Assembly: GCF_004300825.1 (NCBI RefSeq) | Contig: NZ_CP036250.1 | Location: 3,049,001-3,113,000 of the forward strand | Direction of reading: 5' to 3' | Length of the DNA stretch: 64,000 nucleotides | From: Egicoccus halophilus | GTDB lineage: Bacteria > Actinomycetota > Nitriliruptoria > Nitriliruptorales > Nitriliruptoraceae | Shown: one piece after another, positions 1-64,000 of the stretch | How the letters are laid out: every line of letters starts with the position of its first letter | How positions within the stretch are numbered: position 1 is the first letter of the stretch | Notes under the pieces: model-generated | The model's input: the letters and a program-made list of their open reading frames with translations, nothing else | Told to the model about the DNA's origin: nothing | The model's database searches: none | Translations under genes and position numbers: made by a program

Positions 1-1008
1 GACCTCCGGCGGCGGCGGACCCGCCGCTCGGCGACCGTGCTCGGCTGCGGCGTCGCGCTGCTGCTCGTGCTGGCGATGCTCGCCCTCACCCTGGGCGCCG
101 CGGGGCTGACGCCACGCCAGGTGCTGCTGGCACTCACCGGCGCCGGCGAGAGCAGCGAGGTGTTCGTGATGCGGCGCCTGCGGCTGCCGCGGGTGCTGGC
201 CGCCGTCGCGGCCGGCGCGGCACTGGGGACCGCGGGCGCGCTGTTCCAGTCGACGTTGCGCAACCCGCTCGCGAGCCCGGACATCCTCGGGATCTCAGCC
301 GGCGCGAGCCTGGGCGCCGTGTGTGCCCTGCTCGGGTTGGGACTGACCGGGGCCGCGGTGGCCGGGTTCGCCGGCGTCGGCGCGCTCGCGACCGCGCTGG
401 CCATCTGGCTGTTCGCCTGGCGCCAGGGACTGCACGGCATCCGTTTCGTGCTGGTCGGCATCGGCTTCGCCTACCTCGCGACCTCGCTGATCAGCTGGCT
501 GCTCACGCGGGCCGAGGTCCGCGACGCCGCCGGCGCGCTGCTGTGGACCGTCGGCAGCGTCGGCGACGTCCGCGGTCCGCGCTTGACGCTGCTGCTGGCC
601 AGCGTCGCCGTGCTGCTGCCGCTGGCCCTGCGCCAGCACGCCCGGCAGCGCATCCTCGCGCTGGGTGACGACCATGCCCGGGGGCTCGGCGTCGCGGCCG
701 ACCGTTCCCGCGCGAGTGCGCTGCTGCTCGGCACCGCGCTGGTCGCGGCCGCTGCGTCGGTGGCCGGACCGGTGCCCTTCGTCGCGCTGGTGGCCCCCGC
801 GATCGCCCGCGGGCTGCTCGACGACGGCGGCCCCGCCCTGGCCACCAGCGGACTGGTCGGGGCGTCGCTGATGCTGGGCGGCGACGTGATCGGGCAGCAC
901 GCGCTGCCGTTCCAGCTCGCCGCGCCGGTCGGGATCGTGACCGGGATCATCGGCGCGCCGTACCTGATCTGGCTGTTGGCGAGAACCGGACGAGGAACGA
1001 GCCGGTGA
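1..1008 (+). CDS. FecCD-family iron-siderophore ABC permease (5' end probably outside window)
   Basis: Integral membrane subunit that would move ferric-siderophore across the inner membrane. The frame is open from base 1. A GTG at 37 is possible, but the arginine-rich residues before it look like a normal cytosolic N-terminus, so the start probably lies upstream. About 335 residues are visible, close to the usual size of one FecCD permease, with many hydrophobic helices. The conserved family segment NPLASPDILGISAGA begins near residue 88. The stop overlaps the ATPase start by four bases (GTGA), which indicates one operon. The family assignment is secure; the exact siderophore is unknown. Confidence 0.9.
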   Translation, partial: DLRRRRTRRSATVLGCGVALLLVLAMLALTLGAAGLTPRQVLLALTGAGESSEVFVMRRLRLPRVLAAVAAGAALGTAGALFQSTLRNPLASPDILGISAGASLGAVCALLGLGLTGAAVAGFAGVGALATALAIWLFAWRQGLHGIRFVLVGIGFAYLATSLISWLLTRAEVRDAAGALLWTVGSVGDVRGPRLTLLLASVAVLLPLALRQHARQRILALGDDHARGLGVAADRSRASALLLGTALVAAAASVAGPVPFVALVAPAIARGLLDDGGPALATSGLVGASLMLGGDVIGQHALPFQLAAPVGIVTGIIGAPYLIWLLARTGRGTSR

Positions 1009-1865
1009 GGGCACCGGACACCGACGCGCGTACGACCGGGCACGCCCTGAGCGCCGAACAGGTGCGCATCGGCTACGGCGACCATCTCGTGATCGACGGT
1101 CTCGACCTGACGATCCCCGACGGGCGGATCACCGCCATCGTCGGCCCCAACGCCTGCGGCAAGTCGACGCTGCTCCGCGGCCTGGCGCGCCTGCTGCCGC
1201 TCGCCGGCGGCCGGGTCACGCTCGACGGACGGGACATCGCGCGCCTGCCCAGCCGGGAGGTCGCCCGCATCGTCGGGGTGCTGCCGCAGCGGTCGGAGGC
1301 GCCCGACGGCGTGCGGGTCGCCGACCTGGTCGCCCGCGGCCGCTACCCCCACCAGGGCTGGTTCGGCCGGCACCGCAGCGACGACGACCGTGTCGTCGCC
1401 GAGGCGATGGCCGCCACCGGGGTGGCGGACCTCGCCGACCGCCGCATCGAGGAGCTCTCGGGTGGGCAGGGCCAGCGGGTCTGGATCGCGATGGTGCTCG
1501 CCCAGCAGACCGACATCATCCTGCTCGACGAGCCGACGACGTTCCTCGACGTCACCCATCAGCTCGAGCTGCTCGACCTGCTCACCGAACGCAACCGCGT
1601 GCACGGCACGACCGTGGTCCTGGTGCTGCACGAGCTCAACCTCGCGGCCCGCTATGCCGACCACCTCGTGGTCATGCAGCGGGGTCGGATCGTGGTCGAG
1701 GGGGCGCCCGCCGAGGTCGTGACCGAGGACATCGTCGCGGACGCCTTCGGTCTCGCGTCGCGGGTCGTCGCCGACCCGGTGTCGGGTTCGCCGCTGATCG
1801 TCCCGATCGGCCGCTACCACGCGGCCGACGCCGACCTCGGTGTCGAGACCGGCCACCGTTGCTGA
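1005..1865 (+). CDS. Iron-siderophore ABC transporter ATP-binding protein (FecE type)
   Basis: ATPase that powers the upstream FecCD-type permease. Walker A GPNACGKST lies at residues 47-55, the signature LSGGQ at 151-155 and the Walker B strand IILLDEP from residue 171, followed by an H-loop region. The length of 286 aa is normal for FecE/FepC proteins. The GTG start overlaps the permease stop, so the two are translationally coupled. The substrate-binding lipoprotein follows after a 272-bp gap holding two stem-loop repeats and its own iron-box promoter, so binding protein and membrane parts may be transcribed separately. Confidence 0.93.
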   Translation: MRAPDTDARTTGHALSAEQVRIGYGDHLVIDGLDLTIPDGRITAIVGPNACGKSTLLRGLARLLPLAGGRVTLDGRDIARLPSREVARIVGVLPQRSEAPDGVRVADLVARGRYPHQGWFGRHRSDDDRVVAEAMAATGVADLADRRIEELSGGQGQRVWIAMVLAQQTDIILLDEPTTFLDVTHQLELLDLLTERNRVHGTTVVLVLHELNLAARYADHLVVMQRGRIVVEGAPAEVVTEDIVADAFGLASRVVADPVSGSPLIVPIGRYHAADADLGVETGHRC

Positions 1866-1908
1866 CCCGCTGTCGGCAGCCGGGCGGCCCACCCCGGGCA
1901 CCGCGCAA

Positions 1909-2016
1909 TCCGTGCGTCCTGATCCGACCCGGGCCGGTGTGGGACGCACGTGCGTCGGCGCGCCATCCGTGCGTGCGTCCTGATCCGACCCGGGCCGGGG
2001 CAGGACGCACGTGCGT
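1909..2016. repeat. Two tandem copies of an interspersed stem-loop repeat
   Basis: Two near-identical copies each carry the arms GTGCGTCC and GGACGCAC (1912-1919 with 1942-1949; 1973-1980 with 2003-2010) around a 22-base loop beginning TGATCCGACCCGGGCC. Each ends in the palindrome GACGCACGTGCGTC. The same sequence family recurs near 54.7 kb. The copies sit just after the ATPase gene, so they may end or attenuate its transcript. Confidence 0.8.
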
Positions 2017-2046
2017 CGGGGCGCATCGCCGGGTTGGCCTGCCGAA

Positions 2047-2065
2047 GCAGGTGAGGCTAACTTAA
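2047..2065 (+). promoter_or_regulatory. IdeR/DtxR-like iron box
   Basis: The 19 bases GCAGGTGAGGCTAACTTAA match 15 of 19 positions of the mycobacterial/corynebacterial IdeR-DtxR consensus TTAGGTTAGGCTAACCTAA. The site lies 72 bp before the start of the siderophore-binding lipoprotein gene, where an iron-dependent repressor would be expected. The regulator itself is not in the window. Confidence 0.75.
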
Positions 2066-2137
2066 GCGGCCCGGCGCCGACCGACGCCTCGCCTCCTGCC
2101 CCGTCGTCGAGCCGCCGGGCTCGAGAGGAGACCTCCT

Positions 2138-3271
2138 GTGCGTGCCCCCCGTTCCACCCGGCTGGCCGCGGTCCTGGTGACCGCCGCTCTCGCCCTGACC
2201 GCCTGCGGCACCGACGGGGCGGACGACGCGACGACCGGGGACACCGACCCCGCCGCGAACCCCGCCGACGGCGACGACGAGGCCGGCGACCCGACCGCTC
2301 ACGACGACGGTGCCGCCACCGATGCGGACGGCGCCGACGCCGGTGACGCCGCGGGCGACGACGCCGCGGCGTCCTTCCCGGTCGAGATCGAGCACGCCTT
2401 CGGCAGCACCGAGATCACCGAGGAACCCGCGCGGGTCGTCACCTGGGGCTGGGGCTCGACCGAGGCCGCCATCGCCGTCGGCGTCTACCCGGTCGCGATG
2501 ACCGAGCAGGTGTGGACCGTCGGCGAGGGTGGCCAGCTGCCCTGGATCGAGGAGGCCGTCGAGGACGCCGGCGAGGAGTCGCCGACGCTGCTGACCGACG
2601 ACTTCACCGCGCCGCCCTACGAGGAGATCATCGCGCAGGAGCCCGACCTGATCGTGGCGGCCTACTCGGGCATCACCGAGGAGCAGTACGAGCTGCTCAG
2701 CGAGATCGCCCCGACCGTCGCCTATCCCGAGGGCCCGTGGGCCACGCCGTGGCGCGACGTCATCGACATCACCGCCCGGGCCCTCGGTCGCGAGGAGGCC
2801 GGCCAGCAGGTCCTCGCCGACATCGACGCCTTCTTCTCCGAGCAGGCCGAGGCGCACCCGGAGTTCGCCGGCCAGACCGTCGCCAACGTCTGGGACGGTG
2901 ACGGGCAGATGTCGGTGTACACCTCGCTGGACCCGCGGGCGGCGATGCTGACCGAGCTCGGCTTCGAGATCGCCCCGGCCGTCGACGAGCTCGACACCGA
3001 CACGACCGAGACGAACTTCTACTACGACCTCAGCTACGAGCAGCTCGACCGACTCGAGTCCGACGTGGTGGTCAGCTACCACTCGACGCCGGACGAGGCC
3101 GACGCCTTCCTGACCAAGGCCGACGTGCAGGCCATCCCGGCCGTCGCCGAGGGCAACGTGGCGCAGGTCGTGGGCAACGAGTACGTCTCGTCGGTCTCGC
3201 CGCCGACCGCCCTGAGCGTGTACTGGGGCATGCCGGACCTGATCGAGTCCCTGAGCGCCGCGCTGGACTGA
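2138..3271 (+). CDS. Iron-siderophore substrate-binding lipoprotein (FecB/FhuD type)
   Basis: Extracytoplasmic binding lipoprotein that would deliver ferric-siderophore to the permease encoded just upstream. The GTG start follows a strong GAGGAG ribosome site. A basic N-terminus and hydrophobic stretch end in the lipobox LTAC with Cys23. A very acidic Asp/Gly/Ala linker (about residues 25-80) separates the lipid anchor from the bilobal periplasmic-binding domain, a spacing common in high-GC actinobacterial lipoproteins. An IdeR-like box sits in the promoter and a strong hairpin follows the stop. The siderophore type cannot be read from sequence. Confidence 0.9.
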   Translation: MRAPRSTRLAAVLVTAALALTACGTDGADDATTGDTDPAANPADGDDEAGDPTAHDDGAATDADGADAGDAAGDDAAASFPVEIEHAFGSTEITEEPARVVTWGWGSTEAAIAVGVYPVAMTEQVWTVGEGGQLPWIEEAVEDAGEESPTLLTDDFTAPPYEEIIAQEPDLIVAAYSGITEEQYELLSEIAPTVAYPEGPWATPWRDVIDITARALGREEAGQQVLADIDAFFSEQAEAHPEFAGQTVANVWDGDGQMSVYTSLDPRAAMLTELGFEIAPAVDELDTDTTETNFYYDLSYEQLDRLESDVVVSYHSTPDEADAFLTKADVQAIPAVAEGNVAQVVGNEYVSSVSPPTALSVYWGMPDLIESLSAALD

Positions 3272-3322
3272 CCCTCACGGCCGCGACCTCGCCCCACGAA
3301 CGGCGCGCGGCACCTGGGGCTC

Positions 3323-3358
3323 CGAGTGCGCCCCGGCCGAACCGCCGGGGCACACTCG
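3323..3358 (+). terminator. Strong hairpin after the siderophore-binding protein gene
   Basis: The arms CGAGTG/CACTCG and GCCCCGGC/GCCGGGGC form a 14-bp stem with one internal C/A mismatch and a six-base loop (CGAACC). There is no T-run, as is usual for actinobacterial hairpin terminators. It starts 52 bp after the stop codon. Confidence 0.7.
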
Positions 3359-3425
3359 TGTGTCGCGCGGCCGGTTCGGTGCTCCGGACCTCGCCGGGTG
3401 TCGCTTCGCGCGAATCCGCAGGGAC

Positions 3426-3458
3426 GTTCGCCGGCCGTTCACCTCGCCATCACTGACG
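3426..3458 (+). promoter_or_regulatory. PHO-box-like array of three 11-bp direct repeats
   Basis: Three in-phase 11-mers, GTTCGCCGGCC, GTTCACCTCGC and CATCACTGACG, resemble the Streptomyces PhoP direct-repeat unit (GTTCACC plus four bases). A TANNNT-type -10 (TAGCGT, 3486-3491) lies 27 bp downstream, so the array covers the -35 position. The gene served is a secreted phosphoesterase, which fits phosphate control. Confidence 0.65.
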
Positions 3459-3527
3459 GGGCGATCGGCCGTCAGCACCGGTTCGTAGCGTCGGGCGACG
3501 ACGTCCACCGACGCGGAGTTCCCTCCC

Positions 3528-5429
3528 ATGACCCGACGATCCCTCCCGCTGCGGCGACGGCGGCACGCCGCCCTCGTCGCGACCCTGCTTGCCGGCAGCC
3601 TCGCCACGGTCGGAGCCGCCGACCCGGCCGCGTCCGCGCCGCGGCGCGCGCCGGCGGTGACCGGCCTGGCCGGTTCGCTCGAGCTGCTCACCGACCCGTT
3701 CCTCCAGCAGCCCGACAAGAACGCGGTCGAGGTGGCCTGGTTCACCGAGTTCGCCGGCGGATCGCACTACGTGCTGACCGGCGACGGCGTCGACGAGCTG
3801 TCGGAGACACAGCTGCGCCGGGCGGTCGCCCGTGGTCGCGACCAGCGCATCCGCGTGTTCGAGGCCGAGACGACGCAACTGTCCCGTGTCGCCGAGGACG
3901 CCGACTCGCAGCTGCCCGCCGATCGCAAGCCCGCCACCGGTGTCGCCCCGCGGCCGGTGTTCCGTCACGCGGCGACGGTCACCAACATCCCCCGCAACGG
4001 CGACCGCCAGCCGTACCGGGTGGTGAGCTTCGACGGCGACGCGTTCGCCGCCTCCGACACGTTCGGGCTGCGCGGGGCCCTCAAGCCGGGCCGTCCCGCG
4101 GTGATCCTGCTCACGTCCGACCACCAGGCGATGGTCAACACGGCGGCGAACATGGAGCTCGCCGCCCGCACCGTCACCGAGGAGCTCGGGAGCATCGACG
4201 CGGTGTTCTTCCCCGGTGACCTGGTCAACATCCCCGACCGCGCCTCGGAGTGGTTCGACGACCAGCGCGGCTCGGCGTTCTTCCCGGTGCTCCAGGGCAA
4301 CGGCGGACGCGTGGCGCGCGACGGCCGGGTCTACCGCGGTGCGAAGATCCTCCAGAACGCCCCGATCTTCCCCGCCATCGGCAACCACGAGGTGCAGGGA
4401 CGCCGGGACGGCCACACCTCGCTCAACGCCTCGTACAACAACCCCGTGCCCCGCGAGGTCGCCGAGGCCGTCTACGAACAGGTCGCCGCGCAGGTCAACC
4501 CCACCGGCGACCCGGCGACCGAGGCGGCCTGGATCGAGGACAACTCGTTCTCGACCACCACCTACGAGGAGATCTTCTCGCTGCCGACCTCGTCGTCCGG
4601 TGGCGAGCGCTACTACGCGACCACGGTCGGCGACGTCCGCCTCGTGTCGCTGTACTCGACCCGGATCTGGCGCAACACCACCGCGCAGCCCGACCCGGCC
4701 GCCCGGACCTCGACCAGCCGCTACCAGGAGGCTCGGGCCGACCTCGACGACCCGCTCGCCCGCGGCTACGGCGAGTTCGTGTTCGAGGACCTCGCCGTCG
4801 GGTCCGAGCAGTACGCGTGGCTGGCCGAGGAGCTCGCTTCGCCGGAGTTCCGCCGCGCCCGCTACCAGGTGGTGATCCTCCATGAGGGCCCGCAAGGGCT
4901 CGGCGACAACGTCATGGCCCCCTTCGCCCACCCGGTGGCGATCGAGGAGGTCGACGAGGCGGGCGAGGTCGTCGGCATCCGCTACGAGTACCCGGCCGAG
5001 GACAACGTCCTGCTGCGTGACGTGCAACCGCTGCTCGAGCAGGCCGGCGTCGACCTGGTGCACAACGGCCACAGCCACCTGTGGAACCGGTTCACGTCCC
5101 CCAACGGCGTCAACTACCTCGAGGCGTCGAACACCGGCAACAGCTACGGCGCCTACCACCCGCTGTCGGGCCGTTCGCGCCCGGTCCCCCCGGCGCCGTG
5201 GAACCCGGCCAACTACCTCGCACAGGGCAACCCGGGCGGCCTCGACCCGGTGGTGCCCACGATCGCGCCGCTGCGCAACGACGACGGGGTCGCGCTGCCG
5301 TTCATCGCCGACAACCGCTACGTGGTGTTCCAGGCGCTCGACACCGGCACGGGCACGGTCACCAGCTGGTACGTCGACCTCGATGCCGCCGATCCTGTCG
5401 CGGTGAAGTTCGACGCGTTCGGGCTCTAG
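3528..5429 (+). CDS. Secreted calcineurin-like metallophosphoesterase (purple-acid-phosphatase-like)
   Basis: Probable exported phosphohydrolase that frees phosphate from organic esters. A twin-arginine-rich signal sequence ending near residue 37 (PAASA) precedes an N-terminal domain like the Fn3-type domain of purple acid phosphatases. Metallophosphoesterase motifs are in order: SDHQ (Asp198), GDLV (Asp231), GNHE (Asn286-His287), LHEG (His452) and NGHSH (His515/His517), supplying both metal sites. The length of 633 aa is larger than a minimal phosphatase because of the N-terminal domain and a C-terminal part rich in aromatic residues. It has its own promoter with a PHO-box-like array, so induction by phosphate starvation is likely. 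The substrate is unknown. Confidence 0.87.
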   Translation: MTRRSLPLRRRRHAALVATLLAGSLATVGAADPAASAPRRAPAVTGLAGSLELLTDPFLQQPDKNAVEVAWFTEFAGGSHYVLTGDGVDELSETQLRRAVARGRDQRIRVFEAETTQLSRVAEDADSQLPADRKPATGVAPRPVFRHAATVTNIPRNGDRQPYRVVSFDGDAFAASDTFGLRGALKPGRPAVILLTSDHQAMVNTAANMELAARTVTEELGSIDAVFFPGDLVNIPDRASEWFDDQRGSAFFPVLQGNGGRVARDGRVYRGAKILQNAPIFPAIGNHEVQGRRDGHTSLNASYNNPVPREVAEAVYEQVAAQVNPTGDPATEAAWIEDNSFSTTTYEEIFSLPTSSSGGERYYATTVGDVRLVSLYSTRIWRNTTAQPDPAARTSTSRYQEARADLDDPLARGYGEFVFEDLAVGSEQYAWLAEELASPEFRRARYQVVILHEGPQGLGDNVMAPFAHPVAIEEVDEAGEVVGIRYEYPAEDNVLLRDVQPLLEQAGVDLVHNGHSHLWNRFTSPNGVNYLEASNTGNSYGAYHPLSGRSRPVPPAPWNPANYLAQGNPGGLDPVVPTIAPLRNDDGVALPFIADNRYVVFQALDTGTGTVTSWYVDLDAADPVAVKFDAFGL

Positions 5430-5473
5430 TCCGCCGTGGGGGGGCGGGGCGGCGACGCGACGCGCGTCGTCGC

Positions 5474-5513
5474 CCCGCGCAGGCGTCGGCCCGCCCGCGC
5501 AGGCGTCGGCCCG
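5474..5513. repeat. 20-bp perfect tandem duplication
   Basis: CCCGCGCAGGCGTCGGCCCG occurs twice head to tail in the gap after the phosphoesterase gene. A GC-rich inverted repeat precedes it (about 5446-5475). It is probably a slippage product without coding role. Confidence 0.85.
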
Positions 5514-5599
5514 GCGGGTGTCCGCGGGCGCCGTTCACGGTCGGACGTCGCACGGATGGCAGACTGCGCTGACGTGCACCGGCGACCAGCGAGGACGGG

Positions 5600-6352
5600 A
5601 TGGCTGCAGCCTCAGCGGCCGCCGCCGTGGTGCTCGCGGTGCTGCACGCGCTGGCCGGACGGGTCCGCGGCCTGCACGTCGTCCCGCGCAGCTGGCTGCT
5701 GTCGGCCGGCTCGGGGGTCTCGGCCGCCTACGTCTTCGTGCACCTGCTGCCCGAGCTCGCGCACGTGCAGGACCACCTGGTGGAGACCTCCACGGTCCAG
5801 CAGGTCCCCTACCTCGCCAGCCACGCCTGGATCGTGGCGCTGGCCGGACTGGCGGCCGTCTACGGACTGGAGCTGTCTGCGCGGCGGTCGCGGGCCGAAC
5901 GCTCGACGGCGTCGCAGGGCGACGCCCGCGGTGACGCGCCCCCCGCACCGTCGGTGGTCGGCTGGGGTCACGTCGGCAGCTATGCGGTCTACAACGCCGT
6001 CATCGGCTACCTGCTGGTCGAGCGGGCGCAGGTGTCGGCGACCACGCTGGCGACTTTCGCGTTCGCGATGGGTGTGCACTTCCTCGTCAACGACCACGGC
6101 CTGCGCGAGCACCATGCCGCGCTCTACGACGGCCGCGGACGGTGGGTCGTCGCCGCCGGTGTGCTGGTCGGGTGGGCGGTCGGCATGGCCACGACCATCG
6201 CCGAGGCGACCCTCGGCCTGCTGATCGCCTTCCTCGGTGGCGGGATCATCATGAACGTGCTCAAGGAGGAGCTGCCCGCCGACCGCCGGGCCCGCTGGAC
6301 CCCGTTCGCCCTCGGTGCCACCGCCTACACGGTCCTGCTGCTCGCCGTGTGA
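5600..6352 (+). CDS. Eight-helix integral membrane protein resembling the ZIP metal-transporter fold
   Basis: A 250-aa hydrophobic protein with about eight predicted membrane segments, split by a polar His/Arg-rich loop around residues 95-120. Two segments recall ZIP zinc/iron transporters: YVFVHLLPEL near residue 35 and the C-terminal GGGIIMNVLKEELP. His, Asp and Glu residues inside or beside membrane segments could bind metal. The standard ZIP metal motif (HNxxD in helix 4) is not clearly seen, so a transport function is inference. The ATG follows a GAGG ribosome site. It converges with the K+ channel gene, with only 12 bp between the stops. Confidence 0.6.
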   Translation: MAAASAAAAVVLAVLHALAGRVRGLHVVPRSWLLSAGSGVSAAYVFVHLLPELAHVQDHLVETSTVQQVPYLASHAWIVALAGLAAVYGLELSARRSRAERSTASQGDARGDAPPAPSVVGWGHVGSYAVYNAVIGYLLVERAQVSATTLATFAFAMGVHFLVNDHGLREHHAALYDGRGRWVVAAGVLVGWAVGMATTIAEATLGLLIAFLGGGIIMNVLKEELPADRRARWTPFALGATAYTVLLLAV

Positions 6353-6364
6353 GCTGGGTGTGCC

Positions 6365-7147
6365 TCAGCTCTCCGCGGCGCGTCGGTCGGCGCCTGCACC
6401 CGGGTCGGTGTCGTCGACGACGGCGGCGAGCAGCGCGACCAGACGCCGGCGCTCCCCGTGCGACAGCTCACCCCACTCCCCCAGGCGGTCGCGGATGTGC
6501 TCGACGTCGGGGTCGGTGTCCCGTTCGTCGCCGATGAAGTAGGTGGCGATGGACCCGGTCAGCATCCCGATCGTGCCGATGCCGACCAGCATCAGCGCCA
6601 CCGCGACGATGCGGGCGACCGGGTTCTGTGGCGCGAGGTCGCCGTAGCCGACGGTGGTGGCGGTGACGATCGCCCACCAGGCGGCGTCGGTGAACTCCTC
6701 GATGCCGGGCTCGACGACCCACACGACCAGCGCGCCGAACAGCACCGAGCACAGCGACACGATCAGCACCCAGCCGAGCCCGTTGGTGTTGGTGATGCCG
6801 CGCACGTCACGCAGCACCCGCCCGACGGTGCTGGCCGCGCGCAGGACCCGCAGCAGCCGGGCGAGACGCAGCACCCGCAGGCCGCGGAAGAAGTCGGCCG
6901 GCAGGATCGCCAGCAGGTCGACCACGTTGGCCTTGACGAACGCCCCTCGGTCGGTCGACAGCAGCAGGCGGGTCACGTAGTCGGCGACGAAGACCGCCCA
7001 CACGCCGAGGTTGACCGCCAGCACCCAGCCCTCGTTCGGCAGGGCCAGCAGCGCGACGACCACGAGCGCGAGGGCGACCATCACCCCCTCGTAGACCCAC
7101 TTCCAGCGCCCGGTGCCGAGCACCATCACGACCGGCTCGCGTCGCAC
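6365..7147 (-). CDS. Voltage-gated-type K+ channel (ion_trans family)
   Basis: A 260-aa channel subunit. Membrane segments S1-S4 include an Arg/Leu-rich stretch (LRVLRLARLLRVLRAA) acting as voltage sensor. The pore loop carries the selectivity filter TVGYGD at residues 165-170, and S6 and an acidic C-terminal tail follow. The GTG start is chosen because an AAGGA ribosome site lies before it and because the sequence from this GTG is conserved in a truncated second copy at 43.5 kb. Longer frames upstream have no such support. It would carry K+ across the plasma membrane, probably as a tetramer. Confidence 0.88.
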   Translation of the reverse strand: MRREPVVMVLGTGRWKWVYEGVMVALALVVVALLALPNEGWVLAVNLGVWAVFVADYVTRLLLSTDRGAFVKANVVDLLAILPADFFRGLRVLRLARLLRVLRAASTVGRVLRDVRGITNTNGLGWVLIVSLCSVLFGALVVWVVEPGIEEFTDAAWWAIVTATTVGYGDLAPQNPVARIVAVALMLVGIGTIGMLTGSIATYFIGDERDTDPDVEHIRDRLGEWGELSHGERRRLVALLAAVVDDTDPGAGADRRAAES

Positions 7148-7319
7148 CCTGGTCCTTCCACGCGGGGAATCGGCCGGTCGGGCGATGCCCCGTGGCTTCG
7201 CCCGACCGTGCAGCCCCGACGCTAGGGAGGCGCCCGGCGACCGTCCGGCGGCGAACACCGGCGGGCGACGGCCGCCGCGGAGCGCCGCGAGCAGCTCCTC
7301 GGCGTGACCGGTCGCGAGC

Positions 7320-7937
7320 TCAGCCGGTGACGGGTTGCCGCAGGATCGTGCGTCGCCTGTCGGGTGCGGTCCGGCGGAAGTCGCTCAGGTAGATCTCGTG
7401 GTGGGTACCGCGCAGCCGCAGGCCGTGCTCGGGGAGGAACTCGGTGTGCATCCGCGCGAGCACGTCCGCCTCGTCGTCGAACGAGCCGACGTGCAGGGTC
7501 TGCACGCATCGACCCTCCGACAGCGCCTCGAAGCGGACGTCGTCCAGCCGTGCCGGCCGGTTCCTCGCGCCCGCCTGTTCGACGGCGGCGGCGACCCGGC
7601 CCGCGTCCAGCCAGTCGGGGACCAGCAGCAGCAGGGTCCAGCTCCAGCGCGACGTGTCGCGTGCCGTGGTGAACGCCGCCGGGTCGTCGGCCCACCACAG
7701 GCCCTCCAAGGGCGGGACGACGTAGTCGCGGCCGAGCTGTTGCTTGCTGGCGAACTTGAGCTTGTAGGCGACCGGGTAGAGCGCGGCCACCGCGTCGGCG
7801 AACGCCGCCGAGGTGTTGGGGTCCCCGTGCCCGTCGATCATCAGGTACTGCAGGTCGGGCACGTCGAGGACCCGGAAGGCGTCGCGTGGCGCCCGGTAGA
7901 CGTCGAGCGACGTCTTGACGTCGAGCTTGTCGGCCAT
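7320..7937 (-). CDS. GyrI-like small-molecule-binding domain protein
   Basis: A 205-aa soluble protein matching the GyrI-like/SOUL-type ligand-binding family (motifs like YLMIDGHGDPN and a GLWWADDP stretch). Members of this family bind hydrophobic small molecules, sometimes as drug sponges or thioester hydrolases. The ATG at 7937 is chosen for the GGGAGG site upstream; ten more in-frame residues precede it. It is divergent from the nitroreductase gene, with a short shared promoter region. The ligand is unknown. Confidence 0.75.
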   Translation of the reverse strand: MADKLDVKTSLDVYRAPRDAFRVLDVPDLQYLMIDGHGDPNTSAAFADAVAALYPVAYKLKFASKQQLGRDYVVPPLEGLWWADDPAAFTTARDTSRWSWTLLLLVPDWLDAGRVAAAVEQAGARNRPARLDDVRFEALSEGRCVQTLHVGSFDDEADVLARMHTEFLPEHGLRLRGTHHEIYLSDFRRTAPDRRRTILRQPVTG

Positions 7938-8035
7938 CGAACCGGCCTCCCGTCGAAAACTCGGCAACTACCGTGCCGACGTGCACGGCCGAAGCGGATT
8001 CTGCCGCGCCCGGCGGCGGTGCAGGGAGAACCATC

Positions 8036-8410
8036 ATGCCGATGCCGCGGTGGTGGGGGCAGATCAACAAGCGCCTGTTCAACCCGCGGGCGATCGAGCG
8101 CGACACCTGGCCGGTGCTCACCCACGTCGGACGCCACTCCGGCCGCACGTACCGCACCCCGATCGGCGCGCACGCGGTCGAGGGCGGCTACCTCGTCTAC
8201 CTGGTGTACGGCTCACAGTCGGACTGGGTACGAAACGTGCTGGCCGCCGGGCACGCCCGGCTGCGCTTCGAGGGGCGCGACGTCGAGGTCACCGCGCCCC
8301 GCCTGGTCGGGCGCGACGAGGCGTTCGCCGTCCTGGACCCCGAGGTCGCGAGGCCGCCGAAGCTGCTGCGCATCACCGAGTTCCTGCGCCTGGACGCCAC
8401 GACCGACTGA
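8036..8410 (+). CDS. Deazaflavin (F420)-dependent nitroreductase family protein
   Basis: A 124-aa member of the DDN/DUF385 split-barrel family, which use reduced F420 to reduce nitro compounds, quinones or other substrates. Family features are the THVGRHSGRTYRTPI strand-turn, SDWVRNVLAAG and the EVTAPRLV segment. The ATG with AGGGAGA before it gives the normal length. Immediately after the stop, the same frame continues with a decayed membrane-protein fragment. A degraded copy of residues about 64-92 appears near 9.6 kb. Confidence 0.82.
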   Translation: MPMPRWWGQINKRLFNPRAIERDTWPVLTHVGRHSGRTYRTPIGAHAVEGGYLVYLVYGSQSDWVRNVLAAGHARLRFEGRDVEVTAPRLVGRDEAFAVLDPEVARPPKLLRITEFLRLDATTD

Positions 8411-9397
8411 CGCGGCGGCTACGACAACACCGCCCGCGACCTGGTCCTCAACCTCGCCGGCGGGGTCGTCGCCGGCTGGTGGCTCCGGTCGCGACCGCCG
8501 CCCGCACGCCACCGGTCGACGACGTCGAGCGACACCGGAGCGCGACGACCTCGTCGAACGCCTGAGCGGACGCCGCCGCTGCCGGCGTGCAGCACCCCCC
8601 GGCGGTCGGAGGTCGTGGACGACCCAGACGTTGGGTTCGACGTAGACGGCGTGGTCCTGGTCCACGTCGACGTGCACCGGCACCAGGGCCCCGGCGACCT
8701 CGACCCGACCGGACTCCCGCAGCGGCAGCCCGGACCAGCTGCGCCACTCGGCGAGGCTGCCCGCGACCGTCATCGACCGCGGACACACGGCCTCGATGCG
8801 TCCGCCGGCCCGGACGTGCAGCCGCAGCCACGAGTCCCACGGCAGCCCGTCGTCGCCGGTCCGGGCGGCGTACTCGGCCATCGGGGTGTGCGGCTCGAAG
8901 TGCTTGCGGCTCGGACGCACGGGCGCGACGAGACCGCCCGCACCGATGGCGCGGGCCGCGTCCTTCATCGCGGCGAGCAGCCGTTGCGCGAGCCCGGTCC
9001 CCCGCAGGTCGGGGACGACCGTGATCTCCAGGGCGGAGACGTGGGTGGGCGCACGACCCGCCAGGTGATCGAGCCACGCCCAGCTGATGACCCCGTCCCA
9101 GCCTGCCACCGGCAACTCGGTGCGCCCGAGCTCCTCCCCCATGGCGAACGGCACGGAGAACGCCCGGGCGACGATCCGGTCCTCGTGCAGGGCGACGAAC
9201 GCGTGCGCGGCGTGGTCCTCGAGGCGTGCGAAGTACAGGTCACCGACCGGGTCGTGCAGCATGAACGGCGGCCACAACTTGGTCAGGTCCCAGCAGCGCT
9301 CCTGCAGCTCCGGGCGCCGCGCGAGCGAATGGATCTCGACCGGTGCGTCGTCGTCCCGGCCCGCCGGCGTCCCGGGCGGCATCCCCTGTGTCCCCAT
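8213..9397 (-). CDS. GNAT-family N-acetyltransferase with aberrant C-terminal read-through
   Basis: The N-terminal part of about 260 residues is a recognisable GNAT protein: PDLRGTGLAQRLL is the acetyl-CoA-binding motif A, followed by the family-specific VRPSRKHFEPHTPMAEYA and a C-terminal YVEPNVWVVHDL, where relatives normally end. Here no stop follows. The frame runs about 130 further residues antisense to the membrane remnant and to the end of the nitroreductase gene. The original stop was probably lost when neighbouring DNA decayed. The ATG at 9397 is the start; a GTG three codons upstream is possible. The substrate is unknown. Confidence 0.65.
   Translation of the reverse strand: MGTQGMPPGTPAGRDDDAPVEIHSLARRPELQERCWDLTKLWPPFMLHDPVGDLYFARLEDHAAHAFVALHEDRIVARAFSVPFAMGEELGRTELPVAGWDGVISWAWLDHLAGRAPTHVSALEITVVPDLRGTGLAQRLLAAMKDAARAIGAGGLVAPVRPSRKHFEPHTPMAEYAARTGDDGLPWDSWLRLHVRAGGRIEAVCPRSMTVAGSLAEWRSWSGLPLRESGRVEVAGALVPVHVDVDQDHAVYVEPNVWVVHDLRPPGGAARRQRRRPLRRSTRSSRSGVARRRRPVACGRRSRPEPPAGDDPAGEVEDQVAGGVVVAAASVGRGVQAQELGDAQQLRRPRDLGVQDGERLVAPDQAGRGDLDVAPLEAQPGVPGGQHVSYPVRL
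8411..8505 (+). pseudogene. Remnant of a membrane-protein C-terminus
   Basis: Directly after the nitroreductase stop, the frame reads GYDNTARDLVLNLAGGVVAG followed by WWLRSR. This is the pattern of a last transmembrane helix preceded by an Asp-bearing loop, as in small VanZ/DUF2238-like membrane proteins. There is no start and no further homologous sequence. I read it as the surviving tail of a deleted gene. Confidence 0.35.
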
Positions 9398-9463
9398 GGA
9401 CGGCACCGTAGCCGCAGCGAGGTCCAGATGGGGGCGGACGCCGCCGCCTGCCCGCTTTCAACC

Positions 9464-9665
9464 CGGCGAGGTCGCGCCCGACGCGCCGCTGGGCCGTGGA
9501 CGCGGCGACGTCGTGCTGGCCGCGACCGACGGCGCGGTGCCGTTCCCCCTTGGTCAACGGCTCGCGGTCGACTGGGTGCCGACCGTGCTCGTCGCCTGGC
9601 ACGCCCGGCTGCACCTCGAAGGGAGTGACGTCGAGGTCACCGCGCCCCGACTGGTCGGGAGCTCT
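9464..9665 (+). pseudogene. Chimeric gene relic: methyltransferase piece joined to nitroreductase piece
   Basis: Bases 9464-9550 closely match the RlmM-like methyltransferase gene at 22,897-22,995 (including GACGTCGTGCTGGCCGCGAC), with a small internal deletion. Bases 9566-9663 match the nitroreductase gene at 8221-8318 (including GTCGAGGTCACCGCGCCCCG). Neither part has a start or full domain. The rest of the 9407-9840 gap shows no gene. Confidence 0.7.
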
Positions 9666-9840
9666 TGTCGCACGCGAATCGGAACGTGACCGCGTGGAGC
9701 GTGCCGGATGGTCGGGTGGAGGTCGATCCCGCCAAGGTCAGCCAGCGTGTCGCTGGTGGGACCTGGCCGCGGACGCTACCGGTCTCGACGGCGGGCTACG
9801 CCGGCTTGTCGATCAGGATGAGCTTGCGTCGGCGATGACG

Positions 9841-10974
9841 TCACGAGAAGGGAGAGCCGGTCTGGCCGGGGAACGCGGCCAGACGCTCTTCGTCGACCTG
9901 CACACCGAGGCCGGGAGCGTCACTGGTCCGGGCGAGACCGTCGACAACGCGCACCCCGCCGTCGAGGACGCCGTCACGGAATGGGTTGTCGATCGACGCG
10001 TCGGCCTCGAACCAGGCGTCTGCACCCAGCCCCCGGACGAGGTGCAGCGTGGCCGCGTGGTTGAGCCCGCTGTGCGAGATGTGCGGGGCGAGGCGTCGAC
10101 CGCTGATGCGCGCCAAGGCCGCGATCCGAGCGGCCTCGGTGATGCCGCCGCAGCGACTGACGTCCGGCTGGACGACGTCGATCGCGCCGGTGTCGATCCA
10201 GTCGTAGAACTGGTGCGCGCCGATGAGGTTCTCGCCACCGGCAAGGGGAAGCGTGCTGACCTGCCGCAACCGGACGAAGGCGGCACGCCGGGTCGGGGCA
10301 TAGGGCTCCTCGAGCCACACCACGCCCAGCTCCTCGAGCGGACGCACGATCCGGGCCACGTCATAGGGCAGCCCGCTGTTGGCGTCGAGCATGATCTGCA
10401 GCTCGTCGCCGAAAGCGTCCCGCACGGCGCGCACCCGGGCCAGGTCCCGCGAAGGATGATCACCGACCCGCACCTTGATGGCACCGACCCCTAGCCGTGC
10501 CGTGATCTCGGCAGCAGCCTCGACGAGGCGGGCCGGTTCTTGGAAGCCGAGCGCGAACCCACCGCCGTAGGCGGGCACCGGTCCGAGCGTGCCGCCGAGG
10601 AGTTCCGCGACGGGCCGCCCCTCGACCTTGCCGCGGGCATCCCACATGGCGATGTCGACCCCGCTCAACGCGCCGAGGAAGGCGTCGCTCATGCCGGCCC
10701 CGTCGACGAACCGCCGGTGGACGTGGTCGTTGAGCCCGACGGCGTCGTGCACCTCGCGGCCGACGACGACCCGGTGCAGGGTCGTGTTGACGATCTCCGC
10801 CACCGCCGTGCCGGCGTGTCCGTGGAAGGACTCGCCGTGACCGGTGGTGCCGTCCTCGGTGGTGACCCGCACCAGCACCACGTCCCGTCGGTCAGGGCTG
10901 CCGACGCTGAGCGGGCGGGGTGGTTCGGGGAAGCGGTAGCTCAGGACCTGGGCGTGGACGTCGGTGATTCGCAT
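9841..10974 (-). CDS. Enolase-superfamily enzyme 1 (mandelate racemase/muconate lactonizing type)
   Basis: A 377-aa protein with the capping domain followed by a TIM barrel. The acid/base strand reads K167-V-R169, metal ligands are Asp197 (LDAN), Glu222 (WLEEP) and Glu248 (AGGEN), and Asp271 with His298 (APHIS) forms the other catalytic dyad. Such enzymes abstract the proton alpha to a carboxylate to racemise, dehydrate or cycloisomerise acids. It is the last gene of the nine-gene operon, 18 bp after enolase 2. KxR instead of KxK resembles sugar-acid dehydratases. The specific substrate cannot be assigned. Confidence 0.88.
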   Translation of the reverse strand: MRITDVHAQVLSYRFPEPPRPLSVGSPDRRDVVLVRVTTEDGTTGHGESFHGHAGTAVAEIVNTTLHRVVVGREVHDAVGLNDHVHRRFVDGAGMSDAFLGALSGVDIAMWDARGKVEGRPVAELLGGTLGPVPAYGGGFALGFQEPARLVEAAAEITARLGVGAIKVRVGDHPSRDLARVRAVRDAFGDELQIMLDANSGLPYDVARIVRPLEELGVVWLEEPYAPTRRAAFVRLRQVSTLPLAGGENLIGAHQFYDWIDTGAIDVVQPDVSRCGGITEAARIAALARISGRRLAPHISHSGLNHAATLHLVRGLGADAWFEADASIDNPFRDGVLDGGVRVVDGLARTSDAPGLGVQVDEERLAAFPGQTGSPFS

Positions 10975-10992
10975 CGTGAGGTGCGCTCCTCG

Positions 10993-12084
10993 TTAGTCGA
11001 GCGTCCAGACCCGGTGGTCGACGGCGTCCGCCTCCAACTGTTCGGGCGTGTAGGGGAAGCCGATGCCGGGCACGTCCGGCGGCTCGACGTAGCCCGGGCC
11101 GCTCAGCGGGTGCAGCAGCTTGACCGGATCCTCGGCCACGACGATCTCGTAGCCCATGTGGTTGGACACGGCGCAGGCCAGATGCAGATTGGGCAGCCCG
11201 GCGGCGTGGATCTCGGCGTTGAGGCCGAACGCGTCGGCGAGGTGGCTGACGCGCAACGCCCCGGTGATGCCGCCCTTGTAGAACGTGGAGGTGCGCACGA
11301 TGTCGGCCGCACCGGAGGTGATGAAGTCGGCGATGTTCCAGTGGATGCCGTCGCTGGTCTCCCCCGCGAGCACCGGGATCTCCAGGTCCTCGCGCAGGCG
11401 CCGGTAGCGCCACAGGTTGAACTCGCGCATCGGCTCCTCGAAGACCGCAAAACCGGCGGCGTGCAGTTCCCGACCCAGGACCCGCGACTCGTCAAGGGTG
11501 AACCCGCCGGAGGCGTCGTAGGTCAGCCGGATGTCGTCACCGACGTGGGAACGCAAAGCGTGCGCGAGGGCGGCGTCCTCGCGCACGTCACCCCAGGCGT
11601 GAATCTTGATGTCCCGGAAACCGAGGTCGAGGCACTGGTCCGCGACATCGAGGTAGGCCTCGATCGAGGGATAGGTGGCCGTGCTGGCGTAGGCGGTGAC
11701 GCGGCGCTGTGCCCCTCCCAGAAGCTCGTAGAGCGGCCGGCCGGCCAGCTTGGCGGTCAAGTCCCACAGGGCGATGTCCAGGACCCCGTGGGCGTAGAGC
11801 GGAATCTCCTCGACCCGGTCGACCTCCCACACCTCGTGCCAGAGTCGTTCCTTGAGCAGCGGATCTGCGCCGAGGGCGATGTCCTTGAAGCGCCGTTCGA
11901 TGAGATCCTGTCCGATGACGCCGCGCGAGACGGTGCCGTAGCCGACGTGGCCGTCGTCGGTGTGCAGCGACAGCACGGTGACCTCGGAGATCTCACCGGA
12001 GCCGGGCATGCCGCGGCGCCACACGAACTGCGGGTCGCGGACGGTGTGTAGCGTGGACGCGCGGACCTCGGTGATCGTCGTCAT
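10993..12084 (-). CDS. Enolase-superfamily enzyme 2 (MR/MLE type, KxH)
   Basis: A 363-aa capping domain plus barrel protein. The second-strand acid/base motif is K160-I-H162, the metal ligands are Asp190, Glu216 (FEEP) and Glu242 (AGE), and His293 (EIHAAG) is the likely partner base. The KIHAWGD segment is typical of sugar-acid dehydratase-like MR members. The ATG overlaps the stop of enolase 3 by four bases (ATGA), which indicates tight coupling and fixes the start. It is clearly not a recent duplicate of enolases 1 or 3. It probably acts on a second stereo-configuration or a later intermediate of the same pathway. Confidence 0.88.
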   Translation of the reverse strand: MTTITEVRASTLHTVRDPQFVWRRGMPGSGEISEVTVLSLHTDDGHVGYGTVSRGVIGQDLIERRFKDIALGADPLLKERLWHEVWEVDRVEEIPLYAHGVLDIALWDLTAKLAGRPLYELLGGAQRRVTAYASTATYPSIEAYLDVADQCLDLGFRDIKIHAWGDVREDAALAHALRSHVGDDIRLTYDASGGFTLDESRVLGRELHAAGFAVFEEPMREFNLWRYRRLREDLEIPVLAGETSDGIHWNIADFITSGAADIVRTSTFYKGGITGALRVSHLADAFGLNAEIHAAGLPNLHLACAVSNHMGYEIVVAEDPVKLLHPLSGPGYVEPPDVPGIGFPYTPEQLEADAVDHRVWTLD

Positions 12085-13259
12085 CGGGTGACCTGTTCGT
12101 CGGCGTCCAGGGCGGCTTGCTGCGGAACACAGCCCCAGCCGGGACCGGTGGGCAGCTGCATCCGGCCGTCGACGACTTGGGGGGCGGTGTCGGTGACGTC
12201 GTCGCGCCACGGCACACCCTCGACGTCCAGCTCCATGATCGAGAGGTTGGGGGCGACGGCCGCGAGATGGGCGGCCATGAAGCTCATGAGGTGACTGGCG
12301 TAGTTGTGGGTCACGATGTCCGCGCGGTAACGAGCGGCTTCGTCGGCCATCCGGACGCTCTCGGGCATGCCGTTCCAGACCGGGTCGATGATGGGGACGT
12401 CGACGAGGCGTCCCTGCAGGAACGGGCGGAACTCCTCCACGCCGTGCAGCGTCTCGCAGGAGGCGATGCGCAGGCCGCTCGGTGCGCGCAGCCGGCGAAG
12501 CAGGTCCGGCGTCTTGGTGTCCAGCTCGAGCCAGTCGAGGCCGGCCTCGGCGGCGACGTCGGCCAGTTCCTGCAGCAGCGCCGGCTCGCGGATGTTGTAG
12601 TTGATGTCCAGGAAGATGCCGACGTCGGGGCCGGCGCCCCGGCGCAGGGCGCCGATGACGGCGGCGACATCGCGGAGCACCGCACGCCGCTCGAAGGGGT
12701 CACCAAGCGAACCCGGGGCGGCCGTGGTGCGGATGTAGGCACCGTCCGGGCCGAATCCGAGCAGATTGGTCTTGAGGGCGTGATAGCCGCGATCGCGGAC
12801 CTCACGGCCGAGCGCCTCGAGGTCGTCGGGGGTGCGGATCGCCTCGCCGAGGCCGGACTCGGCCATGCGGATGCGGGTCAGGCCGCAGTGTGACCAGTAG
12901 ACCGGGATGTCGTCGCGCACGGGCCCGCCCAGCAGCGCGTACACGGGCACGTCGAGACTGCGGGCGTGCAGGTCGAGGCAGGCGTTGAGCAGCACGGCGA
13001 CGGCCCGCAGGTTCTGTCCGCCGGGCGCCTCGCGGATGCGTTCGTGCAGCAGTGCCTCGACGTGTCGGGTCCGCCTCGGGTCGAGGCCCACGATGCCGGC
13101 ACCCAGCGCGTGGACGGCGCCTTTGAGGCCGTGACTGCCGAACTGGTCGTCGGAGAACTCCGACCAGCCCTCGAGTCCAGCGTCGGTCTCGAGCTTGCAG
13201 AAGGACCACGCACGGTTGCCGGCTTGCCGCCGGTAGGTACGCAGGGCGGTGATGCGCAT
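12081..13259 (-). CDS. Enolase-superfamily enzyme 3 (MR/MLE type, KxN)
   Basis: A 392-aa protein and the most divergent of the trio. The acid/base strand is K163-T-N165, the metal ligands are Asp218 (FLDIN), Glu245 (WLELD) and Glu269 (SCETL), and the partner His318 lies in VTHNY. An extended loop after the second barrel strand (about residues 168-195) may cover the active site. The gene follows the importer ATPase gene by 53 bp. KxN enzymes in this superfamily include acid-sugar dehydratases, but several functions are known, so I do not name a reaction. Confidence 0.86.
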   Translation of the reverse strand: MRITALRTYRRQAGNRAWSFCKLETDAGLEGWSEFSDDQFGSHGLKGAVHALGAGIVGLDPRRTRHVEALLHERIREAPGGQNLRAVAVLLNACLDLHARSLDVPVYALLGGPVRDDIPVYWSHCGLTRIRMAESGLGEAIRTPDDLEALGREVRDRGYHALKTNLLGFGPDGAYIRTTAAPGSLGDPFERRAVLRDVAAVIGALRRGAGPDVGIFLDINYNIREPALLQELADVAAEAGLDWLELDTKTPDLLRRLRAPSGLRIASCETLHGVEEFRPFLQGRLVDVPIIDPVWNGMPESVRMADEAARYRADIVTHNYASHLMSFMAAHLAAVAPNLSIMELDVEGVPWRDDVTDTAPQVVDGRMQLPTGPGWGCVPQQAALDADEQVTR

Positions 13260-13312
13260 GCGAAACGGCTCCTGGGTGGTCGGGGCGCCTACGGATCGAT
13301 GGCGCGGGTGCG

Positions 13313-14440
13313 TCAGCCCTCGGCCGGCACGAAGTGGACGTGGCTGGCAGCGACGCCGACGGTGACCCGGTCGCCCGGCTCGACAGGCTCTTCGGGGTGC
13401 AGCACCGCACGGATCGGCTGGCCGGCGACCTCGAACGTCACGTCGGTGCGTGGCCCGAGGTAGGCGGCCTGCACGACCTGCCCGATCCAGCGGTTTTCCA
13501 TGGCCTCGGCCGCATCGCCGACGACGACGTTCTCGGGGCGGAACACGGCGACGGCGTCGCCCTCGCCGGCGGCGGTGTGCTCGAGCTCGCCGACGACGGC
13601 GATGTCACCGCTGGCCGTGGCGAGTCGGCCGGCACCGGACCCAAGATCGGTCAGCCGGCCCCGCACGAGGTTGGCGTTGCCGACGAAGGACGCCGCGAAC
13701 ATCGACGCCGGCCGGCGGTAGAGCTGCCGTGGCGGGTCGGCCTGCTCGATAACCCCATGGTTCATCAGCACGACCCGGTCCGACATGGACATGGCCTCGG
13801 TCTGGTCGTGCGTGACGTAGAGGGCCGTCAACCCGACCTGGCGCTGCAGTTCGAGCAGCTCCTCTCGCATCCGCTCGCGCAGGCCGGCATCGAGGTTGCT
13901 GAGTGGCTCGTCGAACAGGATGACCCCGGGGCGGGTGACCACCGCCCGGGCCACGGCGACACGCTGCTGCTGACCGCCGCTGAGCTCGGTGCCGAAGCGG
14001 TTCTCCAGGTGTGGCAACCCGACCAGTTCGAGTGCCTCGAGGGTGCGCTCGCGGACCAACCTGGGGTTCGCTCCGCGTCCGCGAAGCCCGTAGGCGACGT
14101 TGTCGAACACCGACATGTGCGGCCAGATCGCGTACGACTGGAACACCATGTTGATGCCGCGACGCTCGGGGGGCACCTCCACCCCGGGCCCGGCGACGGT
14201 CCGTCCGTCGATGGCGATCGTCCCGCCCGACGGGGTCTCGAGCCCGGCGATGCACCGCAGCGTGGTGCTCTTGCCGCAGCCGCTCGGACCGAGCAGCGTG
14301 ATGAAGTCGCCCGGTTCGGCCGCGAAGCTGATGCCGCTCACCGCCTCGACCTCGCCGTAGCGAACCACGAGGTCGCGCACCACGAGCGAGGATCCGCGCG
14401 CGGACTTCGCGGTCGCCTGCTGCTGCAAGGTTGCTTCCAC
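13313..14440 (-). CDS. ABC importer ATP-binding subunit (AfuC/FbpC/PotA type)
   Basis: A 375-aa ATPase with Walker A GPSGCGKST (51-59), signature LSGGQQQR, Walker B VILFDEPLSNLD and a C-terminal TOBE-type domain (about 290-375), as in Fe3+, polyamine and phosphosugar importers. The GTG start is chosen for the GAGGAG upstream; an open frame continues far upstream without a start signal. It lies 44 bp after the permease gene. The operon context argues for import of a catabolic acid rather than iron. Confidence 0.9.
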   Translation of the reverse strand: MEATLQQQATAKSARGSSLVVRDLVVRYGEVEAVSGISFAAEPGDFITLLGPSGCGKSTTLRCIAGLETPSGGTIAIDGRTVAGPGVEVPPERRGINMVFQSYAIWPHMSVFDNVAYGLRGRGANPRLVRERTLEALELVGLPHLENRFGTELSGGQQQRVAVARAVVTRPGVILFDEPLSNLDAGLRERMREELLELQRQVGLTALYVTHDQTEAMSMSDRVVLMNHGVIEQADPPRQLYRRPASMFAASFVGNANLVRGRLTDLGSGAGRLATASGDIAVVGELEHTAAGEGDAVAVFRPENVVVGDAAEAMENRWIGQVVQAAYLGPRTDVTFEVAGQPIRAVLHPEEPVEPGDRVTVGVAASHVHFVPAEG

Positions 14441-14484
14441 CTGTCGCTCCTCGGCTCGGCGGCCTCGCCGCCGCTCGGACTGGG

Positions 14485-16242
14485 TCACACCTGCGTCGAC
14501 GAGAGCTTCACCCGGAACAGGAACCGGGCGATCAGCACGCCACCGATCAGCACCAGCGTCTGCAACAGCCCCACGACGGCGGCGTTGCGCACGGTGCCGT
14601 CCTGGATGTAGCCCCACGCCACGACGGAGAGGATCTGGGTGTCCGGGGCGTAGAGCAGGATCGCCGTGTTGATCTCCCGGACGACGAACACGAACACCAG
14701 CACCCAGGCGGACAGCAGCGACGGCTTGCTCAGCGGCAGGGTGATGCGCCGCAGGGTCCGCATCCGGCTGGCGCCGGTGACGCGGGAGGACTCCTCCAAC
14801 GCCGGATCGATCTGCATCAGGGAGTTGCCGGCGAAACGCGCGGCGTGCGGGATGTAGGTCCCCATGAACGCGATCACCAGCAGGGTGAGGGTCGCGTACA
14901 GCGGCGTCCTGACGTACACCCACAGCATGCCGGTCGCGAAGACGATGCCGGGGATCGCGATCGGCACGGTCGCCAGGTAGTCGACGACGGCGCCGGTCCG
15001 CCCGCTCATCCGCACGACGCAGTAGGCGGCCGCCAGCCCGAGCAGCACGGTGGCCGTCGGGGTGACCACGCCGAGCACGAGCGTGTTGATCGTCGCGTCG
15101 ACGATGCGGCCGGAGCTCGCGACCTCCAGGAAGTTGTTGAACGAGAACTGCATCTGACGGAAGTCGGTGATGGTGAACGGGTTGAGCGACGCGATCCCCA
15201 GCGCCACGTAGGGCAGCAGGGTCGCGAACAGCAGGTAGCCGAGGAAGACCGCGCTGATCAGGTAGCGCACCCACCCCAGGCGCACGACCCGGGGGCGGGT
15301 CCCGCGCGCGCTGATGGTCACGTAGCGCGAGGCATGCCGGATGGCGCGTCGGTAGAAGTACACCCCGAGAACGGTGAACCACAGCAGCAGGGTGCCGATG
15401 GCCGCACCGCGGGCGTGATTGGTCGGCCAGATCGACATCGACCGGTAGACCTCGACCGCGAGGACGTTGAAGGTCGCGTTGAGGCCGAGCACGCCCGGCA
15501 CCGAGAAGATGCCGGTGGCCAGGACGGCGATGAAGAAGAACGCGGCCAGCAACGCCGGCCGGATGATCGGAAAGGTGACGTGCCGAACCGTGGCGATGAC
15601 GCCGCGCCCGTTGAGGTACGAGGCCTCCTCCAGCGAGGGGTCCATGTTCTTGAGCGCCGAGGAGACGAACAGATATCCGTAGGGGATGTAGTACAGGTTG
15701 AGGACGAACACGACACCCGTGAACGTCATGATGTTCACGAAGGTGGCGTCGGTGTCCAGCAGCCAGCGCAGGTTCACGTTGACCATGCCGGAGTTGGGGG
15801 CGGCCAACGCGACCCAGGCGAGCGCGCCCACGAAGGGCGACAGGAACAGCGGGGCGATCACGGACAGCTCGAACAGGTTCTTCCACCGGAGGTCGGTGCG
15901 GGTGAGCAGCCACGCGGCGCACGCCCCGAATGTGGTCGAGATGGCGGCCACCCCCACGGCCATCAACAGCGTCCAGCCCAGCGTCGCCAGGTACGGCCCG
16001 GTCGTGTAGACCTCGCGGACGGCGGTGAGGGTGAAGCCCTGGTCCGCCATCCCCGGCGCGCCGGTGCGCACCGCCCCGTAGAAGATCGCGGCGACCGGCG
16101 CGACGATGAGACCGCTCAGAATCACCAGGACGGTGGTCACCAGGGCGCGCTCACGCAGGACCGCCACCACCGTGCCGAGTGCGCTGCGCGGCGGTTCGGA
16201 CGATGACGACGTCTCGGTCCTGTCCGCCAATGACGTGCTCAT
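14485..16242 (-). CDS. ABC importer permease, two fused membrane domains (AfuB/FbpB type)
   Basis: A 585-aa protein with about 12 membrane helices in two homologous halves. Each half carries an EAA loop that contacts the ATPase: near EEASYLNGRG in the first half and EESSRVTGASR in the second. Fused-permease architecture is characteristic of the Fe3+/2-aminoethylphosphonate/hexose-phosphate branch of ABC importers. Together with the flanking binding protein and ATPase it makes a complete uptake system. In the same operon as three enolases, an ALDH and dehydrogenases, the cargo is probably a carboxylated or otherwise anionic sugar-like compound (inference). Confidence 0.9.
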   Translation of the reverse strand: MSTSLADRTETSSSSEPPRSALGTVVAVLRERALVTTVLVILSGLIVAPVAAIFYGAVRTGAPGMADQGFTLTAVREVYTTGPYLATLGWTLLMAVGVAAISTTFGACAAWLLTRTDLRWKNLFELSVIAPLFLSPFVGALAWVALAAPNSGMVNVNLRWLLDTDATFVNIMTFTGVVFVLNLYYIPYGYLFVSSALKNMDPSLEEASYLNGRGVIATVRHVTFPIIRPALLAAFFFIAVLATGIFSVPGVLGLNATFNVLAVEVYRSMSIWPTNHARGAAIGTLLLWFTVLGVYFYRRAIRHASRYVTISARGTRPRVVRLGWVRYLISAVFLGYLLFATLLPYVALGIASLNPFTITDFRQMQFSFNNFLEVASSGRIVDATINTLVLGVVTPTATVLLGLAAAYCVVRMSGRTGAVVDYLATVPIAIPGIVFATGMLWVYVRTPLYATLTLLVIAFMGTYIPHAARFAGNSLMQIDPALEESSRVTGASRMRTLRRITLPLSKPSLLSAWVLVFVFVVREINTAILLYAPDTQILSVVAWGYIQDGTVRNAAVVGLLQTLVLIGGVLIARFLFRVKLSSTQV

Positions 16243-16344
16243 GGCTCGCCTCTACCTTCGCTCGTTGCCCCGCGCTGCGCGTGTCGGTCGGGTCCCGCGG
16301 GTGTCGGCCGACGTGGCGCGGCACCCGCGGAAGTCCCGATCGTG

Positions 16345-17508
16345 TCACCCGAACGTGGCACTCCACCACTCGAAGAACTCGCCGTCCTCGGCGATCTGCG
16401 CCTGGATCTCCTCGTCGTCGATCCAGCCGAAGAAGAGCTGCTCGTCCGAGGGGGTCTGGTACCAGTCCGTCTCGAGGATCTCGCGGTCATCGCTCGCCTC
16501 GGCGTTGGACGGCGGGGTCTGCGTGATCGAGGAGTAGCGCTCGCTGGCCTCCGGCGAGGTGGCCCACTCCATCAGCAGCCGGGCGGCCGCGGGGTGGGGC
16601 GCGTTGGCCGAGATGCCGACTGCGAAGGCGCCGGCAACGGCCGGGTCGGGGTAGACCCAGCGCACCGGCGCGCCGGCCATTGCCTGGGAGGCGATCAGGC
16701 TGTCGGTGATCCCGATGCCGACGGCGTGCTCACCCGAGACGATCCGTTCCATGAGCGCCAACGAGTCGTCGTAGCTGGTGGCGCCACCCTCGCGGATTCG
16801 CTCCAGCAGATCTCGGTCGATCGAGTTGTAGAAGGCGGCCGCCTGCTGGGACGCGTACGGCGAGCCCGTCGCGACGCGACCGTCGAAGTCCTCGCTCGCG
16901 AGCGTGCCGAAGGGGTCTTCCTCGAGCCGGGCGATCTCGTCGTCATCGAGCTGGTCGGAGTTGAACGACACGGTCTGGGTGAAGAAGTTCTGGACCGGGT
17001 ACAGGTGGCCCGAGCGGGTGATGTCCTCGGGGAACAGCCCGTCACCCTCGGGGGTGTACTCGGCGATGTGGCCGGCCTCGACGGCGTCTTCCATCGGTGG
17101 CAGGTCGGCGATCGAGACGACGTCCGCCTGGTGCTGTCCGGCGCTGGTCTCCTGCTGCCACTGCTCGTAGAGCGCGCTACCGGGCTGGCGCAGGATGCTG
17201 ACGTCGATGTCGTACTCCTCCTCGAAGCCGTCCAGCCAGGCCCGCAGCGAGGCCTCGTTCGCGTCGCCGTAGTAGGTGAGTTGTCCCTCCTCCTGCGCGG
17301 CGGCGATCAGGTCGTCACGGCTGGCGTCAGCGTCGTCGCCCGTCGCCGTCACGGTGGCCCAGTCGACCTCACCGTCCGCCGAGTCGGGGGCGGCACCGTC
17401 GTCGCCGCCGTTGCCGTTGTCACCGCCGCACGCCGCGGCGAACAACGCCGTGACGGCCAGCGTCGTGGTGATCAGCCGACGGGGTCGGCGTCGTGTCCTG
17501 GCACCCAT
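16345..17508 (-). CDS. ABC importer substrate-binding lipoprotein (AfuA/IdiA type)
   Basis: A 387-aa extracellular solute-binding protein. The N-terminus has a basic stretch, a hydrophobic core and the lipobox FAAAC with Cys27, then a short Gly/Asp linker. The mature protein has the two-lobe fold of the Fe3+/phosphosugar-binding family, with LTYYGDANEASLRAWLDGF at the start of lobe 1 and VGIGITDSLIASQ in the hinge region. The ATG at 17,508 with GGGAGAG upstream is preferred to longer frames. The two-Tyr metal site of true Fe3+ binders cannot be confirmed by eye. It supplies the permease encoded next. Confidence 0.9.
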   Translation of the reverse strand: MGARTRRRPRRLITTTLAVTALFAAACGGDNGNGGDDGAAPDSADGEVDWATVTATGDDADASRDDLIAAAQEEGQLTYYGDANEASLRAWLDGFEEEYDIDVSILRQPGSALYEQWQQETSAGQHQADVVSIADLPPMEDAVEAGHIAEYTPEGDGLFPEDITRSGHLYPVQNFFTQTVSFNSDQLDDDEIARLEEDPFGTLASEDFDGRVATGSPYASQQAAAFYNSIDRDLLERIREGGATSYDDSLALMERIVSGEHAVGIGITDSLIASQAMAGAPVRWVYPDPAVAGAFAVGISANAPHPAAARLLMEWATSPEASERYSSITQTPPSNAEASDDREILETDWYQTPSDEQLFFGWIDDEEIQAQIAEDGEFFEWWSATFG

Positions 17509-17608
17509 GCTGCTCTCCCTCTGGTCGCGATCGGCGCGTGTCCGGCACCGACCGGCTGGTCCCGCCGCGAGACCGTGCTGGTCCACGACGTGTTCGTGTC
17601 CGTGTCGT

Positions 17609-19060
17609 TCACGGCAGCCCGACGTACTGCGTCTCGACATAGGCCTCGAGTCCCTCGGCGCCGCCCTCCCGGCCCAGTCCCGACTGTTTCGCTCCCCCGA
17701 ACGGGGCCGCCGGTTCGGAGATGACCCCGCGGTTGACGGCGACCATTCCGGTCTCCAGCCGCTCGGCCAGCCGGCGGCACCGGTCGACGTCGCGACCGTG
17801 CACGTAGGCGATCAGTCCGAACGGCGTGTCGTTGGCCCGCTCGATCGCCTCGTCCTCGGAGGCGACCGCCGTGATCGGTGCGACGGGCCCGAAGATCTCC
17901 TGTCGGAGGATTTCGGCGTCCACCGGGCACGGGTAGAGCACCGTCGGGGCGTAGAAGCTGCCCGGGCCGTCCACGGCGTCACCGCCGATCAGCGCCTTGG
18001 CGCCGCGGTCGCAGGCGTCGCGCACCAGGGCCTCGATGCGCTCGCAGGCGGCGCGGTCGATGAGGGCGCCGACGACGTCGTCGCCGTCCCAACCGGGCGC
18101 GAGCGGCGGTCGTTGCAGGCGCACCGCCAGGGCGTGCGCGAACGGTTCGGCCACGGACTCGTGGACGAGGAAGCGGTTCGCCGCCACGCACGACTGACCG
18201 ATGTTGCGCATCTTGGCGATCGCCGCCGCGTCTGCGGCTGCCTCGACGTCGGCGTCCTCGAGCACGAGGAAGGGCGCGTTGCCGCCGAGCTCCATCGAGG
18301 TCCGCAGCACGTTGCCGGCCGCGCTGCGCAGCAGCTCGCGTCCCACCTCGGTCGAGCCGGTGAACGACAGCTTGCGCAGCCGAGGGTCGGCCAGCAGCGG
18401 CTCCACCAGCGCGCGGGCGCGGCTGGTCGCGAGCACGTTGACCACCCCGTGCGGGGTGTCGAGCTCGTCGAAGATCTGCGCGAGCCGGTTCGCCGACAGG
18501 GGCGTCTCGGGTGCCGGCTTGGTGATCGTCGTGCAGCCGGCGGCCAGCGCGGGCGCGACCTTGCGGGCCAGCATGGCCAGCGGGAAGTTCCACGGGGTGA
18601 TGAACAGCGAGGGGCCGACCGGCCGGGCATAGGTCTCGATGCGTCCGTTGGCGTGCGGTGCCTGGGCGGTCCGCCCGCCGATGCGCACGGCCTCCTCGCT
18701 GTACCAGCGGAAGAACTCCGAGGCGTAGGTGACCTCGGCGCGCGACTCGTTGCGGGACTTGCCCATCTCGGTCGCGATGAGCTGCGCCAGTTCCTCGCGC
18801 TGGGCGACGAGCGTGTCGAAGACGGCACGAAGCAGCTCGGAGCGCTCCCGCGGCGAGGTGGCGGCCCAGGACGGCTGGGCGGCCACGGCGGCGTCCAACG
18901 CGCGGCGTGCCTCGTCGGGGCCGGCGTCGGCGACCGTGGCGACGACCTGATCCGTGGCCGGATCGGTGACCGGGAAGGTCCGGCCGTCGTCGGCGTCGTG
19001 CCAGGCCCCTGCGACATAGAGCCCGGTGGGCACCGGCGGAATCGTCGGCGTGTCAACCAT
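17609..19060 (-). CDS. NAD(P)+-dependent aldehyde dehydrogenase (semialdehyde-dehydrogenase-like)
   Basis: A 483-aa ALDH that would oxidise an aldehyde or semialdehyde to an acid. Seen are the cofactor segment FITPWNFPLAM, FTGSTEVGREL, the general base Glu257 in MELGGN, the nucleophile Cys291 in GQSCVAANR and the C-terminal EIFGPV signature. The overall look is GabD/SSADH-like, a group that also includes 2-oxoglutarate-semialdehyde and sulfolactaldehyde dehydrogenases. The ATG at 19,060 has GGAGGTG before it and overlaps the Fe-ADH stop by eight bases. It is the likely oxidative exit of the pathway. Confidence 0.9.
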   Translation of the reverse strand: MVDTPTIPPVPTGLYVAGAWHDADDGRTFPVTDPATDQVVATVADAGPDEARRALDAAVAAQPSWAATSPRERSELLRAVFDTLVAQREELAQLIATEMGKSRNESRAEVTYASEFFRWYSEEAVRIGGRTAQAPHANGRIETYARPVGPSLFITPWNFPLAMLARKVAPALAAGCTTITKPAPETPLSANRLAQIFDELDTPHGVVNVLATSRARALVEPLLADPRLRKLSFTGSTEVGRELLRSAAGNVLRTSMELGGNAPFLVLEDADVEAAADAAAIAKMRNIGQSCVAANRFLVHESVAEPFAHALAVRLQRPPLAPGWDGDDVVGALIDRAACERIEALVRDACDRGAKALIGGDAVDGPGSFYAPTVLYPCPVDAEILRQEIFGPVAPITAVASEDEAIERANDTPFGLIAYVHGRDVDRCRRLAERLETGMVAVNRGVISEPAAPFGGAKQSGLGREGGAEGLEAYVETQYVGLP

Positions 19061-20363
19061 CTGCGGCACCTCCAGCGGCGTCGGCGTCCTCGGCGGCAGG
19101 TCCGTCGGCAGCGCGTCCGTCGGCAGCGGGCGAGGCATCGGCCAGCAAGTCCGCCAGCTCGCCGTGCCAGGCCGCGTGGACGACGCGGGTGACGTCGAGG
19201 GCGGCCATGACTCGGCCGTTGTTGTCGAGCAGTCGCCGTGCCGCGAGCGCCCCGTCGACGACCGCCGGGAGGTCGACCTCGCGCACCCCCAGCTCGCGCA
19301 GCGTGGGCGGCAACCCGATCGACCGGCACAGGTGTTCGACCATCCGCACCGCGTTCGACGCCCCCGTGTCGGCGTCGGTGTCGGCGTCGGCGCCGAGGGC
19401 TTCGGCGACGCGGGCGAGCTCCCTCGTGCGGACCGGGCGGTTGTAGGCCATGGCGTAGGGCAACAGCAGGCCCGTCCCGACCCCGTGCGGGGTACGGGTC
19501 AAGTAGCCGACGGGGTACTGGATCGCGTGGGCCGTGCCCGTGCCCGCCTGGCCGAAGGCGAGGCCGGCGAGCAGGCTGCCGTACGCCATCCGGTCGCGGG
19601 CGTCGCGTGTCGGGTCGTTGACCGCCACGGCCAGGGCGGTCCCGATGGCGCGGATGGCCTCGAGGGCGAGGGCGTCGCTCAGGGCGGCCTTGCCGATGAA
19701 CCCGGTGGGAGCGACGCCGAGGTCGGCCGGGGTCCGGCCGTCGCGGGCGGTGAAGGCCTCGACGGCATGGCACAGGGCGTCGATGCCGGCAGCGGCGGTG
19801 ACGCCAGCGGGACAGGTGTCGGTCAGTCCGGGGTCGACCAGGGCGAGCGTGGGCACCAGGTGGCGGCTGGACACCCCGACCTTGCTGCCACGTTCCTCGT
19901 CGGTGAGGACCGCGACCGGGGTGACCTCGGAGCCGGTGCCCGCCGTCGTCGGGACGGCCACCACCGGCGGGATCGGGCCGGGCACCTTGGCTTCGCCGAT
20001 GTACTCCCCCAGCGAGCCCGGGTGGGTCACCCGGATGCCGACGAGCTTGCCGAGGTCGAGGGCGCTCCCGCCGCCGATCGCCACGATCGCGTCACACCCC
20101 TCGGTCTCGTAGCGCCGAGCCGGGGCGTCGGCGCTGTCGAAGCCGAACTCCAGTTCCTCGCTGGGGTGGAGCACGTGCTCGACGCCGGCGTCGGCGAGAG
20201 TGGCGACGACGTCCTGAACCGCGGCCAGGTCCTGCACGTGCCGGTCGACGACGACCAGGACGCGGCGGGCCAGGCGGGCGGTCTCGCTGCCCAGCGTGGT
20301 GGCGACCCCGCGTCCGAACAGGACGTTGCCCGGGGATCGCAGCATGCTCAGTTCAGACGGCAT
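19053..20363 (-). CDS. Iron-containing alcohol dehydrogenase (group III)
   Basis: A 436-aa Fe-ADH family protein. The N-terminal Rossmann-like part contains the GGGSALDLGK cofactor loop, followed by a C-terminal helical domain with metal-ligand His residues in DALCHAVEAF and GTAHAIQYP. Members reduce aldehydes or oxidise alcohols with Fe2+ or Zn2+; maleylacetate and lactaldehyde reductases are relatives. The ATG at 20,363 has a GGAG upstream and overlaps the end of the previous gene by 11 bases. The C-terminal tail is unusually rich in Ala/Asp and extends past the family end. The substrate is unknown. Confidence 0.88.
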   Translation of the reverse strand: MPSELSMLRSPGNVLFGRGVATTLGSETARLARRVLVVVDRHVQDLAAVQDVVATLADAGVEHVLHPSEELEFGFDSADAPARRYETEGCDAIVAIGGGSALDLGKLVGIRVTHPGSLGEYIGEAKVPGPIPPVVAVPTTAGTGSEVTPVAVLTDEERGSKVGVSSRHLVPTLALVDPGLTDTCPAGVTAAAGIDALCHAVEAFTARDGRTPADLGVAPTGFIGKAALSDALALEAIRAIGTALAVAVNDPTRDARDRMAYGSLLAGLAFGQAGTGTAHAIQYPVGYLTRTPHGVGTGLLLPYAMAYNRPVRTRELARVAEALGADADTDADTGASNAVRMVEHLCRSIGLPPTLRELGVREVDLPAVVDGALAARRLLDNNGRVMAALDVTRVVHAAWHGELADLLADASPAADGRAADGPAAEDADAAGGAADG

Positions 20364-21384
20364 GGGGAACTCCGGCCTGGTCGGCGAGGTCGCACAGGCG
20401 TTGCCAGGTGGCGTCCGCCACGGGCACGCCCGCCTGTCGGTTGCGGCTGCGGGTGCGTCGGCCGCCGTCACCGGGGATGCGGATGTCCGCGGAGCCGGCG
20501 GCCAGGGGCGAGTCGCGTACCTCGGCGAGGTAGGCACCCACGTGCTTCTCCGGTTCGACGATGCCCAGCACGTTGGGGTCGATCACGATGAACACGTCCC
20601 CCTTGGTCGGCGGGCAGTCCTCGTCGAGGGTGCCGGTGACGTCGCGTCCGAGATGGGTCCCGGTGAGGGCTCCGACCAGTGCCTCGATGGCGATGCCGAG
20701 GGCGTAGCCCTTGACGCCGCCGAAGGGGCTGAGTGCACCGTCGATGGCCGCGGCCGGGTCCCGGGTCGGCACGCCGTCGGCGTCGAGCGCCCATCCGTCG
20801 GCCAGCTCACCGCCTTCGTGGAGGGTGGCGATCACCCGTCCCATCGAGACGGCGGCGGTGGCCATGTCGAGCACGAGGGGTTCGGGCTCGGCGGGCACCG
20901 CGATCGCCAGCGGGTTGGTGCCCACCATGGCGTCGCGGCCACCCCAGGGGTGGACCAGCGCCTCGCTGGTGGTGACGGCCAACGCGACGTAGCCGCGTTG
21001 CGCGAGGTCCTCGAGGTAGAAGGCCAACATGCCGAGGTGGTTGGCGTTGCGGATGGCGGCCAGGGCGATGCCGTGGCGTGCGGCGCGTTCCTGCAGCGCG
21101 GCGAGGGCGCGGGTCACGACGACCGGGCCGAGGCCGTGGTCGCCGTCGACGACGAGCGCGCTCTCGCTGCGCCAGTCGAAGGCGATCCGGGGGTTGGCGT
21201 TGGCGACGCCGTTGGCGAGCCGGCCGATCAAGGTCGGCAGGCGCTGTACGCCGTGGGAGGCGTGCTCCCGTGCGTCGGCCTCGACCAAGAGTCGCGCCTG
21301 GAGGTGCGCCGCATCCTCCGGCACGTCCGCGGCCGTCAGGATGGTGGCGCACATCTGCAGCAGGTGCTCGTACGCGAGTCTCAT
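20353..21384 (-). CDS. Malate/L-lactate dehydrogenase family oxidoreductase (Ldh_2)
   Basis: A 343-aa NAD(P)-dependent 2-hydroxyacid dehydrogenase of the Ldh_2 family, which is unrelated to classical LDH. The family covers malate, ureidoglycolate, sulfolactate and 2,3-diketogulonate oxidoreductases. Visible features are the catalytic His region ANHLGMLAFY, the TSEALVHPWGG and GTNPLAIAVP segments, and FGGVKGYALGIAIE near the C-terminal third. The ATG with GGGAGG upstream is chosen over one six codons earlier. It is the first gene of the operon, divergent from the IclR regulator. Confidence 0.9.
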   Translation of the reverse strand: MRLAYEHLLQMCATILTAADVPEDAAHLQARLLVEADAREHASHGVQRLPTLIGRLANGVANANPRIAFDWRSESALVVDGDHGLGPVVVTRALAALQERAARHGIALAAIRNANHLGMLAFYLEDLAQRGYVALAVTTSEALVHPWGGRDAMVGTNPLAIAVPAEPEPLVLDMATAAVSMGRVIATLHEGGELADGWALDADGVPTRDPAAAIDGALSPFGGVKGYALGIAIEALVGALTGTHLGRDVTGTLDEDCPPTKGDVFIVIDPNVLGIVEPEKHVGAYLAEVRDSPLAAGSADIRIPGDGGRRTRSRNRQAGVPVADATWQRLCDLADQAGVPHAV

Positions 21385-21558
21385 GCCGCGTGGCCCTCCC
21401 AAGCCGGGGTACCGTCCACTCGCACTGTTCGCACTTGTGTACGGTTATTCTCCTATGTGTCCGAGTAAAGCACCGGAAGATCAGACCCGCAAGACTCCGT
21501 TCCCTGCCACCCGCCCCAACCGTGCGCCGCGTCAGCGCCGCCCTGCCCGAGGTTCCTG
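21385..21558. promoter_or_regulatory. Divergent control region between catabolic operon and IclR gene
   Basis: These 174 bp must hold both promoters. The stretch around 21,430-21,470 is AT-richer than its surroundings (GGTTATTCTCCTATGTGT). I see no clean palindrome that I can call as the IclR operator, so only the general function is supported. Confidence 0.5.
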
Positions 21559-22350
21559 ATGACCGAGACCACCAGATCCGCCCCTCGGACCGTGAAGTCG
21601 GCGAAACGCACCGTCGAACTGCTGCTGCTGTTGGCGCAGCCGGAGGGGCGGTTGGGACTGGCCGAGATCGCTCGGCGTCTGTCGATGCCCAAGAGCAGCG
21701 CCCACAGCCTGGTCACCACTCTGGTCGCGCAGGGCGCGCTGACCACGGACAGAGCCGGCGACTACGCGCTCGCGCCACACTTCCTCGCCGTGATCGACGA
21801 CGCGTACAAGCGACTCGATATCCGACATGCCGCCATTGACGTCATGCGCGACGTCTCCTCACGACTGGCGGCGACCTGCAACCTCGCGACGCTCGACGGC
21901 CACGACGTCGTCTACGTGGACCAGGTCCGCGACGAGTCGCACCCGATGCAGCTGACGACGCACATCGGCGTGCGCATCCCCGCTCATGCCACGGCGCTCG
22001 GCAAAGTACTGGTCGCCGAGATGTCGGACACCACGCGCAATGCCTGGATGGGTGCGCACACCTTTTCGGCGATGACCGGACGCACGGTGGAGTCCGCGGC
22101 ACGGATGCACGAGGAGATCGAACGCTACCGGCGACTCGGCTACGCGACCGACGACGAGGAGCTGCACGAGGGCGTGTTGTGCATCGCCGCGCCGGTCAGG
22201 GACAGCTCGGGCGATGCGGTCGGCGCGATCAGCGTCACGACGATCAAGTCGCGGCTGCTGCTCAGCAGCGACGACGCGAAGGCAGACGCCGGCACGGCGC
22301 TGCGTGAAGCCGGACAGATGATCTCACGCCGGCTCGGCTGGATGGGATGA
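21559..22350 (+). CDS. IclR-family transcriptional regulator
   Basis: A 263-aa regulator with an N-terminal winged helix-turn-helix (about residues 12-75; LAEIARRLSMPKSSAHSLVT) and a C-terminal effector-binding domain with the family segments GVRIPAHATALGKV and YATDDEELHEGVLCIAAPV. IclR proteins usually bind an acid metabolite and control a neighbouring catabolic operon. Its divergent position next to the nine-gene operon makes it the probable regulator of that operon. The start ATG follows CGAGG. Confidence 0.92.
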   Translation: MTETTRSAPRTVKSAKRTVELLLLLAQPEGRLGLAEIARRLSMPKSSAHSLVTTLVAQGALTTDRAGDYALAPHFLAVIDDAYKRLDIRHAAIDVMRDVSSRLAATCNLATLDGHDVVYVDQVRDESHPMQLTTHIGVRIPAHATALGKVLVAEMSDTTRNAWMGAHTFSAMTGRTVESAARMHEEIERYRRLGYATDDEELHEGVLCIAAPVRDSSGDAVGAISVTTIKSRLLLSSDDAKADAGTALREAGQMISRRLGWMG

Positions 22351-22433
22351 AGCAAGCGCGACCCGGCTCGGCGCCTCCCACCGAGCCGGTTTCGTCGAGC
22401 GGTAGTGTCTGCTTCTCAGTCCACAAGACGTGC

Positions 22434-22467
22434 CGATGCCTACGTCCCCCCGATGCCTACGTCCCCC
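22434..22467. repeat. 17-bp perfect tandem duplication
   Basis: CGATGCCTACGTCCCCC is repeated head to tail in the 236-bp gap before the methyltransferase gene. No coding or clear regulatory function is visible in the rest of the gap. Confidence 0.85.
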
Positions 22468-22586
22468 CGAGCGTCAGCATGGCAGTGTGCACGCTCCTCC
22501 GAGGGCACAGACGTGACGACGATCACCCAGATCCGTGGCAGCTTCCTCGAAGTTGCCGCACCCCGCCGCTGGCGGTCCGCACAGCC

Positions 22587-23510
22587 ATGACGACGGCCTA
22601 TCTCGCCGCCGAGGACTTCGAGGCCGAACTCGACGAGGAGCTGCGCCTCGCCGGTGTGGTCGTGGGCCAGCGGCACGGTCGGCTGCTCCTCAGCGAGAGC
22701 CCGCCGGTGCACGCCGCGTGGGCCGCCAACACCTGGTGGGACGCCGAGCGGATCGAGGTCCGCTCCATCGGCGACGCCGCCCGGCAGCTGCGGGCCCGCC
22801 AGCGCAACTGGGCCCGGTACGCCCCGACCCTGCGCGGACGTGCGGAGCTGATCGCCGACAAGCTGCCCCACGTCGCCGCCCGCCCGCTGGAGCTCGGTGA
22901 GGTCGCCCCCGACGCGCCGCTGGGCTCGTGGACGCTGCTCGAGCGCGACGTCGTGCTGGCCGCGACCGACTGTTCGGTGCCGTTCCCCAACGGCGTGCCC
23001 CAGTTCGTCGAGGACCGGCAGGGCCCGCCCAGCCGCGCCTACCTCAAGCTGTGGGAGACCTTCGCGCGGCTGCGTCGCCAGCCGCGCCCCGGCGAGCGCT
23101 GCCTCGACCTCGGCGCCGCCCCCGGGGGCTGGACGTGGCTGTTGGCCCGCACCGGCGCCGAGGTGGTGGCGCTGGACAAGGCACCGCTCGCCGCGGACGT
23201 CGCGGCGTTGCCGAACGTGAGCTGGGAACAGGGCTCGGCGTTCGCGCTCGACCCGGCCACGTTCGGACCGGTCGACTGGTGGTGCAGCGATCTCATCGCC
23301 TACCCGGACCGGCTGCTCGAGCTGGTGACGCGATGGCTCGACACGGGGCTGGTGCGCAACCTGGTGTGCACGGTGAAGTTCCAGGGCGCCACCGACCACG
23401 CCGTGGCCGCCCGCTTCGCCGCGCTGCCCGACGCGCAGCTGTTCCACCTCGACCAGAACAAGCACGAGCTGACCTGCGCGATCCTCGACGCGGGCGGCGC
23501 CCGTCGGTAG
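22587..23510 (+). CDS. RlmM-like SAM-dependent RNA 2'-O-methyltransferase
   Basis: A 307-aa protein with a Rossmann methyltransferase domain in its second half. CLDLGAAPGGW (motif I) is the FtsJ/RrmJ-type SAM-binding loop, preceded by ETFARLRRQPRPGE. Downstream, WWCSDLIAYPDR and CTVKFQGATDH supply the Asp and Lys expected in an FtsJ-type K-D-K-E tetrad. The arrangement resembles RlmM, which methylates C2498 of 23S rRNA, but the N-terminal part here is short and not clearly a THUMP domain. The ATG gives the first plausible start; no strong ribosome site is visible. It converges with the heliorhodopsin gene. Confidence 0.72.
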   Translation: MTTAYLAAEDFEAELDEELRLAGVVVGQRHGRLLLSESPPVHAAWAANTWWDAERIEVRSIGDAARQLRARQRNWARYAPTLRGRAELIADKLPHVAARPLELGEVAPDAPLGSWTLLERDVVLAATDCSVPFPNGVPQFVEDRQGPPSRAYLKLWETFARLRRQPRPGERCLDLGAAPGGWTWLLARTGAEVVALDKAPLAADVAALPNVSWEQGSAFALDPATFGPVDWWCSDLIAYPDRLLELVTRWLDTGLVRNLVCTVKFQGATDHAVAARFAALPDAQLFHLDQNKHELTCAILDAGGARR

Positions 23511-23556
23511 ACGAAGGCGGTGACCTCCGTCGCCCTGCGGCGCACCCGGGGACCGG

Positions 23557-24342
23557 TCAGCCGGCCAGTGACCCGGCGAAGATCTGCCAGGCGAGGGCGG
23601 ACTTCGCCCCGAGGCTGAGCACCAGGTAGGCCTTCTCGCCGTAGGCGTAGTCCTGCCACGGGCCGATCCCGCGGTACTGCAGCCACTGGTTGAGCCCGAA
23701 GCTCATGAAGAAGACGAACAGGGACACGAAGATCCCGATGACGAACCCGGGCAGCTCGTCCGCGCCGACCAGGTTGATCGCCAGGGCGACCCAGGGCGCA
23801 AGACCGGCCAGCGTCCCGAACCAGAACGGCAGCATGGTCGTCGTCGGACGCGCCGGAGGGTTCATCAGCTCCTGGAGCCACCCGAACAGGATCATCGCCA
23901 CGTTGGCCCCGGCGATCGCCACCAGGGCGGCCACGCCGGTGATCCCGCTGTAGAGGCAGATCAACAGCAGCATGAGCGTGGCGCTGAACGAGTACTCGAC
24001 CCACCGGAACCGGTTGATCCCGCGCCGCAGGTCCTGCTCGTACGTGCCGCGCAGCACGGTCGCGGTCAGCAGGTGGTCGAGCGCGGCCAGGCCGAGGAAC
24101 ACCGCGATGGCGATCCCGATCGGCACGTCGAACAGCGACTCGGGCGGGGGCACCTCCGTCCCTGGAGGTCCGGCCGGGAACGAGCCGGTGACCGTGATGG
24201 CGAAGTCGGACGCGAGCACGACGACCGCCACCGCCTGGACCAGGTGGAGCACCGTCAGGGCGAGGTTCCACCGCCGCAGGTCGACGAGCCGGTCGGGGGT
24301 CACGCCGGTGGCGGTGGCGCCGCTCGCTCCAGGGATGCTCAC
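23557..24342 (-). CDS. Heliorhodopsin (retinal-binding seven-helix protein)
   Basis: A 261-aa seven-helix protein clearly in the heliorhodopsin family. Hallmarks in order are the segment FAITVTGSFPAGPPG after helix A, FRWVEYSFSA with the counter-ion Glu116 (equivalent to E107 of HeR 48C12), MILFGWLQE, LPFWFG and the helix-G segment VLSLGAKSALAWQIFAG with Schiff-base Lys247. Heliorhodopsins sit with the N-terminus inside and do not pump ions strongly; their role is still unsettled. The GTG at 24,342 gives the family length; an ATG at 24,414 would add 24 residues. Neither has a good ribosome site. It is divergent from a TetR gene, sharing about 180 bp. Confidence 0.95.
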   Translation of the reverse strand: MSIPGASGATATGVTPDRLVDLRRWNLALTVLHLVQAVAVVVLASDFAITVTGSFPAGPPGTEVPPPESLFDVPIGIAIAVFLGLAALDHLLTATVLRGTYEQDLRRGINRFRWVEYSFSATLMLLLICLYSGITGVAALVAIAGANVAMILFGWLQELMNPPARPTTTMLPFWFGTLAGLAPWVALAINLVGADELPGFVIGIFVSLFVFFMSFGLNQWLQYRGIGPWQDYAYGEKAYLVLSLGAKSALAWQIFAGSLAG

Positions 24343-24470
24343 ACGGGAGGTCGCTTCGTCGTCGCACGTGCCGGCTCCGAGGACGAGCAGCTGGCCGGAC
24401 GGTGCGACGGCCATGCTGCCCGCGAGGCGGCCGGTTGTCGACCGGCGCGACCTCCGCTGGCGACGGCCCC

Positions 24471-24499
24471 TTGACAGCGTCGGCGGATCGGCGGATGCT
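24471..24499 (+). promoter_or_regulatory. Sigma-70-type promoter for the TetR gene
   Basis: A perfect -35 TTGACA (24,471-24,476), a 17-bp spacer and GATGCT as -10 (24,494-24,499) lie just before the TetR start, so the 5' leader is very short and carries the CAGGAGA ribosome site. Such a strong promoter next to its own regulator suggests autorepression. Confidence 0.65.
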
Positions 24500-24521
24500 C
24501 CGAACACCGTCAGGAGATCCG

Positions 24522-25124
24522 ATGCGCGACAGGCGAGCCGAGCGACGTCAGGAAACGATCGAGGAGATCGTCGCCACCGCGTGGCGCCTGGCCCGCGCCG
24601 AGGGGCTGGCGGGGCTGTCGTTGCGGGAGCTGGCCGGCGAGGTGGGGATGCGGCCGCAGTCGCTCTACACCTACTTCCCCAACAAGCACGCCATCTACGA
24701 CGCGATGTTCGCCCAGGGCTGCCGACAGTTCGCCGAGCGCCAGCCACGCGCCGAGCTGACCGGCGACGTCCGGGCCGACCTGCGCGCCATCGGCCACTAC
24801 TTCCTCGCGTTCTGTGTCGAGGACCCGGTCCGCTACCAGCTGCTCTACCAGCGCACCATCCCCGGGTTCGAGCCGTCCGCCGCGTCGATGGCGATCGCGA
24901 CCGAGAGCCTCGCGGTGATCACGGACCACCTCGCGTCGCTCGGCATCGACGACCCGCGCGACCTCGACCTGTTCACCGCGATCGGCACGGGGCTCGCCGA
25001 TCAGCAGATCTCGAACGACCCGGACGGCGACCGCTGGATCCGGTTGATCGACGACGCGATCGACATGTACGTCGACCACGTCACCACCCGGGCCCGTGCG
25101 GGTTCGGCGAGCCGAGGGGGCTGA
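24522..25124 (+). CDS. TetR-family transcriptional regulator
   Basis: A 200-aa regulator. The N-terminal helix-turn-helix covers about residues 8-55 (LSLRELAGEVGMRPQSLYTY, then FPNK), and the all-helical ligand domain has a TetR_C-like end. It probably represses its own strong promoter, and the adjacent divergent heliorhodopsin gene is an obvious second target. It overlaps neither neighbour and precedes the maleylpyruvate isomerase-type gene by five bases, so those two are co-transcribed. The ligand is unknown. Confidence 0.9.
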   Translation: MRDRRAERRQETIEEIVATAWRLARAEGLAGLSLRELAGEVGMRPQSLYTYFPNKHAIYDAMFAQGCRQFAERQPRAELTGDVRADLRAIGHYFLAFCVEDPVRYQLLYQRTIPGFEPSAASMAIATESLAVITDHLASLGIDDPRDLDLFTAIGTGLADQQISNDPDGDRWIRLIDDAIDMYVDHVTTRARAGSASRGG

Positions 25125-25129
25125 GCACC

Positions 25130-25894
25130 ATGACCGATCTGACGGGCACACGGATCGACGACCTCACACCGCTGACCCGGGCCGACGCCCGGCGGCTGGC
25201 GGTCACCGAGTACGAGCGCCTCGCCCAGCAGCTGCGCTCGCTGACGCCCGACGACTGGTGGCAGCCGACCGACTGCACGGCGTGGGACGTGCGCGCCGTG
25301 GCCGGCCACTGCGTCGGGATGCTGTCGGACTTCCGCTCCCTGCGCTCGATGGTGACGAGGGTGCAGGCGGCGACGCGGGCGGCCAAGGCGCAGGGTGGCG
25401 AGATGATCGACGCGATGACGGCGATGCAGGTCGCCGAGCACGCGGCCGCGACCCCCGACGAGCTCGTCGCGCTGGTCGAGCGTCGCGGGCCGGTCGCGGC
25501 GCGGTGGCGCACCGGTACCCCGCGGCTGCTGCGGCGGCTGCCGATGCAGGAGACCGTCGGCGGACGCAAGGAGACCTGGCGCCTCGGATACCTGCTCGAC
25601 ACGATCCTCACCCGCGACCCGTGGATGCACCGGATCGACATCGCCCGCGCCACCGGCCGCGAGCTCGTGCTCACGGCCGATCACGACGGGCGCATCGTCG
25701 CCGACGTGGTCGCCGAGTGGGCGCGCCGGCACGGCCAGCCCTGCACGCTCACGCTCACCGGCGCCGCCGGCGGCCAGTTCGTCGCCGGGGACGGCGCCGG
25801 CGAGCAGCTCACGCTCGACGCGATCGAGTTCTGCCGGATCCTCTCCGGTCGCGCGCCGGGCACCGGCCTGCTCACCCAGCCCGTCCCCTTCTGA
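25130..25894 (+). CDS. Maleylpyruvate isomerase family mycothiol-dependent enzyme
   Basis: A 254-aa member of the MDMPI_N/DinB-like helical family. The N-terminal four-helix bundle has the metal-site pattern (WDVRAVAGHCVGM with the first His, and later DPWMHRIDIA with HxxxD), followed by a small C-terminal sterol-carrier-like domain with GAGEQLTLDAIEFCRILSG. Relatives use mycothiol, the actinobacterial thiol, for isomerisation or conjugation. It is co-transcribed with the TetR gene, so it may be part of the response that gene controls. The start ATG follows GAGGGGG. Confidence 0.85.
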   Translation: MTDLTGTRIDDLTPLTRADARRLAVTEYERLAQQLRSLTPDDWWQPTDCTAWDVRAVAGHCVGMLSDFRSLRSMVTRVQAATRAAKAQGGEMIDAMTAMQVAEHAAATPDELVALVERRGPVAARWRTGTPRLLRRLPMQETVGGRKETWRLGYLLDTILTRDPWMHRIDIARATGRELVLTADHDGRIVADVVAEWARRHGQPCTLTLTGAAGGQFVAGDGAGEQLTLDAIEFCRILSGRAPGTGLLTQPVPF

Positions 25895-25934
25895 CCGGCG
25901 ACGGTGACGCGCGCCGCTGGTGCGGCTCCCGAGA

Positions 25935-26810
25935 TCAGGCGGGGTCGGCGTCCCGGAAAAGCTCCGCGACGACGAAGCGCTCGAGCTCGCCGGGGTCGAC
26001 GCTGCCGCTGACGACGAGGACCTCACGGTCCTCGAACGTCGCTGCCGTCACGCCGGCGTTGCCCGGCAGCGTGTCCGCGAGTCGCTCGACCACCGCCTGC
26101 CCCACCAACGCCCGCGCGTCGTCACCGAACTCGACGACCCACTCGTCGGCCTCGACACCCCGCGAGACGACGACGTCGTCGAGGACGGCGACGGGCGGCG
26201 GTCCGGACTCGCCATGGAGTCGTTCGTCGCTTCCCGCATCCGCTGCGCGCAGTCGCTCGACCCAGCGGTCCACGAAGCCGCGCAGCTGTCCGTCAGGGCT
26301 GCTGCCCGGCTCGAGCAGGTGACTGCGCGCGGCACCGAACACCATCGGGCCGGCGCCGACCTCCTCGTCCCCGCGCCCGATCACCGGCCGGTTCCGGTGC
26401 GCGTACGCGCGGACCTCGTGGTGGCCACGACGCCAGGCGACCCCGGGCACCGCCCGGCGCACGACCTCGCCGACGTAGGTCAACACCCCGTCGAGCAGCC
26501 GGACGCTGTCGAGCGACAGCAGTCGTTCCCGATGCGTGTCGTGGCGGTACCACTCGGGTACCGACTGGCCGGCGAACGGCTCCGCCTCCGTGTCCGCAAG
26601 CCCGTCGTCACGTCGTCGCAGGTGGCGCTTTCCCCATGCCCACAACGGCACGAGGCTGTCGACCGAACCGTCGAGCAGCGCGTCGGGGTCCTGGCCGTCG
26701 GTGACCAGCCGGTCCCGCAGGTCCGCCAGCGCCTGCGGGCGCGCGGCGACGAAGCGGGCGACGATCGCGTCGGCCTCCGCCGGCGGCAGTTCGTCGAACG
26801 GTGTGGTCAT
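25935..26810 (-). CDS. Conserved-looking hypothetical protein, 291 aa
   Basis: I do not recognise this family. It is soluble, with no signal peptide or membrane helix. The N-terminal third is helical with many Arg/Asp residues (DELPPAEADAIVARFV). The middle has WRRGHHEVRAYAHRNRPVI, and the C-terminus ends in EDREVLVVSGSVDPGELERF. The ATG start at 26,810 is preceded by no strong ribosome site. It lies between two plus-strand genes and is transcribed alone. Codon use is typical of the window, so it is probably a real gene. Confidence 0.6.
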   Translation of the reverse strand: MTTPFDELPPAEADAIVARFVAARPQALADLRDRLVTDGQDPDALLDGSVDSLVPLWAWGKRHLRRRDDGLADTEAEPFAGQSVPEWYRHDTHRERLLSLDSVRLLDGVLTYVGEVVRRAVPGVAWRRGHHEVRAYAHRNRPVIGRGDEEVGAGPMVFGAARSHLLEPGSSPDGQLRGFVDRWVERLRAADAGSDERLHGESGPPPVAVLDDVVVSRGVEADEWVVEFGDDARALVGQAVVERLADTLPGNAGVTAATFEDREVLVVSGSVDPGELERFVVAELFRDADPA

Positions 26811-26955
26811 GGCAGGTGGAACACGGAGGAAATCCCGACGGAAACGAGCAGGCGGCCAGTTCGGCGAAGAACGACCTCGACATGATGCCGTTCTCGCGGC
26901 CCGGACTCATCGACCAACTCGTTCGAGGAGTTGGCTGGCGCGGTGCCGCGACAGG

Positions 26956-27075
26956 TCACACGCTCCCCGAGGTGCCGGATCGGGCCGTGGGCGACGGCGG
27001 GTTGGCGAACCGATGCCGGTAGTGCGACGGGGTCGTGGCGAACTCGGCCACGAAGGCGTGTGCCGCGATCTTCAT
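26956..27075 (-). pseudogene. Possible remnant of an AraC/GlxA-type regulator
   Basis: The minus-strand reading AAHAFVAEFATTPSHYRHRF resembles the last helix-turn-helix helix of AraC/GlxA regulators, which often sit beside isochorismatase- or DJ-1-type genes. No upstream domain is found. The rest of the 26,811-27,174 gap shows no gene. Chance similarity is possible. Confidence 0.35.
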
Positions 27076-27174
27076 GTTGGCTCGATCCCATCGAAGGTAG
27101 GCACGTGCGCCACCGACGCTAGGCGTTCCAGAGCGGCATGCTGCGACACCGCCCCAGACCAGAGGACGACACCC

Positions 27175-27804
27175 ATGGACACGCCCCGCCGGGCCCTCGT
27201 CGTGATCGACGCGCAGCAGCAGTACTTCGACGGCATGCTCGCCGTCGAGCACCCGCCCCGCGCCGAGTCGATCGCCCGGATCGGCGAGGCGTTCGACACC
27301 GCCACGGCGAACGGGATCCCGGTCGTCGTCGTCCAGCACGAACTGCCGGAGGACGCCCCGGTCTTCGCCGCCGGCTCCGACGAGCAGCGGCTGCACCCGG
27401 AGATCGAGCGGCGCGCCGACCACGCCGCGAAGCGGGTGACCAAGGTGTTCGCCAGTGTCTTCGAGGGCACCGGGCTGACCGACTGGCTGCGCGCCGAGGG
27501 CATCGACACCGTCACGCTCACCGGCTACATGACCAACAACTGCGTGATCGGCTCCGCTGCCGATGCCGAACCCCTGGGCCTGACCGTCGAGGTCCTGGCC
27601 GACGCGACCGGAGCGATCCCGCTCGCGAACGCGGCCGGCTCGGCGTCGGCCGAGACCGTGCACGAGACCCTGATGGCGCTGTTGCACTCGAACTGGGCGG
27701 CCGTCACCCCCACCGACCGGTGGCTCGAGGCGGTCGAGGCCGGCGCTGCCCTCGAGCGCGGCAACCTCGTGGAGTCCGCCCTGGCCGGACGCGACGGCGG
27801 CTGA
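27175..27804 (+). CDS. Isochorismatase-like cysteine hydrolase
   Basis: A 209-aa cysteine hydrolase. The catalytic triad is visible as Asp12 (VVIDAQ), Lys90 (RVTKVF) and Cys123 (YMTNNCV), with the cis-peptide segment before the Cys. The family includes nicotinamidases, N-carbamoylsarcosine amidase and isochorismatases, and the size and KVFASVFEGTGL loop do not settle which. The ATG is preceded by AGAGGA. A perfect 15-bp hairpin follows the stop. Confidence 0.87.
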   Translation: MDTPRRALVVIDAQQQYFDGMLAVEHPPRAESIARIGEAFDTATANGIPVVVVQHELPEDAPVFAAGSDEQRLHPEIERRADHAAKRVTKVFASVFEGTGLTDWLRAEGIDTVTLTGYMTNNCVIGSAADAEPLGLTVEVLADATGAIPLANAAGSASAETVHETLMALLHSNWAAVTPTDRWLEAVEAGAALERGNLVESALAGRDGG

Positions 27805-27847
27805 CGGTCGGATCGCTCCCACCCGCCCGCCGGTCCCGTCACCGCCC

Positions 27848-27879
27848 GAGGGCGGGCGAGGGAACCCTCGCCCGCCCTC
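27848..27879. terminator. Perfect 15-bp hairpin between convergent genes
   Basis: GAGGGCGGGCGAGGG pairs with CCCTCGCCCGCCCTC across an AA loop. It lies between the isochorismatase-type gene and the convergent sigma-factor operon and can serve both strands. Confidence 0.85.
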
Positions 27880-27909
27880 ACGCCGTGTGGCGCGGTCGTA
27901 CCGGTCGGA

Positions 27910-28791
27910 TCACTCCCAGGCCGCGGCCAGCTCCGGGGTGCAGGGCTCGTCGGACAGTCGCGGCTGCCAGTGCGCCGGGTCCAGCGTCGCGGTGGGCAGC
28001 TCGACCTCGAAGCGGACCGTGGTGGCATCGACCGCGTAGCCCGACATCACGCGCCCGTCGGGCACCGTGTCGACGCGTTCGGTGAAGGCCGAGCTCGGCT
28101 CGCCGTCGGGCGAGGGGCCGATGACCTCCCAGACCACGTCGAGGTCGAGCGCGTCGAGGTAGGGCACGAGAGCCGACGCCTGGACCGGTTCGCCGAGGTG
28201 GCAGTGCAGGCCGCCGAGCACCTCGCCGGGCTCGAACGCCTCCTCCGCGAGCTGGTAGGGCTCGCCAGGCGCCGCCTCCACCGCGAGGTGAAGTGTCAGC
28301 TCCTCGCGGAAGACGGCCGGATCGATGGTGAAGGCGAAGTCGCCGCCGTCGGGCCCCCAGGTGAAGCCGGGCGTGGTGGCGCCGGGTTCGCCCATCTCCA
28401 GCCCGTGGACCTCCCCGACCGCGGACGGCGTGGCCGGTACCGGGAGGATGCGCACGTCGACGCCGTGTTCGCGCAGCGCCGCCTCGAGGGCGTGACCGTC
28501 GCGGAAGTCGGTGTCGTAGCGGACCTCGATGACGCCGCCGTCCAGTTCGCGGACCGCGAAGGCCGGCGAGCCGCCGTCACGGGAGAGTCCGGGTCCGACC
28601 GCGAGGCCGACGGCGAGCGCGGCGACCCCGGCGGCGACGGCGAACCGCGGGAGGCCACCGCCGCGCGACGCGTTCGCCGGGTCGGCGGGTGGGGTCTCCT
28701 CGGTGGCGGCCTCGGCACGGTCCTCGACGACCTCGAGGAGGTGGGTCAGCAGTCGGGTCTCGAACGGCGGCAGGTCGTCGGTGCGGGTCAC
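27910..28791 (-). CDS. Membrane-anchored partner of the ECF sigma factor (putative anti-sigma)
   Basis: A 293-aa protein. The cytosolic N-terminus (about 45 residues, ETRLLTHLLEVVEDRAEA) is followed by one membrane helix (FAVAAGVAALAVGLAVG) and an exported domain of some 200 residues without a recognised fold. The GTG start overlaps the sigma-factor stop (GTGA), so the two are made together, the usual arrangement for a sigma/anti-sigma pair. No zinc-binding HxxxCxxC anti-sigma motif is visible in the N-terminus, so the role is inferred from context and topology only. Confidence 0.65.
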   Translation of the reverse strand: MTRTDDLPPFETRLLTHLLEVVEDRAEAATEETPPADPANASRGGGLPRFAVAAGVAALAVGLAVGPGLSRDGGSPAFAVRELDGGVIEVRYDTDFRDGHALEAALREHGVDVRILPVPATPSAVGEVHGLEMGEPGATTPGFTWGPDGGDFAFTIDPAVFREELTLHLAVEAAPGEPYQLAEEAFEPGEVLGGLHCHLGEPVQASALVPYLDALDLDVVWEVIGPSPDGEPSSAFTERVDTVPDGRVMSGYAVDATTVRFEVELPTATLDPAHWQPRLSDEPCTPELAAAWE

Positions 28792-29468
28792 AGCGCCACC
28801 TCCTCGGTGTCGACGGGTCGGATCGGTCGCGGCGCAACGGTGCGGGTCAACGGGTCGATGCGGGTCGGTGGAGCGGTGCGGGCGGGCGGTGGTGCCTCCG
28901 TCGCATCCGGCGACCCCAGTTCGCGGCGCAGCCGCTGCCGGGCCCGGTGCAGCCGGACGCGGGCGGCACCCGGGCTCAGCCCGAGCGCGGACGCCGCCTC
29001 CGTCGGGCTGAGCCCGTCGAAGGCCACCAGTTCCAGCACGGCCCGCTCGCCACGTGGGAGCCGTGCCACCCCACGCCGCAGGTCGTCGGCGAGCCGTGCG
29101 GCGTCGATGCGTTCCTCGAGCCGCACGACGTCGTCGACGTCGAGGAGCCGCTGACCCTGGATGCGCCCCACGACGTCGATCTGCCGCCATCGGCGACGAC
29201 GTTGGGTCCGTAGCGTGTTCGCGGCGACACCGAAGAGCCAGCCGACGGGTTCGCCGCGGGCGGCGTCGTACCTCGGCGCCGACTCGATGACGGCGAGGAA
29301 GACCGCACCGACCAGGTCGGCGACCTCGTCGGCGGAGGCGCAGCGCCGCACGGCGAAGCCGGTGACCCGGCCGACGTGGCGGCGGTAGAAGGCCTCGAAC
29401 GCGGCCGGATCGGTGGACAGGCGAGCGAGCAGTTCGCGGTCGTCCTCGTCGTTGTTCGGATGCTCCAC
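28788..29468 (-). CDS. ECF-type RNA polymerase sigma factor
   Basis: A 226-aa sigma-70 family protein of the extracytoplasmic-function group. Region 2 is at about residues 20-85 (FEAFYRRHVGRVTGFAVRRC ... GWLFGVAANTLR) and region 4 at about 125-180 (GLSPTEAASALGLSPGAARV). A Pro/Thr-rich tail of about 35 residues follows. The GTG with CCGGAG upstream is chosen; the frame runs further without a signal. It would direct polymerase to its own and stress promoters. Confidence 0.87.
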   Translation of the reverse strand: MEHPNNDEDDRELLARLSTDPAAFEAFYRRHVGRVTGFAVRRCASADEVADLVGAVFLAVIESAPRYDAARGEPVGWLFGVAANTLRTQRRRRWRQIDVVGRIQGQRLLDVDDVVRLEERIDAARLADDLRRGVARLPRGERAVLELVAFDGLSPTEAASALGLSPGAARVRLHRARQRLRRELGSPDATEAPPPARTAPPTRIDPLTRTVAPRPIRPVDTEEVAL

Positions 29469-29484
29469 GGCAACTCCGGATCGG

Positions 29485-29593
29485 TCGGTGTCACCCAGAG
29501 TTGTCCGACGCGCCCACGACGTTACGGCGACGGGTCGCGGACCGGGCGCCGTCGGGCGCCAGCGGGCGCCAGCGGCGAAAGGTGTGACACCGA
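29485..29593. promoter_or_regulatory. Shared GTGACACCGA motif in opposite orientations
   Basis: GTGACACCGA occurs on the minus strand at 29,485-29,494, just upstream of the sigma-factor start, and on the plus strand at 29,584-29,593, upstream of the monooxygenase start. The second copy is inside the palindrome GGTGTGACACC. Between them lie three CGGGCGCC-type 10-bp repeats (29,543-29,572). This could be a common regulator site for the divergent genes. Confidence 0.4.
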
Positions 29594-29677
29594 TCACCCC
29601 GGCCACCGCACCCCGATGCGGTCCCGGGCCGCGGGCACGGCAGAATCGCCGGCGGCCGCCGACGGACGAGGTACTGC

Positions 29678-32185
29678 GTGAGCGACACCACCGTGCCGGT
29701 CGAGGTAGAACACCTCGACGTCGTGATCGTCGGCGCCGGCATCTCCGGGATCGGCGCGGCCTACTACCTGCAGCGCGACCACCCCCACCGCCGCTACGCC
29801 GTCCTCGAGGCGCGGGACGCCATCGGCGGCACCTGGGACCTGTTCCGCTATCCGGGCATCCGCTCCGACTCGGACCTGCACACCTTCGGCTACGAGTTCC
29901 GCCCGTGGTCCGACCGGGAGGCCATCGCCAGCGGCGACGCGATCCTGCGCTACCTGCGCGACACCGCCGCCGAGTACGGCATCGACCGGGCCGTGCGCCA
30001 CCGGCGGCGGCTGCGGCGCGCGGTCTGGTCCGGCGACGACGCCCGGTGGCACCTCGAGGTCGAGCACACCGACACCGGCGAGGTCAGCCACCTGACCTGC
30101 TCGTGGCTGTTCTCGGCCACCGGCTACTACCGCTACGACGCGGGACACACCCCCGAGTTCCCCGGCCGGGACCGCTTCCGTGGCGAGTTCGTGCATCCGC
30201 AGCACTGGCCCGACGACCTCGACACGGCCGGCAAGCGGGTCGTGGTGATCGGCAGCGGCGCGACCGCCGTGACGCTCGTACCGGCGCTGGCCGGCACGGC
30301 CGCCTCCGTCACCATGCTGCAGCGCACCCCCACCTACGTGCTGCCGCTGCCGACCCATGACGCGGTCGCCGACGCCCTGCGCCGCTGGTTCGGCGACCGG
30401 CGCGGCTTCGCGCTGATCCGCCGGCGCAGCATCGCCCAGCAGCGGCTGATCTGGCAGTTCTGTCAGCGCTACCCCGGGCCGGCCCGGCGCCTGATCCGCT
30501 GGATCAACGTGCGGCAGCTGCCCGAGGGCTACCCGGTCGACGAGCACTTCCGTCCGCCCTACGACCCGTGGGACCAGCGGCTGTGCATCGCCCCCGACGG
30601 CGACCTGTTCCGGGTCATCCGTGAAGGCACCGCGTCGGTGGTCACCGACCGCATCGAGCACGTCACCGAGGACGGGATCGCGCTGGCCTCCGGCGAGGTG
30701 CTGCCGGCCGACGTGGTGGTCACCGCCACCGGCCTGCAGGTCCTGCCGATGGGCGGGGTCGAGATCGTCGTCGACGGCGAACCGGTCGAGCTGTCGGACA
30801 CCGTGGCCTACAAGGGCATGATGCTCTCGGGGGTCCCGAACTTCTCCTTCGCGATCGGCTACACCAACGCCTCGTGGACGCTGAAGGTCGGGCTGCTGTG
30901 CGAGCACGTCAGCCGACTGCTCGCCCACATGGACACCCACGGCTACGACGTGTGCCGTCCGGTCCTCGCACCGGGCGAGTCGGGCACCCGCCCGTTCCTC
31001 GACTTCGGGGCCGGCTACATCCGGCGGACCGTCGACCAGCTGCCGCGCCAGGGCGACGCCGCCCCGTGGTCGACGTCGATGAACTACCACGGCGACGTGA
31101 GGCTGCTGCGCACGGGACGGGTCGACGACCCGCACCTGCACTTCTCCCGGGTGCCCACCGCCGTCCGACCCGGCCGTTCCGGCGGTTCCGGTCCGGCGGG
31201 CGAGGCCACCGGTGACCCGGACGGCCGCCGTCCCGCCGGCGCGGAAGACGAGGACCGGTTCGTCCCGCTGCTCGGCGGGCTGCGCCTGTGCTACCGCGTC
31301 AGCGGGCCGGCCGACGGGGTCCCGCTGCTGCTGGTCGCCGGGCTCGGCCAGGACCTCACCTCGTGGCCCGAGCGGCTGGTGTCGTCGCTGACCGGACGCG
31401 GGTTCCGGGTCGTCCGTTTCGACAACCGTGACGTCGGTCGGTCCAGCACGATCGACGCGCCCCCACCCGGCCGGCTGCAGCAGCTGCTCGCCCGTCCCCG
31501 TCCCGGCGCCTACACGCTGGCCGACCTGGCCGCCGACACCGTGCAGCTGCTCGACCACCTCGACGTCCCGGCCGCCCACGTCGTCGGCATGTCGATGGGC
31601 GGCATGATCGCGCAGGTACTCGCCGCCCGGCATCCCGATCGGGTCGCGACGCTGACGTCGATCTTCTCCACGACCGGGCACGCGCGGGTCGGCCAGCCGG
31701 CCCGCTCGACGCTGCTGCGGCTCGCCCAGCCGGCAGCCCGTGACCTCGAGCAGCACGTCGCGCGGCATCTCGCGATGCTGCGCCACATCGGCTCGCCGAC
31801 CCTCGCGTTCGACGAGCCGCTGGAGCGCGCCGCGGCAGCCGAGGCGTGGCGCCGCAGCGACGGCTCCGACCGTGCCGCCCGCGTCGCCCGCCAGATCGGC
31901 GCGATCCAGGCCTCCGGCGACCGCACACCGGAGCTGCGTCGGGTCACAGCACCGACGCTGGTGATCCACGGCGACACCGACCCGATGGTGCACCCGAGCG
32001 GCGGTCACGCGACGGCGCAGGCCATCCCCGGCGCCCGCCACGTCGAGCTCGACGGGATGGCGCACCACATCGCGCCCGACGTCCTCGACCGTCTCGTCGA
32101 CCTGGTCGTCGAACACACCGGCCGAGCTGCGAACCAGACCGCGACGCCGCCGGTCGACGCCGAGCGTGTGGGAGGGACCGCATGA
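29678..32185 (+). CDS. Flavin monooxygenase (Baeyer-Villiger/EthA type) fused to alpha/beta hydrolase
   Basis: An 835-aa two-enzyme polypeptide. The N-terminal part (about 1-505) is a class B flavin monooxygenase with the FAD motif GAGISG (19-24), the Baeyer-Villiger fingerprint FxGxxxHxxxW exact at F167/G169/H173/W177, and a second nucleotide-binding GSGATAV. A Gly/Pro-rich linker (about 506-525) leads to an alpha/beta hydrolase (about 526-825) with nucleophile Ser639 in GMSMGG, an acid in GDTDPM (around 766) and His near 795. The first half could turn a ketone into an ester and the second hydrolyse it. The GTG start follows ACGAGG. The SDR gene overlaps its stop. In M. tuberculosis, mymA, lipR and sadH supply similar functions as separate proteins. 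Confidence 0.9.
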   Translation: MSDTTVPVEVEHLDVVIVGAGISGIGAAYYLQRDHPHRRYAVLEARDAIGGTWDLFRYPGIRSDSDLHTFGYEFRPWSDREAIASGDAILRYLRDTAAEYGIDRAVRHRRRLRRAVWSGDDARWHLEVEHTDTGEVSHLTCSWLFSATGYYRYDAGHTPEFPGRDRFRGEFVHPQHWPDDLDTAGKRVVVIGSGATAVTLVPALAGTAASVTMLQRTPTYVLPLPTHDAVADALRRWFGDRRGFALIRRRSIAQQRLIWQFCQRYPGPARRLIRWINVRQLPEGYPVDEHFRPPYDPWDQRLCIAPDGDLFRVIREGTASVVTDRIEHVTEDGIALASGEVLPADVVVTATGLQVLPMGGVEIVVDGEPVELSDTVAYKGMMLSGVPNFSFAIGYTNASWTLKVGLLCEHVSRLLAHMDTHGYDVCRPVLAPGESGTRPFLDFGAGYIRRTVDQLPRQGDAAPWSTSMNYHGDVRLLRTGRVDDPHLHFSRVPTAVRPGRSGGSGPAGEATGDPDGRRPAGAEDEDRFVPLLGGLRLCYRVSGPADGVPLLLVAGLGQDLTSWPERLVSSLTGRGFRVVRFDNRDVGRSSTIDAPPPGRLQQLLARPRPGAYTLADLAADTVQLLDHLDVPAAHVVGMSMGGMIAQVLAARHPDRVATLTSIFSTTGHARVGQPARSTLLRLAQPAARDLEQHVARHLAMLRHIGSPTLAFDEPLERAAAAEAWRRSDGSDRAARVARQIGAIQASGDRTPELRRVTAPTLVIHGDTDPMVHPSGGHATAQAIPGARHVELDGMAHHIAPDVLDRLVDLVVEHTGRAANQTATPPVDAERVGGTA

Positions 32186-33027
32186 GCAACTTCCTGGACA
32201 AGGTCGCGCTGGTCACCGGTGCCGGGTCGGGCATCGGTGAGGCACTCGCCGTCGGGCTGGCCCGGCGCGGGGCGCACCTGGCGCTGTCCGACGTCGACGA
32301 GGCCGGGCTGGCCGCGACGGCCGAGCGGTGCCGCGTCCTGGGTGCGCAGCTGCACACCCACCGGCTGGACGTCGCCGAGCGCGACGCGGTCGAGGCGTAC
32401 GTCCCGGTCGTGCTCGAACGGTTCGGCTGCGTGCACCAGGTCTACAACAACGCGGGGGTGACCGGCGCCGCCGCGTCCGTGCTCGAGTCGGACTGGGACG
32501 TCTACGACCGGGTGTTCGCCGTCAACCTCGACGGGGTCGTCAACGTCACCAAGGCGTTCCTGCCGTCGCTGGTCGCCTCCGGGGACGGGCACGTCGTCAA
32601 CGTCTCGTCGTTGAACGGCCTGGTCGCCCAGGCGGAGCTGAGTGCCTACTGCGCCAGCAAGTTCGCCGTGCGCGGGTTCAGCGAGGCGCTGCGCGCCGAG
32701 TTGCGCCTGGCGCGAGCGCCGGTCGAGGTGTCGGTCGTGCATCCCGGCGGGGTGCGTACCAACATCGCCACGGCGGCCCTCGAGGAGGCGCAGGCGCTCG
32801 GGCTCGAGCTGACCGCGCGGCACCACGCCCGCGCCCGCGGCTACAACGAACGGCTGCTGACGATGCAGCCGGACGAGGCCGCCGACCTGATCCTGCGCGG
32901 CGTCGAGGCGAAACGGGCCCGCATCCTGGTCGGCCGCGACGCCCAGGTGGCTGACGTGCTGGGTCGGCTGCTGCCAGGGCGCGCGCCGCTGCTGCTGACC
33001 CGCCTCGTCGAGCGCGCCTTCCGCTGA
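32182..33027 (+). CDS. Short-chain dehydrogenase/reductase (SDR)
   Basis: A 281-aa classical SDR: TGAGSGIG cofactor loop (13-20), NNAG, the catalytic Ser in VVNVSSLNG and Tyr/Lys in YCASK. The ATG overlaps the stop of the monooxygenase-hydrolase gene by four bases (ATGA). Its job is probably to oxidise an alcohol to the ketone used by the monooxygenase, or to handle the alcohol released by the hydrolase, as proposed for SadH of the mymA operon. Confidence 0.9.
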   Translation: MSNFLDKVALVTGAGSGIGEALAVGLARRGAHLALSDVDEAGLAATAERCRVLGAQLHTHRLDVAERDAVEAYVPVVLERFGCVHQVYNNAGVTGAAASVLESDWDVYDRVFAVNLDGVVNVTKAFLPSLVASGDGHVVNVSSLNGLVAQAELSAYCASKFAVRGFSEALRAELRLARAPVEVSVVHPGGVRTNIATAALEEAQALGLELTARHHARARGYNERLLTMQPDEAADLILRGVEAKRARILVGRDAQVADVLGRLLPGRAPLLLTRLVERAFR

Positions 33028-33228
33028 CGTCCCTCGGTGTGACCACGCCTGACCGAAGACCCTGCGGCGATCTCGACCGCTGCCTGGAAAGCCGCAACGG
33101 GCGCTCACCGACCGTCCGCGTCGCACTGCGGCGACGGAGCGGCGCGGGGCGCACCGGGACCCGTGCCACCTCGTGGCTGACTAGCTCGATTGGGTTGCAT
33201 TTTCCCGGGCCGACAGCGAGGATTCGGA

Positions 33229-33262
33229 TTGCGCCAGGCGCAAGCTCGTTCGCGGTGCGAAC
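33229..33262 (+). promoter_or_regulatory. Two adjacent 15-bp palindromes upstream of the tannase-family gene
   Basis: TTGCGCCAGGCGCAA (33,229-33,243) and GTTCGCGGTGCGAAC (33,248-33,262), each a perfect 6+3+6 inverted repeat, are separated by GCTC and lie 31-64 bp before the start codon. They are good operator candidates. The rest of the 33,028-33,292 gap is featureless. Confidence 0.6.
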
Positions 33263-33292
33263 GCCGCCTGGCACTTCGCGGAGGGAGACCGC

Positions 33293-34939
33293 ATGTCCCG
33301 AGAAGCTCCTACCACACCCACCATCGCCACGAGAGGGCGGCGGGCACGACATCGCCGCGGTGTCGGCTTGGTCGCCGTTGCCGGCATGCTCGTCATGGCG
33401 GCCCCGATGGCGCACGCCGATGCGAATGCCGACGCCTGCGCCGACCTGGCCGGCACCGTCATCCCGGCGGCGGACATCGGCCTACCGACCAACGGCGCAC
33501 AGGTCGTCAGCGCCGTCACGACCTCGGGCGGCGGACTGCCCGAATACTGCCGTGTCGAGGGCCGCATCGCCCCCGTCGATCCCGAGGCGCCCGACATCCG
33601 GTTCCGGGTCAACCTGCCGGTCGACTACAACGGGCGGGCGATGCACTTCGGTGGGGGTGGCTACAACGGCACCGTGGTCGCGGCCACGGGCACGGCTCCC
33701 TCGGCGCCGGCGGGCACGCTTCCGCCCCTCGCGCGCGGCTACGCGACCTTCGGCAGTGACTCCGGACACGAGGGAGGCAACGCGAGCTTCGCGTTGAACG
33801 ACGAGGCGATGGTCAACTTCGGTTACGCCGCCCTGAAGAAGACCCGTGACGTGGCCGTCGAGCTGATGCACGCCCGCTACGGCGCGGGGCCGGAGTACAC
33901 CTACTTCGTGGGCAGCTCGCAGGGAGGCCGCGAGGCGGTCACGGTCGCCCAGCGGTTCCCGCACGACTACGACGGGATCCTCAGCCGGGTGCCCGTGCTG
34001 AACTTCACCGGGTTGCAGGTCGCCGGCAACCGCATGGGAGCTGCCATCGAGGGCGGTGGCTGGATGAACGCGGCCGAGATCGCGCTGCTCGATGCGGCGA
34101 CCATGGCGGCGTGCGACGGGCTCGACGGCCTCGAGGACGGAATCATCACGCGACCGGACGCCTGCGACTTCGACCCGGGCATCCTGCGGTGTCCCGGTGG
34201 GCAGGATGCCGGGTCGCACTGCCTGTCCGACGCTCAGCTCGCAGCGGTGTCGACGCTGTACTCCCCGGTCGAGTTCGACGCCGACCTGGCCAACGGCGTT
34301 CCGTCGTACCCCGCGTGGCCGATCGGCCACCAGGTCTCCGGCGGCTTTGGGACCTGGGTCATGGGCGGGGGCCCTCCTGGCGGCCTGATCGTGAACTTCG
34401 GGTCCCAGTTCGTGCGCTACTTCATCGCCCAGGATCCCGACTTCGACACGTTCGCGTTCGACCACAACGATCCGCAGTGGCGGGAACGGATCGAGTACGT
34501 GTCGAGCGTCGTGGACTCCACCGATCCCGATCTGTCCGAGTTCGCCGCCAGCGGCGGCAAGCTCATCATCCAGGAACACCTGGGTGACTACGCGCAGAGC
34601 GGCATGTCGGGCATCCGGTACTACGAGTCGGTGGTCGACACGCTCAACCGTGGCCGTACCCGCCAGTTCCTGCGGATGTACGTGTCCCCGGGAGCTGATC
34701 ACGGCGGTGGCGGCGCGCCCGCCCAGGTCGACTGGGTCGACGTCCTCGAGAGGTGGGTCGAGGATGGTCAGCCACCGGCCCGGGACATCACCCAGGCACA
34801 GGGTACGCAGCGCACCCGGCCGGTCTGCGAGTGGCCGGACTGGCCGCGCTACCGCCACGGCGACCCGAACCGGGCCGAGAGCTTCCACTGCATGAAGGCG
34901 CCGGGCTTCCCCGGTGCGGCGGTCGGTCGCTCACGCTGA
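33293..34939 (+). CDS. Secreted tannase/feruloyl esterase family protein
   Basis: A 548-aa exported esterase. A long, Arg-rich n-region, a hydrophobic core (VGLVAVAGMLVMAAP) and an AHA cleavage site near residue 43 form the signal peptide. The mature protein is a tannase/feruloyl esterase-type alpha/beta hydrolase: GGGGYNG oxyanion region, nucleophile Ser209 in VGSSQGGREA, paired Cys residues in the lid (CDGLDG, CDFDPGILRC) and a C-terminal SPGADHGGGG with the catalytic His. It would split aromatic esters (gallates or ferulates of plant polymers). The ATG is preceded by GGAGGGAGA. Confidence 0.87.
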   Translation: MSREAPTTPTIATRGRRARHRRGVGLVAVAGMLVMAAPMAHADANADACADLAGTVIPAADIGLPTNGAQVVSAVTTSGGGLPEYCRVEGRIAPVDPEAPDIRFRVNLPVDYNGRAMHFGGGGYNGTVVAATGTAPSAPAGTLPPLARGYATFGSDSGHEGGNASFALNDEAMVNFGYAALKKTRDVAVELMHARYGAGPEYTYFVGSSQGGREAVTVAQRFPHDYDGILSRVPVLNFTGLQVAGNRMGAAIEGGGWMNAAEIALLDAATMAACDGLDGLEDGIITRPDACDFDPGILRCPGGQDAGSHCLSDAQLAAVSTLYSPVEFDADLANGVPSYPAWPIGHQVSGGFGTWVMGGGPPGGLIVNFGSQFVRYFIAQDPDFDTFAFDHNDPQWRERIEYVSSVVDSTDPDLSEFAASGGKLIIQEHLGDYAQSGMSGIRYYESVVDTLNRGRTRQFLRMYVSPGADHGGGGAPAQVDWVDVLERWVEDGQPPARDITQAQGTQRTRPVCEWPDWPRYRHGDPNRAESFHCMKAPGFPGAAVGRSR

Positions 34940-34945
34940 GTCCGT

Positions 34946-34980
34946 GGCGGGGAGGCGGCGCGGACCGCCGCCTCCCCGCC
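34946..34980. terminator. 14-bp hairpin between convergent genes
   Basis: GGCGGGGAGGCGGC pairs perfectly with GCCGCCTCCCCGCC across a seven-base loop. It lies between the tannase-family gene and the helicase gene read from the other strand. Confidence 0.8.
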
Positions 34981-35024
34981 CCTGGTGAGCGGTCTGCGGC
35001 CCGTCGAGACGGCGGGCCGCACTG

Positions 35025-38000
35025 TCACGCCGCGGCGAGCTTGAAGGTCTCGTAGACGTCGGCGGGGATCGGGTTGGCCAGGCACCAGGTGATCGCGATC
35101 GGCCGCTCCCCCGCCGCGTCGACGAACTCGGCCGGCCCGAGCAGCGTGTATGGCTGCGTGGCGCCCCAGGCGTCCTGCCGGGCGGTCCGGACCGCGAGCA
35201 GCACGCGCAGCCCGTTGCGGCGCTGCCCGAGCAGGCGACGGCCGACCGGCGAGTCGACGCGGGTGTTGTTCGGCGTCTCCCAGTGGAACCGCTCGCGGCT
35301 GATGGCGTAGTCGCGGTACTGCGTCGTCGGCGAGTAGCCGCTGGCCTTGTGCAACGTGACGAACAGCACCTCGCTGTTGGTGCGCGTGTCGTGCCAGTGC
35401 CCGGACTGCAGGTTCGGTCGGCGCTCGGCGGTGACGTGCCCGAAGCCGGCCAGCAGCTCGTCGCGGGTGTAGGTGGCGTGTAGGCGCAGCGGCACGTCGT
35501 CGAGGTCCAGCGGCAGGCTCGGACGCGCGATCCGCTGGCGCAGCAGCGGCAGCGTCTGGCGCAGCTCGTCACGCAACGCCGGCGCGTCCCACAGCGCCTG
35601 CCAGGCCGCGGCGGTGTCCGCCGGTGCCTGCTTGAGGCCCCACAGGTTGACCAGCAACATCCAGGCCAGCCGCTCGTCGGCGGTGTTCGCGGCTTCGGGT
35701 GGGTGCGGGTCGTCGAGCCACTGCCGGAACCGGTCGATGCGGTCGACGTCGTCGAGGTGGAGCAGGCGGCGCAGGCCGCGCTGCAGCAGCGGCTCGTTCG
35801 GCGAGGGCTCGGCGTCGAGCAGGTCGACGGCGCGTTGCAGGCTGGTCCAGCCGCCGGCCTTGGCGAGGTCCTCGAGTTCGATGCCGGCTTCGTCGAGGAA
35901 GTCGGCCAGCGCAGGCGCCTGACGGGTGGGCTGGCGGCTGACCTGGGCGACGAGCTCCCGACGCAGCGCCGCCTTGCCGGCCGACACGGCCTGCTTGAGG
36001 TGCTCGATGATCCACTCGCGGGCCTGGCGGTCGAGCTCGAGGTGGCAGCCCGACGGCAGGTACGGAAAGCCCTCCTCGGCGGCCTGCTGCAGCTGTGCCC
36101 GCGGGATGCCGGTCAGTGCCCGCAGACGCAGGTCGAAGCGGTACTCGCGGCGGTGCTGGCCGACGAAGTCCAGAACCGTGCACACCGGCTTGTCCGGGTG
36201 TCGGCGCAGGCCGCGGCCGATCTGCTGCAGGTGCACGGTCACCGATTCGGTCGGGCGCAGCAGCAGGATCGTGTCGACGGCGGGGATGTCGACCCCTTCG
36301 TTAAACACGTCACGGCTGAACAGGCACACGAGCTCGCCGCGCTCCAGCTCGGCGATGCGGGCTTCGCGTTCGGTCTGCGGGGTGGTGCCGTCGATGGCGG
36401 CGGCGGGCCAGCCGGCGGCGGCGAACACCTCGACGAGGTGGTGGGCGTGCTCGACGGTGGCACAGAAGCCCAGCGCCTTCATCCGGTGCGGCTCGCCGAT
36501 GATGCGCCGGATCTGCTTGACGACCAGCCGGTCGCGCGCGTCGTTGCCGGTGAGGACGCGACCGAGCTCGCCTCGGTCGTACTGGCCGGCCCGCCAGTGC
36601 ACGTGGTCGAGCACGCCCTCGACGTCGGACACGCCGAAGTACTGGAACGGGGCGAGCAGCTGCCGGTCGAGCGCATGCCACAGGCGCATGTCGAAGGCGG
36701 TGCGCCCGTCGGTCCAGCGGCGGATGTCGAGCCCGTCGGTCCGTTCGGGTGTCGCGGTCAGCGCCAGGAGCCAGCGGCTCGTCAGCCGGTCGAGCAGGCG
36801 GCGGTAGGTGCCGGCTTCGGCGTGGTGGAACTCGTCGACGATGACGACGTCGAACGTGTCGCCGAGCTGCTCGATCACCCCAGGCGACGACAGGGTCTGG
36901 ATGGAGGCGAAGACGTGGCGGCCGTGCTCGGGACGGTGACCGCCGACGAGGAGTTCGCCGAAGCTGCCGTTCCCGAGGGCCTCGCGGAACGTGCGTCGTG
37001 ACTGGCGCAGGATCTGTTCGCGGTGGGCGACGAACAGCAGGCTGAGGTCGCCGTGCTCGGAGCGCAGGCGCAGGTAGTCGAGCGCGGCGACGACGGTCTT
37101 GCCGGTACCGGTCGGGGCGACGACGAGGTTGTGCGTCGAGCCGTGGATCTCGCGTTCGACGCTCAGCGCGTCGAGGATCTCCGACTGGTACGGCCACGCG
37201 CGCAGTTCCAGGCCTGACAGCGGCGAGTCCGGGTCGGCCGGGCGGGTGGCCTGCGCGAACCGGTCGGCGTCGTAGGGCTCGTAGTCACCTGACTCCCACT
37301 GGGCGTCGAAGGCGGCGGCGACTTTGTCGAACAGCGCCGGTGTCGCGGCGCGGGAGAGCCGGACGTTCCACTCGCGGCCGTCGACCATGGCGCTGTGCGT
37401 CAGGTTCGACGAGCCGACGTAGGCGGTGGAGAAGCCGGTGTCGCGGTGGAACACCCACGACTTGGCGTGCAGACGGGTGACCTGGGTGTCGTAGGAGACC
37501 CGCGCCTCGACGCCGAGGTCCTGCAGGCGTTCCAGCGCGGCGGCTTCGGTCGAGCCGGTGTAGGTGGTCGTCAGCAGTCGAACGCGTGCGCCACGCTGCA
37601 GTGCGGCCCGCAGTTCGTCGACGACCAGGCGGACGCCGTACCAGCGCACGAACGCGACGATGAGGTCGATGCGGTCGGCGGAGGCGAGCTCCTTCTTGAG
37701 CTCGGCGGCGAGGTGCGGTTCGCCGCGCGCGTTGACGAGCAGGTCGTGCTGCGACAGCGGGATGTCCGGGCCGACCGCATGCCGGGCCGGTGGCGGTGCC
37801 ACGGACAGCAACCGACGCGCCGGAGCGGCGACGACGGCGTCGGGTTCCTCGAGCTGGTCGATCAGGCCGTTGACGAGCGCGAGCCGCTGCCGCGGGTCCC
37901 GGATGGCGGCGTGGCGCCGCTGCGCAGCTTCGGCGAGCTGGGATGCGAGCCGCTCGGCCTGTTCGGCGTCGTCGACGTCGTTGGTTTCGACCGCGGAGGC

Positions 38001-38081
38001 GACCAGGCCGGACACGAGTCGTTCGAGCCGCGCGTCGACGATCGCGTCGTACCGCCCCGGCGGCAACCCCTGGTTCCCCAT
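35025..38081 (-). CDS. PLD-nuclease-like/superfamily 2 helicase/DUF3427 protein
   Basis: A 1018-aa multidomain protein. A helical N-terminus (1-110) is followed by a phospholipase-D-type domain (about 120-290; one HxK motif, LHAKSW with His205/Lys207, then SSNLTHS). Next are an SF2 helicase core with Walker A APTGTGKT (322-329), DEFH box (416-419), SAT-like ALTATPERT and motif VI QIGRGLRR, and a C-terminal DUF3427-like domain (about 720-1015) with GHWHDT and SPVGRRLLGQ. This PLD-helicase-DUF3427 architecture occurs in mobile or defence-linked loci. A role in phage or plasmid restriction, or in DNA repair, is inference. The ATG at 38,081 is the first with a reasonable context. Confidence 0.85.
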   Translation of the reverse strand: MGNQGLPPGRYDAIVDARLERLVSGLVASAVETNDVDDAEQAERLASQLAEAAQRRHAAIRDPRQRLALVNGLIDQLEEPDAVVAAPARRLLSVAPPPARHAVGPDIPLSQHDLLVNARGEPHLAAELKKELASADRIDLIVAFVRWYGVRLVVDELRAALQRGARVRLLTTTYTGSTEAAALERLQDLGVEARVSYDTQVTRLHAKSWVFHRDTGFSTAYVGSSNLTHSAMVDGREWNVRLSRAATPALFDKVAAAFDAQWESGDYEPYDADRFAQATRPADPDSPLSGLELRAWPYQSEILDALSVEREIHGSTHNLVVAPTGTGKTVVAALDYLRLRSEHGDLSLLFVAHREQILRQSRRTFREALGNGSFGELLVGGHRPEHGRHVFASIQTLSSPGVIEQLGDTFDVVIVDEFHHAEAGTYRRLLDRLTSRWLLALTATPERTDGLDIRRWTDGRTAFDMRLWHALDRQLLAPFQYFGVSDVEGVLDHVHWRAGQYDRGELGRVLTGNDARDRLVVKQIRRIIGEPHRMKALGFCATVEHAHHLVEVFAAAGWPAAAIDGTTPQTEREARIAELERGELVCLFSRDVFNEGVDIPAVDTILLLRPTESVTVHLQQIGRGLRRHPDKPVCTVLDFVGQHRREYRFDLRLRALTGIPRAQLQQAAEEGFPYLPSGCHLELDRQAREWIIEHLKQAVSAGKAALRRELVAQVSRQPTRQAPALADFLDEAGIELEDLAKAGGWTSLQRAVDLLDAEPSPNEPLLQRGLRRLLHLDDVDRIDRFRQWLDDPHPPEAANTADERLAWMLLVNLWGLKQAPADTAAAWQALWDAPALRDELRQTLPLLRQRIARPSLPLDLDDVPLRLHATYTRDELLAGFGHVTAERRPNLQSGHWHDTRTNSEVLFVTLHKASGYSPTTQYRDYAISRERFHWETPNNTRVDSPVGRRLLGQRRNGLRVLLAVRTARQDAWGATQPYTLLGPAEFVDAAGERPIAITWCLANPIPADVYETFKLAAA

Positions 38082-38146
38082 GGCCGGCACCCTAGCTGCG
38101 TAAAGGCGGCAGCCTCGGGCGCACAAATCTCGGCCGACAGCGCCGC

Positions 38147-38353
38147 CTACGAGGTCGGAGCCCTGACCTTCCAACGCAGGGAGAAGACCGGCTCGAAGCT
38201 CGCGCCCGTCTCGAGATCGACGAGCCGCTCGACGACCCACTCGTCGGACTCCTGGCCGAGGTGGTAGTCGGTGGCCGCTTCCACGGTCGCATGCAGCGAG
38301 AGGTAGACAGAACCATGCCAGCGGTTCCGCTCGACCAGAACGAAGTGCGACAC
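38147..38353 (-). CDS. Small hypothetical protein, 68 aa
   Basis: It reads from a GTG preceded by CAGCAGGA: MSHFVLVERNRW, then ESDEWVVERLVDLETGASF and a basic end (WKVRAPTS). I do not recognise the family. The amino-acid mix is protein-like, but the helicase start is only 65 bp away and no homology is evident. The remaining stretch 38,354-38,664 shows no convincing gene. Confidence 0.4.
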   Translation of the reverse strand: MSHFVLVERNRWHGSVYLSLHATVEAATDYHLGQESDEWVVERLVDLETGASFEPVFSLRWKVRAPTS

Positions 38354-38664
38354 TCCTGCTGATGGAGTCCTGGAACCTCGACAGATCCGTCGAGTGCGTG
38401 CCGATGCTGCGTCACGAGGTCGCGCAGCCGCTGCCGTCGTCCCACCGGCCTACCTCCAGCCCCTTGCGATCCTGCGGACCCTTCGATCCGAGTATCGCCG
38501 AGCCGTGAGACAGCACCCGAGCGAGCGTCACCGCGGGGCGCGATGGTGGACGCGCCCGCAACCGTGACTACGTGCGCGTCGACTTCGGCGTCCGCCCGCA
38601 CATAGTCATACCGGCGGTTGTGCACAGGTAAGTTCATCGCCTGCACTTGACTTCGTTCAGCTTC

Positions 38665-38670
38665 TACACT
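38665..38670 (+). promoter_or_regulatory. -10 element (TACACT) for a possibly leaderless hicA transcript
   Basis: TACACT lies seven bases before the hicA ATG, the spacing expected if transcription starts at the A of ATG. No ribosome site precedes this ATG. The -35 is weak: a TTGACT is nearby but only 12 bases upstream, and the hexamer at 17 bases is TGCACT. Confidence 0.5.
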
Positions 38671-38677
38671 TACGCTC

Positions 38678-38890
38678 ATGAAGCGACGTGACCTCATCAG
38701 ACAGCTCCGCGACGCGGCCAACGACGCGGGTCTTGAGTTCGCGTCGTTGCGCAACGCCGGCGGTCACGAGGTCTTCTCACTCGACGGCCTACGCATCCCG
38801 ATCCCGAACCACCGCGAGATCGCCGAAGGCACCGCCCGATCGATCATGCGGCAGGCGGCAGCCAAGCTCGGAGAGGAGTGGTGGAGGTGA
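38678..38890 (+). CDS. hicA: HicA-type mRNA interferase toxin
   Basis: A 70-aa toxin of a type II toxin-antitoxin pair. It has the family double-stranded-RNA-binding-like fold with the catalytic His30 in NAGGHEVF and the C-terminal IPIPNHREIAEGTARSIMRQ segment. HicA cleaves mRNA and stops growth until neutralised by HicB, encoded next with a GTGA overlap. The start codon has no ribosome site, which fits leaderless translation. Confidence 0.88.
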   Translation: MKRRDLIRQLRDAANDAGLEFASLRNAGGHEVFSLDGLRIPIPNHREIAEGTARSIMRQAAAKLGEEWWR

Positions 38891-39294
38891 GCACCTACCG
38901 CGTCACCGCAACCCGTGACGGCGACTGGTGGTCGCTCGTGGCGTACGACGTCGAGGGCCGCGAGGTCGCCTCGCAGTCACGCCGGCTCGACCAGGCGGAT
39001 GCCGCGATCCGCGAGGCCATCGCGCTGGTCCTCGACATCGACGGTGATGCGTTCGAGGTCGACATCTCCCCGGACCTCCGTCGCGTCGACGTGTCCGACG
39101 ACACGCTCGAGGCGCTTGAGTTGCGTCGTGCCCTGGCCGAGCTGAGCGACCGAGCGCGCCGCCGGACCCCTGCCGCGGTCGCCGAACTCCGGGCGGCGGG
39201 CCTGACCGTGCGCGATGTCGCGCAACTCCTCGGCGTGACGCCGTCGCGGGTCTCCCAGATCGAGAAGCAAGATCACCTGGCGAACTCCGCCTAA
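38887..39294 (+). CDS. hicB: HicB-type antitoxin with C-terminal helix-turn-helix
   Basis: A 135-aa antitoxin. The N-terminal HicB domain (TRDGDWWSLVAYDVEGREV ... AIREAIALVL) binds and blocks HicA. The C-terminal GLTVRDVAQLLGVTPSRVSQ is a helix-turn-helix for autorepression. The GTG start overlaps the toxin stop and has GAGGAG at a good distance; GTGs three and two codons earlier are alternatives. Toxin-first order is normal for hicAB. It lies 252 bp before the IS21-family insertion. Confidence 0.85.
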   Translation: MSTYRVTATRDGDWWSLVAYDVEGREVASQSRRLDQADAAIREAIALVLDIDGDAFEVDISPDLRRVDVSDDTLEALELRRALAELSDRARRRTPAAVAELRAAGLTVRDVAQLLGVTPSRVSQIEKQDHLANSA

Positions 39295-39674
39295 CGCCCG
39301 CTATCGCTACCGCTCGCTGGTGCTTACGGCGGCCGGCCCAGCCCGCGCATCCGCCGGTCAGCTCTCCCTGCGGGTGTCACTCAGGCGTGCACGAGCAGGC
39401 TCGAAGTTCGAGGTGCACGAGGCACTCCGACGACGTCCAGAAACCGCCGGCTTGAGGGTTGCCCCAGTTGCCGCCGAAGCCGGCATCCGGCTCTCGACGG
39501 TCAAGCGGCAGCGCAAATGCGTCCGGCCGCTTCGCGACCACCCGCTGTCGGCGGACATGAGATTCTCCCCGTAGGCGGACAGCGGACCTCCCCGGTGGTG
39601 GACAGGAAAGCTCCCCGCGGACATCAGATCTCCCCGGTGTTGTCCGTTGTGCTCGTCACGGTTGTCGTGAACGA

Positions 39675-41222
39675 GTGATCCCTCCCGGTACGACGGCGGT
39701 GCTGAAGCGTCGCCGACCAGGAGGGATCGGGATCAAGTCTGCCGGAGAGATCATGGAGATTTTGGAGGCCTACGACCTCGTGGGCACCTACCGCGGCGCG
39801 TCCAGGTTGGCTGGCTGCGACCACCACACCGTCAAGCATTACGTCGAGCGCCGTGCCGCGGCTGCCGACCCGTCGGCCAGCGTGCCGCGGCCGTCGATGA
39901 TCGACGGCTACCGGGCCAAGATCGAAGAGCTCGTCGAACGTTCCGAGGGCGACATCCGGGCCGATGTCGTGCACGAGCGGCTGACCGCGATGGGGTTTGA
40001 CGGCACCGACCGCACGACGCGCCGGGCGGTTGCCGAGGCCAAGTACCACTACGCGGCGGGACGACGTCGGGTGTATCGGCCCTGGATCACTGAACCGGGC
40101 GGCTGGTTGCAGTTCGACTGGGGCACCGGACCGAGGATCGCCGGGCGGGCGACGCTGCTGTTTTGTGCCTGGCTGGCGTGGAGCCGTTTCCGGGTGGTGA
40201 TCCCGGTGTGGGACCGCACCCTGCCGACCGTGCTGTCGTGCCTGGACGAGACGTTCCGTCGGGTGGAGGGCATCGCGACCTACACGTTGACCGACAACGA
40301 GAAGACCGTCACGGCCGAGCATGTCGCCGGGATCCCGGTCCGCCATCCCGACATGGCCGCCGCGGGCCGCCACTACGGCACCCAGATCACCACCTGCGTG
40401 CCGGCCGATCCGGAGTCCAAGGGCGGCTCGGAAGCGACTGTGCGGATCGCGAAGGCGGATCTGGTCCCGACCACGGCGAACCTGCGCGACGCCTACCACA
40501 GCTTCGCCGAGCTGCGGGCTGAGGCCGCCATGTGGTGTGAGCACATCAACGCCCGCCCGCATCGTGAGACCGGCCGGCCCCCGGTCGACATGCTCGCCGA
40601 GGAACAGGCACGGCTCCACCCGGTGCCCCGTGACCCCTACGTGGCCGCGTTGGGCGAAACCCGGGTGGTGTCGCGCAGTTCGGTGATCTCGCTGGGTGGG
40701 GTGCGCTACTCGGTCCCACACCAGCTGATCGACCAGACCGTGTTCGTCCGCGTCGACGGCGACGAGGTCGTCATCGCCCACCAGGGCCGTGACGGCGTGA
40801 CCGAGGTCGCCCGCCACCTGGTCTCCACCCCCGGCACGCCGCGGCTGGATCTATCGCACTACCCGCCCCGGTCGGCGTCGAAGATTCTCGAGCACCGCCC
40901 GGCGCCTCGCACGCCGGGCGAGGCCGCGTTCCTCGCGCTCGGGCCGGGAGCGGCGGCCTGGTTGACCGCCGCCGCTGCGGCCGGGACCGCGCGGGTTCGG
41001 ATGAAGATGAACCAGGCGGTCGAGTTCGCCGCGGTCTACGACCAGGCCGAGGTCGACGCCGCGCTGGCTGCCGCCGCGCAGGCCGGCCGGTTCGCCGAAG
41101 GCGATCTCGCCTCGATTCTGCGGCATCGGCGTCGCAGCAACGGTGACGGGGTCGTGGTCCCGCTCGTCGAGGGGCACTCGCTGCAGACCGGCACGTCGCG
41201 TTGGGCGGAGGTCGGCCGATGA
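39675..41222 (+). CDS. istA: IS21-family transposase IstA
   Basis: A 515-aa integrase-type transposase. The N-terminal helix-turn-helix (LVGTYRGASRLAGCDHHTVK) is followed by the DDE catalytic domain with FDWG (first Asp), LTDNEKTV (second Asp) and ESKGGSEATV (Glu), and a C-terminal domain binding the end repeats. The GTG at 39,675 is the longest start; an ATG at 39,753 (MEILEAYDL) is a shorter choice. The stop overlaps the istB start. Confidence 0.92.
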   Translation: MIPPGTTAVLKRRRPGGIGIKSAGEIMEILEAYDLVGTYRGASRLAGCDHHTVKHYVERRAAAADPSASVPRPSMIDGYRAKIEELVERSEGDIRADVVHERLTAMGFDGTDRTTRRAVAEAKYHYAAGRRRVYRPWITEPGGWLQFDWGTGPRIAGRATLLFCAWLAWSRFRVVIPVWDRTLPTVLSCLDETFRRVEGIATYTLTDNEKTVTAEHVAGIPVRHPDMAAAGRHYGTQITTCVPADPESKGGSEATVRIAKADLVPTTANLRDAYHSFAELRAEAAMWCEHINARPHRETGRPPVDMLAEEQARLHPVPRDPYVAALGETRVVSRSSVISLGGVRYSVPHQLIDQTVFVRVDGDEVVIAHQGRDGVTEVARHLVSTPGTPRLDLSHYPPRSASKILEHRPAPRTPGEAAFLALGPGAAAWLTAAAAAGTARVRMKMNQAVEFAAVYDQAEVDAALAAAAQAGRFAEGDLASILRHRRRSNGDGVVVPLVEGHSLQTGTSRWAEVGR

Positions 41223-41992
41223 CCGTCTCGAAGTCCCAAGCCCTCGACGCCGAGGTCGAAGCGCTCGCCCGACGGCTGCGGCTGCCCTACCTGCGCAAGG
41301 CCGCCGTCGACGTGCTGCCCACCGCCAAAGCGCAACGTTGGGAACCTGCCGAGCTCGTCCGGGTCCTGCTCGCCGAGGAAGCGCAAGGCCGGGACGCCGC
41401 CACCATCCGCAACCGCCGACGCCGGGCCGGGTTTCCGACCGGCAAGACCTTCGACACCTGGCGCGAGACCGCCTCGACGATCCCGGCGGCGACCCAACAG
41501 GCGCTACGCACCCTCGAATGGGTCCGGCGGGCCGAGAACCTGGCCGTGGTCGGACCGTCCGGGACCGGGAAGTCACACCTGCTCGAAGCCCTCGGTCAGG
41601 CCGCAATCGATGACGGGCTGATGGTCGCGTGGTTCACCATCGAGTCCCTCGGCCGGCTCGTCACCCGACATCGTGCGGACGACTCGGTCGCCAAAGCCGT
41701 CAACCGGGTGTTGAAGGCCGACCTGGTCGTCATCGATGACATCGGCCTGCTCCCCGTCCCCGCCGAAGCCGCCGAAGCGCTGTTCCGCGTGATCGATGCT
41801 GCCTACGAACGCCGCTCGGTCGCCATCTCGAGCAACATCCACCCCGGCGGGTTCGACCAGCTGCTGCCCACCACCATCGCCACCGCCGCGGTCGACCGGT
41901 TCATGCACCACGCCCACGTCGTGGTCACCGACGGCGACTCCTACCGGTTCGCCCAAGCCCGCGACGGCAAGGGGGTGACGCCCCTGGCCTGA
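41219..41992 (+). CDS. istB: IS21-family helper ATPase IstB
   Basis: A 257-aa AAA+ ATPase related to DnaC. Walker A GPSGTGKSHL, Walker B LVVIDDIGLLP and the sensor region SSNIHPGGFD are visible. It assists target choice and strand transfer by IstA. The ATG overlaps the istA stop (ATGA). No frame damage is visible. Confidence 0.93.
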   Translation: MTVSKSQALDAEVEALARRLRLPYLRKAAVDVLPTAKAQRWEPAELVRVLLAEEAQGRDAATIRNRRRRAGFPTGKTFDTWRETASTIPAATQQALRTLEWVRRAENLAVVGPSGTGKSHLLEALGQAAIDDGLMVAWFTIESLGRLVTRHRADDSVAKAVNRVLKADLVVIDDIGLLPVPAEAAEALFRVIDAAYERRSVAISSNIHPGGFDQLLPTTIATAAVDRFMHHAHVVVTDGDSYRFAQARDGKGVTPLA

Positions 41993-42260
41993 CCCCGTGG
42001 GGAGATCTCATGTCCGCGGCTGGGGAGAACTGTTGTCCACCACCGGGGAGGTCTCATGTCCGCCACCGGGGAGAACCAAATGTCCGTTGACACCCGCGCC
42101 AACGCACTCGGCACGTCGTGTGGCGCGCCGAGACCGGCCCGAACCCCGTCGAACCGCCCATACTCGTCCGATCCAGGACGTGGCGGCGCCATGTACACCG
42201 GCACCCTGCGGATCCGGCGAACCACTCCACTGGACTTCCCCCCGCGGGCCGGACACCGGC

Positions 42261-43165
42261 TTATGCGGCCACCGTCGACGGTAGCGACTGGGTCTGCCGT
42301 TGGTGCTGTTCGTAGAGGGCTGGCGGGATCATCCCGATCGTGGAGTGCCGCCGTCGATGGTTGTAGCGATGGACCCAGACAAAGATCGCCCGGCGGGCGG
42401 CGGCTCGGGTCGGTAGGTGCAGCCGGTGGATGAGCTCAACCTTCAACGTCGCGAAGAAGCTCTCAGCAACCGCGTTATCGAGGCACGAGCCGGTCCGCCC
42501 GCACGACTGGGTGACACCCAGGTCGCGGCACGCGGTTCGAAACGTCTCGGAGGTGTACTCCGAGCCGCGGTCGTGATGAAAGATCGTGCCGTCCATCTTG
42601 CGTCGCCCACGGGCGGCGACCGCCATCTCGAGCGCATCGACGACCAGCGTCGCGTCGTGGCGGTCACCCATGGACCAGCCGATCAGCCGCCGGGATGCCA
42701 GTCGATCACGGTGGCCAGGTACAGCCATCCCTGACCGGTGCGGACGTAGGTGATGTCACCGGCCCAGACGGTGTCGAGCAGTTGCGGCTGGAACCTACGG
42801 CCGACCAGATCCTCGATCGCCGGCGCGGCCTCATCCGCTTTGGTCAACGACCGACGACGCCGGGGACGATGGCCCTGCAGCCGTTCCTGGCGCATCAGCC
42901 GGGCGGTGCGCTTGCGGTTGAGCACCCACCCCTTCTCGACGAGCTCCGCCGTCATGCGCGGCTCGCCGTAGGTCCCGTCCGAGGCGGCGTGCAGATCACG
43001 GATCTCGTTGATCAGCCGCGCTTCGTCCCACTCCGCCTCGGTCGGCCCCTCGCCGCGCTCGAGCCAGGCGTAGAACGCCGATCGCGACACACCGGCGGCG
43101 GCGCAGGCAGCGTTGACGTTGAACCCTTCGGCCTTCCGGGCGGCCACGCAGCGATAGCGCGTCAC
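42261..43165 (-). pseudogene. IS3-family transposase OrfB, broken by one-base frameshift
   Basis: The first half reads from a GTG overlapping the orfA stop through YLATVIDWHPGG and then stops. The other frame continues as LASRRLIGWSMGDRHDATLV to the natural C-terminus. Adding one C after the GAC codon near 42,700 restores YLATVIDLASRRLIGWSM, the usual family sequence. The DDE residues are all present across the break (WAGDITYV, HHDRGSEYTS, AVAESFFATLK). The loss looks recent; a sequencing error is the alternative. Confidence 0.85.
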
Positions 43166-43476
43166 TGCGGTGACTCCTTCACCCAGAAGGCCACGGTTCG
43201 TTTGAGCAGATCACGCTCCATCCGAAGCTTGGCGTTCTCCGCCTCGAGCTCTTTCAATCTGGCGCGCTCGTCAGGTGCGATGCCGCTGCCGGCGGCCTGT
43301 TCGTCCTGGTGGCGACGCACCCAGTTGCCCAGCGTGGAGTCGTAGATCCCCAGCTCCGCGGCGACCTCCGCGACCGGGCGGCCGGTCGTGAGCACCAGGT
43401 CGACCGCGTCGCGCTTGAACTCGTCGGAGAACTTGCGGCGCGGTCTTGGTTGTCGTCGTTCGTTGTCGTGTCCCAT
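43162..43476 (-). CDS. IS3-family OrfA (transposase DNA-binding subunit)
   Basis: A 104-aa protein with an N-terminal helix-turn-helix (FSDEFKRDAVDLVLTTGRPV ... AAELGIYDSTLGNWV) and a C-terminal leucine-zipper-like coil (LKELEAENAKLRMERDLLK). It would bind the element ends and pair with OrfB. The ATG at 43,476 lies inside the element close to the right-hand repeat. Confidence 0.9.
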   Translation of the reverse strand: MGHDNERRQPRPRRKFSDEFKRDAVDLVLTTGRPVAEVAAELGIYDSTLGNWVRRHQDEQAAGSGIAPDERARLKELEAENAKLRMERDLLKRTVAFWVKESPQ

Positions 43477-43523
43477 GCGGACATCCTGTCATCCAGGGTG
43501 TCCGGCTGCAGGGGGGAGGTCCA

Positions 43524-43662
43524 GGTTGACGGCCAGGACCCAGCCCTCGTTGGGCAGCGGGAGCAATACGACGACCAGGATGGCGAGCGCCACCATCACG
43601 CCCTCGTACACCCACTTCCAGCGCCCCGCCCCGAGCACCATCACGACCGGTTCGCGTCGCAC
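43524..43662 (-). pseudogene. Truncated 5' end of a second K+ channel gene
   Basis: From a GTG with AGGGGAAGGGG upstream, the frame gives about 46 residues nearly identical to the N-terminus of the intact channel at 6.4-7.1 kb (RREPVVMVLGAGRWKW, NEGWVLAVNL). Homology ends exactly at the IS3-family boundary. The pore, filter and C-terminus are missing from both sides of the element. Confidence 0.85.
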
Positions 43663-43685
43663 CACATCCCCTTCCCCTGAAACGC

Positions 43686-43715
43686 CGTCGGCCCCGGGCG
43701 AACCCGGGGCCGACG
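43686..43715 (-). terminator. Perfect 13-bp hairpin downstream of nrdJ
   Basis: CGTCGGCCCCGGG pairs with CCCGGGGCCGACG across a CGAA tetraloop, 33 bp after the nrdJ stop on the minus strand. The sequence itself is symmetric, so it may also stop transcripts from the truncated K+ channel side. Confidence 0.8.
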
Positions 43716-43748
43716 AACCTCACACGCTCACACGCTGCCTTGGATCAG

Positions 43749-46562
<2,814 letters not shown>

Positions 46563-46755
46563 TCGGGCGCGCTCCTGTGCTCGTGCTGCTGTCGCAGTGT
46601 CGGTCCCGAGGCTCCCCCGGGGGTGCGACGTGTCGTCGCCGGCCGGTCGTCGAGCGTGTCTTCGAGGTGGAACTACACGCGTGTGACCAGGGCCTCACTG
46701 TCGCCGTTCGTCGGACCCTACGCAAGCAGGGACTCGAGGCGTTGGACACCGCGAC

Positions 46756-46804
46756 ACACAACCGCTAGTGGCTCTAGGGGGAACGCGACCACAACATGTG
46801 GTGT
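46756..46804 (-). promoter_or_regulatory. Pair of NrdR-box-like sites upstream of nrdJ
   Basis: ACACAACCGCTAGTGG (46,756-46,771) and CCACAACATGTGGTGT (46,789-46,804) resemble the NrdR consensus acaCwATATaTwGtgt at the conserved outer positions and are 33 bp apart start to start, about three helical turns, the usual tandem spacing. NrdR encoded at 57.6 kb would repress nrdJ from here when dATP is plentiful. Confidence 0.7.
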
Positions 46805-46858
46805 TCCCACAGGTGATGCCCCGGTCCGTCCCGAGGTTTCACACAGACCGGCGCCGGG

Positions 46859-46867
46859 TTGTCCACA
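46859..46867 (+). promoter_or_regulatory. Single DnaA-box-like site
   Basis: TTGTCCACA is the high-GC actinobacterial form of the DnaA box. Only one copy occurs in this 465-bp gap (46,563-47,027), so it is not an origin. DnaA input into nucleotide supply is possible. Nothing else but the NrdR boxes is recognised in the gap. Confidence 0.4.
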
Positions 46868-47027
46868 CCCCCGTCCACCGCTTGCCGTACTTGCACAGCG
46901 CGCAGGTCGCGCGCCGGCGCGGCGCCTCCGGACGAGGCCCTGGCCGTTCGACCGGGCAGCCTCCGCGGGAGCCTGAGCGCGCGTCCCGCGGTCCGGCGGG
47001 CGGACGACGCCGAGCCGGCCGGGACGC

Positions 47028-48413
47028 TCAGGTGTCCAGGCGCCGCCAGGTGACCAGCAGCGCGTCGCCGATGCGGGCGGCCGCCATGGTGTAGCGGTGG
47101 TGCACACGACGGCCGTCGAGTTCCTCCTCACCGAGGTACTCGTCGACCACCGCGGGCTCCCCGGTCGCCAACACCTCGAGGAAGGTCGGGAAGAGCCGGC
47201 GGCTGGCCGTGCGGGGATAGAGCTCGAGCACGGTGCTGCGCACCAGCTCACCCGGCTCGTCGCGACCGACGGCCTCCAGCGCCGCCCGGTTGACGAAGTC
47301 GATCCGGAAGTCGCTGACCCGTCCGTCGTCGTCGCGCAGCGGCTGGAGCACGAACGCGGGCACGAGCACCGCGTCGAGTGCGACGCGGAACCAGTCGCGG
47401 GCGCCCACGCCGGCGTCCGGGGGCGGCAGCCCGACCTCGGTGGTGCGCAGCAGGCGAAGCAGCGGACCGACGAGCTGCTCGCCGAGCTCGGACAGCCGGG
47501 CCTCGTCGGCAGCGGCGAACGTGCGGCGCTGCCGCCACGACAGCGCGTACACGCCGACCGCCTGGTCGCGCACCCGCAGCGGCACGCACGCCTGGGCCTC
47601 GAAGTCGGCCAGGATCCGGCCGGTGAGCGGAAACCGGCGGACGCAGGTGTCGAGGTCCTCCAGCAGCACCGGTCGTCCGGCGCGGACGGCGGTCATCAGC
47701 GGCACGTCCACCTCGGGCGGCATGCGCAACCACGACGACATCAACTGCCGGTCGTAGCCGACGTTGCCCACGATCCGGACCGCGCCGTCGGGTTCCACCG
47801 CGCACAGCAGCGCCGCATCCGGTGCGAGGTCCGCGGCCGTCTCGGTGGCCAGGATGCCCACCAGCTCGTCGAGATCGCGGGCGGCGTCGAGCGCGGCGGC
47901 GCCCAGCCGCCGGTCCGCCTGGCGCAGCCCGTCGGCTGCCGTGGCGACGGCGAACAGCGCGTCGAGGTCGCGGTCGTCGGCCGGGGCGACCGGTTCGCGG
48001 GCCGTGATGGTCGCCGTGACCACCGCAGCCGCCACGCGCGCCAGCTTCTGGTTGGTGCGCTGCGAGTGCTCGAGCAGCTTGCGGAACGCCGCGTCGGGGT
48101 CGCCGCCGGTGCGGGCCATCAGCACGCCCTTGGCCTGCTCGATCACGCCCCGGTGACGCAGCGAGCGGCGCAGTCCCTCGTTGTCCTCGCGCAGCCGGGT
48201 GACGGCCGCCTCCAGCGCCTCGCGACCCGCGACGTCCGCGCCGCGACCGACGTCGGGGACCTCGCCACCGGCCGCGCCTGCGGCGCGGTCCGGCCCGGAT
48301 GCGTCCGCGCGGCCGGCGGGCGCGTCGCCGTCCGGCCGTCCGAGCGCGGTCACGTCGCCGACTCCGTCAATCGACTCGACCTCGACCTCGTCCGATGACG
48401 CACGGCGCGCCAT
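47028..48413 (-). CDS. ANTAR-GAF-PAS regulator (N-terminal ANTAR)
   Basis: A 461-aa signalling protein. After a disordered N-terminus (1-60) comes an ANTAR-type coiled coil and three-helix bundle (about 62-135; RGVIEQAKGVLMARTGGDPD), which in other proteins binds paired RNA hairpins to block termination. A GAF domain (about 165-310; VPLRVRDQAVGVYALSW) and a PAS-like domain (about 325-455; DFVNRAALEAVGRDEPGEL) follow. Having ANTAR first is unusual; it is normally C-terminal. The ATG at 48,413 is chosen because the reading frame upstream lacks a ribosome site. The signal sensed is unknown. Confidence 0.78.
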   Translation of the reverse strand: MARRASSDEVEVESIDGVGDVTALGRPDGDAPAGRADASGPDRAAGAAGGEVPDVGRGADVAGREALEAAVTRLREDNEGLRRSLRHRGVIEQAKGVLMARTGGDPDAAFRKLLEHSQRTNQKLARVAAAVVTATITAREPVAPADDRDLDALFAVATAADGLRQADRRLGAAALDAARDLDELVGILATETAADLAPDAALLCAVEPDGAVRIVGNVGYDRQLMSSWLRMPPEVDVPLMTAVRAGRPVLLEDLDTCVRRFPLTGRILADFEAQACVPLRVRDQAVGVYALSWRQRRTFAAADEARLSELGEQLVGPLLRLLRTTEVGLPPPDAGVGARDWFRVALDAVLVPAFVLQPLRDDDGRVSDFRIDFVNRAALEAVGRDEPGELVRSTVLELYPRTASRRLFPTFLEVLATGEPAVVDEYLGEEELDGRRVHHRYTMAAARIGDALLVTWRRLDT

Positions 48414-48446
48414 CGACCCGCTGGCGATCCTAGGCGTGACGTTGCC

Positions 48447-48468
48447 GTGCTGGTCAATCGACCAGCAC
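48447..48468. promoter_or_regulatory. Perfect 9-bp inverted repeat between divergent genes
   Basis: GTGCTGGTC and GACCAGCAC flank an AATC spacer, 34 bp upstream of the ANTAR regulator start and 85 bp upstream of the permease start. It could be an operator or, in RNA, a hairpin. It is a single stem with a 4-base loop, so it is not a standard ANTAR target. Confidence 0.5.
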
Positions 48469-48552
48469 GCCCGCGTCCGAAGGACCGCAGCGGTGTGGCC
48501 CTGCCGGCCGTTTAGGATCCGCGCGCCCGACACCAGCCTCCCGGGGGACGCC

Positions 48553-49950
48553 ATGCAGGACGACGACGGCTCCGGCGCTCCCCCGCCGCCGGGGCGCGAA
48601 CCGTCGGGGAGCACCCCTGCGGACCGCGCGCCGCAGACCGCGGACGACGCCGCAGCGACCGCGCCCGCCGGCGCCCCGGCCCCCGACGAGCCGGCCACCG
48701 GCGCCCCGACCGCGGGCCCCCCGACCGCGGACGAGCCGGCCACCGGCACGCCGACGGCGGGTGAGCCGCCCGCCGGCGCCCCGGCGACGACCCCACGGGC
48801 CGGCTCCCGCAGGGCTCCCGCCCCGCCGGTCTACGAGCGGGTGCCCTCGTGGCTGGTGACCGGCTCGGCGTGGGGCTGGCGGCTGCTGGTGCTGCTGGTG
48901 GGCGCCGTGGCGGCGCTGTACGTGCTGACCACGCTGTCGTTGGTGACGCTGCCGATCGTCATCGCGCTGATCCTGGCGACTTTGTGCGTCCCGCCGGCCC
49001 GGGCGCTCGAGCGCTTCGGGCTGCCGCCCGCCGCTGCGGCGCTGATGGTGGTCGGCGGAGGGTTCGTCGCCCTCGGGGGGCTCGTCGCCGCGCTCACCCC
49101 GGCGTTCGTCACCCAGGTCCAGGACCTCGAGCCCACGGTGCTCGAGGCGGTCGACACCCTGTTCGACCTGCTCGAGGACAGCCCACTGGGCTGGGACCGC
49201 GAAGAGGTGTTCGGGTTCGTCGACCAGGGCGTGGAGGCGCTGCAGCAACGCGGCGGCGAGGTCGCCGGCCAGGTCATCAGCGGCGCCGCGCTGGTGGTGC
49301 AGGGCGTGGCGGCGTTCGCGCTCGCGGTCGTGCTGCTGTTCTTCTTCGTCAAGGACGGCGAACAGATCGTCGGCTGGTTCATCGCCCGCTCCCCCGACGC
49401 CCACCGCGACACCATCCGGGCGGTCGGCCGTCGCGCCTGGGCGGCGCTGGCCGGGTTCGTGCGCGGCACCGCGGCGGTCGCGCTGATCGACGCGATCGGC
49501 ATCGGTGTCGGCCTCGCGGTCCTGCAGATCCCGCTGGTACTGCCGATCGCGGCCCTGGTGTTCCTCGGCGGCTTCATCCCCGTGATCGGCGCGTTCGTGA
49601 CGGGGATGCTGGCGGTGCTGGTCGCGCTCGCCGCCGGTGGTGTGCAGCAGGCCCTGATCGTGTTGGCCATCGTCGTCGCCGTGCAGCAGCTCGAATCCAA
49701 CGTGCTGCAACCGGTGATCATGCGCCGGGCGGTGTCGCTGCACCCGGTGGTGATCCTGGCCGCCCTGACCGCCGGTGCGGCACTGGTCGGCGTGGTCGGC
49801 GCGTTCCTTGCCGTGCCGATCGCCGCGGTCGTGTCCGCCGTCGGCAACGAACTGCGCCTGCGGGCCGAGCGGGACGCGGTCAGCGAGCCGGGAGCCCCCC
49901 AGGCGCCGATCGGCCCGCCGGAGGAGCCGGTGCCCACCGACGAGCTGTGA
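48553..49950 (+). CDS. AI-2E family (PerM-like) membrane protein
   Basis: A 465-aa protein. The first 95 residues are a Pro/Ala/Thr-rich cytosolic stretch with repeated DEPATG-type units. The AI-2E/PerM core follows, with about eight membrane helices arranged as usual: two pairs at the ends and the conserved LDLFDLLEDSPLGW-like amphipathic middle. The C-terminal QQLESNVLQPVIMRRAVSLH is the family signature. Members are linked to autoinducer-2 export or Na+/H+ antiport; the substrate here is not known. The ATG is at the first plausible site; the long low-complexity N-terminus makes the start uncertain. Confidence 0.85.
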   Translation: MQDDDGSGAPPPPGREPSGSTPADRAPQTADDAAATAPAGAPAPDEPATGAPTAGPPTADEPATGTPTAGEPPAGAPATTPRAGSRRAPAPPVYERVPSWLVTGSAWGWRLLVLLVGAVAALYVLTTLSLVTLPIVIALILATLCVPPARALERFGLPPAAAALMVVGGGFVALGGLVAALTPAFVTQVQDLEPTVLEAVDTLFDLLEDSPLGWDREEVFGFVDQGVEALQQRGGEVAGQVISGAALVVQGVAAFALAVVLLFFFVKDGEQIVGWFIARSPDAHRDTIRAVGRRAWAALAGFVRGTAAVALIDAIGIGVGLAVLQIPLVLPIAALVFLGGFIPVIGAFVTGMLAVLVALAAGGVQQALIVLAIVVAVQQLESNVLQPVIMRRAVSLHPVVILAALTAGAALVGVVGAFLAVPIAAVVSAVGNELRLRAERDAVSEPGAPQAPIGPPEEPVPTDEL

Positions 49951-50616
49951 TCAGCCCGGCGCCCCTCCGCGGCCGTGCCGAACCGGCCGCGCGCGAGCGA
50001 TCGCCGCTCGCCGGAGCACCCCGGGCGCGCTGAGTTCGGCGTCCCCGCCGACGCACCCGGTGCACGGTCGGTTGCGCCCTTCCGGCAGGCGCGCACGCAG
50101 CGCACACACGCATCGACCCGAATCCGGCCTCGATCGGGCGCGCGAGAAAGCGGTCGACAGGGCTGCGCGCCCTGCCAACCTCGCCGCCGGTGCGGGAGCC
50201 GAGCGGCGGGGCCGAGAGGGAACGAGAGGCAACGGCGCGTTCAGTCGTCTCGGCGACGGATCGCATGTTGCCAACCGGCACGCGAGGACTAGTTCGTCCG
50301 TCGTTCAGCGCCCCTCGGGCCGTCCGGCGTGGCTTGTGAACGTCGGCACGAGCGTCGGGGTTCCCGGCGGGCGCGGTTCGCATTCGGTGCGCTCGGCACT
50401 TGGGAGCCGGCTTCACTCCCCGACCGGTACCGGGGGACGGGCACTGTCCGTCCCCCGTTTCGCTGCCTGACCGGGTCCGAATGGCCAGCCCAGCGACCGC
50501 GAGCGACACCTCCGCCCGCATCACCGACAGCGAGTCCGAGCACCGCACGGACCTCTGAGGTGGGACGTCGGCCTCCACGGCGACGTCGCCCCTAGCCCCC
50601 GATCAAGGAACGCTTC
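49951..50616 (+). other. 666-bp gap with structured leader but no gene
   Basis: No coding sequence is supported. A 10-bp hairpin (CGGGGGACGG / CCGTCCCCCG, loop GCACTGT) followed by TTT lies near 50,433-50,461, about 155 bp before the next start, and looks like a terminator or attenuator. I looked for a c-di-AMP riboswitch, often found before actinobacterial wall hydrolases, and did not recognise its conserved core. Confidence 0.5.
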
Positions 50617-51792
50617 TTGCGACGCTTGTCCTCCCTTCGTCAGCGGCTCGTCGTCGTCGGACTGATGACCGGCCTGCTGGCAACCCTCACCGGCCCTGCC
50701 TTCGCCTCCTCGTCCTCCATCGAGGTGCGCGACTTCGGCTCGCAGATCGACGCCTACGCCCGCTACGAGGGCCAGAGCCGCTGCGCATCCGCCGAGCAGC
50801 CCGGTGTCCGAGACTTCCGCGCCCTGCTCCAGCGCAACTACGGCGCCAACGCCGGCGGCATCCTGCGCAGCTGTTCGCAGGGCGGCAAGAGCGAGCACAA
50901 GGAAGGCCGCGCCTACGACTGGATGCTCAACGCGCACAACGCGAGCGACCGTCGCAAGGCCGACGAGGTGATCGGCTGGCTGCTCGCCACCGACGAGCAC
51001 GGCAACCGCCACGCCATGGCCCGTCGTTTCGGCATCATGTACATCATCTGGAACCGCCAGGTCTGGAACGCCTACCGCCCCAACGACGGCTGGCGCCCCT
51101 ACACCGGCGCGTCGCCGCACACCGACCACGTCCACTTCTCGTTCACGTGGGACGGCGCGCAGCGCAAGACCTCCTACTGGACCGCTCCCGACGCCGCGGT
51201 GGTCCGCCCCGCCGTCGCACCCGGTCCCTTCCGCGACGTGAGCTCCCAGCACAGCTTCGTCGACGAGATCACCTGGGCCTCGGAGGCCGGCATCACCACC
51301 GGGTTCCAGGACGGCAGCTTCCGTCCCGGCCAGGACGTGACCCGCGCGCAGATGGTCACCTTCCTGTGGCGCACGATGGACTCGCCGCGGGTCACCACCG
51401 CCCACGGCTTCCGTGACGTCCCCTCGGACGCCCACTACGAGGCCGCCCTGCGCTGGGCCGCCGCGGAGGGCGTCATCGGTGGCACCGCTCCGGGCCTCTT
51501 CGACCCCACCGGCACCCTGTCGCGGGCCCAGATGGCACGGATGATGCACCGCCTGGTCGGCGAGCCGCTCGGCGCCCCGATGCACCCGTTCATCGACGTC
51601 AAGAGCCGCGACGACGTGCCGGTGTCGTTCCTGCACCGTCGCAACATCACCGGCGGCATCGACGGGACCCGCTTCGCCCCGCACCACACGGTGACCCGGC
51701 AGCAGGCGGCGACGTTCCTCTACCGCCTCGCCAGCAACCAGTACGCCTGGACCGTCGCGGACCGCACCCCCTCGACCGTCCGCTTCAGCTGA
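50617..51792 (+). CDS. Secreted M15-like peptidase domain with three SLH repeats
   Basis: A 391-aa exported wall protein. A signal peptide ends at AFA-S (about residue 30). The next 170 residues hold an M15/VanY-like metallopeptidase pattern (His94 and Asp101 in SEHKEGRAYDWML, then HTDHVHF with His168/171/173). Three S-layer homology repeats follow (about 205-250, 265-315 and 328-375; FRDV...SFRPGQDVTRAQM, FRDV...FDPTGTLSRAQM, FIDV...FAPHHTVTRQQA). The repeats should attach it to the cell surface, where it could trim peptidoglycan. The TTG start has AAGGA seven bases before. Confidence 0.8.
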   Translation: MRRLSSLRQRLVVVGLMTGLLATLTGPAFASSSSIEVRDFGSQIDAYARYEGQSRCASAEQPGVRDFRALLQRNYGANAGGILRSCSQGGKSEHKEGRAYDWMLNAHNASDRRKADEVIGWLLATDEHGNRHAMARRFGIMYIIWNRQVWNAYRPNDGWRPYTGASPHTDHVHFSFTWDGAQRKTSYWTAPDAAVVRPAVAPGPFRDVSSQHSFVDEITWASEAGITTGFQDGSFRPGQDVTRAQMVTFLWRTMDSPRVTTAHGFRDVPSDAHYEAALRWAAAEGVIGGTAPGLFDPTGTLSRAQMARMMHRLVGEPLGAPMHPFIDVKSRDDVPVSFLHRRNITGGIDGTRFAPHHTVTRQQAATFLYRLASNQYAWTVADRTPSTVRFS

Positions 51793-51909
51793 CCGTCCCC
51801 TTCGGCTGACCGTCGCGTCGGCCGACCGTCCCCAGCGCCCGTGCACCGGCGCGAGGGACGGGTGACCGGAGAACCACCGCGCCCGGCTGGGCCGCCACCT
51901 CCCGCATCG

Positions 51910-53348
51910 TCAGGAGGTCGGCACGCCCCAGCCGGGCGCGTGCCGTGTCCAGGGTCGCTGCCGCTCGAGTTGCGCGGCGACGGCCAACACCAGGTCCTCG
52001 CGTCCCTGTGCGGCGACGACCTGCACCGACAGCGGCCGGCCCCGGTGCGTGCCCAACGGCACCGCGGCGACCGGCACGTCGGCGAGGTTGAACGCCGAGG
52101 TCAGCGGATAGGCCCACAGGTTCGCGGCCGCGTTCGCCAGCCAGCTGCGCGTGTGCCAGGCGTGCGCCCCGGGAGGGTCGTGCGCCAGGGTCGGCAGGAC
52201 CAGCACGTCATACCGCGCGAACAGCCCGTCGAGCCGCTGCTGCCAGTCGCGGGCCTGCTCGTCACGGACCGGCAACCGCCGCGCCATCGCCCGGCCGAGA
52301 GCGACGTGGCGGGCCGTCCGCGGCTGCAGGCGGGCCTCGTCGATGCCGAGCAGCTCGACGTCCTGGGCGGCGCCCTGGGTCCAGCGCGCGAGCACGGCCG
52401 GCAGGACCGCCGGGTGGTGGGGCGGCTCGGCATGGTTGACCGCGTGCCCGGCCACGCGCAGCAACCGGCCGGCCTCCTGGCCGCGTCGATCCAGTGGCGG
52501 GCGAGGTGCGCGCCGGCGACCGGCGGCCGCCAGGCGACGGCGACCTCGAGCGGCGACGACGGTGGCGCCACCCGTCGCAGGTGCGGCGTGCCCGCCAGCA
52601 CGTCGAGCAGCAGGGCCGCGTCGGCGACGGTGGTCGCGATCGGCCCGTACCGGCTCATGCCGAACCACTGCGGGCGGCCGTCGACGATCGCCGGCGCGAG
52701 CGACGCCCCGGGCTTGACCCCGACCACGCCGCACACGGCCGAGGGGATACGGATCGAGCCCAGCCCGTCGGAGCCGAGCGCGATCGGGACCACGCCGGCG
52801 GACACCGCCGCCGCCGAGCCGCCCGAGGACCCGCCGGCGGTGCGCGAGGGGTCCCACGGGCTGACGCTGGTGCCGGTGGCGTCGTCGGAGGTGCCCCAGA
52901 CCGCCAGCTCCGGCGCGCGGGTCTTGCCGATCGGGATCGCGCCGGCCGCCCGCAGCCGCGCGACGACCGGTTCGTCGTCCTCGACCGGGTCGGTCGAGGC
53001 ACCCAGCGAACCGTGTCCGGTGGCCTCGCCGGCGAGGTCGGCGACGTCCTTGACCGCCACCGGCACCCCGGCCAGCGGCAGCTGCGCCCGGTCGGCGCGG
53101 GCGTCGACGGCCGCGGCCTCCTCGAGCGCGGCCCGCCGGCGCACCGACACGAACGCGCCCAGGCGGTGCTCCACGCCGGCGAGGTGGTCGAGGTGGGCCT
53201 CGACCACCTCGACCGCCCGGACCCGCCCCTCGGCGACCGCGGCGGCGATCTCGATCGCGCTCGCCCCGACCCAGCCCGTCGCGGTCCCCGGGCGCGCCGG
53301 GCGCGCCCCGGGCGTCGTGGACGTCGTGCGTGTCGTGCCGTCGCTCAT
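51910..53348 (-). pseudogene. Amidase-signature enzyme, frameshifted
   Basis: The first part reads from an ATG at 53,348 with the amidase Lys (VAVKDV), cis-Ser/Ser-rich loop GGSSGGSAAAVSAG and SDGLGSIRIPSAVCG, then goes out of frame near 52,480 (ARHWIDAARRPAG). The other frame continues with EAGRLLRVAGHAVNHAEP to a normal C-terminus (LPTLAHDPPGAHAW ... QVVAAQGREDLVLAVA). One missing base between ATCGACGCGGCC and GAGGCC explains it. All catalytic residues lie before the break. The substrate is unknown. Confidence 0.8.
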
Positions 53349-53484
53349 CGGTTCGATTCGTCCCTCGTCGTGACCTTCGCCGATCACCCTAAGCCCCCTG
53401 CCACCGACCGGCACCGCGTGGTACCTGTACGAGTTGCACCGTCGGCGCACCTCGGTGCGTGCCAATCCGACGAAGGGGGCGACG

Positions 53485-54372
53485 TTGGCGGCCGACCGCC
53501 CGGAAGTCCATCTGCGCATGCTCGTGTCCGACGACGCCGACTGGCTGGTCGAGGTCGACCGGGCCACGGCGTCGGGTCTCGCCCGCGGCTACACGTGGGA
53601 CGTCGACAAGCTCGCGGCCGAACTCGACGAGGGCGTGTGGGCTTCCGACGACGACTTCGGCTGGGCGATCGTGGTCGACGGCGAGCCGGCCGGGTTCACG
53701 CTGGTCACCGGGCTGTCCGGTGAGGACGCCAGGATGTCGATCCGCATCGCCCCGCGGCTGCGCGGCCGCGGCGTCGGCCGCGAGGTGCTGCGCCAGCTCG
53801 CCGACCACCACTTCCAGGCCAACCCGCACCTGCTGCGCCTGACCGGCCGTGCACACGAGCACAACGTGCCCATGCAGCGGGCGTTCAACGCGGCCGGCTT
53901 CCGCATGGAGGCCCGCTACCGCGAGTCCTACCGGGCCACGCCGGACGGTCCGGCCGCCAGCGAGTGGGGCTACGCACTCACCCGCCGTGACTGGGAGGCC
54001 GGTCGCCACCGGCTCGGTGACCTCGGCTACGACCTGCACGGGCTGTGGTTCGAGGTCGACCAGACCATCGACGGCCCGCAGGGGCACGGCCTGCGGTTCA
54101 AGTTCCTGCAGGAGGGCCGGCGCGCCATCGCCCGCTACGACGCCCACCGACTCACCGACGGCGAGCTGGCCGGGATCGTGGTCGGTGACGTGATCCGCTA
54201 CCGCTTCGTGCACACCGAGGAGCGCCGCAGCGGCGGGCTCGAGGTCATGGGCCGCGGTCGGGCGCGACTGCAGCGGCGTGGGGACGGTCGCCTCGAGGTC
54301 GTCGACGAGTGGTCCGACGACACCGGCTCCCACGGCCGCCGCGTCCTGGTCGAACGCCGCGACGAGTCCTGA
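53485..54372 (+). CDS. GNAT N-acetyltransferase with C-terminal extra domain
   Basis: A 295-aa protein. The N-terminal GNAT domain (about 5-170) has RIAPRLRGRGVGREVLRQL as the acetyl-CoA motif and NVPMQRAFNAAGFRMEARYRE in motif B. The last 115 residues (from DLHGLWFEVDQTID to SHGRRVLVERRDES) form a separate beta-rich module that I do not recognise. The TTG start is taken for the AAGGGGG upstream. It is divergent from the amidase. The substrate is unknown. Confidence 0.75.
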   Translation: MAADRPEVHLRMLVSDDADWLVEVDRATASGLARGYTWDVDKLAAELDEGVWASDDDFGWAIVVDGEPAGFTLVTGLSGEDARMSIRIAPRLRGRGVGREVLRQLADHHFQANPHLLRLTGRAHEHNVPMQRAFNAAGFRMEARYRESYRATPDGPAASEWGYALTRRDWEAGRHRLGDLGYDLHGLWFEVDQTIDGPQGHGLRFKFLQEGRRAIARYDAHRLTDGELAGIVVGDVIRYRFVHTEERRSGGLEVMGRGRARLQRRGDGRLEVVDEWSDDTGSHGRRVLVERRDES

Positions 54373-54472
54373 CGCCGGTTCCCGCCACCCGCCTGCGCCG
54401 GGGGCGCGTCCGCGTGGGAGGAGACCTGCGGAATCACGAGCCCGCCGGTCGGGGGGACGCGCGGCGGCGCAG

Positions 54473-54536
54473 CGGTGGCGCCGCGGTGGCGCCACGGTGG
54501 CGCCGCGGTGGCGCCGCGGTGGCGCCGCGGTGGCGC
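54473..54536. repeat. 11-bp tandem repeat, about six copies
   Basis: CGGTGGCGCCG is repeated 5.8 times with one variant base. Each unit contains the palindrome GGCGCC. It lies in the 714-bp gap 54,373-55,086, which also contains a stem-loop repeat pair and no convincing gene. Confidence 0.9.
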
Positions 54537-54686
54537 GAGCGGGGTCAACGGGGCGTCAGTACGGCGGTCAGCGTTGACCGACAGGCCCTCCAGCACGGCG
54601 GGCCCGGCCATCTCCGCGACCCCGGGCATCGTGCAGAGAGACAGCCGTCGTCGCCCGGGTGCCGCCGGCAGGGTCTCGCCGGAGCC

Positions 54687-54807
54687 ATCCGTGCGTCCTG
54701 ATCCGCACCGCCCGACGTCCGGACGCACGGATCACGCGCAGCGCCACCGCGAGCGTCGATCCGTGCGTGCTCATCTGCACACAGCCGGCGTCCGACGCAC
54801 GTGCGTC
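54687..54807. repeat. Interspersed stem-loop repeat, further copies
   Basis: ATCCGTGCGTCC (54,687-54,698) pairs with GGACGCACGGAT (54,721-54,732). A second unit follows with GTGCGT/ACGCAC arms (54,763-54,768 and 54,795-54,800) and ends in CGACGCACGTGCGTCG. It is the same family as at 1.9-2.0 kb. Confidence 0.8.
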
Positions 54808-55086
54808 GCACCGGACGTGCCCGGCGGGGTCGCGTGTCGCCACGTCAGGCGGGAGGCACGCATCGCTACCGCCGGGCCGGACCGTCGAGCTACGCCCGTT
54901 GCGCTACTCGTCGAGACGGAGCCGCTCGAGCTGCTGGCCGGTCGCGTCCGCGATGATGTCGAAGTCCTTGTCGCGGTGGAGAACGGCGAGGCTCGCCAGC
55001 TCGGCGGTCAAGACGGCCGAAGGTGTCAGCAGCATCCGCTGTGCACACCCTGCCGGTGCCGGTCCCGTCGACACCCGCTGACGAGC

Positions 55087-55914
55087 TCAGCGGGGCGTGA
55101 AGCGGGCGACGTGGACGGCGACGGTCACCTCGGTTCGCTCGGGCAGCCGTTCGGCGCGGGCGGCCAACGCGGCGGCGTCGAGGTGGTGCCCCGCCGGGCC
55201 CATGGCGGCCAGTGCCGCCGCGGTGGCGCGACCGACCGTCGTGGTGGCGCGCACCTCGCGGGTGTCGAGGTGGTCGAGGTGCGGGTCGAGCTCGGCGTGC
55301 AGACGCTCGGCCTTGCCGGGATCGACCGTCAGCATCCCGAGCGGGTCGCGCAGTTCGGCGAGGTGGTCCGACGCGGGGGTCACCACGACCAGTCGTCCGC
55401 CCGGGACCAGCACGCGGGCCGCCTCGGCACCGTTGCGGGGGGCGAACACGGTCAACACGACCGCGGCCGTGGCGTCCAGCACCGGCCAAGGCTGCCACAC
55501 GTCGGCGACGACGGCGGTCACGTGCCCCGGGTCGGCCCGTGCGGCCCGCTTGGCGGCGGCCACGCTGAGATCGGTCGCGACCGCGGCCCGCTCCCCCAGG
55601 ACGCGTCGGACCGCGGCCAGGTGGTGCGCGGTGCCGGCGCCGACCTCGACCAGCACGCCGTCCGGTGACCCGACACACGCCTCGACGAGCGCGGCGGTGA
55701 CCGCGTCGAGGTGGCCCGCGTCGAGCACGGACTGCCGGGCGTCGAGCATCGCGGCGGTGTCGCCCGACACGCGTCGTGGCGGGGAGGTGAGCAGGTTCAC
55801 GTACCCCTGGCGGGCGACGTCGAACCGGTGCCCGCGGGCACAGCCCCAGGACCGCTCGGCACGGTGCAGGGCCCCGCCGTCGTGGGGGCAGCGCAGCGGC
55901 GCCGGGTCAGGCAC
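55087..55914 (-). CDS. RlmA-like 23S rRNA guanine-N1 methyltransferase
   Basis: A 275-aa SAM-dependent methyltransferase of the RlmA/TlrB family, which methylates G745 or G748 of 23S rRNA hairpin 35. The N-terminal zinc module reads C9-PHD ... C25-ARGH29 followed by FDVARQGYVNLL, the family signature. The methyltransferase core has LVEVGAGTAHHLAAV (motif I) and VVLTVFAPRN. The second zinc Cys of the family is Asp12 here. Relatives can give tylosin-type macrolide resistance. The ATG overlaps the end of the NTF2-like gene. Confidence 0.82.
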   Translation of the reverse strand: MPDPAPLRCPHDGGALHRAERSWGCARGHRFDVARQGYVNLLTSPPRRVSGDTAAMLDARQSVLDAGHLDAVTAALVEACVGSPDGVLVEVGAGTAHHLAAVRRVLGERAAVATDLSVAAAKRAARADPGHVTAVVADVWQPWPVLDATAAVVLTVFAPRNGAEAARVLVPGGRLVVVTPASDHLAELRDPLGMLTVDPGKAERLHAELDPHLDHLDTREVRATTTVGRATAAALAAMGPAGHHLDAAALAARAERLPERTEVTVAVHVARFTPR

Positions 55915-56425
55915 CGAAGCGAGCGGGGACGTCCTGGACCGGCACGCCCGACGCCGCGACCGTGGCGGCGGCGACGAACGGGGCCACCGGTTCGGCAGCG
56001 GCCGGGGCGAGCGTGGCCGTTCCCGCCAGCGGGCTCGCGTCGTCGGCTGGCTGGGGACGGTGTTCGGCGCCCTCGAGCCGGCAGCACCGGCCGTCCTCGT
56101 CGAACGCGACGCTCAGGACCGCCTCGAGGCCGTAGGGCGCCGTCGGCGCCTGGGCGTGCAGCTGCACGTGCACGAGGTGCGTGTCGCCGTCCTCACCGAG
56201 CCACCGGCAGACCGCCAGGCGCTCCTCGAGGACCACGACGTCGCGGCTCCAGTGCTCCTCGATGGCGCCACGCCCCTCGAGAGCGGGCAACGAGGGCGCC
56301 GGCCGGTAGCGGACGGTCTTGGAGAACAGGTCCCCCGCGGCGAACACGTCGGCCTGCTCGAAGGCACGACGGAAGCCCTGGATCCACGCGGCGACGTCGG
56401 TGGGCGGGGTCAGCTGGGAATGCAT
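55907..56425 (-). CDS. NTF2/SnoaL-like domain protein
   Basis: A 172-aa small cone-shaped fold protein: a helical start (VAAWIQGFRRAFEQADVFAA), FSKTVRYRPAPSLPALEGRG and strands ending HLVHVQLHAQAP. The last 45 residues are Ala/Pro-rich and not conserved. NTF2-like proteins include isomerases, dehydratases and many of unknown role. The stop overlaps the start of the RlmA-like gene by eight bases, so they are co-transcribed. Confidence 0.75.
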   Translation of the reverse strand: MHSQLTPPTDVAAWIQGFRRAFEQADVFAAGDLFSKTVRYRPAPSLPALEGRGAIEEHWSRDVVVLEERLAVCRWLGEDGDTHLVHVQLHAQAPTAPYGLEAVLSVAFDEDGRCCRLEGAEHRPQPADDASPLAGTATLAPAAAEPVAPFVAAATVAASGVPVQDVPARFGA

Positions 56426-56601
56426 GCGCAGGTCCTTCGCGCACGACGCCGGCGCGGACGCACGGATGGCGTCGACGCCGGCGGCGAGGTGGTCGGTGCC
56501 GTCAGGGCAGCGGTTCGTCGGCCCGTCGGTGCAAGGCGTTCGTTGCGCCGTCGATGCGACCTGTCGGCCGTCGAGGCGCGAGGTTCACCGGCCGGGCAGG
56601 G

Positions 56602-57480
56602 TCAGTCCCCGCAAGGTAGCTGCGCGACGCCGATGTGCAGGCCCGACGAGGTCGCGTAGACCACCCCGTCCTCGTCGACGAGCGCACCGCGTGCACGCAC
56701 CTTGCGGCCGTCCACCCCGTCGAGCCGGGCGACCGTGCGCAGTGGCTCCATCACCGGCGCGTCGCCGAAGAACCGCACGTGGTAGTGGCCGAGCAGGGCG
56801 CCCTCCCAGCCGTTGGCCTCGACCTCGTGCCACGCCGACCACACCGTCGGACAGTCCAGCACCGCGGACACCAGCAGCGGGTCGACGACGCCGCGCTCGT
56901 CACCCAAGACCTCCTCGGCCACCCATGGCTGGCTGATGCGGCCCTCGCCCGCCCACGCCGGCAGGATCCCCAGCGCGTGCTCGTGGCGGGGGTCGCCGCC
57001 GCACACGAAGCAGTGCGGGAACGGCGAATCGGTCCGCCCCGGCGGGATCGGCACGGTGGCGAGCTCGAGCAGGTCGTACACCCGCGGCGCCGGGTCGTGG
57101 CCGGCGAGCTCCACGGTGGCGGCGACCAGCGTCTGCTCGCCGTGGCGGGTCTCGACCTCGTAGCGGGCGGTGACGTCGGTCGGCCGGACGCGGATCGTCA
57201 GCGTCGTGTCCAGCGGCGTGGGCGCGAACAGTCGCGCGTCGAGGCTGGTCAGCGGCGCGTCGATGCGATCCACCGCCCGCGCGGCGGCGATCGCGACGCC
57301 GGTCGCGAAGCCGCCCTGCAGGATCCCGGCGGGACCGTCGAGGCCGGCAGGCACCTCGAGCTCGCGTTCGAGCCAGCCGTCGACCACCCGGGCCTCGGCA
57401 CTCATGGACATGCCCAGCACGGTCGGACCGACCGGCACCGGGGTGTCGTCGACGGGGGTCAGCACGCGCAGATCACTCAT
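56602..57480 (-). CDS. Hotdog-fold thioesterase-like protein
   Basis: A 292-aa protein with two hotdog-like halves. The first has the helix ILQGGFATGVAIAAARAVDR and TIRVRPTDVTARYEVET; the second has CFVCGGDPRHEHALGI and GALLGHYHVRFFGDAP. The CxxC-like CFVCG segment is typical of a thioesterase subfamily in actinobacteria. It may hydrolyse an acyl-CoA, which is inference. The ATG at 57,480 has no strong ribosome site. Confidence 0.72.
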   Translation of the reverse strand: MSDLRVLTPVDDTPVPVGPTVLGMSMSAEARVVDGWLERELEVPAGLDGPAGILQGGFATGVAIAAARAVDRIDAPLTSLDARLFAPTPLDTTLTIRVRPTDVTARYEVETRHGEQTLVAATVELAGHDPAPRVYDLLELATVPIPPGRTDSPFPHCFVCGGDPRHEHALGILPAWAGEGRISQPWVAEEVLGDERGVVDPLLVSAVLDCPTVWSAWHEVEANGWEGALLGHYHVRFFGDAPVMEPLRTVARLDGVDGRKVRARGALVDEDGVVYATSSGLHIGVAQLPCGD

Positions 57481-57621
57481 GGCGCGGACCCTAGTCGGCA
57501 GCGCTCGCGGCGACGCGGTCGCCCGTGGTGTGCGCCGGCCGCGACGCGGGTGCTCGGTCCCGCGCCCGAAAGGTCGTACCGTCGCGCTCCCGAGCCCTGC
57601 GACCAGGACCCCTGCTCCCCG

Positions 57622-58098
57622 ATGCGCTGTCCCGAGTGCGGCATCGACGACGACAAGGTCGTCGACTCGCGTCCGACCCCCGACGGTGCGGCGATCCGCC
57701 GCCGTCGGCAGTGCCGTGCCTGCGGCACCCGCTTCACCACCTTCGAGCGGGTGGAGCTGCCCGAACTGCTCGTCCGCAAGCGCTCCGGCGTGGTGATCCC
57801 GTTCTCCCGGCAGAAGGTGCTCGACGGCATGGCGCGCGCGGCCAAGGGGCGCGTCGCCCAGGAGGAGCTCGAGCGGGCCGCGGCACGGGTCGAGCAGCAG
57901 CTCCGCGTCGGCGGTGCCCGCGAGGTGCCCTCCGAGCAGGTCGGGGTGAAGGTGCTCGCCCAACTGCACGAACTCGACGACGTCGCCTACGTCCGCTTCG
58001 CCTCGGTCTACAAGGACTTCCAGGGTCCCGAGGACTTCGAGGAGGCGCTGCTCACCCTGCGCAAGGACGCCCCGCCCAAGGCTCCCGACCCCGCCTGA
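57622..58098 (+). CDS. nrdR: Transcriptional repressor NrdR
   Basis: A 158-aa repressor of ribonucleotide reductase genes. The N-terminal zinc ribbon has Cys3, Cys6, Cys31 and Cys34 (MRCPEC ... QCRACG) followed by TRFTTFER. The ATP-cone domain (about 48-138; VIPFSRQKVLDGMARAAKGR) senses ATP versus dATP. Matching NrdR-box-like sites lie upstream of nrdJ, 11 kb away. It is not in an operon with nrdJ here. Confidence 0.95.
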   Translation: MRCPECGIDDDKVVDSRPTPDGAAIRRRRQCRACGTRFTTFERVELPELLVRKRSGVVIPFSRQKVLDGMARAAKGRVAQEELERAAARVEQQLRVGGAREVPSEQVGVKVLAQLHELDDVAYVRFASVYKDFQGPEDFEEALLTLRKDAPPKAPDPA

Positions 58099-58130
58099 CC
58101 CCCGTCCGCCGCCAGACCCCGTCCGTGGGC

Positions 58131-58577
58131 TCACCGTGCGGGCAGCAGCACCACGGTCCAGGCGTCGACCTCGGCGGCGGTGTCCAGGCCGTTGAGTCGG
58201 ACGACCTCGTCGAGGTGGCGGCGGGTGTCCATGCCGTCCGGCGCGGTCGCGACCGCGACGTCCCACAGCGTCTGTCCCGGCTCCACGACCACGTGACCGC
58301 CCACCTGGCTGGTCGGCTCCGCGAACGCGCCCGACGTGACCCGGCCGATCGCCGCCGTCAGCGCCAGGACCACCGTCAGCAGGATGGCGACCGCGACGGC
58401 CCGACGACGCCACAGCACCGCCGCCGACGGCCGGTCGGTGCCAGCCCGGGCCGGGACCGCGATCGGGGCCGCGGGACGCGTCCGCACCGCGGGACGGGCG
58501 GGCATCGCGGGGCGCGCCGGCCTCACGGCACGCGGACGACGGCGGACCAGGGGTGCCGGCAGGGCGCTCGAACTCAT
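58131..58577 (-). CDS. LysM-domain membrane protein, probable SOS-linked division inhibitor
   Basis: A 148-aa protein with a Pro/Arg-rich cytosolic N-terminus (1-55), one membrane helix (AVAVAILLTVVLALTAAIG, about 58-77) and an extracytoplasmic LysM-type domain (about 92-147; VEPGQTLWDVAVATAPDG ... LNGLDTAAEVDAW). The ATG has AAGGAGCC upstream. It is divergent from lexA across a cluster of four LexA boxes. The layout matches B. subtilis yneA, a LysM-containing SOS cell-division inhibitor beside lexA. The same role here is inference. Confidence 0.75.
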   Translation of the reverse strand: MSSSALPAPLVRRRPRAVRPARPAMPARPAVRTRPAAPIAVPARAGTDRPSAAVLWRRRAVAVAILLTVVLALTAAIGRVTSGAFAEPTSQVGGHVVVEPGQTLWDVAVATAPDGMDTRRHLDEVVRLNGLDTAAEVDAWTVVLLPAR

Positions 58578-58728
58578 CGGAAGGCTCCTTCGGCTGGCGG
58601 GGTGCGCAACGGCGGTCGCTGCGGCGGTGGAACGGACGCTAAGGAGGGGGTGTGACACGGCCGGTGTGTCGGCGTCGGTCACTGGGGTGCGCGCCGGCCG
58701 GCGGTTCGTGGTCCCACCTGCGTGGAAT

Positions 58729-58851
58729 CGAACATCCGTTCTGCTAGGCAGTGAACCGAACGGGCGTTCGAGAATCAAGCGTTCGTTCGAACGGGTGTTC
58801 GCTTTCGTACAGGGTGCGTGTTACGGTCACGGCCATCCGAACGCCCGTTCG
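58729..58851. promoter_or_regulatory. Four LexA (SOS) boxes between the LysM gene and lexA
   Basis: CGAACATCCGTTCT (58,729-58,742; one mismatch), CGAACGGGCGTTCG (58,757-58,770), CGAACGGGTGTTCG (58,788-58,801) and CGAACGCCCGTTCG (58,838-58,851). The last three fit the Gram-positive consensus CGAAC-N4-GTTCG exactly. They lie in the 446-bp divergent gap, so LexA can control both genes. Confidence 0.9.
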
Positions 58852-59023
58852 GCACGGCCGTTGGAACGGCGTGAAGGACAGTCTTGCCGCCGGTGGGACG
58901 GCGGCGACCGTCCGACGAGCTCCCCCGGACGTCGCGTGAGCCGCCCGACCCCGCCCACCCGACGTGACTCGACCCGACCCGACTCGACCCGACCCGATCC
59001 TCCGCACTGCGCCAGGAGCCCTC

Positions 59024-59677
59024 GTGAGCGAGCAGCCCCGCGACGTCAGCGACCTCACGCCCCGCCAGCGGGCGATCCTGGAGGTCATCCACGCCCACGT
59101 CGACGCGCACGGTTATCCGCCGTCGGTGCGGGAGATCGGTGACGCGGTCGGCCTCAAGTCGACGTCCTCGGTGCACGCGCAGCTCGAGACCCTCGAGGGC
59201 AAGGGCTACCTGCGCCGCGATCCGACCAAGCCACGCGCGCTGGAGCTGGGCCGTGACCTGGAGCTCGGGCTGCAACTGCGCCCCGGCGCGTCACGCAACG
59301 TCCCGCTGGTGGGCGAGATCGCGGCCGGTGGCCCGATCCTGGCCGAGGAACGGGTCGACGCGGTGTACGCGCTGCCCAAGGAGCTGGTCGGCGAGGGGCA
59401 GCTGTTCCTGCTGCGGGTCCGTGGTGAGTCGATGATCGAGGCCGGCGTCCTCGACGGCGACCTGGTGGTGGTGCGCGAGCAGGCCTCGGTGGAGCAGGGC
59501 GAGATGTGCGCCGTGCTGATCGAGGGCGAGGCGACGGTCAAGTTCTTCCGGCGCACCCGGACCGGGGACGTCTTCCTCGACCCGGCCAACGCGGCCTACG
59601 AGCCGATCCCGATCGTGCCCGGTCAGGACGCCCGCATCATGGGCAAGGTCGTGACCGTGATGCGCTCGGTGCGCTGA
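59024..59677 (+). CDS. lexA: SOS-response repressor LexA
   Basis: A 217-aa repressor. The N-terminal winged helix ([20 protein letters not shown] ... [20 protein letters not shown]) binds CGAAC-type boxes. The C-terminal latent protease has the Ala101-Gly102 cleavage site (EIAAGGPI), nucleophile Ser136 (GESM) and Lys173 (ATVKFF). The GTG with CAGGAG before it is chosen over an upstream frame made of Asp-Pro-Thr-Arg repeats, which comes from a tandem CGACCCGACT leader. Four boxes lie upstream, giving strong autoregulation. Confidence 0.96.
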
Positions 59678-59680
59678 GGC

Positions 59681-61282
59681 TCAGCGGCCCCCGGGGGCAC
59701 CGTTGGCGGCCAGCTCGACCAGGGCGAGCAGCAGGCCCTCGTGCGGCGCGAGCGGCTGGGTGACCGCGTCCCCCATGATCTCGACCAGCCACCCGACCCC
59801 GTTGCGGGTGGTCCCGGCCGCGAGCATCGACACGTAGCCGTTGGCGGCCAGGAACGCCCGTTCGGTGGAGTGGCCGTCCTCGAGGGTGGCGAAGAACACC
59901 CCGCCGCGCAGCACCGCCGCGGACGCGGGATAGTCCGCCAGCGGATAGCGGTCCCCGGCGGCGACCGGCATGGTGCCCGTGCCGAGGTCCCCCTGACGCA
60001 GGTACTCGCCACGGCGGATCACCAGGTCGCGCCCGTCACTGTCCGACAGCCACCACGACGCCGCCCCGAGCCCCTGCGCCACGCTGGCGGCCAACGCCGC
60101 GAGCCGCTCCTCGGTGTCGCCGTCGGCGGCCTGGACGGCGGTCAGGACCCGGCCTGCCAGCTCCCGTCCGGCAGCCCGGTCGGCGGCGCCGATCTGGTGA
60201 CGCGCCAGCGTGCCCAGCCCGTCGGCGACCCGGCCGTTGCGGGTCGCGCGGGACTGGCGCTTGGAGCGGTACTGCATCGCATCGGCCAGCCGCAGCAGCG
60301 CCCGCCCCGCGGCCGCCGGCGACGGTGCCCCACCGGGCCGTTGCTCCGCGACGGCGAACCCGCAGGACAGGCCGTCACCGACCGCCAGCGCCTCGACCTC
60401 GGCGGTCAGACGCTTGGTGACCTCCTGCATCTGCTCGTCGTCGACGCCCTCGAGCACGACGGAGAACTCGTCGCCGCCGATGCGGGCCGCCAGGCCACCA
60501 GGGTGGCGCGCCACCTCGGCGGTGAGCACGCGCGCCACCTCGCGCAGCAGCCGGTCGCCCTCGGCGTGGCCCTGTTCGTCGTTGACCTCCTTGAGGCCGT
60601 TGACGTCGCCGACCAGCAGCCCGACGGGTGCGGCCAGCGGGTCGCGGGCGAACACGCGCTCGAGCCGGTCGTCGACCGCGCGCCGGTTGCCCAGGCCCGT
60701 GAGTCGGTCGCGGTAGGCGAGCTCGTGCAGCACGGCGCGGTCCTGCAGGTGGCGCAGCGCCGCCCCGACCAGTCCCATGAGGGTCTGCGCCACCATCAGG
60801 TCGAGCTCCTCGAACGGCGGTCGGCCCGCCCGCCGGGTCACGTACAGCTCGCCCCACACCTGCCCGCCGACGAACACCGGCGAGGACAGCGCCGCGTACT
60901 TGTCCAGCGACACCAGCAGGTCCCGGTCGGGGCCGGGCAGGTCGGGGTCGTCGAGCGTCCCCGTCCAGGACCGGCCCTGCAGCAGCACCGTCACGAGGTT
61001 GCGCCACCCGTCGATGCGATACGTCTCGTGCAGCGGACGCGGTTCCTCCCACGGCGCCAGGTCACCGTGGTTGCGCAGCACCCGGGTGATGCCCTCGGCG
61101 CGGTCGAAGCGCGACAGTGAGGCCGCGTCGGCGCCGAGGCAGCGCACCGCGACCTCGACGGCCAGGTCGTAGACCTCGCCCTCGTGCTCGCTGCGCCCCA
61201 GCCGACGGCCGGCGAGCGCGAGCGAACGCAGCCGGGCGGCGAGATCGGCGCTGCCCCGCAGTGAGGTCGACTCCTCGGTCAG
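59681..61282 (-). CDS. GAF-GGDEF-GAF diguanylate cyclase
   Basis: A 533-aa protein. An N-terminal GAF domain (about 20-160) is followed by a coiled link and a GGDEF domain (about 180-330) with an intact GGDEF at 269-273 (RIGGDEFSV), so c-di-GMP synthesis is likely. A second GAF-like domain (about 375-525) follows. No RxxD inhibitory site lies before the GGDEF motif. No ATG, GTG or TTG precedes the first GAF in frame. The only fitting start is CTG at 61,282, with GGGAG at ribosome-site distance and a CTGA overlap with the hflX stop. Confidence 0.78.
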   Translation of the reverse strand: MTEESTSLRGSADLAARLRSLALAGRRLGRSEHEGEVYDLAVEVAVRCLGADAASLSRFDRAEGITRVLRNHGDLAPWEEPRPLHETYRIDGWRNLVTVLLQGRSWTGTLDDPDLPGPDRDLLVSLDKYAALSSPVFVGGQVWGELYVTRRAGRPPFEELDLMVAQTLMGLVGAALRHLQDRAVLHELAYRDRLTGLGNRRAVDDRLERVFARDPLAAPVGLLVGDVNGLKEVNDEQGHAEGDRLLREVARVLTAEVARHPGGLAARIGGDEFSVVLEGVDDEQMQEVTKRLTAEVEALAVGDGLSCGFAVAEQRPGGAPSPAAAGRALLRLADAMQYRSKRQSRATRNGRVADGLGTLARHQIGAADRAAGRELAGRVLTAVQAADGDTEERLAALAASVAQGLGAASWWLSDSDGRDLVIRRGEYLRQGDLGTGTMPVAAGDRYPLADYPASAAVLRGGVFFATLEDGHSTERAFLAANGYVSMLAAGTTRNGVGWLVEIMGDAVTQPLAPHEGLLLALVELAANGAPGGR

Positions 61283-62868
61283 GTCCCCGTCTCCCGTTCC
61301 CAGTCCTCGGGCTCCTCGGCGAACACGTCGACGTCGAGGTACGGGCGCAGTCGGCGCGCCGCACGGACGTCGAGATCGGCCACGAGCTCGGTCCCCTTGT
61401 CCCCGTGCGCCTCCTTGACCACCTGCCCACTGCGGTGTGCCAAGGCGACGAGATCCTGCCGTGCGTAGGGTACATGCGCGCTGATGCGGATCCGCTGTCC
61501 CGGGATCCGGAGTCCGATGCGCTCGACGAGGTCCTCGATGCCCTCGCCGGTGTGCGCCGACACGAGCACCGGGTCGGCGTCGAGTTCCACCTGCACCCGA
61601 CGGGCGAGCGCCTCCACGGTGGCCGGGTCGGCCCGGTCGATCTTGTTGAGCACCAACTGCTCGGCGCCGGCGTCGGCGCCGATCTCCTCGAGCACCTCGT
61701 GCACGGCGACGATGTGCGACTCCGCCTCCGGGTGCGAGGCGTCGACGACGTGCACGAGCAGGTCGGCGGTCAACGACTCCTCGAGGGTCGACTTGAACGC
61801 CTCGACCAGCCCGTGCGGCAGCTTGCGGACGAACCCCACCGTGTCGGTGAGCACGATGTCGCGGCCGTCGTCGAGCGGCAGACGCCGCACGGTCGGGTCC
61901 AGCGTCGCGAACAGGCGGTTCTCGACCAGCACGTCGGCGCCGGTGAGGCGGTTGAGCAGCGACGACTTGCCGGCGTTGGTGTAGCCGACCAGCGCCGCGA
62001 CCTGCACCCGGTTGCGTTCGCGCTCGGACGCCTTGGTCTCGCGGATGCGGGCGTAGTCCTTCAGGTCGCGACGCAGCTTGGCGATGCGTCGCATGATGCG
62101 GCGACGGTCGACCTCGAGCTGGGTCTCGCCCGGTCCACGACCACCGATGCCGGCACCACCGGCGGTGCGGCCACCGGCCTGCCGCGACAGTGCGGTCCCC
62201 CACCCACGCAGGCGGGGCAGCAGGTAGTTGAGCTGGGCGAGCTCCACCTGCGCCTTGCCCTCGCGCGAGGTGGCGTGCTGGGCGAAGATGTCGAGGATGA
62301 CGATGGTGCGGTCGAGCACCTTCTGCTTGACCCGCTCCTCCAGCGTGCGCTGCTGCGCCGGCGAGAGCTCGTCGTCGAACACGACGGCGTCGGCGCCGTG
62401 GGCGGCCACCAGCTCGCGCAGCTCACCGACCTTGCCGCCACCGATGTAGGTCGCGGCCTGCGGGGTGTCCAGCCGCTGCACGACGCGCTCGACCACCTCG
62501 GCACCGGCGGTGTCGAGCAGCGCCTCGAGCTCGTCCAGCGACGCCTCGACGTCCGCCGAGGTGCGTCCGGGCAGCTGCACGCCGACGATCACGGCCGCCT
62601 CGACCCGCCGGATGATGTCGACGCCCTCGCGCGGGGCGCCCTCCTCGATGACGTCGCGGCGGCGGCGACGTTCCTCGGCACGCGAGAGCTGCTCGGCGCT
62701 CAGGCCCGAGCCGTCGCCGAGCAGCAGGTCGTCGGCGGCGGGCTCGTCGTCGAGCGCGTAGCCGTCCACGACGTCGTCGAGGGGCGCGTCGTCGAGCGGT
62801 GCGTCGTCGCCCGGGTCGGACGCGGACGGTCCGCGAGGTTCGGGGGAACGGGGGTCGTCGGAACTCAG
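61279..62868 (-). CDS. hflX: GTPase HflX
   Basis: A 529-aa ribosome-associated GTPase that splits stalled or hibernating ribosomes. The N-terminal HflX domain (about 80-270) has TYIGGGKVGELREL and VVFDDELSPAQQRTLE. The linker GGRGPGETQLEVDRRR precedes the G domain with GYTNAGKSSL (295-304), DTVGF, and NKID. The start is probably CTG at 62,868, which overlaps the dapF stop (CTGA) with GGAG nine bases upstream. The first ordinary start is GTG at 62,769, without a ribosome site. The acidic N-terminal 50 residues are not conserved. Confidence 0.88.
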   Translation of the reverse strand: MSSDDPRSPEPRGPSASDPGDDAPLDDAPLDDVVDGYALDDEPAADDLLLGDGSGLSAEQLSRAEERRRRRDVIEEGAPREGVDIIRRVEAAVIVGVQLPGRTSADVEASLDELEALLDTAGAEVVERVVQRLDTPQAATYIGGGKVGELRELVAAHGADAVVFDDELSPAQQRTLEERVKQKVLDRTIVILDIFAQHATSREGKAQVELAQLNYLLPRLRGWGTALSRQAGGRTAGGAGIGGRGPGETQLEVDRRRIMRRIAKLRRDLKDYARIRETKASERERNRVQVAALVGYTNAGKSSLLNRLTGADVLVENRLFATLDPTVRRLPLDDGRDIVLTDTVGFVRKLPHGLVEAFKSTLEESLTADLLVHVVDASHPEAESHIVAVHEVLEEIGADAGAEQLVLNKIDRADPATVEALARRVQVELDADPVLVSAHTGEGIEDLVERIGLRIPGQRIRISAHVPYARQDLVALAHRSGQVVKEAHGDKGTELVADLDVRAARRLRPYLDVDVFAEEPEDWERETGT

Positions 62869-63797
62869 GGTGCGGTCTCCAGCAGGCCCGACCGCGCGTC
62901 GCGCAGCCAGGCGTCGTCGAGCGTGCCGTGTCCGACCTCGACGGCCGGACCGGTCATGTACACGGAACCTCCAGCATGCCACCGGACCGTCAGTGTGCCT
63001 CCCGGCAGTCGGACGGCGACCTCGTCGTCCACACGTCCGGCGCGTCGCAGGGCGACCACGGTCGCACACGCGCCGGTACCGCACGCGGCGGTCTCCCCGA
63101 CGCCGCGCTCCCACACCCGCAGGCGAACGGAACCGCGGTCCACCACCTGCGCGAACTCGACGTTGGTCTTGGCCGGGAAGGCGGCGTGGGTCTCCAGCGT
63201 CGGGCCGAGGGTCGTGACCGGGGCGGTGCCGACGTCGTCGACCGTCAGGATCGCGTGCGGGTTGCCCATCGACACCACCGCGAGCTCGACCTGCCGGTCG
63301 CCGACCTGCACCGTGGGGCCGAACGCGTCGGCCACGGCGGGCCCGGTGCCGGCGGCCGTCGCGTCGAAGGGCACCTCGACCGGCTCGAGCGCGGGCGGGC
63401 CCATGTCGACCTCGACCTCGGCGACCGTGCCGTCGGCGTGACGGGCCACCACCCGCACCGGCCGCGGCCCCGAACGGGTGGCGACGACGACCGTGCCGTC
63501 CTCGCGGGGGGTGACCAGGCCGTGGTCGACGGCGTGCTTGGCGGTGACGCGCACGCCGTTGCCGCACATCTCCACCACGGAGCCGTCGGCGTTGCGGTAG
63601 TCCATGAACACGTCCGCACCGGCGTTGGCGCCCTCGAGACGGGCGACCCCGCCCACCCGGATGACGCCGTCCGCGCCGATCCCGAACCGCCGGTCGCACA
63701 GGGCCCGCACGAGCGCTGCGGACACGTCGAGGTGGTCGTCCGGATCGCGCAGGACGACGAAGTCGTTGCCGGTGCCATGGGCCTTGGTGAACTCCAT
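62865..63797 (-). CDS. dapF: Diaminopimelate epimerase
   Basis: A 310-aa enzyme that interconverts LL- and meso-diaminopimelate for peptidoglycan and lysine. The two catalytic cysteines are Cys78 (EMCGNGVR) and Cys239 (TAACGTGAC), in two homologous halves. The N-terminal EFTKAHGTGNDFVV is the family start. The ATG at 63,797 is chosen for this; no strong ribosome site is seen. It is the first gene of a dapF-hflX-GGDEF operon with two four-base overlaps. Confidence 0.95.
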   Translation of the reverse strand: MEFTKAHGTGNDFVVLRDPDDHLDVSAALVRALCDRRFGIGADGVIRVGGVARLEGANAGADVFMDYRNADGSVVEMCGNGVRVTAKHAVDHGLVTPREDGTVVVATRSGPRPVRVVARHADGTVAEVEVDMGPPALEPVEVPFDATAAGTGPAVADAFGPTVQVGDRQVELAVVSMGNPHAILTVDDVGTAPVTTLGPTLETHAAFPAKTNVEFAQVVDRGSVRLRVWERGVGETAACGTGACATVVALRRAGRVDDEVAVRLPGGTLTVRWHAGGSVYMTGPAVEVGHGTLDDAWLRDARSGLLETAP

Positions 63798-63941
63798 CGG
63801 CGACAGCGTACGCGCACGTTCTGGGGTTGACACCGGTAACCCGGCCGGCGCGGCTGCTTGACTGCGCCGCCGTCGGCCTGGCGGGGCCACCGCCGCACCA
63901 GGCGACCGGGACCGGCTGCCCGCCCGGTGGCAGGAGTGCGC

Positions 63942-64000
63942 GTGGGACGGGTCGGGACGTGGTTCGCGCGTGGGCTGACCGCGCTGGTCGTGCTGGCGCT
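63942..64000 (+). CDS. Start of a membrane or exported protein (cut by window end)
   Basis: A GTG with CAGGAG five bases upstream opens a frame reading basic residues then a hydrophobic stretch (RVGTWFARGLTALVVLA), as in a signal peptide or first membrane helix. It is divergent from dapF. Only about 19 codons are visible, so the product cannot be named. Confidence 0.5.
   Translation, partial: MGRVGTWFARGLTALVVLA

Follow-up and report, generated by a model that had tools for sequence, protein, structure and literature searches.

A nine-gene operon of Egicoccus halophilus with three enolase families and a candidate non-phosphorylative route for acid-sugar breakdown

A nine-gene operon in the genome of the high-GC bacterium Egicoccus halophilus combines three different enolase-superfamily proteins (E1, E2, and E3) with three dehydrogenases and an ABC importer, and its catabolic set recurs in four other genomes—a recurrence that is new here. 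We propose, with a probability of roughly 60%, a general scheme in which a small polyhydroxy (acid-sugar) acid is imported, dehydrated, and oxidised without phosphorylation to a TCA-cycle intermediate. Two enolase families, the 3bjs type of E1 and the 2oo6 type of E3, are thereby tied to fixed partner enzymes in five genomes, which reduces the question of these orphan enzymes to a few substrates that can be tested; we know of no function for either family, despite their solved structures.

On the minus strand of the window (the whole 64,000-nucleotide stretch of DNA that was analysed), the nine genes run from 21384 to 9841 in the order Ldh_2, iron-type alcohol dehydrogenase (Fe-ADH), SSADH-type aldehyde dehydrogenase (ALDH), lipoprotein solute-binding protein (SBP), fused permease, ATPase, E3, E2, and E1 (Table 1). 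Adjacent genes overlap at four junctions (Ldh_2/Fe-ADH 11 nt, Fe-ADH/ALDH 8 nt, permease/ATPase 4 nt, E3/E2 4 nt) and are separated by short gaps at the others (E2–E1 18 nt, ATPase–E3 53 nt, ALDH–SBP 100 nt, SBP–permease 102 nt); from this spacing we infer that they are co-transcribed. A first-pass annotation of this DNA had described a one-strand, nine-gene catabolic operon with several overlaps, a divergent IclR-family regulator, and no aldolase or kinase. Coordinates, junctions, and domain content agree with that description, neither an aldolase nor a kinase was found within the operon, and the catabolic reading is supported. As for transcription signals, the spacer between IclR and Ldh_2 contains no inverted repeat, nothing scored in a sigma-70 promoter search of that region, a terminator scan gave two sites (equal to the number in shuffled sequence), and an Rfam search of the 64-kb window returned no matches.

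Table 1. Features of the operon and its flanks, with positions in the window.
Feature	Position	Strand	Assignment and details
E1, enolase superfamily	9841..10974	-	PF13378/PF02746; KxR motif (K167-V-R169)
E2, enolase superfamily	10993..12084	-	PF13378/PF02746; KxH motif (K160-I-H162)
E3, enolase superfamily	12081..13259	-	PF13378/PF02746; KxN motif (K163-T-N165; H318)
ABC ATPase	13313..14488	-	PF00005 + TOBE_2; GTG start
Fused two-domain ABC permease	14485..16242	-	PF00528, two stretches
Lipoprotein SBP	16345..17508	-	SBP_bac_11/1/8; lipobox LFAAAC in translation
ALDH, succinate-semialdehyde dehydrogenase subfamily	17609..19060	-	PF00171, 503 bits; 483 aa
Fe-ADH, iron-type alcohol dehydrogenase	19053..20363	-	PF00465/PF25137; 436 aa from ATG
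Ldh_2 (malate/L-lactate-type) 2-hydroxyacid dehydrogenase	20353..21384	-	PF02615, 350 bits; 343 aa
IclR-family regulator, divergent	21559..22350	+	PF01614 + PF09339
Scar downstream of operon	9437..9663	.	112-nt RlmM-like gene fragment joined to 113-nt F420H2-quinone-reductase gene fragment

All three enolases score above the PF13378 and PF02746 cut-offs, which places them in the mandelate-racemase type. Their acid/base and metal-ligand positions (KxX of strand 2, acidic ligands of strands 3–5, His of strand 7) could be located and are conserved in alignments of their relatives; the second-strand motif of each enolase is kept among its own relatives, and that of E3 is invariant. The E3 family is large, with at least 590 matches. 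The nearest PDB entries are 3bjs for E1 (E 6e-83, with 4ggb second), 4hcd/1rvk for E2 (E about 4e-52), and 2oo6 for E3 (E 1.3e-77)—the closest relatives of known structure are structural-genomics proteins or are annotated by family alone. Judged by sequence, E1, E2, and E3 are thus separate families, each with its own second-strand motif; since pairwise identity is only 26–32% and the nearest PDB relatives differ, they are not recent duplicates, as the first-pass annotation had argued from the KxR, KxH, and KxN motifs. That annotation had named placement in known isofunctional clusters as a finding that would count against its reading, and no curated NCBIfam family was matched: none of the three enolases reaches an acid-sugar dehydratase equivalog (galactonate, arabinonate, rhamnonate, talarate/galactarate, ManD, glucarate), the best scores being 164 of 650 bits for E1, 132 of 650 for E2, and 85 of 311 for E3. 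No NCBIfam cut-off is reached by any of the nine proteins, and therefore no described pathway is matched; no description of this gene set was found in the literature searched.

The regulator, Ldh_2, Fe-ADH, ALDH, E1, E3, and a KxH enolase occur together in four other genomes, all of distant actinobacteria. Five genomes thus carry the complete catabolic set, which is accompanied by one or the other of two transporter types. The module of Microbacterium sp. SYP-A9085 has the same transporter as the E. halophilus operon (SBP 43%, permease 55%, and ATPase 61% identical), while those of Plantactinospora mayteni and two relatives (Micromonosporaceae) have SsuA/TauA-type binding proteins instead; IclR adjoins the gene set in both groups. 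This recurrence in Microbacterium and three Micromonosporaceae genomes indicates that the gene set is more than a chance grouping. E1 is 54–63% identical to the module members; the KxH enolases of the other modules share 29–35% identity with E2 and may not be isofunctional with it. In other actinobacteria (G765, G1120), E1 has relatives of about 45% identity that lie outside such modules. The CoA-transferase and SDR genes found close to the Plantactinospora module were rejected as candidate members of the pathway, as neither the window nor the Microbacterium set shares them.

The three dehydrogenases can be assigned to families, with scores below the equivalog cut-offs. Ldh_2 has 3uoe as its nearest PDB entry (E 1.6e-81) and falls under every NCBIfam cut-off, its best model being L-sulfolactate dehydrogenase (257 bits vs a cut-off of 500); Fe-ADH resembles lactaldehyde reductase and 4-hydroxybutyrate dehydrogenase. 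ALDH scores 496 bits against the 646 of TIGR01780 (SSADH), and we do not claim SSADH membership for it. Aligned with GabD (3jz4, E 9e-128), it retains two Arg and one Ser at positions that we take to be carboxylate-binding, and this conservation predicts that ALDH works like an omega-semialdehyde dehydrogenase.

In the general scheme, the importer would bring in a small polyhydroxy acid, and the enolases would dehydrate it to a 2-keto-3-deoxy acid, each perhaps fitting a different stereoisomer or intermediate. Ldh_2 would interconvert 2-hydroxy and 2-keto acids, admitting further substrates or altering the configuration at C2; Fe-ADH would then oxidise the terminal CH2OH to a semialdehyde, and the SSADH-type ALDH would oxidise the semialdehyde to a dicarboxylate for entry into the TCA cycle—a sequence for which a kinase and an aldolase would be unnecessary. 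Known non-phosphorylative acid-sugar pathways are those of the Weimberg type and Route I–III (PMC6336799). They likewise lead from a polyhydroxy acid through a 2-keto-3-deoxy acid to oxidation into central metabolism, with a transporter and regulator encoded alongside; however, the present operon has no aldolase, DHDPS-family dehydratase, or FAH-type hydrolase, carries three enolases in place of one dehydratase, and is completed by Fe-ADH, Ldh_2, and the SSADH-type ALDH. Points that speak for the general scheme are the complete set in five genomes, the SSADH-subfamily ALDH with its carboxylate-binding residues, and the placement of E3 beside a 2-hydroxyacid dehydrogenase; to these can be added the Cupriavidus/Polaromonas E1 operons, the Rhizobium jaguaris transporter neighbours, the rarity of the operon, and the same-genus locus without it, all described below.

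The structural matches of E1 and E2 also bear on the standard oxidative aldarate (hexarate) pathway, in which E1 would resemble a galactaro-/glucarolactone cycloisomerase, E2 a galactarate/glucarate dehydratase, and ALDH would be the 2-oxoglutarate-semialdehyde dehydrogenase. The second PDB match of E1, 4ggb, is a proposed galactarolactone cycloisomerase, the nearest matches of E2 are Agrobacterium enzymes that we take to be aldarate dehydratases, and Ensifer clusters combine E1- and E2-like enolases with kdgD. We nevertheless consider this pathway unlikely: neither the operon nor the examined flanks of the modules contain a kdgD-type dehydratase, the second DHDPS paralogue of the genome lies far from the operon and has a KdgD score of 59 of 374 bits, E1 and E2 reach 148 and 100 of the 500 bits required for a talarate/galactarate dehydratase, and Fe-ADH and Ldh_2 would have no role.

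The transporter resembles AfuABC/PhnSTUV-type importers in its SBP, fused permease, and ATPase with a TOBE domain, but differs in being enolase-linked and in lying far under the equivalog cut-offs of its nearest NCBIfam models (PhnU2 for the permease, 149 of 593 bits; PhnT2 for the ATPase). It also differs in its SBP: neither the SBP nor its relatives show, at the expected place in the C-lobe, the Tyr-Tyr motif that provides the iron ligands of FbpA, and an Fe3+-only SBP, a case that the first-pass annotation had set against its own reading, is therefore disfavoured. A structure prediction of the SBP from two sequences gave a pLDDT of 40 and was discarded. The closest plasmid relative of the transporter, in Rhizobium jaguaris (48–51% identity), is flanked by two enolases, one galactonate-dehydratase-like (302.7 bits, cut-off 311) and one talarate/galactarate-dehydratase-like; this lends indirect support to the acid-sugar cargo suggested earlier. 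The suggestion of a sulfo- or phospho-sugar acid fared worse, as nothing specific for either was found, and we regard it as very improbable that the operon serves to break down a hydroxy acid of the sulfonated or phosphonated kind. L-sulfolactate dehydrogenase, PhnU2, and PhnT2 are indeed the nearest models of Ldh_2, permease, and ATPase, and the Plantactinospora modules have SsuA/TauA-type binding proteins, but each of the three scores lies far under its cut-off, the operon encodes no sulfo-lyase, phosphonatase, or C-P lyase, and the R. jaguaris enolases are of the plain aldonate/aldarate type.

At 14 of 80 loci, the direct neighbour of E3 (same strand, <200 nt) is a PGDH-type 2-hydroxyacid dehydrogenase, whose fold differs from that of Ldh_2; this suggests that Ldh_2 is a non-orthologous replacement of that enzyme. 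Most proteobacterial E3 neighbourhoods have no E1, E2, Ldh_2, Fe-ADH, or SSADH, and E3 alone is therefore no marker of the module. The coupling of E3 to 2-hydroxyacid dehydrogenases, together with the mandelate-racemase type of all three enolases, would also suit a pathway in which the enolases epimerise a 2-hydroxy acid that Ldh_2 oxidises to a 2-keto acid, with Fe-ADH and ALDH handling the side chain. The second-strand motif of mandelate racemase is KxK, and not the KxR, KxH, or KxN found here; three distinct epimerases per substrate would be unusual, no thiamine-diphosphate decarboxylase is present, and we regard such a pathway as distinctly improbable.

E1 homologues of the 3bjs family (about 40% identical) on three Cupriavidus plasmids and in Polaromonas JS666 sit in 2-HADH/SSADH/beta-HAD operons, whose SSADHs score 722–732 bits against a cut-off of 646; Polaromonas also carries a KxH enolase. 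These operons share with ours an E1-type enolase, 2-hydroxyacid dehydrogenases, an alcohol/beta-hydroxyacid dehydrogenase, and an SSADH, but have PGDH-type and beta-HAD folds in place of Ldh_2 and Fe-ADH, and have no E3. Cupriavidus adds a tartrate dehydrogenase (570.7 bits vs a cut-off of 470.4) that the Polaromonas JS666 operon does not have. The concrete version of the general scheme that we tentatively favour is a C4 one, with tetronates (threonate/erythronate isomers) and/or tartrate isomers as substrates and oxaloacetate as the end product. It is based on these proteobacterial homologues, whose substrate may differ, and the actinobacterial modules examined have no tartrate dehydrogenase (the single homologue in the E. 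halophilus genome does not reach the cut-off and is remote from the operon). Somewhat more doubtful is the full proposal that the KxR, KxH, and KxN enolases convert the different stereoisomers of C4 polyhydroxy acids (tetronates, the three tartrates, or both) into oxaloacetate by a new kinase- and aldolase-free pathway, which would give the 3bjs- and 2oo6-type families their first functions. The known routes of tetronate use involve kinases; if the C4 reading is true, the operon would encode an oxidative tetronate/tartrate route without them.

The conserved actinobacterial module, the parallel proteobacterial E1/E3 operons, and an acquisition scar all go beyond the first-pass annotation. E3 is present in 3 of 296 genomes of the phylum. 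The operon is rare and was probably acquired horizontally, because, of the 36 genomes of the order, 35 have no E1, and in another genome of the genus (G300) the locus lacks the operon. Downstream of E1, the two gene fragments joined in the scar gave blastn matches of 82% (E 4e-29) and 83% (E 1e-29) identity.

On sequence evidence, the operon probably encodes a short oxidative route for hydroxy acids that employs three enolases, an apparently new form of a known type of pathway. What the first-pass annotation had observed is confirmed: its nine genes (Ldh_2, Fe-ADH, ALDH, a lipoprotein solute-binding protein (SBP), fused permease, ATPase and the enolases E3, E2 and E1) are present with their named domains. 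Of the eight junctions, four are overlaps, two are gaps shorter than 60 nt and two are gaps of 100-102 nt; a terminator scan gave candidates no more numerous than in shuffled sequence. None of the nine proteins passed an NCBIfam cut-off, so no described isofunctional family was matched, and open-licence papers yielded no description of this gene set. A similar logic is found in a different lineage, SAR202, where many enolase paralogues are paired with dehydrogenases in sugar-acid pathways (PMC10444878).

Features of the operon region (window coordinates)
Feature	Position	Strand	Remark
Nine-gene operon	21384 to 9841	-	
IclR gene	21559-22350		divergent from operon
GyrI-like/RlmM-like interval	7320-23510		
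Heliorhodopsin gene	23557-24747	-	PF18761, 329.5 bits

The three enolases share 26-32% identity, and their closest solved structures differ: 3bjs for E1, 4hcd/1rvk for E2 and 2oo6 for E3. Their respective motifs (KxR, KxH and KxN) are each conserved among the enzyme's own relatives, and are therefore traits of three families rather than noise. A less likely alternative to the pathway proposed below is a racemase-type pathway, which is possible for individual enolases. The E3 family (2oo6-type, KxN) occurs widely across Acetobacteraceae, Reyranella and their relatives, where it often lies immediately beside a PGDH-type 2-hydroxyacid dehydrogenase (loci L027, L031, L033, L050, L056, L061, L074, L076, L082, L083 and others)—a pairing that points to a separate uncharacterised pathway.

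The E3 family was used to scan 84,980 species, and the resulting loci, in genomes that carry no quality labels, were then compared with every operon protein by tblastn. In Microbacterium sp. SYP-A9085 (L096) the full complement recurs: SBP, fused permease, ATPase, E3, E1, a KxH enolase, IclR, Ldh_2, Fe-ADH and ALDH. In Plantactinospora mayteni (L019, with the extension loci L102-L104) an NMT1/SsuA-like binding protein is followed by E3-E1, and there is also SBP-Ldh_2-FeADH-ALDH-KxH enolase with a divergent IclR; two more Micromonosporaceae genomes (G754 and G720) carry the same set. The enzymes are kept together while the transporter type varies, as expected of a pathway. One cluster has three paralogous NMT1/SsuA-type binding proteins (L103 and L019 in P. 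mayteni; L113-L116), the third belonging to an ABC ATPase/permease/ALDH set that may represent a linked second pathway; in P. mayteni, CoA-transferase subunits and an SDR adjoin it.

Three independent contexts narrow the chemistry. First, in proteobacteria, 14 of 80 loci among the matches listed have a PGDH-type 2-hydroxyacid dehydrogenase immediately beside E3 and on the same strand; the actinobacterial module has Ldh_2 in its place. Second, E1 homologues on three Cupriavidus plasmids (L119, L144, L145) lie in a conserved six-gene operon, for which our search found no assigned function: 2-hydroxyacid dehydrogenase (2-HADH), SSADH, a beta-hydroxyacid dehydrogenase, tartrate dehydrogenase (570.7 bits against a cut-off of 470.4), a second 2-HADH and the E1-type enolase. 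The beta-hydroxyacid dehydrogenase is similar to both tartronate-semialdehyde reductase and L-threonate dehydrogenase. The Polaromonas JS666 operon is similar, but lacks tartrate dehydrogenase and includes a KxH enolase. Both match the module in reaction types, with two enzymes of other folds. Third, the transporter's closest plasmid relative, in R. jaguaris, flanks galactonate- and talarate/galactarate-dehydratase-like enolases. A hexarate pathway is unlikely: its dehydratase is absent from the operon and from the module flanks examined, and the sole extra DHDPS paralogue examined is remote (59/374 bits as KdgD).

In the proposed oxidative pathway, a polyhydroxy acid would be imported, and stereospecific enolases would remove water from it to give a 2-keto-3-deoxy acid, which Ldh_2 would link with other 2-hydroxy acids; Fe-ADH would oxidise the terminal alcohol to a semialdehyde, and the SSADH-type ALDH would oxidise this to a dicarboxylate entering the TCA cycle. 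The ALDH retains the Arg/Arg/Ser set with which GabD binds the carboxylate of its substrate. From the Cupriavidus and Polaromonas neighbours of E1, we tentatively propose (probability roughly 0.3) four-carbon substrates, tetronates and tartrates, with oxaloacetate as end product. Tartaric acid has exactly three stereoisomers, and it is tempting to infer that these are the reason for three enolases. The first-pass interpretation, uptake and stepwise breakdown of an uncommon sugar acid or sulfo-/phospho-sugar acid, stands in part; a sulfo- or phospho-acid pathway is improbable, its sole support being weak family scores. An Fe3+ importer, with a binding protein taking Fe3+ only, had been raised against that interpretation and is disfavoured because the binding protein shows no Tyr-Tyr ligand pair.

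E1 (E <= 1e-50) occurs in at least 1 of the 36 genomes searched in the order, and E3 (E <= 1e-30) in at least 3 of the 296 searched in the phylum; strong E1 matches occur in at least 4 of 251 Micromonosporaceae and at least 2 of 395 genomes in the class of P. mayteni, all lower bounds since the best few candidates per genome were scored. The GyrI-like and RlmM-like genes lie ~14.6 kb apart here, operon included, and ~1.9 kb apart in the same-genus genome G300, with an ABC-F gene alone between them. Directly downstream of the operon are fragments of the RlmM-like gene (112 nt) and the F420H2-quinone-reductase gene (113 nt), a scar consistent with insertion at a locus turning over within the genus. 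The interval varies further in the genus—the operon here, the ABC-F ATPase in G300, and GyrI-like sequence adjoining RlmM in G009—which suggests a site of gene turnover. Just past the RlmM-like methyltransferase bordering the operon lies a heliorhodopsin gene, whose neighbouring DNA is also conserved in G300.

Follow-up and report, generated by a model that had tools for sequence, protein, structure and literature searches.

What is controlled by the cluster of LexA boxes in the gap that separates lexA from a divergently transcribed LysM membrane-protein gene in Egicoccus halophilus, and does this arrangement act as a damage-responsive brake on cell division? We addressed this within the window, that is, the whole 64,000-nucleotide stretch of DNA that was analysed. 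In our view the locus is the lexA-chiZ divergent control region of actinobacteria (probability roughly 0.85), with LexA acting on both promoters, PafBC as a second input to the LysM gene and a division delay as the probable outcome. LexA binding, damage induction and division arrest are what we infer for a region that is a standard, well-preserved example of the known system as found in M. tuberculosis and not a new one. The genes concerned are as follows.

57622 to 58098, plus strand: nrdR, ribonucleotide reductase repressor (TIGR00244, 7e-46), convergent with the LysM gene
58131 to 58577, minus strand: LysM membrane protein, ChiZ/YneA-like, consisting of a tail of about 59 aa rich in Arg and Pro, a single membrane helix, a linker and a LysM domain
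59024 to 59677, plus strand: lexA, SOS repressor (TIGR00498, 6.3e-64), with a GTG start behind AGGAG

The lexA product contains both a DNA-binding domain (LexA_DNA_bind, PF01726, 1.2e-27) and an S24 self-cleaving domain (Peptidase_S24, PF00717, 2.7e-30), each of these matches, like that to TIGR00498, being over cut-off. Its closest named relatives come from Nitriliruptoraceae bacteria, while those from Egibacteraceae and Salsipaludibacter are more distant, which agrees with an origin of the window in the actinobacterial class Nitriliruptoria. Between lexA and the divergent LysM gene is a gap of 446 bp in which four boxes are found.

58729 to 58742, no strand assigned: LexA box 1, CGAACATCCGTTCT, with 1 mismatch, located where transcription from the LexA-controlled LysM promoter is predicted to start
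58757 to 58770, no strand assigned: LexA box 2, perfect, within the spacer of the LysM promoter
58788 to 58801, no strand assigned: LexA box 3, perfect, lying over the predicted -35 of lexA
58838 to 58851, no strand assigned: LexA box 4, perfect, just 3' of the predicted lexA start site

An earlier, sequence-only reading of this DNA had reported three perfect boxes and one near-perfect box with start-to-start distances of 28, 31 and 50 bp, and both the positions and the spacings were reproduced, all four boxes falling within 123 bp. Their number is far above chance, since in 2000 dinucleotide shuffles of this gap perfect boxes averaged 0.0045 (maximum 1) and boxes carrying no more than one mismatch averaged 0.06 (maximum 2). 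The same reading had described the first three boxes as roughly helically phased. This was true of boxes 2 and 3, separated by 31 bp or 2.95 turns, but not of boxes 1 and 2 (28 bp, 2.67 turns), and with boxes 3 and 4 at 50 bp or 4.76 turns the central pair is the only one in phase.

The wider use of the motif was mapped by pattern searches of the genome, which is a single contig of 3.98 Mb. These returned 22 perfect boxes genome-wide and 0 matches to the reversed pattern. In addition to the boxes at lexA itself, perfect sites are present upstream of recA and at the starts of ruvC and a gene for a DEDD exonuclease/UvrC-like protein, and because of these locations the motif is very probably the working LexA operator of E. 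halophilus. Four of the 22 perfect boxes were set aside as probably not being operators, since they share one self-palindromic sequence that happens to fit the pattern and at least two of them lie inside open frames.

353741, 2032273, 2260747 and 2626054 of the genome contig: self-palindrome CGAACTCGAGTTCG, which fits the LexA pattern

The DEDD exonuclease with its UvrC-like part (L015:1530-3011) has a perfect LexA box just 5' of its start and is likely to be an SOS gene of E. halophilus.

We aligned 33 relatives and derived promoter elements from the alignment, the start sites being predictions. A scan with the sigma-70 consensus detected no promoter.

58750 to 58778, minus strand: predicted LexA-controlled LysM promoter, with -35 TTGATT (58778-58773), a 17-bp spacer filled by box 2 and -10 TTCACT (58755-58750)
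58819 to 58827, plus strand: predicted extended -10 of lexA, TGTTACGGT, between boxes 3 and 4

On the LysM side the order across the relatives is a -35 of TTGAC (TTGATT in E. halophilus), box 2, a TTCACT-like -10 and box 1, and TTGA[ACT] stands immediately before a box in 49/59 LysM promoters of the class; the -10 TTCACT itself is a weak fit to the consensus. On the lexA side 27 of the 33 family loci keep the extended -10 between their last two boxes. The conservation of these elements beside the boxes therefore suggests that each of the divergent promoters has one core box and one start-site box.

This anatomy bears on the claim, also made in the sequence-only reading, that four operators are more than usual and imply tight, cooperative control. 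Four boxes are in fact ordinary, because exactly four occur upstream of lexA in 28/33 loci of the family of E. halophilus and the nearest order (counted within 420 bp upstream of lexA) and because M. tuberculosis also has four, located between lexA and Rv2719c (ChiZ) (PMC8151990). Over the same 420 bp, three is the commonest count among the remaining loci of the class, and 15 of 18 loci from other Actinomycetota have three or four. A single cooperative LexA array with unusually tight control would be in keeping with four good boxes in 123 bp and with the 31 bp (2.95 turns) between boxes 2 and 3, a distance of 30-31 bp being common in the family. We nevertheless consider such an array improbable, as the other two spacings vary among relatives (23-31 bp for boxes 1-2 and 41-50 bp for boxes 3-4 in most) and are off phase here (2.67 and 4.76 turns), four is the usual number, and every box can be assigned to one or other of the two divergent promoters. 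Moreover, the reported control of M. tuberculosis lexA relies on one box only and is independent of the remaining three, in contrast with the two that the conserved anatomy suggests for lexA of E. halophilus.

Two boxes for each divergent promoter is the arrangement that we prefer. The alignment also contains a further conserved block, located after box 1 and ahead of the LysM start codon.

58636 to 58657, minus strand: candidate PafBC (RecA-independent) promoter motif TGTCAC-N10-TAGCGT, directed at the LysM gene, with a predicted leader of about 50 nt

On the coding strand the block reads TGTCACACCCCCTCCTTAGCGT (58657-58636) and fits the PafBC motif variant TGTCAC-N10-TA-N3-T published for M. 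tuberculosis (PMC8151990). It is the only site in the window of the form TGTC[A/G]-N11-TAnnnT and it lies in the sense direction. The strict mycobacterial form TTGTCNGT-N9-TAnnnT had no match in the genome, whereas the TGTCAC form does match. Across the class the motif was present in sense orientation at 19 of 59 LysM upstream regions and in antisense orientation at 0, with shuffles giving an expectation of 0.07; in the other 40/59 loci the exact motif is absent. When the spacer was varied from 7 to 16, 19 loci fell at N11 and 0 or 1 at each other length, so that there is essentially a single spacing. As an independent check, the same spacing was found at recA, downstream of a LexA box, in 19 of 27 usable class upstream regions, using a scan that accepted any base except T after TGTC and a count that leaves out three recA loci, L171 because it was too short and L198 and L199 because an intein-split match had put them in the wrong place. 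The genome also has pafA, pafB and pafC as consecutive genes (TIGR03686, 1.9e-211; a WYL+WCX protein; HTH_PafC, 1.9e-31). We looked at whether loss of PafC goes together with loss of the motif and did not retain this link, for although the direction fits, with the motif in 0/7 genomes without PafC and 19/52 others, the difference is not significant (p = 0.055).

Together the motif counts indicate a PafBC-type promoter as a second damage input to the LysM gene. The SOS division checkpoint proposed in the sequence-only reading is still the best interpretation of the locus, given its synteny, domain order and promoter anatomy, but it was incomplete in overlooking this promoter. In M. tuberculosis the PafBC motif close to lexA acts on the rv2719c operon, lexA itself not being its target (PMC8151990), and the direction toward the LysM gene is the same in E. 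halophilus. The recA gene of mycobacteria has both an SOS box and a PafBC motif upstream and is under dual control, and the motif has already been reported to extend to other Actinobacteria (PMC8223512), so that the present finding extends known biology. The same pair of elements is seen at the recA genes of the class, where the case is made from sequence. What this adds is a clear PafBC promoter code outside mycobacteria, with one fixed spacing at recA and at the checkpoint gene, which helps to test for a RecA-independent damage response where this is unproven.

The product of the LysM gene was considered next to its characterised relatives. Its best start is the ATG at 58577, which gives a protein of 148 aa; the TTG start of the longest open frame was rejected in favour of this ATG, which has the ribosome-binding site AAGGAG just upstream. 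The 59 residues ahead of the membrane helix contain 14 R+K, 1 D+E and 11 P, comparable with residues 1-64 of ChiZ, which have 13 Arg, a net charge of +10 and 12 Pro (PMC7355643), and like the cytoplasmic tail of ChiZ this segment is predicted to be disordered, AlphaFold assigning no secondary structure to residues 1-51. The helix that follows has a hydropathy of 2.63 (AF2 helix 52-82) and is succeeded by a LysM-like strand-helix-helix-strand unit, with mean pLDDT over 10-residue blocks of 93-97 for residues 51-70 in the membrane helix and 90-97 for residues 91-148 in the LysM unit. Foldseek returned mostly LysM domains as top structural matches, although all with E of 0.02 or above, and Pfam LysM gave no match for the single protein of this genome. 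The NCBIfam YneA equivalog model scored the single protein at 20.5 bits against a curated cut-off of 60, so that it is YneA-like and is not filed as YneA. Among the homologues, 47/57 match the NCBIfam YneA model and 25/57 match Pfam LysM, while a family profile matched solved LysM domains at 1.3e-18. On the strength of the orthologue family and the predicted fold, the LysM domain can be regarded as secure, and the earlier description of one membrane helix plus a LysM domain was borne out by hydropathy, the AlphaFold helix, the orthologue matches and the family profile. The order of one membrane helix and then a LysM domain, the latter presumably outside, is that of the ChiZ/YneA type, as is the position of the gene adjoining lexA with LexA boxes in its promoter, through which it would be controlled. 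A divergent LysM homologue adjoins lexA in 59 of 62 class loci and in 80 of 90 actinobacterial loci examined.

YneA of B. subtilis and DivS of corynebacteria had been offered as the reference systems for this locus; the closest characterised relative is instead M. tuberculosis Rv2719c/ChiZ, which has the same neighbours. There lexA (Rv2720) is likewise divergent from a one-helix LysM protein with nrdR adjoining, and four SOS boxes and a PafBC motif TGTCAC-N10-TA-N3-T toward the LysM gene are likewise present (PMC8151990). B. subtilis YneA is also an SOS-induced membrane protein with one helix and an extracellular LysM domain, and its model matches most of the homologues (47/57), but it is described without a long Arg-rich cytoplasmic tail and the Egicoccus protein is under the YneA cut-off. 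We know of no PafBC system in B. subtilis. C. glutamicum DivS is similarly an SOS-induced division suppressor near lexA, but is described as lacking significant homology to YneA (PMC3989709) and, according to the sequence-only reading, has no LysM domain. For YneA the helix is reported to bind FtsW and the LysM domain, which is essential, to bind new wall and so block septal synthesis (PMC13396833). ChiZ is reported to interact with FtsI and FtsQ and not to require its LysM domain (PMC3989709).

By analogy with these proteins the LysM protein probably halts cell division. That it is a wall hydrolase or wall-remodelling enzyme and not a division inhibitor would agree with the first description of ChiZ as a cell-wall hydrolase (PMC3989709), but the zymogram for that activity was probably a false positive according to a later paper (PMC7355643) and Pfam finds LysM and no catalytic domain in the homologues, which makes an enzymatic role very unlikely. 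Divergent genes can share operators, and the LysM gene could on that basis be a bystander of lexA with no damage-specific role, but we give this hardly any credence, as the gene has a promoter of its own with a box in the spacer, kept in 49/59 loci, and a directional PafBC motif of its own.

For the lexA-chiZ type of control region the following sequence of events can be proposed. LexA bound at boxes 3 and 4 would repress lexA; repression of the LysM gene would come from box 2, between the -35 and -10, together with box 1 at the start site. Upon DNA damage RecA would trigger the self-cleavage of LexA and both promoters would open. Activated PafBC would start transcription of the LysM gene at the gene-proximal promoter, which is predicted to sit beyond the LexA boxes, without the need for RecA or LexA cleavage. 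The protein would be held in the membrane by its one helix, with the Arg/Pro-rich tail in the cytoplasm and the LysM domain facing the cell wall, and its most likely effect at the division site would be a delay in septal wall synthesis, as reported for YneA and ChiZ.

The one real difference from M. tuberculosis that could be pinpointed is the orientation of nrdR. In M. tuberculosis Rv2719c-nrdR-Rv2717c form one LexA-controlled operon (PMC4181829), whereas nrdR of E. halophilus has the opposite orientation and is convergent with the LysM gene. Every class locus in which nrdR was located, 49 in all, shows this inversion, while in the 15 loci from other actinobacteria that have nrdR on this side the gene is co-directional and follows the LysM gene. 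As a consequence of the inversion, control of nucleotide supply is probably not induced alongside the checkpoint gene in this class. A literature search on SOS in Nitriliruptor found nothing relevant. The M. tuberculosis lexA-ChiZ wiring of SOS boxes, LysM membrane protein and PafBC promoter is now seen in an actinobacterial class that is deep and has received little study, which suggests an ancient and strongly conserved architecture. We would put at even odds the broader proposal that a two-input checkpoint, combining LexA repression and PafBC activation, is ancestral to Actinomycetota and that the nrdR inversion in Nitriliruptoria severed the link between checkpoint and nucleotide supply.

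Several minor features of the region and its relatives were also recorded. The distance from box 4 to the lexA start is 186 bp in E. halophilus vs 41-80 bp in three relatives of the same genus. The lexA leader contains a short tandem repeat at 58957-58997 (2.7 copies of the 15-bp unit ACCCGACCCGACTCG), and the open frame that follows lexA on the minus strand (59681-62203) contains RIGGDEFSVVLEG, as in diguanylate cyclases. RecA is uninterrupted in the E. halophilus genome. In many other genomes of the class, among them G036:C217, G014:C3, G001:C67 and G006:C396, the RecA matches are split within open frames of ~700-1675 aa, near residues 70, 201 and 250, a pattern suggesting that RecA carries one to three inteins in many members of the class.
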